Of a DNA stretch of 64,000 nt, positions 1 through 64,000 are shown one piece after another (the stretch's first letter is position 1; each line of letters starts with the position of its first letter). This stretch comes from Melastoma dodecandrum. Its lineage: Eukaryota; Streptophyta; Magnoliopsida; Myrtales; Melastomataceae. A program made the position numbers and the translations under genes. The stretch covers positions 2,232,001 to 2,296,000 of the forward strand of contig JARUPY010000605.1 in NCBI GenBank assembly GCA_029817715.1, written 5' to 3'. Under the pieces are notes generated by a model, which was given only the letters and a program-made list of their open reading frames with translations, searched no databases and was not told the origin of the DNA.

Positions 1-782
1 AGAAAGATATCGAAATATCCTCTTAACATGGATTAAATGGGACTCCTTTGGTGCTGATTGATATCTAGCACAAAGACAGACGCTGAACAGAATGTTAGGT
101 CTGGAGGCAGTAAGGTACAATAAGGACCCTATCATGCTTCTGTAGAAGCTATGATCTGCATCCTTTCCTGTTTCGTCTTTCTCAACAATAACGTTTGTGT
201 TCATGGGAGTAGACAAATGTTTTGAGTTGTTCAACTCATATTTCTTCAGAAGTTATTTAGTGTACTTCTCCTGATGGATGAAAGTACCTTATAATGTTTG
301 GCGAATCTGTAAGCCAAGAAAGAATGTTAATTCTCCCATCATGCTCATCTCAAATTCACCTTTCATGAGTTCTGCGAACTCATTACACAAGGTATTGTTC
401 GTGGATCCAAAGATGATGTCATCTACGTAGATCTGAATTACCAGAAGCTCGGTTCCGTGCTCCTTTAGGAAAAGAGTTGTATCCACATTTCCCTTCCTAT
501 AGCCTTTTTCAAAAAGAAATTGGCTTAATCTTTCATACCAAGCTCTAGGAGCTTGTTTCAAACCATATAAAGAAGCTTTATCAAGCTTATAAACATGATC
601 ATGCTTTCTAGGATCCTTGAATCCTGGAGATTGGTCTATGTAGACTTCCTCCTTGATCTCACCATTCAGAAAGGCACATTTACATCCATCTGAAATAGTT
701 TGAAATCATTGTAATACGCATAAGCTAACAGAAGCCGAATAGCTTCAAGGCTTTGGTCGAGAGAGAGTGTGGTTATATTATT
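1..782 (-). pseudogene. Ty1/copia reverse transcriptase fragment
   Basis: Minus-strand fragment of a copia-type pol gene. An open stretch at 289-561 reads as the middle of the reverse transcriptase: the [11 protein letters not shown] block, the YVDDIIFGS catalytic box and the FLGLQI block. Upstream sequence (about 560-782) continues in other frames with the FQMDVNVPF and [14 protein letters not shown] blocks. Downstream sequence (290 to 1) carries the RNase H-proximal region in broken frames. At least two frame changes are needed to join the parts, so it is dead. It is cut by the window edge on the left and meets an opposite-strand copia element near 782. No LTR of its own is visible. Confidence 0.85.
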
Positions 783-3033
783 CGGGCGTTGAGAACCGAT
801 AGAGGTGGAGAGTTTATCTGGTGCTTTTAACTGTTTTTGTGAAGAACATGGTATAGGCACTTCCTTACGGTTCCAAGATCACCGCAACAAAACGGAGTGG
901 CTGAAAGAAAGAACCGGACCATCCTCAACATGGCGCGGAGCATCATGAAAAATAAGAAGATGCCTAGGGAGTTTTGGGCGGAAGCAGTCGTTTGTGCGGT
1001 GTATCTCATCAAAAGCGTAAAAGATCAAACACCCGTTGAAGCATGGAGCGGAAAGAAGCCGGATGTATCTCACTTAAGGATCTTTAGGAGTATTGCTTAC
1101 AAGCATGTGCCGGATCAAGAGAGAACGAAGTTTGAAGATAAAAGCGAGAAATTTGTGCTCATCGGCTATGACGGAAAATCAAAGGGTCACAAGCTCTACA
1201 ATCATATCAACGGGAAGATTGTTGTGAGTCGTGATGTGGAGTTTGATGAAGATGGTTCTTGGAATTGAGAAGCACTAGAAGATGTTGTCGACGGATTTTT
1301 TTCTTTCTTCGATGAGGAAATGCAAGGAGAAGAAACATGGCAAGTCGTAGTTCCTCCAACGACACCGAACACATATCCTAGTGCATCTTCATCAAATGGA
1401 AGCTCTAACAAAGGATCACGAAGGATGAGAACTATTTAAGATCTTTACGAAAACATGGAGGTAATCGATGATGTCTCTATATTTTTTCTTTTAGCCGAAA
1501 CGACACCTTTGAGTTTTGAAGAAGCTAATAAGGAGAAGAAATGGAGACAAGCCATGGACGAGGAGATTCGAGCCATTAAAAGGAACAACACGTGGGAACT
1601 TGCTTCTCTTCCTGCGGGTCAAAAATCGATTGGTGTGAAGTGGATATTCAAGGAGGAAAAGAATGTCGAATGTGTTACAGAAAAATATAAAGCGAGACTT
1701 ATCGCCAAGGGGTATGCGCAACAACATGGAGTGGACTATGAGGAGGTATTTGCTCCGGTTGATCGTTTAGAAACAATCAGATTTTTTATTTCTTTTGCGG
1801 CACAAAGAAACTGGAAAATTTTTCAATTGGACGTGAAGTCGGCATTTCTTAACGGATTCCTTGAGGAAGATGTCTTTGTGGAGCAACCAAAATGTTATGT
1901 GGTGAAAGGACAAGATGAAAAGGTTTTGAAGTTGAAGAGGGCTTTGTACGGACTCAAGCAAGCACCTCGAGCATGGTCTAGTCGGATTGATGCCTACTTT
2001 CGGGAGAAAGGTTTTGCGAGATATCCTCATGAGTATGCACTTTATGTGAAGATGGATAAAAATGGAGATTGTTTGTTCGTATGCCTCTATGTGGACGATC
2101 TTATTTTTATAGAAAATAATCCGATTCTCTTTGAAGATTTCAAGATATGGCCCGAGAATTCGAGATGACAGATATTGGCCTAATTTTATTTTACCTTGGA
2201 TTAGAAGTGCGTCAATCGGATGATGGAATTTTTGTTTGTCAACATATGTGAAGGGGGTTCTTGGCAGATTCAATATGTCGAATAGCAAACCAGTGTCTAC
2301 CCCAATGGAGGTCGGAGCTAAATTGTGCAAAATTGACGAGGGAGAAAAGGTGGATCCGACACTGTTCAAAAGTCTCGTGGGATGTCTAAGGTACTTGACA
2401 TGTACTCGGCCAGATATTCTATTTAGTGTGGGGATTATTAGTCGATTCATGGAGATGCCCACGACGAAACACATGAAGGCGGCAAAGAGGATTTTGAGGT
2501 ACTTAAAAGGTACTATCGATTTTGGACTGTTTTATTCGTCGTCCAAGGAATTTCAACTTGTTGGATATTGCGACAGTGATTTTTCCAGAGACTTAGATAA
2601 TCAGAAAAGTACAACTGGATTTATATTTTTTATGGTGTCTAACGCGATTTCGTGGAGTTCGAAGAAACGGACGATCGTCACGCTATCTTCCTGTCAGGCT
2701 GAATATGTCGCGATTTGCGCTTGTCACGCAATCTGGCTAAGGAGAATGTTGAAGGAGATAGGCTTGACAGAGAATGAAGCAACCGCGATCTTTGTCAACA
2801 ACAAATCTGCTTAAGCATTGACGATGAATCATGTTTTTCATTATCGAAGTAAACACATCGATACGCGTTATCACTTCATTCGAGAGAGTATTACGAAGAA
2901 GGATATCAAGCTTGAATATGTAAAATCTATTGATCAAGTTGCGGATATTTTTACGAAGCCTCTTGGAGTGGATGTTTTCAGCAAGATGAGGAGCATGCTT
3001 GGAGACATGAAAAAAATCAATTTTAAGGGGGAG
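783..3033 (+). pseudogene. Ty1/copia integrase-RT-RNase H remnant
   Basis: Plus-strand 5'-truncated copia polyprotein, in the order integrase C-terminal part (about 790-1266, with the NGVAERKNRTI block and the VLIGYDGKSKGHKLYN block), reverse transcriptase (1455-2168, DVKSAFLNG and CLYVDDLIF boxes) and RNase H (2236-2814, GYCDSDFSRD and ISWSSKKRT-type blocks, then 2818-3039). The order and strand are those of copia elements. The frame is broken by a stop at about 1266, by a shift near 2165 and by a stop at 2812. The body ends in a polypurine tract, AAGGGGGAG at 3025-3033, directly before an LTR-like TGTTGAAAAT. Gag, protease and the 5' LTR are missing. Confidence 0.85.
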
Positions 3034-3268
3034 TGTTGAAAATAAAATTAATTTAGACAATTTATGTTGGAGGTTTTAATCTTGAATTTAAGATGTTTTT
3101 TAATGGGGTAGATTAAGTGATTGTTATTGTGGTGTTTGGTAACGGTCGATTTGTTTTAAGTTAGACAGATGAATAGTCTGGTAATTTGCCCTTTAAATTT
3201 CTTTGTAATGTTAATTTGAAGATAGAGTTGTAGTGAGTCTTCCCCAGAGATTATTAAATTGTTTTTCA
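3034..3268 (+). repeat. Candidate 3' LTR of the copia remnant
   Basis: The sequence begins TGTTGAAAAT immediately after the polypurine tract and could end at TTGTTTTTCA (3268), giving TG...CA termini and about 235 bp, an ordinary size for small copia LTRs. The right end is inferred only from the CA. No second LTR is in the window to confirm it, and a target duplication cannot be tested. Confidence 0.45.
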
Positions 3269-3421
3269 GTAAGTCACCGATTTTTCCGACGAACTACAGC
3301 GAACGCCCGCCAACGTTTACGCACTTAGCCACAACCTTTCGGTGTCATAATATTTATAGCAAGTCATTAAGCATTTTCCTCACCCTACAAATCGCTGCTT
3401 CCTGCGGAACCGCGTAAGCAT

Positions 3422-4290
3422 TTACATTTTCTGCCTCCCCAATGTAGTCATCCTATTCAGTCTGCAAAAATGTAATGTAGAAGATGCAAGGAAAATACAA
3501 TGTCGAGGGAAAACGTCACTAAATGAGCTCCCTTTTGTTAAAGGACAGATAGGATCGATGAAGACCTGATGTTCATGTTCCTCTTCTTTCTCTTCGATGG
3601 CTTCCAGATATGACGTCGAAATGAATGGGTCTTCACAGTCATACGCATGGCGTAAAGGAACCCAGTGCAGTCTATAGGCCCTGCTCGACTCGCTCAATCG
3701 TATCACATCGCCATCCTTCAGCTCAACCAGAGTCCCAGGGTCTATCCTGGTATCAGATATCCAAGTGCCATGTACCGAACAAAGTATCTCATCAGCGAGA
3801 TCCAGGAAGCATCACGGTTCGTAATTATTCACGGAAAGATCATTAGTTTGGATCGAGTATAACGAATTACACACAGCACATGAAACGCTAATTGCAGTTG
3901 CAATCTGTAGCGGTCGAAATATCAGTAGTAAAAAGGGAGATTCCATCCCCCCTCGATTTCAGAGAACAATGAATTTAGTCGAAGTACCAATTACACGTTT
4001 CCACAGCATTGCGAATTCGGACTAAAACCGGCAACAAATCCACGATGGAGAGCTTTCATCTCGGCCCAATGTCAGAATCTTGAGGTGAAACCTGCTGATG
4101 CTCGGGTGCCCCAGCAGGATGTTGCGATCGGGGTGCCGGCCAACTATCAAAACCTCCTCCTGGCTCTTGAGGTCGTCCATCAGATCAAACCGCCGAACCT
4201 CTGACGACAAGGGGGTCAGGAAACCGTTGTTGATGACAAAAACTTTCTCGAGGATGGCGCCATTCTTGACTACACGCAGTGGCTCGAAGG
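3422..4290 (-). pseudogene. FHA-domain gene fragment (PS1-like)
   Basis: Two separated minus-strand stretches together give most of a forkhead-associated phosphopeptide-binding fold. The first (about 4280-4040) reads as VVKNGAILEKVF through the GRHPDRNILLGHPSISRFHL block, which holds the conserved GR, S and H positions. The second (about 3810-3422) reads as SVHGTWISDTRI, the ELKDGDVIRL block and the AYRLHWVPLRHAYD block, then runs into a stop. An intron of about 200 bases would lie between them. A TGA sits in frame just upstream of the first stretch with no ATG, and the protein stops soon after the FHA fold. I read it as a fragment. The block order resembles plant FHA/PINc proteins such as PARALLEL SPINDLE 1, but that subfamily assignment is tentative. 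Confidence 0.55.
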
Positions 4291-4613
4291 TTCAATCGAT
4301 CAATCAACAGCTACGCGAGAGATTGGATCGAAACTGGAAGGAGGGGATTGTTCCTTTAGGAATTTTCTGAATTCCTGTTTCTGGGAAATCACAGTGACCG
4401 ATGGGGCAATCGTAACAGCTCTGTTTCCTACGTTGCATTTTATATAAGCGCTTGCTACGAGCCGAGGAATCGATCAACGAAACTAAGTCTGGCCAGATAA
4501 CTAGTTATTTGGCCGTGGCTTTCATTACAAAACAATGTTCGATGTCTGAAGATGAAGAAGGTGGAGGAGAACAAATAACCTTTTTGTAAGGTTGTTTATG
4601 TTTGGCTATGGAG

Positions 4614-6056
4614 CTATCGTACACAGTGCCATGCAGAGGCAGTTATCAAGGACCTGTCTTGCCAACATAAGGAAAGCGCCCTCCCATCGTCCCTCTCGAT
4701 CACCCGGAACCCGCCGTTTTCCCCCTCGAACTGTATCGGCCGGTAATGCGCCCTTATCTTCAGGAGGAGTTTCGCCTGTATCAACGCTTTCGAGCTCATC
4801 TTCGCAGCTGAGAACCCATGGCTCTCCATCCTCCCCTTCCATGTCTCCATCCTCTCGTATTTCGGGCAACCTCTGTTTCCTCCGCCGCCGTCGACGTCCT
4901 TCTCACAATTCAACATGGTCTTGATCTCCTTCCCTAGGTGGTTCTTCTCGATCCGCAGCCGGTCCCCGCTCTCCGGAGGCAGGCAATCGTCTAGGGAGTC
5001 GAACATGGCCGCGAAGTATTGTAACGATTCCATGAACCTCGAGAGGAAGCTCCGAGGGTTTCTGCTCCCTTCTTGCTCGACGAGGGTCACAACCGAGGGG
5101 TTGATGGATTGGATCATCTTTAAGGTTTCCGAGATCTTTGGGTAGTTGTTCAACGTGTTAAGATGGAAGACGAGGTTCACGGAGACAGTCTCCTGCTTCT
5201 TCTTCCTAACATTGATCAGCTTCGATCCCCGAATAAGCCCTTGGAACTCGAAAACGATATTCCGGAACCCATTCGCGAAGCTGACGAGCCTGCTCTCCGT
5301 GTCGTGGAGCTCCGCAGCGGACCGGCCAAACCCAGTGATCCTCAGCGAGATCCTGTTATTACTTGTGGCCCTCTCCGAGAGAGATTGTATCAACGATGGC
5401 CACTGGAATCCATGGGAGACGTCAAAGTCAATGACATGGAGCGAGTTTAGGTTCTGATCCTCCTCCCTTTCAAATGCCTCGAGGATCGCCTGGTTGGCAG
5501 TGAAGTGCGCGAACTGGTAATATGGTGAGACCTTGTAGAGGTCCGTGAAAGCCGTGAACTCCTCCTCGGACATCGGCTTCTTCGTAATCATCTCATAAAA
5601 TGGGGACTTCCTCGTCAAAAGCCTTGCCGCCAGGCCGTCTGCAAAATAAGCCACCACCCGCTGCACCGAATCTCCCGTCAACGAAACAGTCTGGTAAAGC
5701 TCGGTGAGATTATCGAGCGACGCGGCCATGTTGTTCTCGTCAACCGCAGTGGCCGTCACGAGCAACAAGTGGATCAGGTGGAGCCCCTTCCCGTCCTCGG
5801 CCGATGCCTGCCTGGGCTTGGTCTCGGTCTTGAGCATCTCCTCCCGCATCTGAAGTAGCTTGAATATCTTCCCCTCGGAACCGTCCAACGGGGCACCTTT
5901 ACCCGGCGCCATAGTCCCCGCGTCGTTCTCCCTCTCCCTCCTTGTCCTCTTCTTGGGCCTCCCGTCTTCGCCACAACCCCGCGACACGATAGAAAGGCTC
6001 AGTTTGAGGAAGTCGTCGTGATCCTCCATGACTTCGCCCATGTCCGAACAAAACAA
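4614..6056 (-). CDS. GRAS-family transcription regulator
   Basis: Intact intronless frame of 480 aa, within the usual GRAS range. A short variable N-terminus with a basic stretch (KKRTRRER, residues 35-42, a possible nuclear signal) precedes the GRAS domain. The domain shows LHR1 (about 90-147), a VHIID-type motif written LHVIDFDVSHGFQWPSL (206-222), LHR2, a PFYRE-like segment (about 300-350) and a complete SAW motif ending in SAWHC near the C-terminus. GRAS proteins act as nuclear transcription regulators without a classical DNA-binding fold. The VHIID variant and the FEFQGL/RGSKLIN blocks remind me of the RAD1 branch (arbuscular mycorrhiza), but I cannot separate it from other SCL branches by eye. 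Start: first ATG of the frame; another in-frame ATG follows 5 codons later. A TATA box lies about 55 bases upstream. Confidence 0.93.
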   Translation of the reverse strand: MFCSDMGEVMEDHDDFLKLSLSIVSRGCGEDGRPKKRTRRERENDAGTMAPGKGAPLDGSEGKIFKLLQMREEMLKTETKPRQASAEDGKGLHLIHLLLVTATAVDENNMAASLDNLTELYQTVSLTGDSVQRVVAYFADGLAARLLTRKSPFYEMITKKPMSEEEFTAFTDLYKVSPYYQFAHFTANQAILEAFEREEDQNLNSLHVIDFDVSHGFQWPSLIQSLSERATSNNRISLRITGFGRSAAELHDTESRLVSFANGFRNIVFEFQGLIRGSKLINVRKKKQETVSVNLVFHLNTLNNYPKISETLKMIQSINPSVVTLVEQEGSRNPRSFLSRFMESLQYFAAMFDSLDDCLPPESGDRLRIEKNHLGKEIKTMLNCEKDVDGGGGNRGCPKYERMETWKGRMESHGFSAAKMSSKALIQAKLLLKIRAHYRPIQFEGENGGFRVIERDDGRALSLCWQDRSLITASAWHCVR

Positions 6057-6110
6057 ATAGAAGGCTTTGGTAAATTGATTGTTGGCGTTCGTCCAGGGAT
6101 ATGATGGTTG

Positions 6111-6118
6111 TATTTATA
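6111..6118 (-). promoter_or_regulatory. TATA box of the GRAS gene
   Basis: TATAAATA read on the minus strand, 55-62 bases upstream of the GRAS start codon. This spacing would place transcription start near 6085 and leave a short leader. It is the only good TATA match in that interval. Confidence 0.6.
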
Positions 6119-6129
6119 CAAAATGATTT

Positions 6130-7223
6130 GGCTAGGAGGGGAATATAACATGGGAATTTTTAGTGAAAGTCGGAAAATATTATTATTATTGTTATTTAAT
6201 TTTAATTTATTATATAGTTTAATACTTGTATCGATACTTAAATCAAATGGTCCGATTAGGCAGACTTTTTAATCTATTTTTGTCTTATACTAGGGATTTT
6301 GCATACGTTGTATTACTTAGAAACGTTATCGTTTCATTAGAAGTGTTATGTAAAGTTTAATTTATATTATATACTTTAATGATATTTTAGAGACTTCGAA
6401 AGAAATGAAACCTGATTTGTTTTTATTGAATTATTTTCTTTTGGGAGATATTTAGGTTATTGTGTTGTTTGTCTTTCGGTCAAGAAACATGCCGAATAAT
6501 ATGGTCCAAAACATCATAAAAAGAAAAAGAAAACACCCGCTAATTACAAACACTGATACAAATTATTTACACGAACGATTTTCTCATCTTCTAAAGCCAT
6601 GTCACGTGTTAAGTTTTGTGAAATGTTTGAAGAATTGTAAATGATAGATTCAATCGGTTTAGGATTCGGACAACATGGTTTCAAGGGGAGGACGTCTTTG
6701 TTTTTTTCCGTTTTGTTTTTGTTTTATTGAATGTTTCTTCTGTCCCAAGGAGATGTCAAATGCAGTAGACAAGATCTTGATTCATAGTTATATGTTATTT
6801 GACGAGTCAAAGGAAGAATAAAAACAAACAGGCTTCTAGACTGTAAATGGTAAGGTAGGAAGAGAAGTGCCCCCCTCCATTACACGATAACGAACGAAGG
6901 TTGTTCTCCCCTATGAAACAAGAAGGAGAAAAAACCATGGGGTGTAGCGGAACGCGTCGAATCCCTTCCGGCATCTTCGAAGAGCTCAAGTCCCGACTGG
7001 TCGTTGTATGCGCGTCTACGTGTACGAAGCGGGTCCTGTTGAACAGCTTAGCATAAGATGATGTTCCTCCGACAATTAAGCGCGTTGGTTATTAGATAAC
7101 CAAACCACAAGTAGGAATACCGAGCATTGTACGCAGGACCATTTGTTTAATATCGTTATGCGATTTATGTAAAAATCGGAGGTCGGCCTAATGCATTTGT
7201 TTTATGCCAGCGGAATGTACCCC

Positions 7224-7257
<34 letters not shown>

Positions 7258-10075
7258 CTTTGGAGATTAGATACGAACAAGGTTGCAGAAAGGAAGGGCA
7301 TATCCATCTAAAAACTGGCGGTATTTACGATTGAAACCAATAGAATCCGCGTTCACCAACATCTTTCGACGGTCATTCTTAAAACTTGCCGTGACAAGAT
7401 GGAGCAGATCATAGTGATTGCGAACGGATTGGACAAGAACCGAACGGACCTTACAACACGGTCGAATTTTGGTCCCTAACGATCAGTTACATTGCTATTA
7501 TCCACGGATGTTGAGGGTGCTGGTGGTGGAAACAACAATGGCCAGGGAATAGGGAAAACATCATAAATAACTTTAAATTATGTTGGAGTTATTCGCGGTA
7601 CATTCGAACTCGGTCACTTTTGATCGTACTCGTAACAACGGGACACGGTGCCGCTTTCTTCGTTCACGGTGTATAACCGCGACGATAGAAACATTGTCAC
7701 GCCTACTTTACATTACAACTATACATTGTCGGCACACACAAAGTTTACGAGACACGCATAGCTTCGAGGCATCTTCCTCCTCCTTTCTTCGTCGCCTTGT
7801 GCCTGTAACACGGATCAATAAAGATCCAGGCATTTCCGAATGGTTCCAAAGGGGATATAAGAAGGAGAAAGGAAACCCTAGAAACGGGGGTGACGACGGA
7901 GGGGATTTGAACCCGGCTCATTAACAAGAAACCAAATGTGTATGAATCATGCGATTAGTGATGGTTTTACGATAATTTGACATATGGCGTTGTTAGGATC
8001 ACGGTGACGCAACGCATAGATGCCACCCCTAAGACTAATATAATATATTCCCGTACGATCCTCACTATCACGATACGGTTAGCTTTGTCCCCGATAGGCT
8101 CCAATTTATTCATTTTGATAAAAATGGACCGTCGAAGAGCATCTTTCGAACCGACCCTATCCGAGATTCGGCTGGCCAAGCCAAAAAAAAAAAATCAAGG
8201 CAAAGCCCCGATTCGTTGTGTAAGGGACTCATCCACGCCCCATTTTGTCTTCTGCCGGAATTTGATGCCCGATTTCGTCGCATAACGCGAACGGCAAGTA
8301 AAAGAAAATATGTAGGGGTTAAAAAGGGTTTATATATATATAAAAAGTTTGGGATTAGGATAGAAAAGGGGGAGAGGGTTGTGCGAGAGAGTGACGCCAA
8401 CTTTTAGGACACGTTTCCAAATGATTAGACGACAAAGGAGGGAGGGGCTGAGACAACACAGATGGTTGATGACGACGACGATGACGAAGATGATACTGCT
8501 CTTTGCCACCACCAAATGTGTTCTTGTTGGACACTTGTGGTTTGTCCCATCGTCTTCGCCGTCCGATTCCCACGTTCCCCACGGACAGAGTCCAAGTTTG
8601 GATTATTTTTATTTGTAGACACAGCGGCTTCGACTTCCTCGGCCAACCCACTTCCAAAAGTCGGTTTTTGGATATTCTCCCCTCACTTTATTTCCCATTT
8701 CCTCGAATCCATCGAAACACAAAACATAGTGATTTGAAATGTAATTTTTTCTAAATGATGCGTTTAGTCAAGAAAAAAAGAGATAAGAAGAATAGAATGT
8801 AATGGGCATTCCCTTTTATAAGGGAGGGAATTTCTATTCTTTCCAAAAGAAATGAATGAAATAAAAATAATAAGAAAAGGAAAACAAATAAGATTATTAG
8901 TCCCTTTAATTTCATAACCAAATTCATAAACCAAATACACCGTTAGTGCACGAATTTGAAGCGGTCCCCTGCTCGTTTCTTATGACTAGTACAAGATCTT
9001 TCTTCTTTATACTCTCCGGCCAGCTCGTTACTATAGCAATATGTTCTGCTCCGGGGTGGACCCAATGTTCTCGCGATGGAAGGTGTTGACCCTGTCATCC
9101 GAAACGGCCTTGGTGGTTCCTTCACCTAGAGGCTTTCATGTTTCTGTTTCCACGACCATGTTGGCCCTCCTCTACTCGCTCCCCATTTGCTTACTTCCTT
9201 GATCAATTGATGGCTCCGGGGCCGACCGTGGAAAGGAAGCTTGAGACTGTAATTCTACGATGCAGTTAAAAAGCTAAAGGAATGAATACCGCTATATGAT
9301 ACAAGGACGGTTATCGCTTCGCCCACACATCAACCAACATCGCCTACTGTAGGGCTCAACATACTTGTTATCGAGTAAGCGAGGCGACGAGAGGAGTACC
9401 GAGCGACACGACTCTTAGGCGACGAACAACCAAGAGACGCTACGAACTGATGTTTCGTCTGACAACTTGCAGCCCAATGGTCGTGCCTACTCCACTACCC
9501 TGCTCCACCAGCTTTTCAGATCTTGTCGGGATGAAATAATATATTTATCTTCCTTATCTTCTGATCCTATTTTTTATTTTATTTTATTTCCCTTATATTT
9601 TATTTTGTTTCTTTTATTGTCTTTCTTACGGGCAGCCTATATAAGCCCTTGCTTTGTAAGGATTGAAAGACGACTTTGATACAAACTTTTAAAACCCATA
9701 TTAGACTTTTGTCTTTCTATCAGATGATTCTCTTTCAACCTCGTTCTTCATTTGGTGGATTTTTAAGTGCATATTGAGTAGAGTGTATCAACCGCTTGTG
9801 GTGTGCCTCTGTGTTGTCCCTTATCCACGTTCTTGTTCATGGTAGTGTGTCTGTATCTGTGTGACAGGCGAGTTCTATCCGAGTCTTCTTTCACGGTGGT
9901 GTATCTGTATTCGTGGAGGTTGATCTCAACCTATCTTTTTCTACCCAGCCATTCAGCCATCCCATTTCATTATCTACTCTTCTGACCATTGTCATGTCAC
10001 TTCATTTCGCACCCACGGTGACGTCCCCCGTCATTTCGGTATTGAAATCATCTATTCCTTGTCGTCGTCGCTAGA
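6130..10075. other. Intergenic region, no supportable gene
   Basis: About 4 kb with only short random frames. It holds a (AG)14 microsatellite at 7227-7254 and AT-rich tracts. A promoter-like T-rich stretch contains TATATAAG at 9638-9645 and could be the core of an unassigned LTR. A sequence near 7905-7925 looks like a tRNA T-arm on the minus strand, but no clover-leaf can be drawn. I see no protein family in any frame. Confidence 0.5.
7227..7254. repeat. (AG)14 microsatellite
   Basis: Uninterrupted AG dinucleotide run of 28 bases in gene-free DNA. Confidence 0.95.
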
Positions 10076-11499
10076 TCTTTTGTAAGTATCGGAAGCAGCC
10101 AGGGAACTAAGTTTGAATCCGTGCTGGACGAGACCGATTAAGCACCTTTTCCACGTGCATGTACTTGCTCGAACAAAGGACGTGAGATATTCGATAGCTG
10201 CCCTCACCCACCTGAAAGATGCGATACACAAGTGATTAAACCACTGCTCACCAAATGCGATGGAAGTTTCCGGACATAAGCAAGTTCTTCATTTCAAGAA
10301 TGTATTTTTACCATAGGCTTGGTCCAGTCATTCCCTCGAAAAAGGCCAAGTGCCCTGCACTCATCCCATGCGTTGGCTTCCCTTGTGCACACTGGATCAT
10401 CCAAGGCACTGATGCAGAGCAATGGAACCGCGACATTTCCCACGTAAAGGCGGCGATAATATGTGTCCGCAGACTCTCATCAACAATGCATCAAAAATGG
10501 ATGTGCCCGTTTGCTCTATCTACTCATCAGACCATAAGATAGTCTCCGAGACTGTTGAATGATGTTGGACTGCCAGCGAATAATGAAACTCGTACTTTTT
10601 TAATGCCTTACCAATCTGAAAGTCAAGCATATCGGGGCTCATGCCTGCAGGATTATTTGTGAATGTTAATCCAAAGAATAAGAAGCCCAAAATGACTTCG
10701 CGTCATCCAAACAAATTTGCACGCAGAATAAACCACCAATACTGTACTATCTCATCTGTGAATGAGATCAATTGTGCATAACTTGCAGGCCAATAGTCAG
10801 GGCTCTGTCGTACGACTTCTGAACAAGTTTCCCACTTATACATCGATCGCCAATCTGCAACAGAAATGACAGCATCAAACATCGTAAGCTTGTCTTGTTA
10901 GAAAGAGTCGGTAATAATTAGACAGCGGCGGAATCCCATCGGCCAATCCTTTTGATACATATTGTTGATCATTCCACCTCTTCTGTATGAGGTTTTGCAT
11001 CTAATTTAATGTTATTAATAACGTCAAGAAAACATTAATCACAGCTAGGAGCAAAAGACTGACCAAAAGATCCCATGGATTGCAAACCGGCAGCGGCACC
11101 AGCAAGAGGAAGTCTGTGTGCTCGTGTGAACAAACTAAACCAAGAAACAACAGTTTTATCGTCCGAGGTGTTTACAGAGTAAACTGATTCTGGGCCCATG
11201 TATTTAAGTCCATGGATAGTGTTACACTAAGAGGGGGGGTGAATTAGTGTTAATCTCCAAAATTGGATTTTAACCCTTTTTCGTTTTACCCCGCAGCGGA
11301 ATGAAAAGCTTCTGTTAAACAGAGCATGTAAGTTTCTGTAAGACAGAACGTTTGATTGTGTACGCAAATTTGTTTGATGGACACAAGGATTTTTATAGTG
11401 GTTCAGCAAATTGCTTACGTCCACTCTTCACCCAGATATTTGGATGGTTTCCACTCAAATGTATCTCAGTACAAATTACACAAGTGATAGCAACCAAAA

Positions 11500-12290
11500 G
11501 CAAACCCGTAGGGTTCTGTACAGTAGAGGCTTGAGTGGCAGAACACAGACCAGAAGGTTCTGTGCCGTAGAGGCTCGTTATGTAGCACAAACCCGAAGGT
11601 TCTGTACTATAGTAACTTAGGCTCAATACAGACCAGAAGGTTCTGTATCGTAGAGGGTAAGGCACAACACAGACCAGAGGGTTCTGTGTCGAAGAGACTT
11701 AGGCACAAAACAGACCAGAGGGTTCTGTGTCGAAGAAGGTAGGCACAACACAGACCAGAGGGTTCTGTGTCGAAGAAGGTAGGCACAACACAGAGGGTTC
11801 TGTGTCGAAGAAGGTAGGCACAACACAGAGGGTTCTGTGTCGAAGACGGTAGGCACAACACAGAGGGTTCTATGTCGAAGAAGGTAGGCACAACACAGAG
11901 GGTTCTATGTCGAATATGTTAACCTTCTATAGCACAGATCAAGTGATTCTGTACTAGAGACGTCAACCTTCTATAGAACAGATCCAAGGATTCTGTATCA
12001 CAGAAGGTATAGCACAGACCGTAAGGTTCTGTACCGAGTATGTCAATCCACAACAGAAGGTTCTGTATAGGAAAATGACTTAGATGAAAAAGCACAGATC
12101 TGAAAGATTCTGTACCAAGGGTAGTCGACCTTCTACTGAACAGACCGTGAGGTTCTGTAGTAAAAGTGACAAGGAAAATGTATGCACAGACCCGTAGGGT
12201 TCTGTACCACAGAGAGTAGATTCAGACCTGAAGGTTCTGCTCTACAGGAGGTTATACAGATCCGAAGATTCTGTACAACAGAAGGTTGCA
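11500..12290. repeat. TTCTGT-type minisatellite in the solo LTR
   Basis: About 20 diverged units of 30-45 bases, each centred on a short imperfect inverted repeat of the form ACAGACC...GGTTCTGT. Units between about 11665 and 11930 are nearly identical (GGCACAACACAGA then GGGTTCTGTGTCGAAGA). Both strands show open frames here only because the repeat lacks stops; there is no sign of a protein. Confidence 0.85.
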
Positions 12291-12339
12291 CGCGTTAACG
12301 TGACTAACAAGGTAGCAAATGCGCAATCCTCTTAAGGAA

Positions 12340-12580
12340 AACGACTTCGTGGCGTACCCCACGCGAGCACGTAGCGGACCCTACGCAAGCGAACAGCAAC
12401 CCCTGTTCAAGGATGGATTTTCCCTCCGGCGGCTCCACACGACCTGCACGATCTCCTCGAGATAGCGACTATGTGGCGTACCCCACACAAGCATGTAGCA
12501 TACCCTACGCAAGCACGCAGCAAACCCTGCGCAAGCACGTGGCAAACCCCACGCAAGCAGACGGCAGCCTCCGTCCTTGG
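12340..12580. repeat. Short tandem array with ACGCAAGCACG core
   Basis: Roughly 25-base diverged units with the core ACGCAAGCACGTAGC followed by a C/A-rich spacer, about eight copies. It lies inside the solo LTR beside the larger minisatellite and gives artificial repetitive frames. Confidence 0.65.
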
Positions 12581-12939
12581 TTCATGCACACAGAGCCCTA
12601 CACAACAGAAGCTGGTCAGTCCCTCACCTTCTGTGCTCCCGATGTTCAGCCCTTCTCTCCGGCCCGCTGCACGTTGCCCACGTACACACGCTTCCAACAA
12701 CGTCTCCTGCAGCTTCCAGCCGAGTCCCTCGAGCCCCCGAGTCACTCTCCCAGAAGGTTTCACCGACGATGCAGCCTTCCGTTGCTAGTGCTCCTCGTGT
12801 GACTAACTCAAAACGAATGAAAGAATGAGAGAACTAAAGAAATTAAAACAAATGAAGCTCACGCTCTCTCTGGACAGAATGGGATGGATGGATTCGTTGT
12901 ATTGTTATTGAAGTATATTACATGGGAGAGAGGGCGTGG

Positions 12940-12948
12940 CTATTTATA
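12940..12948 (-). promoter_or_regulatory. TATA box of the solo LTR
   Basis: TATAAATAG on the minus strand, in the orientation of the solo LTR. Downstream sequence is CA-rich leader-like DNA. A transcript from here would run through the minisatellite towards the pseudogene's remaining exons. Confidence 0.5.
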
Positions 12949-13712
12949 CATAAAAGCTAAGAAGAAAACTTAAATGGGAAAAGATAAAAACGAAATCTGC
13001 AAAACAAGAAATTAAAAGTTAGTTTACAAAATAAACAGAATGATATACACGTGCAAGCATTCAGAAAATAAATCAGAATAAGGTCATGATATATTTTCCA
13101 TGAATAGTGCACCACAGAAGGTATCGCATAAGGTTCTGCTTGATAACCTTCTACAGGTGGAAACAATCGTTGATTTGTTTCCAAATGACTTGAAGTCAAT
13201 TCCATCCTGATAAAAACACACGTAAGAGTGTATCTGGACAGGTGGTGGTGATTTGCAATCAAATAATGTTCGTATATTGATCAAGTAAGCTTACAGAAGC
13301 CTGTAGACCAAATAATAGAACCTTTCCATATATAGAAGATACATTTCCTTCTACAAGAAATATTATCTCCAATATGATTATTTGAAAATCAAATCATGGT
13401 AATCTGATTAGACGAATATCTTAATCAGATAATATATATTTCGTAATTAAATAATTGATAACTAATCATTTAATTACAAGAATAATTCTTACATAAAGCC
13501 CTTAACATAAGAAGCTTCTGTAGAATAGAATGTTCGACCTTCTGTAGTACAGAGGGTCAGGCTCATCATCAAAGCCAAGAATGTTCGACCTTCTGTGGCA
13601 CAGAGGTCTGGCTCATCATCAAAACCTTTTCCAACAGATAGTTGTAACAGAAAAAAGTCGTCCAGTTCAAAGCAATGGTTCCGCCATCAGAAGCATGAAA
13701 TATTTGCTTGCA

Positions 13713-14803
13713 CAGGGAAAAAGAACTCAGAAACAAACATCATCAATCCGGACATCCAGAAAAAACATCTCCCGCATACTCAGCATACATAGTGAAGAAT
13801 AGATGTCCAAGAAATATGGGAATCATCACCACCTCCTTCGTTAGCTAACAGGGGGAGGATTCCAACAGAAATTGAGAGGTACACCTTCTGGATATGAGGG
13901 CTCGACAGCCACTGCAGTCGCCAGGTAAACCGAAAAGGAAATGAAGAAGAAGCTGTGAATCAAAACTCTTACTGCCTGATCAGATACCCTCCCACCAAAA
14001 TATAAATAAAGGAGGTGATCTGGAAATGTCCGACCAGATCGTTTTCCTAGCTATATATTTACAAGGCATCCACATGAAAATCATCACCGAGTGCTTATTT
14101 ACTTGGTTTGTTTCAAATGTTAGACTCTTATATATGTTAAAGGTGGCATTAGATTGTTATGGTCTGGGAATATGCTGTTGGGAGAAGATTTATTTGTTCC
14201 GAAATAATATTACGGGGAAATATTTCACGAAATATGCTGTCAATTTTCAAAATTCATTAAACAATTACTTTTATTTGATCTAGGAACACCAATTTTTCTA
14301 AATTATTCATCTATTTCTTTTTACGTTGAGATATTTTGTGAAATATTTTTCAATTCCGAAAAGTTATTTTTGGAAGATAATTGATCGAGTTAACGAAAAT
14401 TAGAAGAAACTCAGGGGTCATTTTTAAAATATTAACACCAGTCTAGTTAGTATGGACCGAGGGATATTTGTTCCTCTTCCACAAACCATTGAACTACTTC
14501 ACGGTCGTGAAGCTCGAAATGGGCTGCTGCCGGGCGTGCGCTGTCTCGATTCTTTACGTGGTGCCGACTGACTGAGGATCGTAAATTGTCTATCGGAATG
14601 AGTGCGGATGGCATTCATGAAGGCCCACTTGTTCAGGCCCATTTATCAGGTCCCTTTGAGCCCATCGCTAATATGGGCCGGATCCGACCCGTTTACCAGG
14701 CTGGGTGTTGGCGTTCAATCCGGAACTCGAGCTTTTCAGCTGGAGGGGAAGGCGGCCACGGACGGTGGATTGAGCTTTAGCGGTTGATCGGGCTGACACT
14801 GCC
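13713..14803. other. Intergenic region upstream of ARC3
   Basis: AT-rich DNA to about 14450, then a more GC-rich 350 bases before the ARC3 start, presumably its promoter and leader. No clear TATA box was found. Short frames here show no recognisable family. Confidence 0.5.
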
Positions 14804-17800
14804 ATGGCGCTCTCCGTCGTCTCCTATGGCGGCGTGACGCTCTCCATTGAGCTTCGCTGCGAAGCTCCTCCGAGGAGCTTCGGCAATCGGAAGTTACGGG
14901 GCGGAAGGTTGGAGTTCGGTCGAGGCGGAGATTGGCCCCGCGCTGCGGCGGCGAAGGCGAGTTACGATGGAGAAGGTGGTCATGTGGAGGTCATTGGCGT
15001 TGGGGGCCGGAAGGACGCCGTCCTCGATTTCTGCCTTGAGTCTCCTTACAAGTCTCCCGCCCTTCGTCTCTGGTATTCGTTGATTAGAGCTTTAAGAGTT
15101 CGGAAAGTAACTTTTACGGGAGATGCGTTGCATTCGCGGGATGGGATTGAAGTACGGGAATCGGTTGCTTCTATTTAGAATTACTTATGCTCGGACTTGG
15201 GATAAGTAGCCGATATTCTGTAGCTGTAAATTTTATTAGCTGAATTGATCACGCTTATTCCGAATTCCTCCACTAGTTGTTTGCTTTGACAGTGCAGTTA
15301 CTGATTGGAGACGAGTATTTGTGCAGGACAGCTGTTACCACGGAATCGACCAAATTGCAGCTACAGAGGAGGCTACTCGAGAAAGGTACCCCTTTCGTTA
15401 AAATTTGTTTAAAAAAAGTTGTTTTCATCATCCTCTGTGTAATTAGACTCTTTGTGTTCTGATCAAGGATGGTTGTTGCTTGAAGGGGAATGTATTTTTA
15501 GGGTTCAGTTGCAACTCTTCTATGGTTATTTCTTTTTCTCCCCTTTCAAGCATATGACCTTCTCGGAGTTTGAGAACTTTAGCAGGAGTTTTGTTTGCTA
15601 AGAATATTTTGGAAGTCCTCTTGATTTACCGCTTGGTGTAATCTACCTCAATTCTAATAAAGTGGCGTTGGGAGAGTAATCACTCATGAAGAATTATTTT
15701 CTCATGATGTCAGCCTATTAATTTTCCATCAAATGTTTTTCTGGTTGCAGATTTTGTCACAGATGTCATCGATCCTCCAAGCCTGCTGCAGTCGTCTCCG
15801 CAGGCTATAATAATAGTTTGTACATCTCTCTCTTGGATTGTTTGAGATAATCCTGTATTTTCTTCGTAGGCTATAATAATAGTCTGAGAATGACAGAAAT
15901 CACGGGTCCATTCTCTCCTTTTGATGTAGCAATGTCCATATCATTCTCGATTATGTCTAGAAATTGGATGAGACTGCTCAAATGTCACATTGTAGCTGAC
16001 ATATTTTAAAAATTGAAACTATTATAGGAAAAGAATCATTAAATACACGATCAGGGCTATCTCCTTTGCCCCTCGCCATCCTATCCTTCATGAAAAAACT
16101 AACACGAACAAAAATTCTCCCCGTGTTAACGGGTGTCTTTTTTCATGGAAAACATTCTAAAGGCGAAATTTTATTTTGTGTTAAACATTTTTCATATTTG
16201 CTAGAAACATGGGAATGATGCTGCAATCTGCAGGCTATGGCTCGGATCAGACTTCTGTTCAGCAATGAATTGTTCACTAATAGCTTGTTCGGCTTCTTTG
16301 ATAGGTGGCCACTGCAGGTTATGGCTTGGATCAGACTTATGTGGTTGATTTTCTCAGAGGAGCCCGATCTCCATGTACCCTAATTGTTGCAATAGTATTG
16401 AAGCCCTTTCCTTTTGAAGGCCAGAGGCGACAGAATGAGGTAACATCCTTGCTAGTTGAGTTATCCATGTTCCGGTCTTTTGAATAAATTTATAAGATGC
16501 AAACACGAAGCAGCTGTACAGAGATGAAAACCATTTAATCATTGTCGATTTGTGCCTGGGTGGGGTGGGATTAATGGTACAGGCAATTCAGGATATGAAT
16601 GTAGTATTATCCGAACCATTTGGAATCGGAATTTCTAAATGGAATTATGTGGTACTCTGATTGATTCAATTCGGCTGTGCAAATTAAATAATCAAGAAAA
16701 GTTAAAAAAATTTCAATGCCCATTCAAATTTGTTCAGGTTTTGTTACAGTTTTTCTTGACAGCCCTAGTTGCCCTTCTTGCTTAGTAACATTTATTGCTT
16801 ATGTTTTTTTTCTCTCTTCAGGTCAAATTTTTAGTTGAAAACATTCGAGAATATGTAGACTTCTGTATCGGTGAGTGGTTTATCCATACTTGAACCACCT
16901 TCTGAAATATGTAGTTTCTACTTTTGAATTATCTAAGGTCATATAAATCACATGTTAGTAATGTCTTCATACTTGAGGTAAGATTTACCCTGTTAGGATG
17001 AAATAAGATGGTAGCTTCGTCTTCTTCGTTATGTTTCAATTTTTATCTAGTCCTTTTTCTCAGAGTGTTCACTCGGAGATTGTGAAGACATGATTGGACG
17101 AATACATAAACTACCATTACTTTTTGTGTTGTCTTAATGATATACCAAGAAAATACACGTTGTGTTGCTTTATCTGCTTCTCTCTTCAGCCACATCTTCC
17201 TCTTCTATATAGAATAAAGAGAGGGATCTAAGCAAGAAATCCTTCACTCTGCAGATATTGACACAAACTTACTTCTAAAGGACGCGATAGTTACCCTGGA
17301 CGAGGCTCTGAAGACTGCGAATAATGCAGTCTTATTGGCTATAAATGCTGTTGCTGTTCTAACATCTTCTGTATGTATCACTGTTCCTTCCCCCAATTGA
17401 AAGAACAAACTATTGTTATCTTTTGTACATGTGCAAAGGAGGCCATGTTATTGATTTTTGTTGTATATATATTGATATTCTTCCTTACCTCAGGAGAAGA
17501 AGAGAAAGCTTTTCAACTTGAAGCAAAATAAGATGAATGAAGTTGATGTTACAGATGTTATTGATGTGAGTTCTATATGTGTTATTATCTAAAAAACCAA
17601 TCATCATAAGTTTTTGCATATTAAATTAGATATTATCTGTCATTTGGACTCGGCCTTGTGAGATTTGCACTCATCTAATTGGATGGTGTCAATTCCACAC
17701 CATTTTCATAATTTTGCTTCACAAGAAGATTGAACCGCTGCTCGTCACAGGCATTGAGGAAATACAAAGAAGGAAAGATAGGATTTGGAGCTGGATTTGA

Positions 17801-20704
17801 TGTCAAGACTTCAGTTCTTCAGGCACTGTCTGAATGCCCATTTCTTGGTTTGGGTGGAAAGGTAAATTTGTTAATTCCATTAGAGATGATCAAGTGAAGC
17901 TTATGTTGCAGTTTGTGCTTGATTTCTTTTAAAGTAAATAACTTTTCGAAGAGAAATGTTTTTCTAATGATTAAAGATGTATACTATGTTGGACGTATTA
18001 TGATTGATTCGTTGGCTTGCTTACTATTTGTTGCTTGTCTGTGCAGGATTTCAATAGCACAGCAGTGTGTATTTTAACAATTTTCAGTGCTGATCAGATA
18101 GATGTAAACGTATTCTTGGAAGCATTTCGTGAATATTCCAAATATGGAGGGGAAGTTATTGTTTCGTCATTGCATGATTCCAGTATGGAGGCTGGTTTGC
18201 TCCTTACAACAATTATCACTGTTGGGTACGCCATCGAAATATTATGATAAAGTGAAGTACCTTTGTTGTAGTATGTTGAATTTGTATACTTCTCTCATAT
18301 GGACTAATTTACTTGACTGGCTTTGTTTCGTATGAACTAGGTTCTCATCGTTCTTGTTGTTTGTTAGAAAGTGGCTCCTCATTGTTCTTATTAAATTAGG
18401 AGGATACTTATAGTTAACATCGTGATGGACAGATATCTAAGAGAGAACCCCAAGGAAGAAGGCATTTTGTCCAGGCTTGTCCAAAGCATTCCCTCCTTGT
18501 TTAATCTCTGGGGAAAGCATAATCCTCCAAAAAGTCCTATGTCAGAAGGAAGTTCACCTGGGCCTGTTGGTCCAATGGATGCCGTAGAACAACGGGGAAT
18601 GACGGAAGGGTGTGGTTCTTATTCTGTGAAAATTAATAAAGCTGGTGCACCACATTCTCGAGTTCCAGAAGCAAACTTTAACACGGAGTTTAATGGAGCT
18701 CATTTTTCCAGGTCAGTTGGAATGTTTCTGAAATTGGCTCATCCTCAGCAACTTTTTGTTTGGATTCTATGTCATACTAAACTGTTTCTGCTTTTGATGC
18801 AGTTATGAGGAAGGTGCAGTTGAGTTTCTGGAGAACGCCGAACGATTTGGTTTACATGTCCAATCTCCTGAAGGTTTGATCATCATGCCAATCATTTGAA
18901 TCATAATGTCTAACAGCTGTTGAATTTTCAAGCTGTCCTGTTTTCCACCTGTAAGCCTAAGATATCAGAAATTTGATGGAAAGTGAAGAGATCACAGCTG
19001 ACTATCGATCTGGTCATTCTGTAACATCCAGGAAATCCTGCTTTCCAAAGAGAACAACTTAAAAGCTGGAATTACGGACCTGGGTATGAAGATGCGCAGG
19101 TTTGGGCAAGAGAAAGGAGAAGCGAGTCTTCTGCTCCTCTAATTGCCAGCCTCAGCATGTTTCAGCTTCCAGTTGGCGTGAAGCATTCAGGAGAGCCGAG
19201 AGACAGCATACACAATGCAAATTCAAGACAAAATGGAATGGGGGAAAATGATGATCTTGTGAAGGCAGAACTACTCACTGACAAAAGCCATTCTTCTGCT
19301 GACTTGGGCTTGGGCGCATTACAGAGTTTCTACAATGCTGCCTCAACACCGTTAGAGGACAAGTGTCTGGATATTTCTAAAAAGCAAGGAAATGTCTCAG
19401 CTCGTGCAGCATCAATGCTGGTAAAATCTTTTATCCTTGTACAAGCTTAACATCTTTGGTTTTGGATTCCGAATAATCCAACTTCAAAAAGCGATATTCT
19501 CCCCCCCCCCCCCCCCCCACCCCAACATATATATGGAATATTTTAAGTGAACATCTTCATTATTAGCGGGATCCGGGTTGACTGATATTTTAATCTTCTG
19601 ACTGATATTTTATATACGAGTTGACTGAAGGTACCAAGAGCCTGAATGTTGGATTTACGTTTTACTAATTATTACCAAAAAAAAAATTGTCTAGGATGCT
19701 GAAAGGAGCAATCCAAGAACATGGAATCCTGTCATTGAGATGGAATACAGAGGTTGTATCTACAAGGGCCGATGTCATGGTGGTCTCCCTGAAGGAAAGG
19801 TGCAGCATAAGAAAGATCATAGAAAATCTCCTCGGAATTTCATCTAAGTTTTTCTTAAGGTACCTTATCTCTGTGAAATCCAGAGACTATTCATACCTTG
19901 TTATCGACTTTCTACTTCCAGGGGCGGCTAGTCCTAAGAGATGGAAGCATATACGATGGTATGTGGCATAATGGTAAGAGGTCAGGATCTGGTACATACT
20001 ACTTCAGCAATGGGGATGTGTTCCAGGGTTCATGGAGGGATGATGTCATGCATGGCAAGGTTCAGCAATTTCTTTAAATTTCGTTCCTTTTCATTTCGGG
20101 ATTCTTCAGTTTGAAGCTTCCAGAGTTCCTAATTCTGTTGATGCAATGGATTATATGTAGTTGGAGATATATCCAGGAGATGCTCCATTTGATCATATAC
20201 CACCCACCCATTTGGCTAGTTTATTGTTCTTATGCTCAATACATTCCTCAGGGATGGTTCTACTTTCACACCGGTGATCGATGGTTTGCAAATTTTTGGA
20301 AAGGAAAAGCCAACGGCGAGGGTCGGTTTTACACCAAGTCCGGGGATGTATGTACCGGTGATTTTAAAGATGGATGGAGGCAAGGCGATTTCCTTTGTGT
20401 CGGGGTAGACGGTCAAAGGTGCATCATACTTGCTTTCAACTGGTGGATTATTTTGATCGTCTATCTGCCCTCCCACCTGATTGCTGGCTATTTGTCTTGC
20501 TTGATAATTATGTTGATAGATGCTGCATTCGGTCGCAATCCACTTTCTGGAGCTATAACAATTGTCAAGTAAAAATGTGGTAGACTTACCTGATACTTGT
20601 AACCCTTTTTTCACTCAACGTACAGGTTCTTGGAGATCTGGGACCAAGGCAGACTCGTAAGTCGGCATCAAATAACTCCGACTTTGGATGGAAAGCCTGA
20701 GTAA
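14804..20704 (+). CDS. ARC3: ARC3, FtsZ-like/MORN plastid-division protein
   Basis: Sixteen exons joined by GT-AG borders: 14804-15072, 15327-15385, 15751-15815, 16305-16439, 16822-16870, 17255-17370, 17494-17565, 17751-17861, 18047-18225, 18400-18711, 18803-18873, 19032-19420, 19695-19799, 19922-20059, 20252-20418, 20626-20704. They total 2,316 bases, 771 aa, with phases agreeing throughout; Arabidopsis ARC3 is of similar length. The N-terminus looks like a plastid transit peptide. Residues about 60-360 form an FtsZ-like fold (VEVIGVGGRKDAVLDFCL, VATAGYGLDQTYVVDF, LKPFPFEGQRRQNE) whose GTP-loop glycines are degenerate. A linker follows, then about five MORN repeats (630-745, e.g. YDGMWHNGKRSGSG and GDFKDGWRQG). 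ARC3 works inside the chloroplast stroma and limits FtsZ-ring placement. The exon 10 acceptor is the least certain border. Intron 12 contains an 18-base poly-C run (19501-19518). Confidence 0.93.
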
Positions 20705-22202
20705 GCTTCTTCTGATGAGATGGCCGGCACATCCATGTGCTGTGTACAATATAGTGCATGGTATGGTCCGTAAGCACTTCGGAGCTGGATGTAAAATCCT
20801 CAAAGTTTTGACAGCATCTCACTGAAGAAAGGAAGAGCTATTCAAGAATATATTCCAGGTATGATGACCAGTGACCTCTCTGTCATTGGGTCCACCCGTA
20901 TCCGAGAACAGCATCTAGCTGCAATCCTTGACCTAGAAGATGTGAGTTCAGCTGAAGATGTGCTCGCCATAGAAATTCGTTTCGAGGGGGCTGTCACTCC
21001 CCTGTCCTTATCATCCTTTTGTAAGTTTGCCAGATTTATTCCTCGGACTCCCTGTGCGTCTGCTCCATGTACAACTTTTACTACTATAGGGGTCTTATTT
21101 TTCTTCTAAAAAATAGAGTTTGATCATTTCAATTTTTAAGGAACATGTGTTATGAAAAAAATCAATGTATAGTATTCTATTTTACTAAATATTTATTTTC
21201 GCGAATGTAACAAACATCAATGTTAATTACATAGTTATCATTTGAGGTCGGGATTTGTATTTGATTCCTCGTCAGTAGGTGACACAATCATTGGGAATAA
21301 AACAATGGCTCGAAAAAATTCTGGCATCTTCCATATGCATATGCTCTCTCTCAACTCCTCCCCATCACGATCACAAGATGACTAACGTGGCCCCATCTGC
21401 TTGTGATAAGATCAAATGAACCCCATCCCATCCCCACTATGACCCCAGAAAATCACCCATCCTAATGAGGACAACGAGGAACTAACCCCCTGATGACCTA
21501 AATTGACTCTGACTTAATCTTTTATTATAAAGAATTGTCCTCTTGAGTCTGAGTGCGTGTCTGTGGATCAGATGGATCTGTCTAAACTGCATCCCTGGTT
21601 TTAAGAAGTGGTTGGATTTCTCCTTCATGGGGTTTTTTTATCTCTTTTTTTTTTCCATTATTGTCATCAAATGATTACACCCTCGTTAATATTAATCAAT
21701 ACAAGTTTTCAAGTACTAAGACCCCATACCATGGATATACTATTAGTCTTCCCGACAGCTTAAAACTCATGATCCACTAGTCCCAATGTTGGACACAATT
21801 AATTTGGGAATTTGACAAGGATGGAAATAATGATGGGTGGATTTTGTTGTGGTATGTTTCTGTGTAAAAGTAAAATGCATTAATAAGAAAACTACTTTTT
21901 TGTGGTGTGTTCTTATTATTTATTTCTTACACCCTCACCTCAACTGCATGTCTCTGCAAATAAATCAAAATTCCTTCCCAGTATACAATAAATTCCTCCC
22001 AATCTCTCCCACCCCCGGGTTTTGATTTAATACCCACTTATAGGAAGGCAAATCAAGATCTGGGTCGGAATCATGGGATGGTAAAATCAGATAAAGTCTC
22101 GATCTTTTCTCTCCTGATGGAAGCTGATGTTACTATCTCTCTTATCCTCAAGGCTTTCTTGGTCTAGTTGGCTTGTTTTTTTAGTGGGGTGGGGTTGGAT
22201 GA
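20705..22202. other. Intergenic region between ARC3 and the RMR gene
   Basis: The first 150-200 bases are probably ARC3 3' UTR. The rest is AT-rich with no supportable frame. The last few hundred bases should hold the RMR promoter and leader. An ATG at 22199, out of frame and closed by a stop within ten codons, overlaps the RMR start. Confidence 0.5.
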
Positions 22203-24100
22203 ATGAATTCTGGGGAATTAGGTAGTTGGATGATTTGGGAAATGTGGGGCTTGCGTAAAGTTGGGGTATTGGGGGCGGTGATGTTGGTTTCATGGTTGAG
22301 TTGCTGTGGTAGGACTTCAGCCGACGTTGTCTTGATTGGCAGAAACATCTCTCTGTCCTTCACCTCTGTTGATGCTAACTTCGGTGAGTTTTTGGTCTTT
22401 TTTTTGTGTTTGTTCTCGTTAAACGGTGTGATTCATGTGATTTGATGGTGATTCTGGCTGATTGCAAGTGGCTTTTGATACTGCCTCATGGCCATTGTGC
22501 TCTTGATTTTCCTTCTCTTCCTTTCCATGATCTCTGTTACGATTGGGTCGTCAATCGGAGGGCTTGATATACCTGCAGTTCGGATGTGCTCAGAGTGTTT
22601 AGGTTACAGATGGACCATGAGTTAGGCCGACTTGGATTTTGATACTAATTTTGCCGAGGCATATTTCAGCTCCATCAGTGAAAGCTTCGGGAGAAAGAGG
22701 CATGCTTTATGTGGCAGAGCCTGTAGATGCATGCTCGCGGCTGACTAACAAGGCTCAACAGAAGTCTAACCATAGCTCTATATTCGTGCTGGTTGTTCGA
22801 GGAGGGTGTAGCTTTGAAGATAAAGTTAGGATTGGTCAAGAGGCTGGGTTCAAAGCTGTTATCGTCTACAATAACGAAATGGATGGGCCTCTAGTGGCAA
22901 GTAAGGCATCTTGTCTACTGTTTTATCACTGTGGTGCATTTTTGGATGGTTCAGATGTGTGAGTTGTTTGCCATGGACTGCAGTGTCTGGAAGCTCGGTT
23001 GGTATAAATATACACGCGGTTTTCGTTTCGAGAGCTTCAGGGGAGTTGCTCAAAAAATATGCCGGCTCCACGGATACGGAGCTGTGGATTCTCCCGAGCA
23101 ATCAGAACTCAGCTTGGTCAATCATGGCCATTTCATTTATCTCCCTACTCGCCATGTCAGCTGTTCTAGCTACTTGTTTCTTTCTTCGAAGGCATAGAAT
23201 AAGGCAGGAGCGTCCCCAAACCACTCAAGTGAGGGATTTCCATGGGATGAGTCGTCGGCTTGTCAAAGCGATGCCAAGTCTTGTGTTTACATCCATTGTA
23301 GAAGATAACTGCACATCCCAGACATGTGCGATATGCATTGAAGATTATAATGTCGGAGACAAGCTGCGTATCCTGCCTTGTTGCCATAGTAAGTTATTTG
23401 TCCTCTCTCTTTGTCACATCCAGGACATGTGCCGATTTCTGCCTGTGAATACCCTGCCCAAGGTGATAATGTTGTAGACATGATTAATACGTAACTTGGT
23501 ATTTTACTCTCTTCTGTTACAGAATTCCATGCGGCGTGTGTGGACGCATGGCTCACGTCTTGGAGAACATTCTGCCCCATGTGCAAGCGCGATGCAAGAA
23601 CTGCCACTGGAGAACCTCCAGCATCAGAAAGCACGCCTCTTCTTTCGTCGAGCCCACAATCTGTAGCTTCATCTCCAGTATTGTCCTCTTATGCCAGATC
23701 ATCGGCAGCATCTTCTCCAGCCATACAGATAACCCGAGCATCCCTTCCTCATTCAGCCTCGCATGCCTCATCTCTAGCAAGTACGTATGCCCAGCAGTCT
23801 CTTCATTCTGACCGGCAGTCTCCGTCTCTCATGAGTGTTAGTCGTAGCTCGGTCGACCTCAGAAATGCATTATCCCAGCGCTCCCAAGGATCTTCTCGTT
23901 TGGCTTCCCCGTTGTCTGTGGCTTTGGCCTACCCATCAATATCGCCCATGAACTCGCGATACATGTCCTATGTTGCCAGCCCAAGCAGTGCTTCGATGAG
24001 TTATCTTGGGCATGGCCATCGGCAGAACACATTACACCATACTGACTCAACTGTGAGTTTCTCGCCTTTTGCTTCTGCACACTCCCTACCCGAATGTTAA
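22203..24100 (+). CDS. RMR: RMR-type receptor, PA-TM-RING-H2
   Basis: Four exons (22203-22383, 22670-22900, 22984-23388, 23523-24100) with consistent phases give 464 aa. The order is signal peptide (the hydrophobic stretch after WGLRKVGVL), protease-associated luminal domain (about 60-175, with [16 protein letters not shown] and AVIVYNNE), one membrane helix (the [20 protein letters not shown] stretch), a cytosolic RING-H2 (CAICIEDY to FCPMC, C3H2C3 with all eight ligands visible) and a Ser-rich tail. RMR proteins are sorting receptors for storage-vacuole cargo in the Golgi/prevacuolar path, and the RING suggests E3 ligase activity. A later in-frame ATG at 22242, right before the signal peptide, is an equally good start (451 aa). 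A decayed copy of the tail lies at about 41.4-41.9 kb. Confidence 0.9.
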
Positions 24101-24396
24101 TGCTGACTGCTTTGTCCTTGCCCTGGGGGAAGAGGATGATCCACACCAGCTTTGTAAATTATCTCCCACTGAGCATGAGCTTTCGTTTAGTCATTTGATT
24201 GGTTGGATTTTCATCTAGGTTAGATTATAGGATAGAACTCGTGTAAATGGGTTGTGCAGTTTTGCGATGTCTCTGTGTTCGTCCTCAAACTGGGCTTTGC
24301 ATTACTATATGAGCTTGAGTTTGCTTGAGTAAACTGAACAAGGGAAAACAGGAAAACCCAGCGCGGAAAACAAATTTCATAATTACAAAAAACTCC
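24101..24396 (+). other. 3' flank of the RMR gene up to the viral junction
   Basis: Probable RMR 3' UTR and downstream host DNA. Parts (about 24240-24270 and 24310-24380) resemble the flank of the decayed RMR copy near 41660-41880. Similarity to the viral repeat starts at 24397, which marks the left edge of the pararetroviral array. Confidence 0.6.
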
Positions 24397-24502
24397 ATTT
24401 TTATACATTTTAGTAAAATTCATAACTTATTCGGTCATTTTTTACATTCTAAAAAAATGATATTACATAACTTCAATATTATTCAAAGTTTCAGAATTTT
24501 TA

Positions 24503-24508
24503 TTTATT
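24503..24508 (-). terminator. Viral poly(A) signal AATAAA, unit A
   Basis: AATAAA on the minus strand, about 1 kb downstream of the unit's TATA box and just past the small frame, close to the left edge of the array. It would end viral transcripts after passage of the polyprotein. Confidence 0.45.
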
Positions 24509-24547
24509 GAATTCTCCCTGAAATTTCAAATAAAAACATTATTCTTT

Positions 24548-24856
24548 TTAAAAAATGAAATAAATGCGCATCCGACGTTCGTCATAGGGATAGAGATACC
24601 AGTTGCGGACGGGGTCATCTGAACTGTCGTAGTTCAGGTATGCCTGGATTCTTTTGAGGATGCAGGTCTCAGTCTTTTGATGGATTAGCCTAGTCAGCCA
24701 GCGGATGTAGAAGTGGATTCTTTTCAGGTGCCTAGGACATCTCCAAGAAGGCAGGTCTCTTTCATAAGCGACAAGCCTGGTGATAAAATGGTTATGCAGC
24801 CTCCAACTTTCAGGAAAAGGTGGCCTGCACAGGCAGTGTCTCCTGGGAGGTCTCAT
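24548..24856 (-). CDS. Small basic protein of the pararetrovirus, unit A
   Basis: 102 aa from the first ATG. The frame stays open 6 codons further upstream, to a TTG at 24874. The product is rich in Arg, His and aromatic residues, and I recognise no family. It lies downstream of the viral TATA box and so in the leader or terminal redundancy of a pregenomic RNA. The matching frame in unit B has the same length and differs at only about two residues, which supports selection for coding at least until integration. Function unknown. Confidence 0.5.
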   Translation of the reverse strand: MRPPRRHCLCRPPFPESWRLHNHFITRLVAYERDLPSWRCPRHLKRIHFYIRWLTRLIHQKTETCILKRIQAYLNYDSSDDPVRNWYLYPYDERRMRIYFIF

Positions 24857-25504
24857 TCCGTCCTCTGCTATCAACTCAAGCCTTGACCGATGCCTAACAG
24901 CCCTCCTGGCTTCAGCGGCGGTGGTCCTCGAGGGCGAAATGAATAGCCTTACGAGTTACAGGGTGATTACTCCAGGGAAACAACTAACATGTGAAGGAAA
25001 TCTTGAACAGAAAGTTTAGGAGCAAAAACAGATTATACTAGGATTATTTCTTAAGAAATAAGATTACCTTAATGGGATTGCAAAGGATTACCCAAAGAGT
25101 TGGATAAAACAAAGATGACTGAGGATAACAAAAATGCAGGAATATCACCTAAACACAGAAAGGGTATCAGAATATAAACATTAAAATAGGCGAAAGAACA
25201 TAGATGAAAACCATAAAGCAGAACTTAGAGAACTCTGGAAATAAGAGTGATATTAAGAACAGTATGTAACACAGACGACGAAGATGAAAGAGAAGACTCA
25301 TGGACTTTTTCTGGGTTTTCTGGGTTTTCAGATGTTTTTGGGTTTATCGAAGTTGAGGGGGTTTCGTGAGAGATCGTTGATCTAGGGAACCACTACTTCT
25401 GGATAACACCTTAAGAGAACTTAGCCGGCCATGGATATGGAAAAACTACTTGTGTATTAGCTCTGGATGTAAATTGTTCTATCTTGCTTCTCCGGTGGGA
25501 GTGT

Positions 25505-25513
25505 CTATTTATA
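25505..25513 (-). promoter_or_regulatory. Viral TATA box, unit A
   Basis: TATAAATAG on the minus strand about 155 bases past the polyprotein stop, in an intercistronic region as expected for the single pregenomic promoter of Caulimoviridae. In the array this copy has only the truncated left end downstream of it. Confidence 0.7.
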
Positions 25514-25669
25514 TTACAAAGATTGTACTATTGCTAAAGTGAAAGCAAAGCTGTAAAGCTAAATTAGTGGAGCGAAATTTGCGGAGGAATCTTGCAGCCT
25601 TTTGGAAAGCTGTTTGGCTGCTGGTGCCGACCTTATCGTTAAGGCATCTTCGCTATTCCTTGTGGGCGG

Positions 25670-28600
25670 CTACTCTCTTGGTCGTTTTCCTCGATTGTCA
25701 GGGGAGTGTGCTGGACTTCTTTTGTGAGTGGCTGAGGGACCCGCTGATGAAGGTTCTAGATTTGGGCTGGACGAGCTTGGGCCAGATGGGCCTGGGCCGA
25801 GGTCCACTTTGTATAGAAAGTCTTGTGCAATATCTTCCCAATATACTCCGTCATCTTGATGCTCGTGCTGGTGGAGTGCACATTGGAGTATGTGGACATG
25901 GTGCGGATCTGTGTACTGGATCTGGTGTTGGAGTACCACGTCTGGGTCTAAGTATGGAACTCCATTCTCCTTACAAAGCCTGATCTTTAAGAATTCATTG
26001 TTGGTGATGGCCATTTCTCGATCTGAGTGGAGTGAGGCTTCATGGATTAGAGAAAATGGAAGGCTGGAGAATTCATCTGTGGTGTTGATGGATGCCATCG
26101 CTTGGAGTCTTGAATCAAAGTACCAGTACCTGCGAAAAAGATAAACTGAATATGGGGTTAGTCCGCCGTACTTGAAGTACTTGTCCTGGTGAGCTTCGAT
26201 CCATGTTTTCCACTGCGTTAGTGGAGCAAACCACGTTAGTACTTCAGCTAAGTGAGAGTGAGGCCTTTTGTGTGGGGTGAATGTGTGAAGGTTTCCAAGT
26301 TGCTCCAGGTAAGTGAGTAGTTCTTCAGTGGGGAACTCAAGTGCCATTATGTACTTGTGCAGCAGATACCAGAAGAACCATTTCAACTCTTCTGGAAAGA
26401 TACTCATTGGTTCGATGGGTATGGCCTTGAGGAAGGGATAGCAGGGATGTAGTCCTTGTTCTGGGAACATCATTTGTCCATACTTGCAAAAAATCTTTTC
26501 TAAGTATCTCTGTGCCATGGGACCAGCGTTGGCTAGGACTTCTTCCACATGTGCTTGGTTATCATAGTAAATGATCTCTGGGGGAAGAATCATTCTCATA
26601 TCAAGCGGTTGAGGTACATATGTGCGTATCATGGCCTGCAAGCTTGGAATTTCCTGAAGTGAAGGATTAGTAATATCAAAGGGCCTGGAAAGGAAATCAG
26701 CAACCACATTGTTCTTTCCTTTGATATGTTTGGCTGTGAAAGTGTACTGGGAAAACCATTCTGAAAGTCTGAGCAGCTGTGCATTTGGGATCTTCTTCTG
26801 TGTGAACTTGATCATGGATGGGAAAGAAGACATGTCACTCTCAACAATAAAATGATGACCAATAAGATGGAACTCAAACTTCTTAATTCCATATTTGACT
26901 GCCAATATTTCCTTGATGGTTGAATGGTAATGCTGCTCGGCTGGATTAAACCTGCCAGACTTATAAGCACAGACCTGGCGTTTTCCCTCCTTTTCCTCTA
27001 GGAGTATGGCAGCCCAAAATTGATCACTTGCATCTGTTTGGAGAATTCTGACTCCATCTGAAGGGATCTGTAAGGGAGGAAGCATTTGTAAATGAGACTT
27101 TAGATACTTAACTGCTTCTGTTTGGGCTGGCCCCCAAGGTGGTGAATCTTTCTTGAGTTGGGCTTCCAATGGGCTGGTATACCTGCTAATGTTAGGAACA
27201 AAATCTCTCAAATAGTTAACAATTCCCAAAAATTGTTGGATCTGTTTCTTTGTTAAACTTGAGTCTGGGAATTTTAATAGTTCTTGGGCTATATGAGGTC
27301 CAGGGTGATATTGTCCATTGGCAAGTCTCATTCCCAAGAATTCTACTGAATGTTCGAAGAGTCTCATCTTCTTTTCTGAGAGCATTATACCATGTTCCTT
27401 TACTAGGCCTGCAAATCTTTCTAGCAATTCTTCATGCGAAGGCCTGTCTGAGCTGAATAGTAGGATGTCATCAATATAGATAAGTGCAGAGTCCAAAATG
27501 GGTTCAAAGATCTTTATCATGACATTCTGGAAAAGTGACGAAGCAGTTTTTAGTCCAAAGGGTAGTACCGTCCACTGGTAATGTCCGTCTGGGATACAAA
27601 ATCCCGTTTTCCATTTATCATCAGGGTGTATGCCAAGTTGCCAAAAGCCACTCTTAAGGTCAAACTTTGAAAATAATTTTGCTTTGGCTAGTGAAGAGAA
27701 TAATACTGTCCGTCTTGGCAATGGAAACTTATCATCTTGTAGAAACTGATTTAGAGGTTGGTAATTTATGACTAACCTCCTTTTCCCCCTGATTTGTTCA
27801 GACCGCTTGTTGACATAGAATGCCTCACATGCCCATTGAGAGTTTGTTGACTCAATCAATCCTTGCTGCAATAGAGAGGCACATTCCTTTTTTGCAGCTT
27901 TAGTATCATCAGGATTCATACCTGGATGGCTGGCCTTGGTGGGATTGATGTCTTCATTCTGTTTGAATGGTAACCGAACGAAGAACTTGGAATTTTTCCA
28001 TAATGGATGTGGGCATTTCTGTATGAATTCTTCATGACTTTCTGCAAAAGATGAGCTGAACAACGGTTTCATTTTTTCTGCAGGCTCAATGGAAAACATC
28101 CGGGTGAGTGATGTATATGGCTTGAAATTTCCATGGTATTTGAGACCTGTAGCTAAGATCATCAACTCTGGTAATTTTCGCAGAATATTCCATCCCAAAA
28201 CTATATCTCTTCCAGGGAGATCAGTGACAAATAATGAGGATTTGATAATGCAGTTATGGAAAAGCTTTATCCTCAAATCCTTAGTTCTATGAGTGGTATG
28301 GAATAAATCACTTGATGCAGCCACAAATACCTTTTTGTAAGGTACCAAAAACTCTTGTGGCACGAGGATCGGATTGATCATGCTTTCAGCGGCACCTGTA
28401 TCTATGAAAGCAATGGCAGTGACTGGTCTGTGGTATTTGGAAAAATATACCTGGACCTTAATATGTGGTGCCATATGAGAGGCAGCAATGAGTGGGATCT
28501 GTTGCTGAGAGGAATCCTCTAGGGGTTGTTCCTCAGAATCTCCTGTAATAATGACAGTACCAATATTGGATTCTTCAGAAGGTACCTGTCGTATGGGAAG

Positions 28601-31600
28601 GATAGGAAAATTCTGTCCTTCTGGATGAACTCTGATAGTATAGATTCCTTCTTCTGTATCTGTTCCTGTGGAATATCCTTCAAGACAAAAAACTGTCTTT
28701 TTGGTTGGGAAATCTTCTAAGGAGAAGATGGATTCAAGGTCATCATTCTTTAGGGATGTCTGAGTGCATTCTTCAATTTGCGCCATTAATCCTTTTCCCC
28801 TTTTGGGGCAGTTTTTTGCAAAATGGTCAGGCTTGTTGCAAATGAAGCATCTGGTTGACTTCCTTTGTGGTCCTTCTTTCCTTCTGAACCTAAGGAATCT
28901 CTTCCACTTTCTTGGAAATCTGCGTGATTTCCTGGGAGACCCTTTTCCTTTGGAGGAGTCCTTTCTCTTGTGCTTTGTCTTGTGCGGTTTGGTTCCTGGG
29001 GCACAAGAACACAAGTCTTTGGTGGTACACTTAATTTTGTACCTGTTTTTCTTGGCTCTGCAGACTTTGTCTAGACGCTTGTCTTGGTTCAGAAATCCTT
29101 GTATGATTTCTTTCCTCTGGCACAGCTCATTCACCCCAGAAATTATCTCTTGCTGGATCTGTCCAACTGTTAGTTGAGCAATTCTAACATGCTTACTGGT
29201 AAGACTTTTCTCTACCATAGCAGAGATAGGTGGTTCTATCGAAGATAGAAATACTGGTTTATATGAATTGTCACCACCTAAATGGAGGAATAAATGCAAC
29301 ATTCTCTGAAAGTGTTTGTCCAAGTCTTGTACCTTGTAAGAGCAGCATTTACGCTGGAAGAATTCTGTTCTCTTTTCTTCCAGGAGGTCATTGGGGTTTC
29401 CAATAAGATGTAGGTGGAGATTATTCATGAAATCTGGTAAAGTCATGTTTACCATCTGAATTTGATCTTGTTCTGAGAACAGGTTCCACCATGTCTGCAA
29501 AGCGCCTGTGAAACTGGAGGTCAATTCTGTAAGAATGTCCGAAGTGTTATACACAGTTACCCTTTTGTGAATGCACCACGCAAGGAAATCTTGTATGCGT
29601 TGGGGCCATTTGCTTCGTGGGATGTCATCAAAGGTAAATTTTGTATTGCCACTTCCTTCTGTTCTCCTTGGAAGAGCTCCTTCCATTGATTCATCGGACT
29701 GTACTTCTTCCTGTCTATAGGTACTAGTTTCTGTCTCTTCCCTGTCAGCCATGAATACATGAGGTAATAGGGACGAGGATTCTGAAGTAACCTCAGATAC
29801 CTGTTGTGATTCTTCTGTAGCAGAAGTACTTTCATCGGCTGACGAGATGGTTTCTTCTGATGAGCTTTCAGAGGTGCCGGTTTCTTCGTACTTATTTGTC
29901 ATGAGAATCTGGGAAGGCATAAACGGTGGAGGCGAGGAAAAATAGCTTCCAATAGGGTCATGGTTATCATAATAACCGTCAGAGGTATTTTCAGAGAGAC
30001 TAGGTGAAGTCTGAAGAGTGGTAGATGTTACCCATCTTCGGGTTGGGCAATCTAAAGGGTCCTGATGTCCTTGGATCATTAATTGCTGTGTCTGAGGGTT
30101 AGGACTAGATTGTGTCTCCGGACTGGGTGTTCTCTGTCTCTCTGTGGGCCTGGAGCTTTCTGCTTTTCTTTTCCCTTCTCTGATCTCATTCTTTTTCCTG
30201 GATGATTTCTGCTGTGCTCTAATGACTTCTCTGATTTCTGCAGGGTCTTTCTTTCCAACTTGTCCATACAAAGGTGGTGCATTAGCGGGTAGTTGCATAT
30301 AAGGAGAAGTCCTAGAACCGAAATCCAATATATCAAAAGGTTTAGAGATAGGATTTGTGCTTAACCCGTAGCTTTGGGGAACAGTCTGTGGCCGCCCGAA
30401 GTTTAACAAGCTTGAAGGATCTGGTTGCTTTGTTAAATCCACTTGCTTGTCTTCTAGGATCTTGATTTGTCTCTTGATCTTGGCGATTTCATCATCTGGG
30501 TCAGACCTGAAATAAGAAGGGTACCTACCCTTTTCAAAGTCATCTAACCTTTTTTGAAGGGATTGTAACATCGCCTGATTCTTATCCTGATGGGCGTCCA
30601 TTTTTGCACTGAGTCTGGCCTCTGTTCCTGTTAAAAGTTCCTGAACAGTGTCTATTTTTCTGCAGATAGTATTGAGTCCTGCATTTTGGGCTAAGGCATT
30701 TTGGCTTTGCCAATTAAGGACATTCTCTGCAATACTATTTCTTAGGGGGTTACCCTGTGCATCAACACCTGTGGGAATAGGAATTTTGGAACAATATTTA
30801 ATACCGTCAATTGTTTGCTCATTCTGAGGTGGGAAGTTTAATTCTCCAGGTCTTCCCATCATCATGATTTCTGATGGAGTGCAGGTGGGTATTATCTCTG
30901 CAGCCTCCTGAGCACAACTGGTAGGTAGTACAGCCTCTGGTACTGGGATTATCTGCGAAGACAGATTCTTCTTTTGCCATTTAAGAATATTTCTGTAGCA
31001 GGGTAATACCTTAGAAGGCTGTTTCTTGGGCTTTTTCTGTTGGGCTTGATCGATCAAAAATTGCCATGCTCCATAATCTGTTGCAATCTGGGGAGCAGTA
31101 TCTGCCTCATCATCCTTAGACGGCTTGTCATCCTGATTATCATCATCACTGTCAGAATCAGAGTCAGGAAGATTTTTGTGTCCTGACCTTTTCTTTCTTT
31201 TGATGTCCTCATCATCACTTGGAAGATGATCATGCTTGCATCCACAAATTTCTGAGGTGCAAATATCCCAGTAACAATGATCTGTTTCTGGATCTCTGAA
31301 GTGATATGTTTCCTGTCCCTGTTCATCAAAGGAATGAATAATCTTGTTTAGGGAGTCAGGCTTTCGTCGTCTGGGAACCGGTTGCATCATAAACATGGTT
31401 GGAAATATTGAAGGAGTTGGTGCATCCTTCTCATGTGTCCGGTCAAACTTGATAACCACCGTGCCATCTCTTTCTCTGATGTACTTGGCTTCAGAGGATT
31501 GGATGGGCTTGACCTTTTGTCGGGTCCGTTCATAGTTTGTGACCCATCTTTCTGGTAGGAGCTTGAGTAAATCCTCTATGCTGATTTGCCTAGGGACATA

Positions 31601-32362
31601 TAGGCATGTAGGAGATTGTGAGTTATGGTAATCAGCTTGAATGAGTAAAGCATCACCATTGTTGTTTGCAACATTGAGGTCTAGTGCATGATTCTGCACT
31701 CTGTATGCCATCTGGTAGTGCATGGTTGCCTCAATGGAGTTTGTATCTTGTTCAGGTCCTGCAATCTGGACTTGTACTTGTAAAGCATCCAATATATTTG
31801 AATCCTGTAGGGACATACAGAAATTGGGGTAAAGTGTGACAAATACTGTCCCTGCATTGAGTGTTGTCTCTATGGTGCCGATACAAGCATGTTGATACTC
31901 CTTGTATCTAACGTCCAAGAGGGCCATTCTTGCTGTGAGTGGTAGTCCTTTCCTGCCATGATAGGTTAGTGCAAGTCTAATGGCACCAAAGTGAAGATGA
32001 GTATATCCCCTGTCCATCCATTGTATAGGGAATTCAGCAGGTAATTGTAAAGAAACAAATTGTTCCTTGTGCGTGGCCCAAATGGGGTGCTGGCTGAATT
32101 TGCTGGCCTGGACGTACTCGAGTACTCTTGAAGAGGGTTGTCTGATCAGCGTCCTGATTTTCTTTATGGGATTTAGGGATGGTTTACAGAAGGCAGCATA
32201 CGGGTTGAGGAGAGGAAGTGTTGTTTCCTCCCATTCTTCCTTATGGGTTATCTCATATAACCCCCCAAGTCTTTCAGAAGTAGAATTTCTTATACTAAGG
32301 CTTGAGTCTAGTGTGATGGGAGCATTCATCACGGCTGAGCTAGTATGAATAGGGTTATCCAT
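25670..32362 (-). CDS. Pararetroviral polyprotein, unit A (intact)
   Basis: Single open frame of 2,230 aa. Domains by approximate residue: 30K-type movement protein with the HFGAIRLALTYHG and ALLDVRY blocks (60-260); acidic and coiled-coil linker (370-640); Ser/Glu-rich stretch (about 830-900); capsid region (905-1165) ending in a CCHC knuckle (CFICNKPDHFAKNC, about 1170); aspartic protease with IDTGAAES (about 1318); reverse transcriptase with YIDDILLF (about 1627); RNase H (TDAS near 1772, to about 1890); and a C-terminal tail of about 340 residues that I do not recognise. The length resembles the single polyprotein of petunia vein clearing virus. Start: first ATG, about 77 bases after the primer site. 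No stop or frameshift is visible. Compared with unit B it lacks five residues in the linker between the knuckle and the protease. Expression in the plant is not known. Confidence 0.95.
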   Translation of the reverse strand: MDNPIHTSSAVMNAPITLDSSLSIRNSTSERLGGLYEITHKEEWEETTLPLLNPYAAFCKPSLNPIKKIRTLIRQPSSRVLEYVQASKFSQHPIWATHKEQFVSLQLPAEFPIQWMDRGYTHLHFGAIRLALTYHGRKGLPLTARMALLDVRYKEYQHACIGTIETTLNAGTVFVTLYPNFCMSLQDSNILDALQVQVQIAGPEQDTNSIEATMHYQMAYRVQNHALDLNVANNNGDALLIQADYHNSQSPTCLYVPRQISIEDLLKLLPERWVTNYERTRQKVKPIQSSEAKYIRERDGTVVIKFDRTHEKDAPTPSIFPTMFMMQPVPRRRKPDSLNKIIHSFDEQGQETYHFRDPETDHCYWDICTSEICGCKHDHLPSDDEDIKRKKRSGHKNLPDSDSDSDDDNQDDKPSKDDEADTAPQIATDYGAWQFLIDQAQQKKPKKQPSKVLPCYRNILKWQKKNLSSQIIPVPEAVLPTSCAQEAAEIIPTCTPSEIMMMGRPGELNFPPQNEQTIDGIKYCSKIPIPTGVDAQGNPLRNSIAENVLNWQSQNALAQNAGLNTICRKIDTVQELLTGTEARLSAKMDAHQDKNQAMLQSLQKRLDDFEKGRYPSYFRSDPDDEIAKIKRQIKILEDKQVDLTKQPDPSSLLNFGRPQTVPQSYGLSTNPISKPFDILDFGSRTSPYMQLPANAPPLYGQVGKKDPAEIREVIRAQQKSSRKKNEIREGKRKAESSRPTERQRTPSPETQSSPNPQTQQLMIQGHQDPLDCPTRRWVTSTTLQTSPSLSENTSDGYYDNHDPIGSYFSSPPPFMPSQILMTNKYEETGTSESSSEETISSADESTSATEESQQVSEVTSESSSLLPHVFMADREETETSTYRQEEVQSDESMEGALPRRTEGSGNTKFTFDDIPRSKWPQRIQDFLAWCIHKRVTVYNTSDILTELTSSFTGALQTWWNLFSEQDQIQMVNMTLPDFMNNLHLHLIGNPNDLLEEKRTEFFQRKCCSYKVQDLDKHFQRMLHLFLHLGGDNSYKPVFLSSIEPPISAMVEKSLTSKHVRIAQLTVGQIQQEIISGVNELCQRKEIIQGFLNQDKRLDKVCRAKKNRYKIKCTTKDLCSCAPGTKPHKTKHKRKDSSKGKGSPRKSRRFPRKWKRFLRFRRKEGPQRKSTRCFICNKPDHFAKNCPKRGKGLMAQIEECTQTSLKNDDLESIFSLEDFPTKKTVFCLEGYSTGTDTEEGIYTIRVHPEGQNFPILPIRQVPSEESNIGTVIITGDSEEQPLEDSSQQQIPLIAASHMAPHIKVQVYFSKYHRPVTAIAFIDTGAAESMINPILVPQEFLVPYKKVFVAASSDLFHTTHRTKDLRIKLFHNCIIKSSLFVTDLPGRDIVLGWNILRKLPELMILATGLKYHGNFKPYTSLTRMFSIEPAEKMKPLFSSSFAESHEEFIQKCPHPLWKNSKFFVRLPFKQNEDINPTKASHPGMNPDDTKAAKKECASLLQQGLIESTNSQWACEAFYVNKRSEQIRGKRRLVINYQPLNQFLQDDKFPLPRRTVLFSSLAKAKLFSKFDLKSGFWQLGIHPDDKWKTGFCIPDGHYQWTVLPFGLKTASSLFQNVMIKIFEPILDSALIYIDDILLFSSDRPSHEELLERFAGLVKEHGIMLSEKKMRLFEHSVEFLGMRLANGQYHPGPHIAQELLKFPDSSLTKKQIQQFLGIVNYLRDFVPNISRYTSPLEAQLKKDSPPWGPAQTEAVKYLKSHLQMLPPLQIPSDGVRILQTDASDQFWAAILLEEKEGKRQVCAYKSGRFNPAEQHYHSTIKEILAVKYGIKKFEFHLIGHHFIVESDMSSFPSMIKFTQKKIPNAQLLRLSEWFSQYTFTAKHIKGKNNVVADFLSRPFDITNPSLQEIPSLQAMIRTYVPQPLDMRMILPPEIIYYDNQAHVEEVLANAGPMAQRYLEKIFCKYGQMMFPEQGLHPCYPFLKAIPIEPMSIFPEELKWFFWYLLHKYIMALEFPTEELLTYLEQLGNLHTFTPHKRPHSHLAEVLTWFAPLTQWKTWIEAHQDKYFKYGGLTPYSVYLFRRYWYFDSRLQAMASINTTDEFSSLPFSLIHEASLHSDREMAITNNEFLKIRLCKENGVPYLDPDVVLQHQIQYTDPHHVHILQCALHQHEHQDDGVYWEDIAQDFLYKVDLGPGPSGPSSSSPNLEPSSAGPSATHKRSPAHSPDNRGKRPRE

Positions 32363-32439
32363 GGTGGTGAGGGCAAGGTGCTTCTCCAGGTAGGGTTCCT
32401 AGTCTAGATCTCTCTCCCCTCGAAAAGGATAAAAAACTG

Positions 32440-32452
32440 GGCTCTGATACCA
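32440..32452 (-). promoter_or_regulatory. tRNA-Met primer-binding site, unit A
   Basis: TGGTATCAGAGCC on the minus strand, complementary to the 3' end of plant initiator tRNA-Met, the primer of Caulimoviridae minus-strand DNA synthesis. By convention this is position 1 of the viral genome. Confidence 0.9.
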
Positions 32453-32722
32453 ATCATACGATTGTCATAAACAACTCAAGGATTACAGATCAAAGAGTAG
32501 AAGAGGAGAAACTGAAGCTGACATCTAATCAGATAAAGACATAACACAAAAAGAGTTGTACAAAGACAAAAGCTTCGACCACCAGAACAGAACAACGCGA
32601 GAGTTGCTCAAGGTCGGTAATTAATAAAGCAGCGGAAACTTTAAGCAGAATTCCAATATAGGAATGACTTATAATACCAAATAAGAAATTTACGATACTG
32701 TATAAGGGCTCTAAGCTTATGA
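32453..32722 (-). other. 270-bp viral segment present only once in the array
   Basis: Lies between the end of unit B similarity and the unit A primer site. It is the part of the unit just upstream of the primer site, and neither outer end of the array carries it. It has no open frame worth noting and should belong to the 3' part of the long leader of the pregenomic RNA. Confidence 0.7.
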
Positions 32723-32828
32723 ATTTTTATACATTTTAGTAAAATTCATAACTTATTCGGTCATTTTTTACATTCTAAAAAAATGATATTACATAACTTC
32801 AATATTATTCAAAGTTTCAGAATTTTTA

Positions 32829-32834
32829 TTTATT
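32829..32834 (-). terminator. Viral poly(A) signal AATAAA, unit B
   Basis: Same sequence and context as in unit A, 8,326 bases apart. In this internal copy a full-length RNA would have to read through it. Confidence 0.4.
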
Positions 32835-32873
32835 GAATTCTCCCTGAAATTTCAAATAAAAACATTATTCTTT

Positions 32874-33182
32874 TTAAAAAATGAAATAAATGCGCATCCG
32901 ACGCTCGTCATAGGGATAGAGATACCAGTTGCGGTCGGGGTCATCTGAACTGTCATAGTTCAGGTATGCCTGGATTCTTTTGAGGATGCAGGTCTCAGTC
33001 TTTTGGTGGATTAGCCTAGTCAGCCAGCGGATGTAGAAATGGATTCTTTTCAGGTGCCTAGGACAGTTCCAAGAAGGGAGATCCCTTTCATAAGCGACAA
33101 GCCTAGTGATGAAATGGTTATGCAGCCTCCAACTTTCAGGAAAAGGTGGCCTGCACAGGCAGTGTCTCCTGGGAGGTCTCAT
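32874..33182 (-). CDS. Small basic protein of the pararetrovirus, unit B
   Basis: Counterpart of the unit A small frame: same length, same start context (an open frame extends to a TTG at 33200) and about two amino-acid differences. It sits within the 1.4-kb transcribed leader that would separate the unit B promoter from the unit A polyprotein. No family recognised. Confidence 0.5.
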   Translation of the reverse strand: MRPPRRHCLCRPPFPESWRLHNHFITRLVAYERDLPSWNCPRHLKRIHFYIRWLTRLIHQKTETCILKRIQAYLNYDSSDDPDRNWYLYPYDERRMRIYFIF

Positions 33183-33829
33183 TCCGTCCTCTGCTATCAA
33201 CTCAAGCCTTTGACCGGTGCCTAACAGCCCTCCTGGCTTCAGCGGCGGTGGTCCTCGGAGGCGAAATGAATAGCCTTACGAGTTACAGGGCGATTATTCC
33301 AAGGAAACAACTAACAAGTGAAGGAAGTCTTGAAAAGTTGAGGATTATAAACAGATTATACTAGGATTATTTCTTAAGAAAGAAGATTACCTTAATGGGA
33401 TTGCAAAGGATTACCCAAAGAGTTGGATAAAACAAAGATGACTGAGGATAACAAAAATGCAGGAATATCACCTAAACACAGAAAGGGTATCAGAATATAA
33501 ACATTAAAATAGGTGAAAGAACATAGATGAAAACCATAAAGCAGAACTTAGAGAACTCTGGAAATAAGAGTGATATTAAGAACAGTATGTAACACAGACG
33601 ATGAAGATGAAAGAGAAGACTCATGGACTTTTTCTGGGTTTTCTGGGTTTTCAGATGTTTTTGGGTTTATCGAAGTTGAGGGGGTTTCGTGAGAGATCGT
33701 TGATCTAGGGAACCACTACTTCTGGATAACACCTTAAGAGAACTTAGCCGGCCATGGATATGGGAAAACTACTTGTGTATTAGCTCTGAGTATGTAAATT
33801 GCTCTACCTTGCTTCTCCGGTGGGAGTGT

Positions 33830-33838
33830 CTATTTATA
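33830..33838 (-). promoter_or_regulatory. Viral TATA box, unit B
   Basis: TATAAATAG on the minus strand, same context as the unit A copy. This copy faces the complete unit A. A transcript starting near 33805 would carry the small frame, the primer site, the entire unit A polyprotein, the second promoter region and the unit A AATAAA. That is a terminally redundant RNA of about 9.3 kb. Confidence 0.7.
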
Positions 33839-33994
33839 TTACAAAGATTGTACTATTGCTAAAGTGAAAGCAAAGCTGTAAAGCTAAATTAGTGGAGCGA
33901 AATTTGCGGAGGAATCTTGCAGCCTTTTGGAAAGTTGTTTGGCTGCTGGTGCCGACCTTATCGTTAAGGCATCTTCGCTATTCCTCGTGGGCGG

Positions 33995-36900
33995 CTACTC
34001 TCTTGGTCGTTTTCCTCGATGGTCAGGGGAGTGTGCTGGACTTCTTTTGTGAGTGGCTGAGGGACCCGCTGATGAAGGTTCTAGATTTGGGCTGGACGAG
34101 CTTGGGCCAGATGAGCCTGGGCCGAGGTCCACTTTGTCTAGAAAGTCTTGTGCTATATCTTCCCAATATACTCCGTCTTCTTGATGCTCGTGTTGGTGGA
34201 GTGCACATTGGAGTATGTGGACATGGTGCGGATCTGTGTACTGGATCTGGTGTTGGAGTACCACGTCTGGGTCTAAGTATGGAACTCCATTCTCCTTACA
34301 AAGCCTGATCTTTAAGAATTCATTGTTGGTGATGGCCATTTCTCGATCTGAGTGGAGTGAGGCTTCATGGATTAGAGAAAATGGAAGGCTGGAGAATTCA
34401 TCTGTGGTGTTGATGGATGCCATCGCTTGGAGTCTTGAATCAAAGTACCAGTACCTGCGAAAAAGATAAACTGAATATGGGGTTAGTCCGCCGTACTTGA
34501 AGTACTTGTCTTGGTGGGCTTCAATCCATGTCTTCCACTGTGTTAGTGGAGCAAACCACGTTAGTACTTCAGCTAAGTGAGAGTGAGGCATCCTGTGTGG
34601 GGTGAATGTGTGAAGGTTTCCAAGTTGCTCCAGGTAAGTGAGTAGTTCTTCAGTGGGGAACTCAAGTGCCATTATGTACTTGTGCAGCAGATACCAGAAG
34701 AACCATTTCAACTCTTCTGGAAAGATACTCATTGGTTCGATGGGTATGGCCTTGAGGAAGGGATAGCAGGGATGTAGTCCTTGTTCTGGGAACATCATTT
34801 GTCCATACTTGCAAAAAATCTTTTCTAAGTATCTCTGTGCCATGGGACCAGCGTTGGCTAGGACTTCTTCCACATGTGCTTGGTTATCATAGTAAATGAT
34901 CTCTGGGGGAAGAATCATTCTCATATCAAGCGGTTGAGGTACATATGTGCGTATCATGGCCTGCAAGCTTGGAATTTCCTGAAGTGAAGGATTAGTAATA
35001 TCAAAAGGTCTAGAAAGGAAATCAGCAACCACATTGTTCCTGCCTTTGATATGTTTGGCTGTGAAAGTGTACTGGGAAAACCATTCTGAAAGTCTGAGCA
35101 GCTGTGCATTTGGGATCTTCTTCTGTGTGAACTTGATCATGGATGGGAAAGAAGACATGTCACTCTCAACAATAAAATGATGGCCAATAAGATGGAACTC
35201 AAATTTTTTGATTCCATATTTGACTGCCAGTTTTTCCTTGATTGTTGAGTGATAGTGCTGCTCGGCTGGATTAAACCTGCCAGACTTATATGCACAAACC
35301 TGGCGTTTTCCCTCCTTTTCCTCTAGGAGTATGGCAGCCCAAAATTGATCACTTGCATCTGTTTGGAGAATTCTGACTCCATCTGAAGGGATCTGTAAGG
35401 GAGGAAGCATTTGTAAATGGGACTTTAAATACTTAACTGCTTCTGTTTGGGCTGGCCCCCAAGGTGGTGAATCTTTCTTGAGTTGGGCCTCCAATGGGCT
35501 GGTATACCTGCTAATGTTAGGAACAAAATCTCTCAAATAGTTAACAATTCCCAAAAATTGTTGGATCTGTTTCTTTGTTAAACTTGAGTCTGGGAATTTC
35601 AATAGTTCTTGGGCTATATGAGGTCCAGGGTGATATTGTCCATTGGCAAGTCTCATTCCCAAGAATTCTACTGAATGTTCGAAGAGTCTCATCTTCTTTT
35701 CTGAGAGCATTATACCATGTTCCTTTACTAGGCCTGCAAATCTTTCTAGCAATTCTTCATGCGAAGGCCTGTCTGAGCTGAATAGTAGGATGTCATCAAT
35801 ATAGATAAGTGCAGAGTCCAAAATGGGTTCAAAGATCTTTATCATGACATTCTGGAAAAGTGACGAAGCAGTTTTTAGTCCAAAGGGTAGTACCGTCCAC
35901 TGGTAATGTCCGTCTGGGATACAAAATCCCGTTTTCCATTTATCATCAGGGTGTATGCCAAGTTGCCAAAAGCCACTCTTAAGGTCAAACTTTGAAAATA
36001 ATTTTGCTTTGGCTAGTGAAGAGAATAATACTGTCCGTCTTGGCAATGGAAACTTATCATCTTGTAGAAACTGATTTAGAGGTTGGTAATTTATGACTAA
36101 CCTCCTTTTCCCCCTGATTTGTTCAGACCGTTTGTTGACATAGAATGCCTCACATGCCCATTGAGAGTTTGTTGACTCAATCAATCCTTGCTGCAATAGA
36201 GAGGCACATTCTTTTTTTGCAGCTTTAGTATCATCAGGATTCATACCTGAATGGCTGGCCTTTGTGGGATTAATGTCTTCATTCTGCTTGAATGGTAACC
36301 GGACGAAGTATTTGGGATTTTTCCATAATGGATGTGGGCACTTCTGTAAGAATTCTTCATGACTTTCTGCAAAGGATGATCTGAACAACTGTTTCATTTT
36401 TTCTGCAGGCTCAATGGAAAACATCCGGGTGAGTGACGTGTATGGTTTGAAATTTCCATGGTATTTGAGACCTGTAGTTAAGATCATTAGCTCTGGTAAT
36501 TTCTGCAAAATATTCCATCCCAATACTATGTCTCTCCCAGGGAGGTCAGTTACGAATAATAAGGATCTGATAATGCAGTTGTGAAAAAGCTTTATTCTCA
36601 AATCCTTAGTCCTGTGGGCAGTACTGAACAAGTCACTTGATGCGGCCACAAATACCTTTTTGTATGGTATTAGAAATTCTTGTGGCACGAGGATCGGGTT
36701 GATCATGCTTTCAGCTGCTCCTGTGTCTATAAAAGCAATGGCAGTAACTGGTCTGTGGTATTTTGAAAAGTATACCTGGACCTTAATGTGCGGTGCCATT
36801 TGGGAAGCAGCAATGAGCGGGATTTGTTTCTGAGCGGAATCTTTAGAGAGTCCTTCTTCCTCAGAATCTCCTGTAATGATGACAGTACCGTTATTGGATT

Positions 36901-39900
36901 CTTCAGATGGTACCTGCCTTGATGGAAGAGTAGGAAAATTTTGTATCTCTGGATGAACTCTGATAGTATAAATTCCGTTAGTATTGTCGTCTTCAGCATC
37001 CGTCCCTGTAGAATATCCTTCAAGACAACAAACTGTTTTCTTAGTTGGGAAATCTTCTAAGGAAAAGATAGATTCAAGGTCATCCTCTCTTAGAGATATC
37101 TGAGTGCATTCTTCAATTTGTGCCATTAACCCTTTTTGCCTTTTGGGGCAGGTTCTGGCAAAATGGTCAGGCTTGTTGCAGATGTAGCATCTGGTTGACT
37201 TCCTTTGTGAACTTCCTTTCTTTCTGAACCTAAGGAATCTCTTCCATTTCCTTGGAAATCTGCGCGATTTCCTGGGAGACCCTTTTCCTTTGGAGGAGTC
37301 CTTTCTCTTGTGCTTTGTCTTGTGCGGTTTGGTTCCTGGGGCACAAGAACACAAGTCTTTGGTGGTACACTTAATTTTGTACCTGTTTTTCTTGGCTCTG
37401 CAGACTTTGTCTAGACGCTTGTCTTGGTTCAGAAATCCTTGTATGATTTCTTTCCTCTGGCACAGCTCATTCACCCCAGAAATTATCTCTTGCTGGATCT
37501 GTCCAACTGTTAGTTGAGCAATTCTAACATGCTTACTGGTAAGACTTTTCTCTACCATAGCAGAGATAGGTGGTTCTATCGAAGATAGAAATACTGGTTT
37601 ATATGAATTGTCACCACCTAAATGGAGGAATAAATGCAACATTCTCTGAAAGTGTTTGTCCAAGTCTTGTACCTTGTAAGAGCAGCATTTACGCTGGAAG
37701 AATTCTGTTCTCTTTTCTTCCAGGAGGTCATTGGGGTTTCCAATAAGATGTAGGTGGAGATTATTCATGAAATCTGGTAAAGTCATGTTTACCATCTGAA
37801 TTTGATCTTGTTCTGAGAACAGGTTCCACCATGTCTGCAAAGCGCCTGTGAAACTGGAGGTCAATTCTGTAAGAATGTCCGAAGTGTTATACACAGTTAC
37901 CCTTTTGTGAATGCACCACGCAAGGAAATCTTGTATGCGTTGGGGCCATTTGCTTCGTGGGATGTCATCAAAGGTAAATTTTGTATTGCCACTTCCTTCT
38001 GACCTTCTTGGAGTGTTTCCTTCCATTGATTCATCGGACTGTACTTCTTCCTGTCTATAGGTACTAGTTTCTGTCTCTTCCCTGTCAGCCATGAATACAT
38101 GAGGTAATAGGGACGAGGATTCTGAAGTAACCTCAGATACCTGTTGTGATTCTTCTGTGGATGAAGTACTTTCATCGGCTGACGAGATGGTTTCTTCTGA
38201 TGAGCTTTCAGAGGTGCCGGTTTCTTCGTACCTGTCTGCCATTTGAATCTGGGAAGGCATAAACGGTGGAGTCGAGGAAAAATAGCTTCCAATAGGGTCA
38301 TGGTTATCATAATAACCGTCAGAGGTATTTTCAGAGAGACTAGGTGAAGTCTGAAGAGTGGTAGATGTTACCCATCTTCGGGTTGGGCAATCTAAAGGGT
38401 CCTGATGTCCTTGGATCATTAATTGCTGTGTCTGAGGGTTAGGACTAGATTGTGTCTCCGGACTGGGTGTTCTCTGTCTCTCTGTGGGCCTGGAGCCTTC
38501 TGCTTTCCTTTTCCCTTCTCTGATCTCATTCCTTTTTCTGGATGATTTTTGTTGTGCTCTAATGACTTCTCTTATTTCTGCAGGATCTTTCTTTCCAACT
38601 TGTCCATACAGAGGATGTGAGTTAGCAGGTATTTGCATAAAAGAAGAAGATCTATTGCCAAAATCCAGAATATCAAAAGGCTTAGAGATGGGATTTGTGC
38701 TTAGACCAAAGCTTTGGGGAATAGTCTGTGGTCGCCCAAAATTCAAAAAACTGGAAGGATCTGGCTGCTTTGTCAGATCTACCTGCTTGTCTTCTAGAAT
38801 TTTTATTTGCCTTTTGAGCTTGGCGATTTCATCATCCGGGTCGGACCTGAAATAAGAAGGGTATTTACCCTTTTCAAAGTCATCTAACCTCTTTTGGAGG
38901 GATTGTAACATCGCCTGATTCTTATCCTGATGGGCGTCCATTTTTGCACTGAGCCTGGCCTCTGTTCCTGTCAAGAGTTCCTGAACAGAGTCTATTTTTC
39001 TGCAGATAATATTGAGTCCTGCATTTTGGGCTAAGGCATTCTGGCTTTGCCAATTAAGGACATTCTCTGCAATACTATTTCTCAGGGGGTTTCCCTGTGC
39101 ATCAACCCCTGTGGGAATAGGAATCTTGGAACAATATTTAATACCGTCAATAGTTTGCTCATTCTGAGGTGGGAAGTTCAATTCTCCAGGTCTTCCCATC
39201 ATCATGATTTCTGATGGAGTGCAGGTGGGTATTATCTCTGCAGCCTCCTGAGCACAACTGGTAGGTAGTACAGCCTCTGGTACTGGGATTATCTGCGAAG
39301 ACAGATTCTTCTTTTGCCATTTAAGAATATTTTTGTAGCAGGGTAATACCTTAGAAGGCTGTTTCTTGGGCCTTTTCTGTTGGGCCTGATCGATCAGAAA
39401 TTGCCATGCTCCATAATCTGTTGCGATTTGCGGAGCAGCATCTGCCTCATCATCCTTAGATGGTCTGTCATCCTGGTCATCATCATCACTGTCAGAATCA
39501 GAGTCAGGAAGATATCTGTGTCCTGACCTTTTCTTCCTTTTGATGTCCTCATCATCACTTGGGAGATGATCATTCTTGCATCCACAAATTTCTGAGGTGC
39601 AAACATCCCAGTAACAATGATCTGTTTCTGGATCCCTGAAGTGATATGTTTCCTGTCCCTGTTCATCAAAGGAATGAATGATTTTGTTTAGGGAGTCAGG
39701 TTTTCGTCGTCTGGGAACCTGTTGCATCATAAACATGGTTGGGAATATCGAAGGAGTTGGTGCATCCTTCTCATGTGACCGGTCAAACTTGATGACCACT
39801 GTGCCATCACGTTCTCTGATGTACTTGGCTTCAGAGGATTGGATGGGCTTGACCTTCTGTCGGGTCCTTTCATAGTTGGTGACCCATCTTTCTGGCAAGA

Positions 39901-40702
39901 GCTTGAGTAAATCTTCTCTGCTGATTTGCCTAGGAACATATAGGCATGTAGGAGATTGTGAGTTATGGTAATCAGCTTGGATGAGTAAAGCATCACCATT
40001 GTTGTTTGCAACATTGAGGTCTAGTGCATGATTCTGCACTCTGTATGCCATCTGGTAGTGCATGGTTGCCTCAATGGAATTTGTATCTTGCTCTGGTCCT
40101 GCAATCTGGACTTGTACTTGTAAAGCATCCAAAATATTTGAATCCTGTAGGGACATACAGAAATTGGGGTAAAGTGTGACAAATACTGTCCCTGCATTGA
40201 GTGTTGTCTCTATGGTGCCGATGCAAGCATGTTGATACTCCTTGTATCTAACATCCAAGAGGGCCATTCTTGCTGTGACTGGTAGACCTTTCCTGCCATG
40301 ATAGGTTAGTGCAAGTCTAATGGCACCAAAGTGAAGATGAGTATATCCCCTGTCCATCCATTGTATAGGAAATTCAGCAGGTAATTGTAAAGAAACAAAT
40401 TGTTCCTTGTGAGTGGCCCAGATGGGGTGCTGGCTGAATTTGCTGGCCTGGACGTACTCGAGTACTCTTGAAGAGGGCTGTCTAATCAGTGTTCTGATTT
40501 TCTTTATGGGATTCAGGGATGGTTTGTTGAAGGCAGCATACGGGTTGAGGAGAGGAAGTGTTGTTTCCTCCCATTCTTCTTTATGGGTTATCTCATATAA
40601 CCCCCCAAGTCTTTCAGAAGTAGATTTTCTTATACTAAGGCCTGAGTCTAGTGTGATGGGAGCATTCATCACGGTAGAGCTAGTATGAGTAGTGTTATCC
40701 AT
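33995..40702 (-). CDS. Pararetroviral polyprotein, unit B (intact)
   Basis: Single open frame of 2,235 aa with the same domain order as unit A: movement protein, linker, capsid with CCHC knuckle (here CYICNKPDHFARTC), aspartic protease (IDTGAAES), reverse transcriptase (YIDDILLF), RNase H, unknown tail. It is five residues longer in the linker between knuckle and protease. Amino-acid differences from unit A are clustered: the region after the coiled coil and the knuckle-to-protease region carry many, while the capsid core and most of the reverse transcriptase are nearly identical. No stop or frameshift is visible. Within the window it lacks an upstream viral promoter, because the array begins at its primer site, so any transcription of this copy would need a flanking host promoter. 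Confidence 0.95.
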   Translation of the reverse strand: MDNTTHTSSTVMNAPITLDSGLSIRKSTSERLGGLYEITHKEEWEETTLPLLNPYAAFNKPSLNPIKKIRTLIRQPSSRVLEYVQASKFSQHPIWATHKEQFVSLQLPAEFPIQWMDRGYTHLHFGAIRLALTYHGRKGLPVTARMALLDVRYKEYQHACIGTIETTLNAGTVFVTLYPNFCMSLQDSNILDALQVQVQIAGPEQDTNSIEATMHYQMAYRVQNHALDLNVANNNGDALLIQADYHNSQSPTCLYVPRQISREDLLKLLPERWVTNYERTRQKVKPIQSSEAKYIRERDGTVVIKFDRSHEKDAPTPSIFPTMFMMQQVPRRRKPDSLNKIIHSFDEQGQETYHFRDPETDHCYWDVCTSEICGCKNDHLPSDDEDIKRKKRSGHRYLPDSDSDSDDDDQDDRPSKDDEADAAPQIATDYGAWQFLIDQAQQKRPKKQPSKVLPCYKNILKWQKKNLSSQIIPVPEAVLPTSCAQEAAEIIPTCTPSEIMMMGRPGELNFPPQNEQTIDGIKYCSKIPIPTGVDAQGNPLRNSIAENVLNWQSQNALAQNAGLNIICRKIDSVQELLTGTEARLSAKMDAHQDKNQAMLQSLQKRLDDFEKGKYPSYFRSDPDDEIAKLKRQIKILEDKQVDLTKQPDPSSFLNFGRPQTIPQSFGLSTNPISKPFDILDFGNRSSSFMQIPANSHPLYGQVGKKDPAEIREVIRAQQKSSRKRNEIREGKRKAEGSRPTERQRTPSPETQSSPNPQTQQLMIQGHQDPLDCPTRRWVTSTTLQTSPSLSENTSDGYYDNHDPIGSYFSSTPPFMPSQIQMADRYEETGTSESSSEETISSADESTSSTEESQQVSEVTSESSSLLPHVFMADREETETSTYRQEEVQSDESMEGNTPRRSEGSGNTKFTFDDIPRSKWPQRIQDFLAWCIHKRVTVYNTSDILTELTSSFTGALQTWWNLFSEQDQIQMVNMTLPDFMNNLHLHLIGNPNDLLEEKRTEFFQRKCCSYKVQDLDKHFQRMLHLFLHLGGDNSYKPVFLSSIEPPISAMVEKSLTSKHVRIAQLTVGQIQQEIISGVNELCQRKEIIQGFLNQDKRLDKVCRAKKNRYKIKCTTKDLCSCAPGTKPHKTKHKRKDSSKGKGSPRKSRRFPRKWKRFLRFRKKGSSQRKSTRCYICNKPDHFARTCPKRQKGLMAQIEECTQISLREDDLESIFSLEDFPTKKTVCCLEGYSTGTDAEDDNTNGIYTIRVHPEIQNFPTLPSRQVPSEESNNGTVIITGDSEEEGLSKDSAQKQIPLIAASQMAPHIKVQVYFSKYHRPVTAIAFIDTGAAESMINPILVPQEFLIPYKKVFVAASSDLFSTAHRTKDLRIKLFHNCIIRSLLFVTDLPGRDIVLGWNILQKLPELMILTTGLKYHGNFKPYTSLTRMFSIEPAEKMKQLFRSSFAESHEEFLQKCPHPLWKNPKYFVRLPFKQNEDINPTKASHSGMNPDDTKAAKKECASLLQQGLIESTNSQWACEAFYVNKRSEQIRGKRRLVINYQPLNQFLQDDKFPLPRRTVLFSSLAKAKLFSKFDLKSGFWQLGIHPDDKWKTGFCIPDGHYQWTVLPFGLKTASSLFQNVMIKIFEPILDSALIYIDDILLFSSDRPSHEELLERFAGLVKEHGIMLSEKKMRLFEHSVEFLGMRLANGQYHPGPHIAQELLKFPDSSLTKKQIQQFLGIVNYLRDFVPNISRYTSPLEAQLKKDSPPWGPAQTEAVKYLKSHLQMLPPLQIPSDGVRILQTDASDQFWAAILLEEKEGKRQVCAYKSGRFNPAEQHYHSTIKEKLAVKYGIKKFEFHLIGHHFIVESDMSSFPSMIKFTQKKIPNAQLLRLSEWFSQYTFTAKHIKGRNNVVADFLSRPFDITNPSLQEIPSLQAMIRTYVPQPLDMRMILPPEIIYYDNQAHVEEVLANAGPMAQRYLEKIFCKYGQMMFPEQGLHPCYPFLKAIPIEPMSIFPEELKWFFWYLLHKYIMALEFPTEELLTYLEQLGNLHTFTPHRMPHSHLAEVLTWFAPLTQWKTWIEAHQDKYFKYGGLTPYSVYLFRRYWYFDSRLQAMASINTTDEFSSLPFSLIHEASLHSDREMAITNNEFLKIRLCKENGVPYLDPDVVLQHQIQYTDPHHVHILQCALHQHEHQEDGVYWEDIAQDFLDKVDLGPGSSGPSSSSPNLEPSSAGPSATHKRSPAHSPDHRGKRPRE

Positions 40703-40781
40703 GGTGGTGTGGGCAAGGTGCTTCTCCAGGTGGAGTTCCTAGTCTAGATCTCTCACTCCCCTCGAGAAGAATAAGAAACCG

Positions 40782-40794
40782 GGCTCTGATACCA
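40782..40794 (-). promoter_or_regulatory. tRNA-Met primer-binding site, unit B and array edge
   Basis: Same 13-base sequence as in unit A. Similarity between the units stops within about 8 bases beyond it, so this site marks the right-hand junction with host DNA. Confidence 0.88.
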
Positions 40795-41399
40795 ATTATA
40801 CCTAGCATAATCAATTTACAATTTGTGTGTGATATATAGAAGGAGCATATGTAACTAGGAATTTAATTTAATTGTGAGTGTAAATTAGAAAAAATTATAA
40901 AATCTAAAAAAGTCTTTAAATTAACAAAAAAAAATTATGGGAAAATAGTTTGGCTTTTTCTAGATGTTTACGTTCATTTTGCAGAAAAGTCATTTTCTAG
41001 TTATCATAAGTGAAATATAAAGATACAATATCTACAATATCCGGCATAGAACTGAGATGTTAATGTATTTATACTTTCTAGCTTAACTAGTCATTGTGCG
41101 TCATTCTACTTGAACAAAACAGATCGTGGTTTAGTATTTTAAGGGAAAGAATGAAAACTCAAACATGAGTTTCAATCTCTACAAGAACACAATTATGGAG
41201 ATACAATGGTTAGGGTGACATTTCAAGGCACAGTGTTTTGCTTAAGTGAAATAGTTGAATGATGTTATGTTTAGAATGAGCGGTGGCATGCTTTATAACT
41301 TTCTATATAGTTGAAATGGGTTGTTAAGGTTGAATTTAGAGTGTGTTTTTCTGCAGTTGGAAAATTCTTTTGTTTTTTTATAATATTTTCTTTACTTTG
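40795..41399. other. AT-rich host flank right of the viral array
   Basis: About 600 bases with no gene-like frame and no similarity to the missing 270-bp viral segment. Confidence 0.5.
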
Positions 41400-41880
41400 G
41401 TATGTTTGCTGCATTTTCAAACATGGAAAACAAGTCTCTTCTTTCTTCGAGCCACCCGCAATATGTGGCTTTATGTTCAGTTTTATCCTCTTCTTCAGTT
41501 CATATGCATCATCTCCTGCCACTCAGCTTCATGTATTTCGGTGAACTCAGAAATGCATTAACTCGGCGGTCCCAAGTATCTTCTCGTTTGTCTTGCGCGA
41601 GTTATCTGGGACTCAACTACGAGAGTTTTTCACCTTTCACTTTGAAAAACGAAGAACTAATTTTGTAAATGGGTTGTGCAGCTTGTCGTGTTTTTTATTT
41701 TCCTGTTTTCATCGGCAAACTGAGTTTCTAATGGCACTTGAATGGATAGAAAACTGGGATGAAGGATAAAAGACTATCCAGGAACGCAAATAAGAGACCT
41801 AACATTGTTATATGAGCTCGAGTTGCTTATAAAAAGAAAAACTAAACAACGGAAAACATGAAAACCTTGGCATGGAAAAG
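41400..41880 (+). pseudogene. Decayed copy of the RMR C-terminal tail
   Basis: Stretches match the last exon and 3' flank of the RMR gene at 23.6-24.4 kb. Examples are the Ser-rich LLSSS block, the ELRNALTRRSQVSSRL block ([18 protein letters not shown]) and the TGTAAATGGGTTGTGCAG motif after the stop. The PA, membrane and RING parts are absent. The frame is open for only 70-90 codons and several segments present in the gene are deleted. Orientation is the same as the gene. It lies just beyond the pararetroviral array, so the two RMR-derived segments bracket it. Confidence 0.75.
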
Positions 41881-41889
41881 AAAGGAATT

Positions 41890-42732
41890 GATCCACCCCC
41901 AGTAGAATGGTATAGAAAGCATAAGTAACACAACTGCAAATCCTGGACAAACGCACCAAAAGTGCATCTGATGTGATTTCAGATGGAGGATTTGAGTGCC
42001 TAACTTCTTTGGCCAAGGCCCCAGTTTAATCTTCTTTGTCCCCTGGCTTGTATTCGGCTTCTACTTGCTTCTTCAAGTACCAAACTGGCAAATCTGATTT
42101 CCTCCGTCCATAATAGTCTGTGGGCACCCCATGGCCTGCACGTAAGAATGATCCAGTTGAAACAGTATACAGATTCTGCTATTCCCAGAATCAACGAACA
42201 CAAAGTCGAACTTGGAGATGGCAGCGTCGGAGTTAGATTGGTCCAGCTCTAACACCTTCCAGTCCCCCTGACCAAGAAACTATCCAACATCGATGCCGGA
42301 TTACCGTGGCCCGGCAAAAGGAGGAGGAATGTTGCAAGTGTGTTAGTCTCCGTCGGTTCGGTGATGCGATCAGGACAACCTGTGACGTCATTTCCTACGA
42401 GTCACGCGTTCTCCGACAACCCAATTTTCGACTTTTACATGTGCAGTGTAATGCTGGTCGGATCAACTTGATGTTCCGAGTTTCAAATTCAGTTAGAATC
42501 AAATTTAACCAAAAAAAGAATCCAATTCCAAAGATCTTTTTACAACAGAGCTGATTCCCTTGCAGAACCAAACATGTACTGGCAAACCACAATGGCAGGC
42601 TCTGGATCGAAAATAAGTGACATGGAGGAGTTTGGTTTAGTCTACTTCTGCGGTGAGTGGTGAGAGTATGGGGGGTCTCTGTACAATGCAGATGTTAATG
42701 GTTACGTCTCAATTCCGAATCCAGAGGCTTTC
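41890..42732. other. Unresolved region with possible exon remnants
   Basis: On the minus strand a stretch near 42255-42180 (with the KFDFVFVDSG block) ends at a possible donor. After an acceptor-like TGCAG, another near 42130-42030 can be read with a YYGRRKSDLPVWYLKK block. The joint resembles a real exon pair, but frames and splice sites do not fit cleanly, and I do not recognise the family. The rest is probably CCA-enzyme 3' UTR and intergenic DNA. Confidence 0.3.
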
Positions 42733-45700
42733 TCAACTCTCCAGCTTGATGCGTTTCTGATGAGCTTGTTTCATCCAATCTAGACACTCATCGGCTGTCC
42801 CCGATGGGTTTGCAAGCTGCCAAACCAGTACTTTGTTTTGCTGTCAGGGTAAAGAAAACAATTTTAGATTCACAATGAGTCAAATGCGGTGCTTCTCAGA
42901 AATTTGGCTGGAAGATGAAAACTGTGGCTTACCCATTCCTTAACAAGCGGGCCACCGGATTTGAGCTGCAAGACGTTCATGATTTCCTTCCCATTGAGCA
43001 AAGGCTTGGCTTCCCACACTTCATTGAGACCTGCCATTTTGGAGATGCCGTAATGATGATATGATATGTTACAGTATTCTCTGCACTGGAAGTAGTCATC
43101 TTCTGACCCATACCTAAGTTGGTAATAGCATTTTCAACAGCAATGAAAACTGATCTCTTCTGCAGCATCCCTTCGTCAGAGGAATCTTCATGACAATGAA
43201 TAGCATTGGGATAAGACAAAACTGAAATCAACAATGCTACCCTCCAGAAACCTTTGACCTCACGTAACAAGAAGCCTGCATAAAACCCGCAATGAAAATC
43301 AGGGCTACTTATTCATTGTCATGGCCTGGGGCATTTAACTAGACTGTTTCCATGGTATTTAAGTTGATGTAGTGGAAGGGTTCAATAGATGTACACAAAA
43401 GCTCTTTGGTTCGTATACATGTATTTACCAGTCAATACTCGCAGCTTCGAAGAAGCAGGAATGTCAGCAATTTCAATACCATGGTTGATATCATCAGGTG
43501 GGCAGTCAGCACGTTTTTCAAGCAACGGAATCAAGTCGAGAAATTTTTCTACGGCGGAGTGTACTCCAATAACCTTAAAAAATATTAACACAATAAAATG
43601 ACAATATCAGCATATTAAGAGTTTAAATCGCGATTCAAAACCACCTCCAGATGCCAAGCAGAAAAAAGTGACAGGCACAAGTAGAGTTCAACTCACCGTA
43701 TCAGAATCGCTGACCTTTCGCTTAAGAGAGTTCCGGAAGATGTAATTGACAATTGGCACCTGTAATTTGCAAATTATACGCTAAGGTGGTACCATAAACA
43801 ATGTGAAAAACCGCACAAGAAATCATACCCAAGAAAAAAAACAGAATGATACCTTCTTGGATTTGCGGTCTTTGTAAGTGATCATTCGGAAAGGGAAAAA
43901 CAAAGCGGCATACAAAGCCAGCCTCCGCTGTTCATCCTAGAAATGCCAATATGCAAACAACTTCATGGAACATTGAATATTAAAATAAACACACAGTGAA
44001 TACACAAAAAATTATTAAGTTCATGCCAGATATGAAGATACCCAACCATTATTGTAGCATCAAGTCATCAAAAATAAAAACAGACACGTGACATTTGCAT
44101 ATATATATATAGCTCCTTTCACAATATGATATGATGCTTCAAACTAAAACTTATGGAAACTAATTAAATGACAATGCTAACATAATTTTTCATTGAAAAA
44201 AAAAATGAGAAACTTAACCCTTCTCTGCTTTCTCCAGGAGTCCGTCCCATTCACTTTATAATTTAGGATCCCTTCTATAAGATACTTCATAAGTGAAACT
44301 TTTGATGTTATTATAAACAGAAAAGATCCGCACTCACATTGATTGTCAACTTAAGCAATTCAAGGAGATCAAATGCAGTATTCAAGTGAGCCAAGCATAG
44401 CCTACAAATCCACCATAAAAACAGTTAACATGGTATTCATGCATATTAGATGTGGAAAAAAGAGAGAACTCAAGTCCCTGCTCAACTATAAGGTGAAAAA
44501 TAGAGAAAAAAATGGAAAGATGAAATGTCCATTATCGTATACTTAACACAGAAGCTCAATAGTGATTTTTTTTTTTTAGTGGAAGAATGGGAAAACAGCC
44601 ACCTATCACAGTCTTCAGGCAAAGAAGGTTCATAACTTGGAGGAAGACTGAAGACAACCCAAAATAGGCACAACTCGTAAATGTACGACACAGCTTTAAC
44701 TGGTTCATTACCTGCAATCATCAGATCCACCTCCAATACAAAAGCAATCAGAAACAATTGATATTTAGTTAGGAACAAAAACTTAAAATGAAGAGACAGC
44801 TCATGAAGAACCTAAGCTGTCACCAAGCAGCAGAGGATGAAAGAATCAAGGTACATACTTCTGTTCCTACACGTTCTCTGCTTATTTTAGCAGCAAGGGC
44901 CTCTCTGACATCATCTGATGCAGCAGCCTCTTTAAGCTTCTCGTCTAAAGTGAATTTGAATCTCGCACCTGAAATAAATGTTATAAAAAAGATTGGGGGG
45001 GTGGGGGGGGTGTTAAATTAACAAGAAATAACCAAACATAAAAAATGAAGATTAGCCATATCAAGCTTCTAGGTTAGACAGCTGGGAATACATAAGGTCA
45101 CAATACCAATTAGCAGGAGATAAAGAGATACACTGAGAAACAAATAAAATGGACTACAATTCAGCCCCTTGACAAATTGTCCTACGGTCAATGCAACACT
45201 TATCTAAAGGCAGACCAATCACAACAGAAGGGGTGCTGATCCTTGAGATTCATGAGTTAAAGAATGTCAAGCATTCGATGCAGAGTTACAAGAATCAGAG
45301 ATGCAAAAATTGCCAAATTTTGACCTGATTCGATATGTAGAAACATAGAAATGTATCTCATGAGCACATAAAAATGAAAGAAGTTTGAATATATTTCACT
45401 AAAATCATACCAAACCGAATGGCACGAAGAACTCGCAGAGGATCATCCAAAAAAGTCTCTTTGGGAGGCAGAGGAGTCACGATTCTTCCCCATTTAAGAT
45501 CCTCCATGCCTACTCCATCAGAAAAGAAGTTGACTTGAAAACATGTTCAAGAATAAGAACGGCAAATACTTAGAATGTGGTAAATTACAATAGTTAATCT
45601 CTGACCTCTTCCAGTAAAATCTTCAACTGAGTTCAAGTTGATGTTGTAAAACATGCTGCAAACAAAAAGAACATGAATGAATTAATGAATGAATGAAAGC

Positions 45701-46970
45701 CGGGAGACACGGGAAAATAAGTGAAATTTAACAATATACACAGACAGCAAAACTCATGGCATTTGTACACATGTTTGTTTGCTCTTTGGAAACAACATTA
45801 ATAAAAGCCGATACCACGAGCAGAAGAAGAGAAAGATAACTATCTCATTTGGTCAAACCACCCTAAATCTGTCCACGGCTATCAGTGATACATCATAGTA
45901 GTCTCAGAAGACTACAAACCTGTTTATCGTCAAATCCCTTCTGTAGGCATCCTCTTCTGCAGTTCCAAATTTCTGTTGGGAAAAAAGAGGGTGAAAAGAC
46001 ATAATGAGAAAATTACATGCATAACGTAACCAGGCGATGAAGCAAACTAAACTACCATCTCGGTTGGAATACGGCTATTCTCACTGTAGGTCTCCGACCT
46101 CAAGTTTACGAAATCAACCCATAAGTCATAAAGCCGCATCCTTGCTGTCTCCAGGTGCTTTGACTGGTCAGGGTTGCTACAAGACAACGTTCAATAACGC
46201 AACCGAAGAATGTTTAATCACAAAGCACCAAGCAGATCATTTAAAACTAATCCAATGGCCACTGAAGCCAGCCAAAAAGGAAAAAGAGAATAAGCAAACT
46301 CCGGGTCATTCCACAGAATCATCCACTGGGAGTCAAAGGCAGTCAAGGAAAACGCACCTAGCAATGACGGCGAATCCGGGAGCCTCTTCCCCGGAGGAAG
46401 CCAGGTACTCATTGACCTTCTTAACGAAGGATTCCCCGGACATATCATTAAGCGCAATGTCTATATCACAACACTCCTTTCCCAGCAGCTAAAATACCCC
46501 AACAACAGAACCCCAAAAAGAAAAACAAAAAACCCAATCATCCACCACGGAAATTCAAAGCAACCAAAAAGGGAAACGCCCTGCCCCGTGGGGAGGGGGG
46601 TGGGGGGACTATAGACCTTGTCTCGGACCCAACCGCCGGCGACGCGGAGCTGGACGGGGAGGTCGAAGTGGCGGACAGCAGCGAGCAGGCGGTCGAAAAT
46701 TTGCTTCTCCTTGGGATTTAGCTCGATCATTTCCTTCACATGGATAGGAGGGACGGCGGCGGCGGCGGAGGAGGCAGTGGACATGGGCTTGGCGGTGGTG
46801 AGTGAAGGAAAGGAGTGACCTTTGAGGGAGTAGCGAGGAAAGGAAGAGATGGGTAAGGAGGGAAAGGGACGGAGAGGAGTAAAGTCGAGGAAAAACGAGG
46901 GAAAGGTCGAAGTGGAAGTGGAAGGGGAATAGACGATGGGGGGGAAGAAGAGCAAGGGACGCATTCCCAC
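42733..46970 (-). CDS. CCA: tRNA CCA-adding nucleotidyltransferase
   Basis: Fifteen exons on the minus strand: 46970-46617, 46488-46358, 46176-46056, 45972-45920, 45655-45606, 45509-45411, 44968-44859, 44730-44603, 44401-44338, 43936-43853, 43759-43697, 43573-43429, 43275-43114, 43030-42933, 42840-42733. They give 1,770 bases, 589 aa, with all phases consistent. The enzyme adds CCA to tRNA 3' ends. Visible motifs: GGWVRDKLLGKECCDIDIAL (about 110-130, GG and the catalytic DxD), EEDAYRRDLTINSMFY, and DPLRVLRAIRFGARF followed by the helical body and tail (class II, eukaryotic type). The first 62 residues are Ser/Pro-rich and targeting-like. An in-frame ATG at 46784 (MSTASS) would give a shorter cytosolic/nuclear form, as known for dual-targeted CCA enzymes. 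An intron near 45000 contains G-rich homopolymers. Confidence 0.93.
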
Positions 46971-48684
46971 CTTTCCGAGACAGGTTCAACTGGGAAAAAC
47001 AAAAGGCATGTCATTTCGTAGAGGGAAAGGGAGGCGTGTTACTGGGCTTCACGTAGGCCCACCATTAAGCCCAATACCAATTAATCTCAACGCGGGCTCT
47101 TACTTTTAAGCTGGCCCGTTTATTGTAAAATTTCTTTTCGAGCAATTCTCAACCCTTTTTTTTTCCCATTTATTTATATGGGTTCTCATTTTTCCCGCCT
47201 TTATTAGAAAAACAATTTGGGGGGGTCTTTGTATAAGTTCCATTTTAACCTTTTTATGGAGGCGTGTTTGGTTTCAATTCTGAAATTATTCCGTCGTCTA
47301 ATTTCGCGAAAGCCGTCTTATTTTTCATGCAATTTATTCCATCTTTCTATTTCATTCCATTCCATTTCCTATTTTTTGGAAACCAACGCGCCGCTTCACG
47401 CAACGTGGGCATGGCAAATAAACATGGGGGACGCATTTTACGCACGGGGGTCAAACTGGGACCCAAGAAATTACGTCTTATCCCCTCAATAAAAAAAAAA
47501 AAAAAAAGGGATCGCGAAGACGCCGAGGTTGAATCAGAATTGGCAACCCCTTTTTGGGTCAACTCAGTTATTAATAATAATAATAATAATTTTTATGGAT
47601 GAATGTTGCAGATGGGGGAGGGGGCTCAAAAGGACAAGGGAACACCAGAATTCCTATCACACGCACAGCAAAAACACAACACAGCAGCTCGTGTGCATCG
47701 TGAATTATTTAGTTTAGTGTAGTGGTTGACATTTAAATCTCGAATGTAAAAACTGTGTAGCCCACGTGATCGATCATTAAAGCTTTGAAACCACAACTCG
47801 AAGGAAGAGGCGAGAGGCGTGGGGAGACACGTCATCATCATCATCGACTTTCAGATGTCTTCGTCGTCATTCATCATTCTCTCCCTCTCTTATTTTTTTT
47901 TAAGGTTAATTAAAGTATTTGGGTCAAACATTTAATATAAAACTCAGAGAGGCCGCCACGCCTGGGTTTGATTGAATTGCCCTTTAATCTGATTAAGGAT
48001 TTTTGTTAGCATCCAAAAGATCATATGCATGACCCACCTACTTCTTCGTTCTTCTTCTTCTTTTGTTGGTTGAGGGAGACAGACAGGTACAGATAAAAAC
48101 CCCCCCAAAAAAAAAGAGGAAGAAAAGAAATCCGAGGTGGCATGACATCTCCTCCAGTTCGAACTGAACCCAAACCCTGCCGGGACACGTCATCGTCAGC
48201 TTCCATCCTCCAAATTTACTACTTCCTCAGCCCGGGAAAGAAGAGGAGATTTTTGACCCGTCCACTTTGGTAATAATAATCACTCCCCCGTATCAGATCA
48301 GATCAGATGGGAAGCTGCTTATCCTCTCCCTCTTAGAAAAGAAAAATCGAAATACAATTGTTTTTTAATTGAATTGGACTTTTGGAAAAGAGGGAAGGTG
48401 ATTGGACAAGGAGAGAAAAACATGTAAGATCAAAACGCCTGCTTTAATCCATCTCTCTCTCTCTTTCTCTCGGTGTCTCTATCTAATCTACCGCTAATTC
48501 TTTATGTCCCCCCTTCCTACAAATGATCCCTCTTTTCCTCACTCCGTCATTTTCCCCTTCTTCTTCTTCTTCTTCTGATTCTTCCCTGCATCCCGCCTCC
48601 CTCTCCCTCTCCCTCTCCGCATATATATCAACCGGAAGCTGGGGAAATATCCCACCTTCCTCCTGTGCCCGCCCCTGTCAGCCA
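46971..48684. other. Divergent intergenic/promoter region
   Basis: Separates the CCA enzyme (minus) from the invertase (plus), so it should contain both promoters. It holds an A18-type run (about 47490-47506), a TAA microsatellite (about 47570-47590) and CT-rich Y-patch DNA near 48450-48620. Short frames here show no family. Confidence 0.5.
48622..48628 (+). promoter_or_regulatory. Possible TATA box of the invertase gene
   Basis: TATATAT directly after a CTCTCC-rich pyrimidine patch. About 60 bases downstream a donor-like CCAAG/GTATCC (48685) could start a 5' UTR intron ending at a TGCAG near 49322. This arrangement would explain the 0.8-kb gap to the first coding exon. Confidence 0.4.
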
Positions 48685-48988
48685 AGGTATCCCCCTTCCC
48701 TTCTTGTCCCTTTTATTGTTTTCCCATCCGGGTTCTTATTCATGTTCGGTACTTTTGTGGGTGTGAATCTCTTGGATGAATGTTGGGGGCGTTTTGATCG
48801 AGCGAAACGACCGCTTTTGCGCATTCTGGGTGTTGTTAGATCTGGGATTTTGGCTTCTGGGTCGTTCGAGTATCTCGTATCCGAATGTCCCAAAGTTTGG
48901 GGCTTCCCGATGCCTATTTTTGGATTTGGTGGGTGCTTGTTTTCTGCATTCCCCACGGCAGATCTTGTTTTTCTCGCTGTAGGGTGTT

Positions 48989-49008
48989 GGGGGGGGGGGG
49001 GGGGGGGG
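48989..49008. repeat. Poly-G run (20)
   Basis: Twenty consecutive G on the plus strand in the presumed 5' UTR intron of the invertase gene. A potential quadruplex or assembly-sensitive site. Confidence 0.9.
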
Positions 49009-49402
49009 CAATGGTCCGAGGGCTGCACGTGATTGGTGGTAGGGTGTGTTGTTTAACTCGGTTTTATATTGGGGTTGAGGTAGTCCTCGGTCAACGGTGG
49101 ATGAAGGGCTGTTTATCCTTCTTTTGGGATGGAAATGTTTCCGGATCAACTGAAGGCTGAGTGTTCATATGAAGTTGTTGCGACTGTCTGTTAAACAGCT
49201 CTTTATAGGCGTTTGGATTGCCGTTGTTTGTTGTATCTAATGCCTCTTTCTGAAGAAGCTCTTCTTGATCAGATTAGATATCTTTGTTGATTCATTCTTC
49301 TTTTATTACTTGGTGGGATGCAGAGGTTGTTTGGTTTTGTTGTGAGATGTAACGTATCAACCGAAAGGGTCATAGCAAGGAGGAGGTAGCTTGGAAGGTC
49401 AG

Positions 49403-52048
49403 ATGGAGATGGGGCTTAGGAACGTGGGCTCTCACTGCTCGATATCTGAAATGGATGACTATGATCTCTCCAGCCTTCTTGATCGTCCTAAGCTGAACAT
49501 TGAGCGCCAAAGATCATTCGACGAGAGGTCCCTTAGTGAGCTGTCGATCGGGCTCACAAGAGCTCATTTGGATCATCTCGACAGCACCTACTCGCCTGGA
49601 AGAAGGTCAGGATTCGACACCCCTGCATCATCGACTCGCAACTCCTTTGAACCCCATCCAATGGTTGCTGATGCCTGGGATGCCCTGAGAAGATCTCTGG
49701 TCTATTTCAAGGGTCAACCAGTTGGCACCATTGCTGCAGTTGATCATGCATCTGAAGAGGTTTTAAATTATGATCAGGTAAATATCGCCAGCTTTGGTTG
49801 CCATATATCGTTCAAGGCCTCTAATTTTAATTCAATAACCATCTCAGCTTAATTTGAATGATTCACAAATTCATCTAGATATCTACAGGATTCTGCAGCA
49901 CGTGCTAATGCTAATCGACTTCTTGGTTTAGGTTTTTGTACGGGATTTCGTTCCCAGCGCCCTGGCCTTTCTGATGAATGGGGAACCAGAAATTGTAAAA
50001 AACTTTCTCCTGAAGACGCTGCGTCTTCAAGGGTGGGAGAAGAGAATCGATAGATTCAAGCTTGGCGAAGGGGTGATGCCCGCTAGCTTCAAAGTTCTCC
50101 ATGATCCTGTCAGAAAATCAGATACTCTTGTCGCAGATTTTGGAGAGAGCGCAATCGGAAGGGTTGCACCCGTTGACTCTGGTTTCTGGTGGATTATCTT
50201 GCTGCGAGCATACACCAAATCCACTGGCGATCATTCTTTGGCAGAGACTGCAGAATGTCAGAAGGGCATGAGGCTGATCTTGACCCTTTGCCTAGCAGAA
50301 GGTTTTGACACCTTTCCTACCTTGCTTTGTGCTGACGGATGCTCAATGGTTGATCGAAGAATGGTATGTTGTACCTGAACATAGCACTCGTCTTCCTTCT
50401 TCTTTAGTGTTTGCTTCTCTAATAAGTTGGATCTATCATTTTAATCCGTACTTTATGGTCTCCATGGATAACTTGTGCTCATTATTCGGGGTTGTCTACA
50501 TGTGTGATTGGGTTCTGGGAAATTGATTGGCTAACTGGAAACTGAAATAATCAGATGGTCATTACTGAAATCTCAATATATATAGTCTTCAGTGACTACT
50601 GATCCATATGGTAATTACTTCTGATAATAGTTCAACCGTGGAAAATTTCGGTCGGACATATTAACAGTGCTGATAATTCTTTCTTTTTGCCTGCTCGGCA
50701 AGCAACTTGCTACCATTTAATGTCGTTTGAATTTGAACACACGGATTCTTATCTGTACTGGTAGATGTTTCATTCCAGCTCAAGTTACCCTTTCCAAAGG
50801 GCATCGCGAATCGTCATCAATCCATTCTCATCATTAGCTTGAGATTTGCTTGGATTGTCTTATCTGGTTATCTCCTTACATGGCACAAATACTGCGCCAA
50901 CTTCTGGAATAAAATGTTGTCTGGCTGGTTTTGTTTTGGTTTTGGCTTCAAAAAATAAGACAACCGAAAGCGCTGCCGCTGTGCATTTCATTCGCTTTTA
51001 GTACTAAGGCGCGAGTGATAGTTTTCGTTGTTGTCCTTTCCTTCATTCACACCGTGCTTTGCTGTGCAGGGCATTTATGGCTACCCCATTGAAATTCAAG
51101 CCCTCTTCTTCATGGCATTGAGGTGTGCTTTGCCGATGCTTAAACACGACGTGGAAGGAAAAGAATGCATCGAGAGGATAGTGAAACGTTTACATGCCTT
51201 AAGCTATCATATCCGGAGCTATTTCTGGCTCGACTTTCAACAACTAAACGACATATACCGCTACAAAACCGAGGAATATTCCCACACGGCCGTAAATAAG
51301 TTCAACGTCATTCCCGACTCAATCCCAGAATGGGTATTCGATTTCATGCCAATGCGTGGTGGGTACTTCATTGGAAACGTCAGTCCGGCGAGGATGGACT
51401 TTAGGTGGTTTGCCCTGGGTAACTGTGTGGCGATATTGTCTTCGCTTGCTACCCCAGAGCAGTCTGCTGCAATTATGGATCTTATAGAAGCTCGCTGGGA
51501 GGAACTGGTCGGAGAAATGCCTTTGAAGATATCTTACCCCGCTCTGGAAGGACACGAATGGCGTATCGTCACCGGTTGTGATCCTAAGAATACCAGATGG
51601 AGCTACCACAATGGAGGTTCTTGGCCAGGTTTGATTTCCGCCACAACTCCCATATGTGGATATAACCGCACTTATGTTAGGGATCATTATTTGAAGTTGT
51701 AGTTTCATCTTCCTTTGGGAATATAGTTGCTTGATTATGATTTTGACTGCAGTCCTCCTGTGGCTGGTAACTGCCGCCTGCATCAAAACCGGGCGCCCAC
51801 AGATCGCGAGAAGGGCGATTGATCTGGTGGAAGCCCGTCTGCTGAAGGACAGCTGGCCGGAGTACTACGACGGGAAACTCGGCAGGTACATTGGGAAGCA
51901 GGCTAGGAAATACCAGACATGGTCCATAGCGGGGTACCTTGTGGCGAAGATGATGCTGGAGGATCCTTCGCACCTGGGGATGATTTCCTTGGAAGAAGAC
52001 AAGCAGATGAAGCCAGTACTGAATAGATCTTCCTCTTGGAACTGCTGA
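49403..52048 (+). CDS. CINV: Alkaline/neutral invertase (GH100)
   Basis: Four coding exons (49403-49777, 49932-50363, 51070-51628, 51753-52048), 1,662 bases, 553 aa, typical of cytosolic alkaline/neutral invertases (Arabidopsis CINV1 is about this size). The enzyme splits sucrose into glucose and fructose. A short N-terminus ([20 protein letters not shown]) contains Ser residues of the kind bound by 14-3-3 proteins in this family. There is no transit peptide. The GH100 domain covers about 80-540 and shows [61 protein letters not shown] and [20 protein letters not shown]; the catalytic Asp and Glu of the family are expected in the VDSGFWW and PEYYDG segments. The start is the ATG before EMGLRNVGS; a second ATG follows two codons on. 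The second intron is about 700 bases. Confidence 0.95.
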
Positions 52049-52293
52049 GGCTAGCAAAAACACAACAGGAGCGGGGTAGGGAGGAGGAGGACGTAAGAGC
52101 GAACGGGCTACTCGATAATTCTTTCACAAACTTCTCTTCGTTTCCCTTCTGATGCGCCGGGATTTTGAGCTTACATATTGAGTTATCCTTTTTGGTTTAT
52201 TTTCCTTCTCTTATCTCATGTAGCATAGAAGTAAAAATACCCAACCAAAGACTCGATATTTCTCCGTTGCTGAATAAACGAGAGATGATGGGG

Positions 52294-52347
52294 TTGGAAC
52301 ATGTTTTGTAGTGTTTGTTTTTGGAACATGTTTTGTAGTGTTTGTTT
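52294..52347. repeat. 27-bp tandem duplication
   Basis: Two perfect adjacent copies of a 27-base unit starting TTGGAACATG, in the 3' flank of the invertase gene. Confidence 0.95.
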
Positions 52348-52499
52348 CTTGCGAAGAAGCAGTGGGGAGTTCCTGCAGCAGCAAAACCAATGGGAGGGCC
52401 CAGCCCAAAACGACAAGTGAAAAGACAGACAAATCGTTGGTTTTTTAGGACATGATTGTGGGGAAGCGGCTAACGGTACGTGCACGTAACCGTTACGTC

Positions 52500-53130
52500 G
52501 TTTCCTAATTAATACTAAGGAAAAGTAGTAAAATTTACTAATAGTTGACCGTTACTAACGAAGTACACGCGAAAGTAGTAAAAAAAGTAGTAAATTTTAC
52601 TACTTTTCGGTCAACCTTTAGTAAAGTCAACGCAAAGGTAGTAAAAAAGTATGTAAATTTTACTACTTCTTCACTGTTCACTCCAGTTCAATTTTACTAC
52701 TTCTGCGCTGACTTTATCTAAAACATTTCCATTAGTAACGTCAACGCAGATGTAGTAAAACAAGTAGTAAAATTTACTCCTTATTTTACAACTTCTGCGT
52801 TGACTTTACGAAATTTTTTCGTATTTTAGTAAAGTCAAACCAGTTGTAGTAAAAAAAGGAGTAAAATTTACTACTTTTTTTACTACATCTGCGTTGACGT
52901 TACTAACGGAAATGTTTTAGTAAAGTCAGCGCAATTTTAGTAAAAAATGTAGTAAATTTTACTACTTTGGACTGTACGAATGACGCCGATAAGTAGTATC
53001 TGTTTACTAATTCTTGAGTTTTTGTTAGTAAAAAGCTCTTCCTCGTAGTAATTTTTACCAATTTTGAGCCCTTTTTACTAAAAAAAGTAGTAATCAGTTA
53101 CTAAAAAATGAAGACGTTTACGAATAGATT
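52500..53130. repeat. AT-rich foldback/inverted-repeat element
   Basis: Dense repeats of TAGTAAA, TTTACTAC and GTCAACGCAG in both orientations. The best arms are 52706-52780 and 52858-52931, which are reverse complements with about five differences in 75 bases. Weaker pairing continues inward to a centre near 52820 and outward beyond the arms. There is no coding potential. It resembles a foldback or MITE-like element, or a decayed terminal repeat of the neighbouring Ulp1-carrying transposon; I see no target duplication. Confidence 0.75.
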
Positions 53131-53269
53131 TACTACTTTGAACAGTGTTCCCGAACCTAACACCGACCCTATTTATGTTGTGAAATTACATCTCTACCCT
53201 GGTTACTACACTTGTTACTAATTTTGGAGGACCGAAGTAATCATTTGTTTCGTAGCCTTCGTAACCGAG

Positions 53270-53800
53270 CTTCCCTTTCCGGCCGCCGTCGCCTCCGTGG
53301 TGCGATTCCCTTTCCAGCCGCCGTTAGTGGTGTTCCGGATCAACTTCGCCATCGGCTTTCCTGCAAGTTCCCCCCGCTTCCGCTTCCGCTTCCGCTTTGC
53401 AGTACGTGTTGTCGCGTTTGATTAGGGTTCGGGTCGGTGGTGGGCGTCGTTTGTTTGGGTGTGGGTGGTGGTTATCGTTGTTGCTGATTTGGGTCGTGCT
53501 TGGGTCGTGCTTGGGTTTTAGTTGGAGTCGGGTTTCCGTTCTTTGCATTGGTAGGTTCCGGCGATCGTCCCTTCCTGCTGCGCGTTCCCTTCCGGCCGCC
53601 GTCCGTGGCGTTGGCGATGGAGTTCGCCGTCCGTAGCATTGCCGATGGAGTTCGCCGCGGGCTGGAAGTTACCCCGCTTCCGCTTCCGCTTGGCGTGCCC
53701 TGTATTCGCGTGTCATTAGGGTATGGGTTAGTGGTGGGCGTCGTCATTTGTTTGGGTGTGGGTGTTGGCCGTCTCCCGTATCATCGACGTGAGTTGTTGT
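53270..53800. repeat. Diverged GC-rich tandem duplication upstream of the Ulp1 gene
   Basis: Two copies of a roughly 190-base segment (about 53275-53470 and 53585-53775). Both contain CCGGCCGCCGT, a CGCTTCCGCTTCCGCTT run, ATTAGGGT and GGTGGGCGTCGT. This presumably is leader or promoter DNA of the Ulp1-like gene. Open frames here come from the repeat composition. Confidence 0.65.
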
Positions 53801-54120
53801 TTGTGGGTGGTCGTGCTTAGTTGGCCCATGCTTGGGTCGAAGTTGGTCTGGGTCTGTGCCGGTAAGTGTGTACCTGGGAGTGGGAATGGTTTGCTTGTTA
53901 TGGTACAGTCTGGTGAAAACACAATCTGATTTGATTTGGTTCGGTTTGCGTTGGTTCGGTATTGATATGCTTTGGCTTTTCATTTCCTTCGTGTTATGCT
54001 TTGAATTTGGTTTGTTTTCTGGGCGTGTAGTTGGAGTGGGGTCCGATGTTCATTTCGTTTAAATTTGATATGCATTTGGGATGCAATGTGAACCGTGACT
54101 GAGATTTTGGAAGTGCAGAT

Positions 54121-57100
54121 ATGGACGGAGATTTTGCTGATTTGCTTGGAGAATATTCACATGAGGCAGCGGGTTATGATCCTGGAGAAGGTGGAATTGA
54201 AGGTAACACACCAGCATCTGCTCAAAAGGGGAAGGCGAAGGGTGTCCGAAAACCGAAGGTAATGATGATGACCATTTGTTGTGAGTGTTGGCAGTATTCC
54301 CGATTCTATTACTGAGGTGTTCGCGGATATATTGTTACAGGATTATCTTTATACAAGGTGTAGTCCGCGGAAGTTGTTAGCTGTGCTGAATACTTTTAAC
54401 GATGCCAAGAGGGCTGCGCTGTCTGATCTAGGATTTGAAGGGCTACTGCATCTGGCAAGTCGGCAAGTCCATCACAACGCCTTGAAGTGTCTTCTGAAGT
54501 TGTTCGACCCTGTTAAGAGGGTTATGGTCATCGACGATGTGGAACATCGAATGCTCTCTTCGGATGTGGAGGCGGTGTTTGGCGTTCCGGAAACGAAAGT
54601 AGGTGTCCCGTTTAGCGGACACATGGATACCGTCCACGAGGAGCTGAAGACGCATCTGAAGAGGGGTAAGATTTCTCTTAAGTCCGTGGAAAGTAGCATG
54701 ATGAGAAGAGAGCAGGCCGACGACGTATGGAAAGTGGAGGTTGTATTATTCATACTAGGATCATATTTGTGCCCCACGACGGCGTTCGACATCGACAAGG
54801 AGTACCTGCTCGCGACACGCGACGTCGGCTCCATCTGCAAGTTTGACTGGGCCACTCATGTGGTCGATACTCTATGTAGCCAAGTGAGGGCCTTCAAAGG
54901 ACATCATGCAAAGTATATAGGTGGCTGTGTGCATCTCCTGCTGGTGAGAATGTTTAGGTTTATCTAGCTGTGTGTGTTGCTTATTCATTGTATTGAGTTT
55001 GTAATTATTAATGTCAACAAGTGCTTGTGTTGATGATACTGTTTTAAATCCACCAGATGTTTTACGCTTGCAAGAAGTCATTGGAGGAGAGCACGTCAAG
55101 AACTGCGAGCAGGAGTACTCCTTTATGCCAGGATTGGGACGATGACCGGCTGAAGGCCATATTCCGAGTTGCAAATGCTGATCTTGCTGAACTTGTACGA
55201 TTATCCCGCCTACTGCATGTGTACTTCTGTAATTTTGACATGTCGTCGGGTCATATTCTGATTGTGTCCCTTTACAGGAATCCCGCGAGGTTGAAAGTAA
55301 CGCCGACGAAGAAGTGGACGCTGCGACCCAAGGTGGGCAGATGGATGTGGTGCTGCGTCGTCTAAAGGTATGCTTCATTTCGTAGTGTGCTCTGTATGTG
55401 TTTATCATTTGGTTTATCTACCTGATTTTGAATTACTGATTATCGGCATTATATTCTAAGCAGAATGTGGAACTTTCTGTTATGAGACTCCACGCTACGA
55501 ATGAGCACATCGTCCGCAAATTGGGATTTATTCTAAGAGAACTTAGACGAGAAAGACATCGAGAAGGTCATCCCGTTATGCAAGAAGATCATGGTAAGTC
55601 TGAGGAGAAGGTCGTAGGAGGCGAAAAGGAAGATCATGCATTCGAGGGTGTTGATGAAGGTTGCACACGTAAAATGGCTGATGTGAACCCGGCTGAACAT
55701 GTGTCGAAGCCGATTTCTCCACCGACAGACTCCGGTGTGCCAGTCAGGGACACCAGTATTCCTATTGTCGAGGTAGGCTCCAGTATGATGTCGGAGAAGA
55801 GCTTGGTCCCGTATCATCCTCCTCAGATGCCACATAATTTGCCAGAAGGCTCCGATGAGTACTCCGACCCGCGTGAAGCACAACTTGCGCGAGCTCTTGA
55901 TAAACTATCTGCAATGCTGGATCCTCCGGGTGCTGTGAGGTGTAACATTGCGTCTGAATCTGACTTCAGCCTAACTAAATCCGAGGAGGGTGTAAACATT
56001 TTGCTGCAATGGAACAAAGGAAAGGAGAAGGTAGTGGAAGAAGGCGCACTGAATGATGAAGGCACGGGAACACCCACAGGAACAGCAGAGGAGAAGGATT
56101 TGATAGGAGAACAATTTCGTGCTGCAGCTGATACTGTTCCTACCACTCAAGTGAATGACGATGCAGAGCATCCCATGGATGATGATCCAGAAGTGGTTGG
56201 AGAAGCGGTTGAAGTGCATTTGAAGGTGAAAGTGAATCAAATTTTTTTTGTTAACGAAGTTCATTACTTTGACATTTATGTAACCTGCAATATGTTTCAC
56301 AGGAAAGTGGGTCATCGACAACAGCTGTCTTCAATAGAAAGACCACGCGTCGAACGGCAGACAGGAAGCCGTCCTCATTTAACCGCTCACCATTTGTGCC
56401 GCCTAAGCCGGTAACAAGGACAAGAAAGCGTGGACGGTCGTCCATCCCTGAGGTATAAATGGACTGCAGCATACCCACTCCTCGTGACTCGACTGTGACC
56501 ATCATGACGATTAATAGGTTTATGGATTGTTGTAATTTGTGATGATTAGGCACTGCAAAAATACTTCCCAGTGGATGTGCCCGTTAGTGAGCTGAAAACA
56601 TTTTCACCGGCTCAATGGTCTGTCATTGAGTATGCTTGGAATGAGGACCGAGACAATAGGTTAGTGTCACTGTCTTCGGATATTGGGATATTGGGATGTT
56701 GTTTAAGTTTGGTGAACGTGTTGGCTTGGATATTATTTCTTGCAGTGAATGTCTTTGTATGACCGAGTCCGCACACGTTAATAGGCATGCGATGCTATCG
56801 CTTTTGCCACGAAGATGGATAGACAGCGATGTAAGCTTACCTCTTCAATTACTATCCTTAAATTAGGAGTAACCCATTAGAGTGTATGCGCCACTATTCG
56901 TTATTGCAGATTATAGACTTCCACGCCGTGATACTTCAGAGTAGCATGGATCCCGAAAAGAAAAGGATTTGGTACCTTCCAAGTTGGTTAGGGGTAAGTG
57001 CTCATAAACATGAATTCCCTCATCCTCATTACGGTAGCCTGATCTAACCAACAGCCGATCTCAGAATCTTGCAGCGACGCAGTATAGTGCTGCCAAAATG

Positions 57101-57472
57101 CCCGTCATAACCAAAGATAATGCCGCAGCCTTATATGCGCACTTCAAGTCTCACATTGGGAAGAACCAGGAAGTGCAATGGGTAAGCACCCCCTCCATGT
57201 AGCTATCTTTGTCCCTATCTCCCGGTAGTCATACATTTCGTAATGTACGTACAATGCCATGTTCTTTGTTTCTGAAAGTGAATGTGCGTTGCCCGTATGC
57301 AGGTTTTCATACCGCTATGTGTCGTGGAATCACATTGGGCATTACAGATTGTGTCATTCAGGATAAAAGAAGTCCTCATAATGGACACAATGTACAAAAA
57401 ACTGTCCAACGCCGGGGGTAGAGCACAGCTTCATCATCGTGTAATGAAGCTTCTAAGCGTCGTTATGGAAGA
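54121..57472 (+). pseudogene. Transposon-type Ulp1-like protease gene, 3'-truncated
   Basis: Eleven exons can be joined with GT-AG borders: 54121-54258, 54341-54943, 55057-55194, 55278-55367, 55464-56225, 56303-56452, 56550-56659, 56745-56830, 56910-56993, 57065-57181, 57303-57472. The N-terminal half has the conserved domain seen in plant Ulp1-carrying transposon genes (LSSDVEAVFGVP, FILGSYLCPTTAFDID, FDWATHVVDTL). A long acidic/basic linker follows, then a C48 (SUMO-protease-like) domain. VFIPLCVVESHWALQIV supplies the catalytic His, and VLIMDT the Asp. The frame stays open until 57472, where an LTR begins, so the part that should contain the catalytic Cys is missing. Apart from this insertion no lesion is visible. 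Genes of this type are usually carried by Mutator-like elements, so I do not treat it as an ordinary host gene. Confidence 0.75.
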
Positions 57473-58319
57473 TGATGCGCGTCGTCAACGCAACAAAAAT
57501 AAAACCTCGTTCGCACACACTAAAATAGCAAGGGCAAGCAAGGGTCGAACCCACAGAGAACAGTATCGATTAGATCATTTAACGTCAATTCTGTAACTGA
57601 TTTGAGGTCAAGTAAACGAAATCACACGATGCAAAGTTCAACTAAGCGAAAGACTAAATCGAATTATCAATAGGCTTAAAAATCTAGGACTACCGATTTC
57701 CCCTCGTGTCCTATGCTCTCGTATCCCCCCCTTTTGTGTTACTATTAAATTTTGCTGGTCGTTAACCGTAGGTTGCTAAACTCTCCCCATAACCCTCTCA
57801 GGTATCCGGGAACGTACCCTCATGTATCAAATCCTCTACTCTATGTCTAAGTGAAGGCCCTTTACGATTCAACCCTACTTTGGTTACCTAAGGTGCGTGG
57901 TATTTCTACTCTCGCACTAAAACCCGGTCTCTCGACTCTAAGATTCCTTAAGCTATCCTGTTCCTGATCTAACCTAGACTACCCTCTCGAGTCTCCCTAG
58001 GTGATCGAATCAATATCAACAGTTGATCAGGCTGCTGATACGCATTAAGCACAGGAAACGAATAAACAACCAAACAAGAATTTAATTCATAACTGAAAAG
58101 AGGTTCAACAATCGCCGAGGAACACGAGGTTCCATCGTCGTCCTAGAACAAGAAAATTAGTTCATCACTACACTACGAAACAATAGAAGAGTAAAAGAAC
58201 GCATAATCTAAAAACCAAAGGAAAAGGAAAAAAGGGTTGCAGTTCTTCAGGGGCAAGAGTCTCCTGTCACAAGCCTTCTATCCCAAAAGAGCCGACGCCT
58301 AGCCAGCCTGAGTTGTAGT

Positions 58320-58328
58320 CTATTTATA
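58320..58328 (-). promoter_or_regulatory. TATA box of the Athila-like LTR
   Basis: TATAAATAG on the minus strand, about 430 bases inside the LTR and 50-220 bases downstream of the palindrome array. This defines U3 and places transcription start near 58295. Confidence 0.65.
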
Positions 58329-58380
58329 CTAGGGTAGGAAGACTAAAATCCGGAAATAAAATCCTAAAATATCCTCTACT

Positions 58381-58539
58381 CGCAGCTGCGAGATAATCGG
58401 TCGCAGCTGCGACCTTAAGCTATACTCCACTCGTCTCTGCTTCCTCGCAGCTGCGAGACAATCGTTCGCAGCTGCGAGACTCTCTGTAGTGACACTCTTC
58501 GCCTTGCTCGCAGCTGCGCCCAAATGCTCCGCAGCTGCG
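58381..58539. repeat. Array of six CGCAGCTGCG palindromes in U3
   Basis: Exact 10-bp palindrome at 58381, 58402, 58446, 58467, 58509 and 58530, often extended to TCGCAGCTGCGA. The core CAGCTG is an E-box-type sequence. It lies directly upstream of the LTR TATA box. Confidence 0.9.
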
Positions 58540-58755
58540 GAAGTCTCTGTGAAGCTTCCTTTCTTCTTTGGTTTATTTCTTCATCCCTCACTTCGTCATC
58601 CATCATCTCAATTCCAATTTCCTACACCAACAACAACGAACGTGAGGTAACGCAATTCAGCTCAAAACCAGAAGTTTAAACACTTAAACTTACGGAACTA
58701 GCTCAAATCAAAGCATACAAGTGATCATTTTAACTCTACTTTCGTAGAGTTATCA

Positions 58756-58767
58756 CACCCCCAAACC
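58756..58767 (-). other. Polypurine tract of the Athila-like element
   Basis: GGTTTGGGGGTG on the minus strand, immediately before the LTR start, the expected plus-strand DNA primer site. An almost identical tract (AGGTTTGGGGGTGTG) lies at 59790-59804. Confidence 0.7.
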
Positions 58768-59301
58768 TATCTTTTGCTAGTCCTCGAGCAAAACCAAAAA
58801 ACAAAATGACCATTTAACCAAGCAAAAACGAAACAACACATCACGACAGATACCCCCAGTCTCACCCAATTCTTCCGAACTCGAATCATCGTTAATGACT
58901 CTCAGCTAAGGTCGCACACCCACTTTAGAGTTAGACTTCGCTCATGGCTAGCACGCACAGTTTTTAGCACTTACAAAACAGGTCCCCTCAATTAGCACAC
59001 CTTGCGTTGTCAACCCCACAGTTTCAAATCATTCATAGCCATCAAGTACTTTTCTAGATCAACTCTCCTTACCTTCTCAACTAATTCAAGGCATTTCTTT
59101 TCATCCGATTTTCTTTTTCTTTTCATTTCAGTTACACGACTCTAAATGCTCGTCAATTCCCGCAAACGCTCGTGTAACGAGTTCTCAGTCAGTGACTCCC
59201 GGTCCAGTTGGACCAAGGCACTAGGTGATAAAGCACCCCTCGGACGAGAACTCGAGCCGCAAGGAAGACTAACACCACAAGCACATATTCAAGCTCAAAA
59301 A

Positions 59302-59303
<2 letters not shown>

Positions 59304-59337
<34 letters not shown>
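59304..59337. repeat. (AT)17 microsatellite
   Basis: Perfect AT dinucleotide run of 34 bases in the 3' untranslated part of the Athila-like element. Confidence 0.9.
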
Positions 59338-59340
<3 letters not shown>

Positions 59341-59931
59341 TCTTTTCTTTTTACTCCTTTCTAGCTTGAATAGCGGTGCTCAGAGCCTTGGCAACCGTTT
59401 TTTTTTTTCTTCTCTTTTTCCACATTCTAGTTTGAACTTCGTTTTCAAAGTTAGGTTGAGTGCCTATACTTTTCCTTAATGACTATGCTTTCAAATAGAC
59501 CGTAGGGCTGACGCTGCTTAGTTAGCTTCCTATCAGGGACGACTTAAGTTATTCTTTTCGAGAAAATCAGGCATGCTAGCTAGAACTAATCCTTCTCTGC
59601 CTTAAAGGTGTGACCCTTAATTATCCTCCTAAAGTCCGACTCTTCTATCCGAAATCCTAAGGTTTAACTAGGGGGCATAGACTCAAAAACAATTAAAACC
59701 TCTTTTTTTTTTAATAAGCAGAATGACTCAAAAACAAAGCAAAAACAATCACAGCAACGAAAACAGTCATAGCAAAAAGCACGGCCAGCACACCCCCAAA
59801 CCTAAGCTCTGACACGACCTCGGGGCAGACTATATCTCCAGTAACACAGGAAAACTAACGGAAACGAAAGCAAGGAGAGATACAACCTGACACCTGGCCG
59901 CCGGACTCAGGATCGTCCTCTGGATGGCAAA

Positions 59932-61098
59932 TCACTCGGAGGCGGAGTCCATGTCCTCATCGTCCTCCTCACCCTCCGGGCTCATCTCTGCAGTGTCTAG
60001 CGCGGCGTCCCTCCATCCCATCGGTTGATCCCAACCCGGTGGGTGGTACATCGGCTGCGGAAGGGAGTTGAAGTCCACTCCGAAGGAGGTGGCAGCCTGA
60101 CGGTTGAACTCCATCTGGTGGCGGATGAAATCCATCGTGTACTGCTGAAAGGCGCGGTTCTGCTGCTGAGCGTCCCTCGTGCTCTGCATAAAGTTCTGCA
60201 TCTGCGTCCACCGTTCTTGCTCGGAAGGCAGGGCGCGTGCAGGGGCTTGACGAGGTCGAGAGCTAGAAGGGGAGCCGTGCTCCCGTGCGCTGATCTTGTC
60301 CAGTGACTGATGGTCCAAAGGCTGTCCCGGGGAGCACAGCTCCTCTGTCCTGTCAAAATGCACACCAGCCTTGACACACAGGTCAGAAATGAGGCAAGGA
60401 AACCACAAACCTCGTGCGTCGTCGAGGCAGCGATGGATCATCCAGTTGATCACTTTGCCGACGTCGATCGGCATCTCTTCCATGAGGCAATAGATGAGCG
60501 CCGCCCGATCTCGAGTGATCTCGCTCGTGTTCTTGCTGGGCATGAGCCGGGAGGTGACAAATAACGCCCACATGCGCGCCTCGGTGGTCAGAGCACTACC
60601 GTGGAGTCGGAGGGGATCCCGGCTTCTTGTCAATTTCCAATGGGATCCTGGCTTAGCAATTCTCGCAATAACTGCGTTACTATCAAAACGATTATTTAGA
60701 TAATCGAAATATGCGTCAGTGTTGTAAACAGGGAGGCCATAAAATGTGGAAATCACTGATGCACCAAACTTAACCTCCTTGTCCCGAACTCGAATACTCT
60801 GCCTATCCCTATCCAGGGTATGCCCGTTTGCATAGAATTCCCTGACCACCGAGACAACGCCCCGTTTTATCGCTGTACTAAAACGAAGCCACCCCAGACG
60901 TTCTAAACGTGCCCGGTATTCAACCAAATCGGGATGCGTGGTATCGAATACCCGCTCAGCGATCAGCGGTCTTTTCATGGATCGCTGGTACGCCGCCGAT
61001 GATTCATTCACAACGGCCTTATCCCTCCCTGCCGTTTCTTTCCCTCTCCTTTTCCTAGAACTAGAGGCATCGGTCGTAGTGCGTTGCTTGGGTGCCAT
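59932..61098 (-). CDS. Extra ORF of the Athila-like element
   Basis: 388 aa from the ATG before APKQRTTTDASS; the frame stays open upstream to 61269 without a better ATG. The protein has a basic Ser-rich N-terminus (RKRRGKE). A conserved middle part (FYANGHTLDRDRQSIRVRDK, KFGASVISTFYGLPVY, TSRLMPSKNTSEITRDRA) resembles the putative plant transposon protein family found in Athila-group elements and related loci. The C-terminus is Gln-rich and acidic (EGEEDDEDMDSASE). It sits in the env position between pol and the 3' LTR, but I see no signal peptide or membrane helix, so I do not call it envelope. It is intact. Confidence 0.75.
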   Translation of the reverse strand: MAPKQRTTTDASSSRKRRGKETAGRDKAVVNESSAAYQRSMKRPLIAERVFDTTHPDLVEYRARLERLGWLRFSTAIKRGVVSVVREFYANGHTLDRDRQSIRVRDKEVKFGASVISTFYGLPVYNTDAYFDYLNNRFDSNAVIARIAKPGSHWKLTRSRDPLRLHGSALTTEARMWALFVTSRLMPSKNTSEITRDRAALIYCLMEEMPIDVGKVINWMIHRCLDDARGLWFPCLISDLCVKAGVHFDRTEELCSPGQPLDHQSLDKISAREHGSPSSSRPRQAPARALPSEQERWTQMQNFMQSTRDAQQQNRAFQQYTMDFIRHQMEFNRQAATSFGVDFNSLPQPMYHPPGWDQPMGWRDAALDTAEMSPEGEEDDEDMDSASE

Positions 61099-61353
61099 TG
61101 CTAACTGCGCTATTCTAAGAGCTAAGGCAACTAATGAATCACTGGGGGAACCACGACCTAGCCGCACGCAAATCACCGATAGCACTAAGGGATGAGGAAC
61201 TTTCCTGATTGTGGCCGCTGCGGGAGAGTGTGGCACCGGAGAGCAGATCTGCGGTGGATGGACGCACAAGGGAGGAGGAGGACGTCGGAGATTGACGCGG
61301 GAGTAGCCGGCGAGGTGGGGGGTGTAGCCGTCGCCTGGAGAGGGGGAGTACGT

Positions 61354-61607
61354 CGCAGCTGCGCCCTGAGAGAATGGAGAAAATGAATTAGGGTTTTAGT
61401 TCGCCCCCTTTTAATTAGTCTGAAATTTCGTCCTCTCGCAGCTGCGAGACTCTCTGAGGATCGCAGGTTACACGTCTCTCGCAGCTGCGAGACTCTCTGA
61501 GGGTCGACTGTGTATACGCCTTCCGCAGCTGCGAGAGATGTTCTCGCAGCTGCGAAACTTACTGCCTTCGTTTCTCCGCAGCTGCGATCTACTTCTCCGC
61601 AGCTGCG
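61354..61607. repeat. Array of seven CGCAGCTGCG palindromes before the extra ORF
   Basis: Exact copies at 61354, 61437, 61480, 61524, 61545, 61577 and 61598, several within the longer unit TCTCGCAGCTGCGAGACTCT. On the minus strand they lie 250-510 bases upstream of the extra ORF's ATG, between pol and that ORF. Confidence 0.9.
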
Positions 61608-61790
61608 GATCTTACTGTGGATGCTACCTCATTTTCTTTCTCCGTCTTTTTCATGGACATGCTTCTTGATCTACTAACAAAAACAAATAAACGATTAAAA
61701 ATAACTAATTATCAGGAATAAAATGAAATGACTTGGGTTGCCTCCCAAGAAGCGCCCTGGTTTAGAGTCGATGGCTCGACTGTGCAGGAG

Positions 61791-64000
61791 TTACGCGTCT
61801 TGAAGTTGCGTGGAGGTGGTTCCGCGCTCAAACGGCTCTCCATGGTAGTGCTTTAGGCGCTGGCCGTTGACTTTGAACGTGGACCCGGAATCATTTGATT
61901 GCAGCTCTACGGCGCCATGAGGGAATACTTTTACGACTTTGAACGGTCCGGACCATCGCGACTTCAGCTTCCCTGGGAACAAACGCAAACGTGAGTTGAA
62001 AAGGAGTACATACGCACCTGGCACAAACGTCCTGTTGAGGATGCGGCTGTCGTGCCATTTCTTTGTCTTCTCCTTGTAGAGCTTTGCATTCTCGTATGCT
62101 TGATGACGAAGTTCCTCCAACTCGTTCATCTGCAGAAGGCGAGCCTCACCTGATCGAGTTTCGTCGAAGTTGAGGTGCTTCAATGCCCAGTAAGCCTTGT
62201 GCTCGAGCTCCACTGGTAGGTGACAAGCCTTTCCAAAAACGAGACGATATGGAGACATCCCAATCGGCGTCTTGTATGCTGTCCTGTACGCCCACAAAGC
62301 ATCGTCAAGTTTTAAAGACCAATCCTTGCGTGTGGTACTCACCGTTTTCTCAAGGATACGCTTCACTTCACGGTTAGACACTTCTGCTTGTCCGCTTGTC
62401 TGTGGGTGATACGCCGTGGCCACCTTGTGCTTCACGCCATATTTGCTCAAGAGTGCATTAAATTGACGATTGATGAAGTGTGTACCTTCATCGCTGGTGA
62501 TCGCACGTGGAACTCCGAACCTGGTAAAGATCTGTCTCTGCACAAACTTGACAACCACTTTAGCCTCATTAGTGGGGGAAGCAATTACTTCCACCCATTT
62601 CGAAACATAGTCAACTGCAACGAGAATATACTTGTTACCGTTTGATGGGATGAAGGGACCCATGAAGTCGATGCCCCAGACGTCGAAGAGTTCAACCTCG
62701 AGAATGTTTTGCAGGGGCATTTCGTTTCTTCGGGATATGTTCCCCGTTCTTTGGCACCTATCACAGTGACGAACAAATTGGTAAGCATCCTTAAAAATAG
62801 TAGGCCAGTAAAAACCTGATTGGAGGACTTTTGCAGCCGTTCGGTCTCCTCCGAAGTGTCCTCCATAAGGGGATGCGTGGCAATGGGTTAAGATGTCCTG
62901 GACTTCAGATTCCGGCACACACCTCCTGATGACCTGATCTGCACACTTTTTAAACAGAAACGGTTCGTCCCAAAAATATTGACGAACGTCATGTAGAAAT
63001 CTTTTCCGCTTTTGTGCATCAAAATCCGCGGGGATGAACTCCGATACAATAAAATTCACAATATCAGCATACCATGGCACGTTCACATCAGCAGACAGTA
63101 AATACTCATCAGGAAAGGAGTCATTTATGCAAACCTTGTCTTGAAATACCTTGTTGTTTTCTAACCTAGACAAATGGTCTGCTATCTGATTTTCAGTTCC
63201 TTTCCTGTCGCGGATCTCTAAATCAAATTCTTGTAATAGAAGGACCCAACGAATCAACCTAGGCTTGGCGTCCTTTTTCTCAATCAAGTACCTGATTGCT
63301 GAGTGATCCGTGAACACTACTATCTTAGACCCCACTAGATAACTGCGAAACTTGTCGAAGGCAAACACTACGGCTAACAGTTCTTTTTCAGTCGTGGTGT
63401 AATTAACCTGGGCATCATCTAAGGTCCTGCTGGCATAGTATATTACCCGAAAAATTCTATCTACCCTCTGGCCTAATGCAGCTCCTACCGCATAGTCACT
63501 AGCATCGCACATCAATTCGAAGGGCAAACTCCAATCAGGTGCTACGACTATGGGTGCAGAAACTAACCTCTTCTTGAGTTTGGTGAAGGCCGAAAGGCAC
63601 TCAGCATCGAACACAAAGGGAACGTCCTTCTCCAATAAATTGCACAATGGCTTCGTGATCTTGGAAAAGTCCTTGATAAACCTTCGGTAGAATCCAGCAT
63701 GTCCGAGGAAGCTCCGTATCCCTTTTACAGACGACGGTGGGGGTAGCTTCTCAATTGTCTCAATCTTTGCCCTGTCCACCTCGATGCCCTTGCTGGATAT
63801 CCGGTGACCTAGAACAATGCCATCACGAACCATAAACTGGCATTTCTCCCAGTTCAGGATCAAGTTAGTGTCTTCACAACGTTTGAGAACCTTAGTGAGG
63901 TTCGACAAGCAATCCGCGTACGATGCACCAAAAACAGAAAAGTCATCCATGAAGACCTCCAGACCATGTTCAATCATATCAGAGAATATGGCCATCATGC
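61791..64000 (-). CDS. Ty3/gypsy pol (RT-RNase H-integrase), 5' part outside window
   Basis: Open frame of 735 aa inside the window, continuing upstream past the edge. It begins in the reverse transcriptase just before the catalytic FMDDFSVFG, then RT thumb, RNase H ([45 protein letters not shown]), the HHCC zinc finger of integrase ([16 protein letters not shown] to CDRCQR), the DDE core ([17 protein letters not shown], with Glu in [11 protein letters not shown]) and a C-terminal [12 protein letters not shown] block. Gag, protease and the start of RT must lie to the right of 64000. No stop or frameshift is seen, so the element is young or recently active. Confidence 0.92.

What the first reader, a model, noticed from the sequence alone, without database searches (positions are those of the whole stretch)
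24397..40794. Head-to-tail endogenous pararetrovirus with two intact polyprotein genes
The array holds 1.97 units of an 8,326-bp Caulimoviridae genome, and both giant frames (2,230 and 2,235 aa) lack stops or shifts. In this arrangement the unit B promoter (33830), the unit A primer site, the full unit A polyprotein and a downstream AATAAA form one continuous template for a terminally redundant pregenomic RNA. Activatable integrants with tandem copies are known for petunia vein clearing virus. Most endogenous copies in plants are broken.
Basis: partly seen in the sequence, partly recalled or inferred. Interest (0 to 1): 0.92.

Follow-up and report, generated by a model that had tools for sequence, protein, structure and literature searches.

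The report
Tandem plant virus with intact genes
A plant chromosome carries two nearly complete copies, end to end, of a plant DNA virus related to cauliflower mosaic virus; both keep their main gene unbroken, and they come from two different variants of the virus, so the insertion is probably young.

Summary
On the minus strand, 24397-40801 carries 1.97 head-to-tail copies of an 8,326-bp unit (95.4% identical), each with one intact polyprotein frame (2,230 and 2,235 aa): movement protein, zinc knuckle, aspartic protease, reverse transcriptase, RNase H. RT-RNase H scores 298 bits against a solved caulimovirid-type enzyme and 180 against Ty3: an endogenous caulimovirid. New here: (1) The copies are two virus variants, not one insertion duplicated: dS 0.164, dN 0.020, in a mosaic with identical tracts up to 736 bp; unconstrained change would have left 11-16 stops, there are none. 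(2) The array starts within 7 bp of the tRNA-Met primer site. (3) The leader between the units has a ribosome-shunt layout: short uORF, 7-9 nt, a stem of about 43 pairs, then the polyprotein ATG. (4) A constrained 102-aa frame of unknown function lies in the leader. Tandem arrays with intact frames are known (petunia, peach): a new member of a known kind. Genus, host, copy number, transcription and activity could not be tested.

The parts
24397..40801 (-). tandem array, 1.97 units of 8,326 bp
33995..40702 (-). polyprotein frame of unit B (upstream unit), 2,235 aa, no stop
25670..32362 (-). polyprotein frame of unit A (downstream unit), 2,230 aa, no stop
31658..32017 (-). movement protein domain (PF01107), unit A; same in unit B at 39998-40357
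   Evidence: E 4e-15 and 1e-15
28808..28849 (-). CCHC zinc knuckle of the capsid region, unit A; unit B at 37148-37189
28172..28465 (-). aspartic protease region, unit A (DTGA at 28402); unit B at 36497-36793 (DTGA at 36727)
   Evidence: (PF00077 just below its cut-off, E 7e-4 to 2e-3)
26702..27901 (-). reverse transcriptase + RNase H, unit A (YIDD at 27478); unit B at 35027-36226 (YIDD at 35803)
25673..26701 (-). C-terminal extension of the polyprotein after RNase H, 343 aa, unit A; unit B at 33998-35026; no Pfam family
32441..32452 (-). tRNA-Met primer binding site TGGTATCAGAGC of unit A
40783..40794 (-). tRNA-Met primer binding site of unit B; the array edge lies 7 bp upstream
33833..33838 (-). 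TATA box of the presumed promoter in unit B's intergenic region (unit A: 25508-25513)
33744..33755 (-). first uORF of the leader, ATG GCC GGC TAA (unit A copy at 25421-25432)
33678..33736 (-). [quoted passage not shown]
   Evidence: 43 pairs, -57.9 kcal/mol as a duplex; 39 of the 43 in the fold of the whole leader
32374..32421 (-). descending arm of the basal stem, 11 nt before the polyprotein ATG
32874..33182 (-). constrained 102-aa frame in the leader (unit A copy 24548-24856)
32825..32834 (-). AATAAATAAA, candidate polyadenylation signal (unit A copy 24499-24508)
32460..32722 (-). stretch of the leader present once: the part missing from the truncated downstream end of the array

Best explanation
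A young endogenous caulimovirid of petuvirus-like layout. Two genomes of one virus species, already different variants and probably themselves recombinant, were opened at or near the tRNA-primer gap and joined head to tail; the host's break repair sealed them into the chromosome, with 263 bp missing at the downstream end. In this order the promoter of unit B, the whole leader, the primer site and polyprotein of unit A and the following polyadenylation signal lie in one line, so one transcript would be a terminally redundant pregenomic RNA. Its polyprotein would be reached by ribosome shunting across the leader stem. Shown from sequence: the layout, the intact frames, the selection signature, the mosaic and the stem potential. 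Inferred: the joining mechanism, the use of promoter and signal, and shunting. Not shown: any transcription or virus production.
For: Domains in order in both units and the motifs CCHC, DTGA and YIDD in both. RT-RNase H: 298 bits to 8r0s 'Enzymatic polyprotein' against 180 to Ty3. Copies differ by 210.5 synonymous and 104.5 nonsynonymous changes, omega 0.12; simulated unconstrained change gives 11-16 stops on average and 0 of 2,000 runs without a stop in each of four settings. Synonymous divergence is uneven, chi-square 147, df 14, p 3e-24, with identical tracts of 736, 530 and 412 nt. Primer sites, TATA and AATAAA. Basal stem -57.9 kcal/mol against a shuffle mean of -29.6, sd 4.5, 0 of 2,000 as low; 39 of its 43 pairs also stand in the minimum-energy fold of the whole leader.
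Against: No set of caulimovirid references and no RT tree could be used, so the genus is open. No long reads, RNA or small-RNA data. The primer site lies just inside the predicted stem, while a review places it downstream of the stem in petuviruses. The start of the array at the primer site is one edge only. The mosaic could also come from gene conversion between the units after insertion. Stem and shunt rest on computation alone.
Confidence: 0.85

Rival explanations
1. One genome was inserted and later duplicated in the chromosome (unequal crossing-over or segmental duplication), and the copies diverged there by neutral mutation.
For: Tandem order and a seamless join. Gene conversion between such copies would also give identical tracts.
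Against: Neutral divergence of this size would leave 11-16 stops and 2.2-3.5 nonsynonymous changes for each synonymous one; observed are 0 stops and half as many nonsynonymous as synonymous. No repeat over 80 bp joins the two flanks inside the window.
Confidence: 0.07
2. Assembly artefact: two separate single-unit loci or two alleles were chained by the assembler through the viral repeat.
For: The two units are different variants, and repeats of this kind are where assemblies fail; the raw reads were not available.
Against: The join runs through an uninterrupted leader with every expected signal, and the two ends meet different flanks. Neither point excludes a chimera.
Confidence: 0.1
3. An LTR retrotransposon of the Ty3 kind, or a nested pair of them, mistaken for a virus.
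For: RT, RNase H, protease and zinc knuckle are shared with Ty3 elements (Ty3 is the second-best solved relative).
Against: A viral movement protein domain is present and no integrase family was listed for any of 8 pieces at E 0.1. The repeat is the whole unit, with no separate terminal repeats over 80 bp. RT-RNase H is closer to 8r0s by 118 bits.
Confidence: 0.01
4. The element is a florendovirus with its second frame fused to the polyprotein, as in Amborella trichopoda B virus, rather than a petuvirus-like one (a variant of the best explanation, not exclusive of it).
For: A 343-aa extension follows RNase H; a fused layout occurs in one florendovirus (passages of PMC4241990).
Against: Petuvirus also has one frame, with a 3' part that was tested on its own (passages). 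In the one florendovirus discussed, the primer site is on the ascending arm of the stem; here it is by the descending arm. Neither decides.
Confidence: 0.3

Closest known systems
Endogenous petunia vein clearing virus (genus Petuvirus) tandem arrays
   Same: One polyprotein frame with MP, CP, protease, RT and RNase H; head-to-tail copies in a chromosome; promoter of one copy reading through the next (passages read)
   Different: Unit 8,326 bp against 7.2 kbp; the two copies here are distinct mosaics; primer site just inside the predicted stem; an extra constrained 102-aa frame in the leader (whether petunia vein clearing virus has one was not tested); no activity known
[quoted passage not shown]
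   Same: More than unit-length arrays with an uninterrupted copy (section read); shunt layout predicted in its leader (section read)
   Different: Most florendoviruses carry a second frame of 45-58 kDa; here none of that size was found, and the primer site is elsewhere in the stem
PDB 8r0s, 'Enzymatic polyprotein' (cauliflower mosaic virus RT-RNase H by my recollection; the record line names no virus)
   Same: Alignable along 394 residues, E 1e-87
   Different: Caulimoviruses have several separate frames (recalled); here a single polyprotein

Membership tests
Caulimoviridae | 30K movement protein domain | tested here: met
   PF01107 in both units, above the curated cut-off
Caulimoviridae | capsid zinc knuckle, aspartic protease, RT, RNase H | tested here: met
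   the protease family score lies just below its cut-off but the DTGA motif is present; no capsid family itself was matched
Caulimoviridae | RT-RNase H closer to caulimovirids than to Metaviridae | tested here: met
   298 against 180 bits in solved structures, one caulimovirid-type chain only; no tree
Caulimoviridae | no integrase and no LTRs | tested here: met
   no such family listed for 8 pieces at E 0.1; no terminal repeats over 80 bp apart from the whole unit
Caulimoviridae | tRNA-Met primer site and genome of 7.1-9.8 kbp | tested here: met
   TGGTATCAGAGC twice (its pairing with plant tRNA-Met is recalled), 8,326 bp unit; size range from passages of PMC10377300 and PMC13308828
Caulimoviridae | uORF followed by a stem-loop leader (shunt layout) | tested here: met
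   by computation only
Caulimoviridae | virions and circular gapped DNA | not testable with these tools
   needs plant material
Petuvirus | single polyprotein frame | tested here: met
   a further 102-aa frame is present
Petuvirus | primer site downstream of the leader stem (as a review states) | tested here: inconclusive
   here 19 nt upstream of the descending arm, in a predicted structure
Petuvirus | place in the RT tree | not testable with these tools
   no reference set reached
Florendovirus | second frame of 45-58 kDa (in most members; at least one has a single frame) | tested here: not met
   largest ATG-started frame in the two intergenic regions is 102 aa
Florendovirus | place in the RT tree | not testable with these tools
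   as above

The most novel reading that the evidence does not exclude
The element belongs to an undescribed caulimovirid lineage that carries a second small gene (102 aa) inside the shunted part of its RNA leader, kept by selection and presumably made from a separate or spliced RNA.
Probability: 0.4. Interest if true: 0.6.

Novelty: new member of a known kind. Interest (0 to 1): 0.45.

Why it matters
Nearly all endogenous caulimovirids described by 2014 were fragmented and rearranged (PMC4241990, passage). An array with two unbroken polyprotein frames from two variants dates itself as young, shows that at least two variants circulated when it was inserted, and gives a locus where the open question whether such viruses still replicate unnoticed can be examined by plain observation (reads, RNA, small RNA, methylation). 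The constrained leader frame would be an additional viral gene in a lineage usually described as having one frame.

Tried and rejected
Protein homologue search: switched off. Structure prediction: switched off, so no fold search was made. IMG/VR scans with RT-RNase H, RT core, movement protein and the 102-aa frame confirmed no relatives (these scans reach close relatives only). A degenerate RT motif found one contig, L001, but the RT-RNase H piece gave no tblastn match to it. Search of the window's own genome did not complete, so copy number and host remain unknown. No Rfam family and no tRNA gene in the window. The bacterial promoter scan does not bear on a plant and gave chance levels. Elements of the TGACG kind near the promoter: none found in 33700-34300. 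In one search the block 25240-25660 is out of register because of gaps and its value is dropped; the stretches 24701-25239 and 28199-28719, which hold gaps, were not in that call. The first fold of the leader stopped at 32396 and so left out the foot of the stem; folds it whole. Weak Pfam matches in the capsid region (DUF7746, E 0.003; SOG2, E 0.02; both below their cut-offs) were not followed. A 156-aa frame overlapping polyprotein B in another frame (37897-38367) was not examined. Simple duplication of one copy was considered and rejected on the selection pattern. The 44-aa leader frame shows 2 differences only and says nothing.

Full report
What is there. The window is plant DNA: a GRAS gene (4617-6113, minus), a Ty1-type reverse transcriptase (1440-2165), a RING protein frame (22905-23474), neutral invertase pieces (49376-49849 and 51022-51699) and a plant transposon protein (59935-61395) were named by Pfam. 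Between the RING frames and 40.8 kb lies a direct repeat, 24397-32459 against 32723-40801, 95.4% identical, period 8,326 bp. The array is 16,405 bp, 1.97 units; 263 bp of leader (32460-32722) occur once. Both units read on the minus strand, so unit B (32.7-40.8 kb) is upstream of unit A.

Coding content. The stop-to-stop frames are 2,242 and 2,247 aa. Searched as four pieces per unit, both show in order a viral movement protein domain, a CCHC zinc knuckle, an aspartic protease region (PF00077 a little below its cut-off), a reverse transcriptase and RNase H. The motifs CCHC, DTGA and YIDD stand in both units. No integrase family is listed for any of the 8 pieces. The RT-RNase H piece matches chain 8r0s_A, 'Enzymatic polyprotein', with 298 bits, and Ty3 with 180; that 8r0s is the cauliflower mosaic virus enzyme is my recollection. 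A 343-aa extension follows RNase H and has no Pfam family; for petunia vein clearing virus a 1,115-nt 3' part of the single frame was tested on its own, in the place of the P6 gene of cauliflower mosaic virus (passages), and I take the two extensions to correspond. RT-RNase H of the two units agree at 1,180 of 1,200 bases, far above the 80% species threshold quoted in PMC13308828 (passages): one virus species.

The two units are two viruses, not one copied twice. Over the stop-to-stop frames (12 codons longer than from the ATG) they differ by 210.5 synonymous and 104.5 nonsynonymous changes (dS 0.164, dN 0.020, omega 0.12) and by two in-frame indels. When the same number of substitutions was thrown at the pieces of unit A without selection, the mean number of stops was 15.6, 13.9, 12.1 and 10.9 for four transition weights, and 0 of 2,000 runs in each setting was free of stops; observed: none. 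Thus most of the divergence arose while the protein was under selection, i.e. in replicating virus. Synonymous divergence runs from 0 to 0.58 between pieces (chi-square 147, df 14, p 3e-24), and identical tracts of 736, 530 and 412 nt stand in the same comparison as 200-nt stretches with 12-15% differences. That is a mosaic, by recombination between variants before insertion or by gene conversion afterwards; the data do not separate these.

Age. With no stop in 13.5 kb of coding sequence in the two frames, at most about 60-82 neutral substitutions in total are compatible at 95%. That is 0.34-0.87 million years over rates of 1.3e-8 and 7e-9 per site and year. The rates are recalled, the frames are assumed neutral since insertion, and only stops were counted, so this is a rough upper bound.

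The ends. Upstream, similarity between the units stops at 40801, 7 bp before the tRNA-Met primer site of unit B at 40794; part of those 7 bp may be chance matches of host DNA. A random edge would fall within 7 bp of that site with a chance of about 15 in 8,326 (own arithmetic). The primer site is where the minus strand of these gapped DNA genomes begins (established knowledge of the family), so the simplest reading is that a genome opened there was captured. If unit A was opened at the same place, two full-length linear genomes were joined end to end and the second lost 263 bp at its far end. This is inference. Downstream, the viral sequence stops at 24397, about 100 bp beyond the candidate polyadenylation signal (24499-24508), so the redundant part of the predicted transcript would be complete at both ends. 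Two other AATAAA words lie within the polyprotein of unit B and none within that of unit A.

The leader. From the TATA box at 33838 the start of transcription is expected near 33806 (inferred). Then follow a uORF of three codons and a stop (33755-33744), 7 nt, a stem of 43 pairs between 33736-33678 and 32421-32374, and after 11 nt the polyprotein ATG at 32362. The pairing energy is -57.9 kcal/mol; shuffled arms give -29.6, sd 4.5, and 0 of 2,000 reach it; of 1,147 pairs of segments sampled in the same leader one, an overlapping register of the same stem, is better. In the minimum-energy fold of the whole leader, 33806-32340, 39 of the 43 pairs are present; of the other four, two are at the foot, so that the spacer after the uORF is then 9 nt. 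The ascending arm of unit A and the descending arm of unit B, which belong to no common leader within the array, pair about as well (-57.3). This is the ribosome-shunt layout that PMC5902531 describes for nearly all examined members of the family (section 7 read in full, other passages). One difference: the primer site (32452-32441) lies 19 nt before the descending arm, while the review places it downstream of the stem in petuviruses and on the ascending arm in one florendovirus.

A further frame. Inside the leader both units keep a 102-aa frame (32874-33182; 24548-24856). The 12 differences fall 0, 2 and 10 times on codon positions 1, 2 and 3; 9 are synonymous, with a binomial chance of 8e-5, before allowing for the twenty frames listed in the two leaders. 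dS 0.158, dN 0.012. No Pfam family (best E 0.065) and no relative confirmed in IMG/VR. It would be skipped by shunting ribosomes, so another RNA would be needed to make it. One pair of variants is thin evidence; I hold it as more likely coding than not, and the wider claim of an undescribed lineage with such a gene at 0.4.

Known precedents. Tandem endogenous petunia vein clearing virus arrays that could be transcribed from one copy into the next are described (passages of PMC10377300 and PMC8256270), and PMC7496347 describes transcripts and episomal DNA from such proviruses in aged plants (passages). PMC4241990 reports a 5.36-copy peach locus with an uninterrupted copy and more than unit-length loci with uninterrupted frames in apple and soybean (section read). 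PMC9794742 reports clusters of identical, hence recent, petuvirus, florendovirus and other insertions (passages). The present locus is therefore a new member of a known kind. I did not find a described array whose two intact units are shown to be different variants, but only six paper searches were made, with narrow terms, and the session allowed no look-ups in supplementary files.

Limits. No host name, no copy number, no reads, no RNA, no reference tree. Whether anything is transcribed or could replicate was not examined.

Noticed in passing
63165-63812: A stretch on the minus strand whose translation matches the end of RT and the RNase H part of the unit A polyprotein at 30% identity (E 4e-18), probably a Ty3-type retrotransposon cut by the window end.
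   Followed up: no
11586-11914: Tandem array of about eight 35-bp units with the motif CAGACCAGAGGGTTCTGTG, and related copies to 12282.
   Followed up: no
52691-52968: Nested direct and inverted repeats of about 94 bp that could fold back on themselves, perhaps a small inverted-repeat transposon.
   Followed up: no
58379-58518, 61432-61612: Tandem repeats that share the palindromic word GCAGCTGC, on either side of a putative plant transposon protein.
   Followed up: no
22905-24397: A RING zinc-finger frame and a second, weak RING-like frame on the plus strand; the second ends about 300 bp from the array, so the insertion lies close to a gene.
   Followed up: partly
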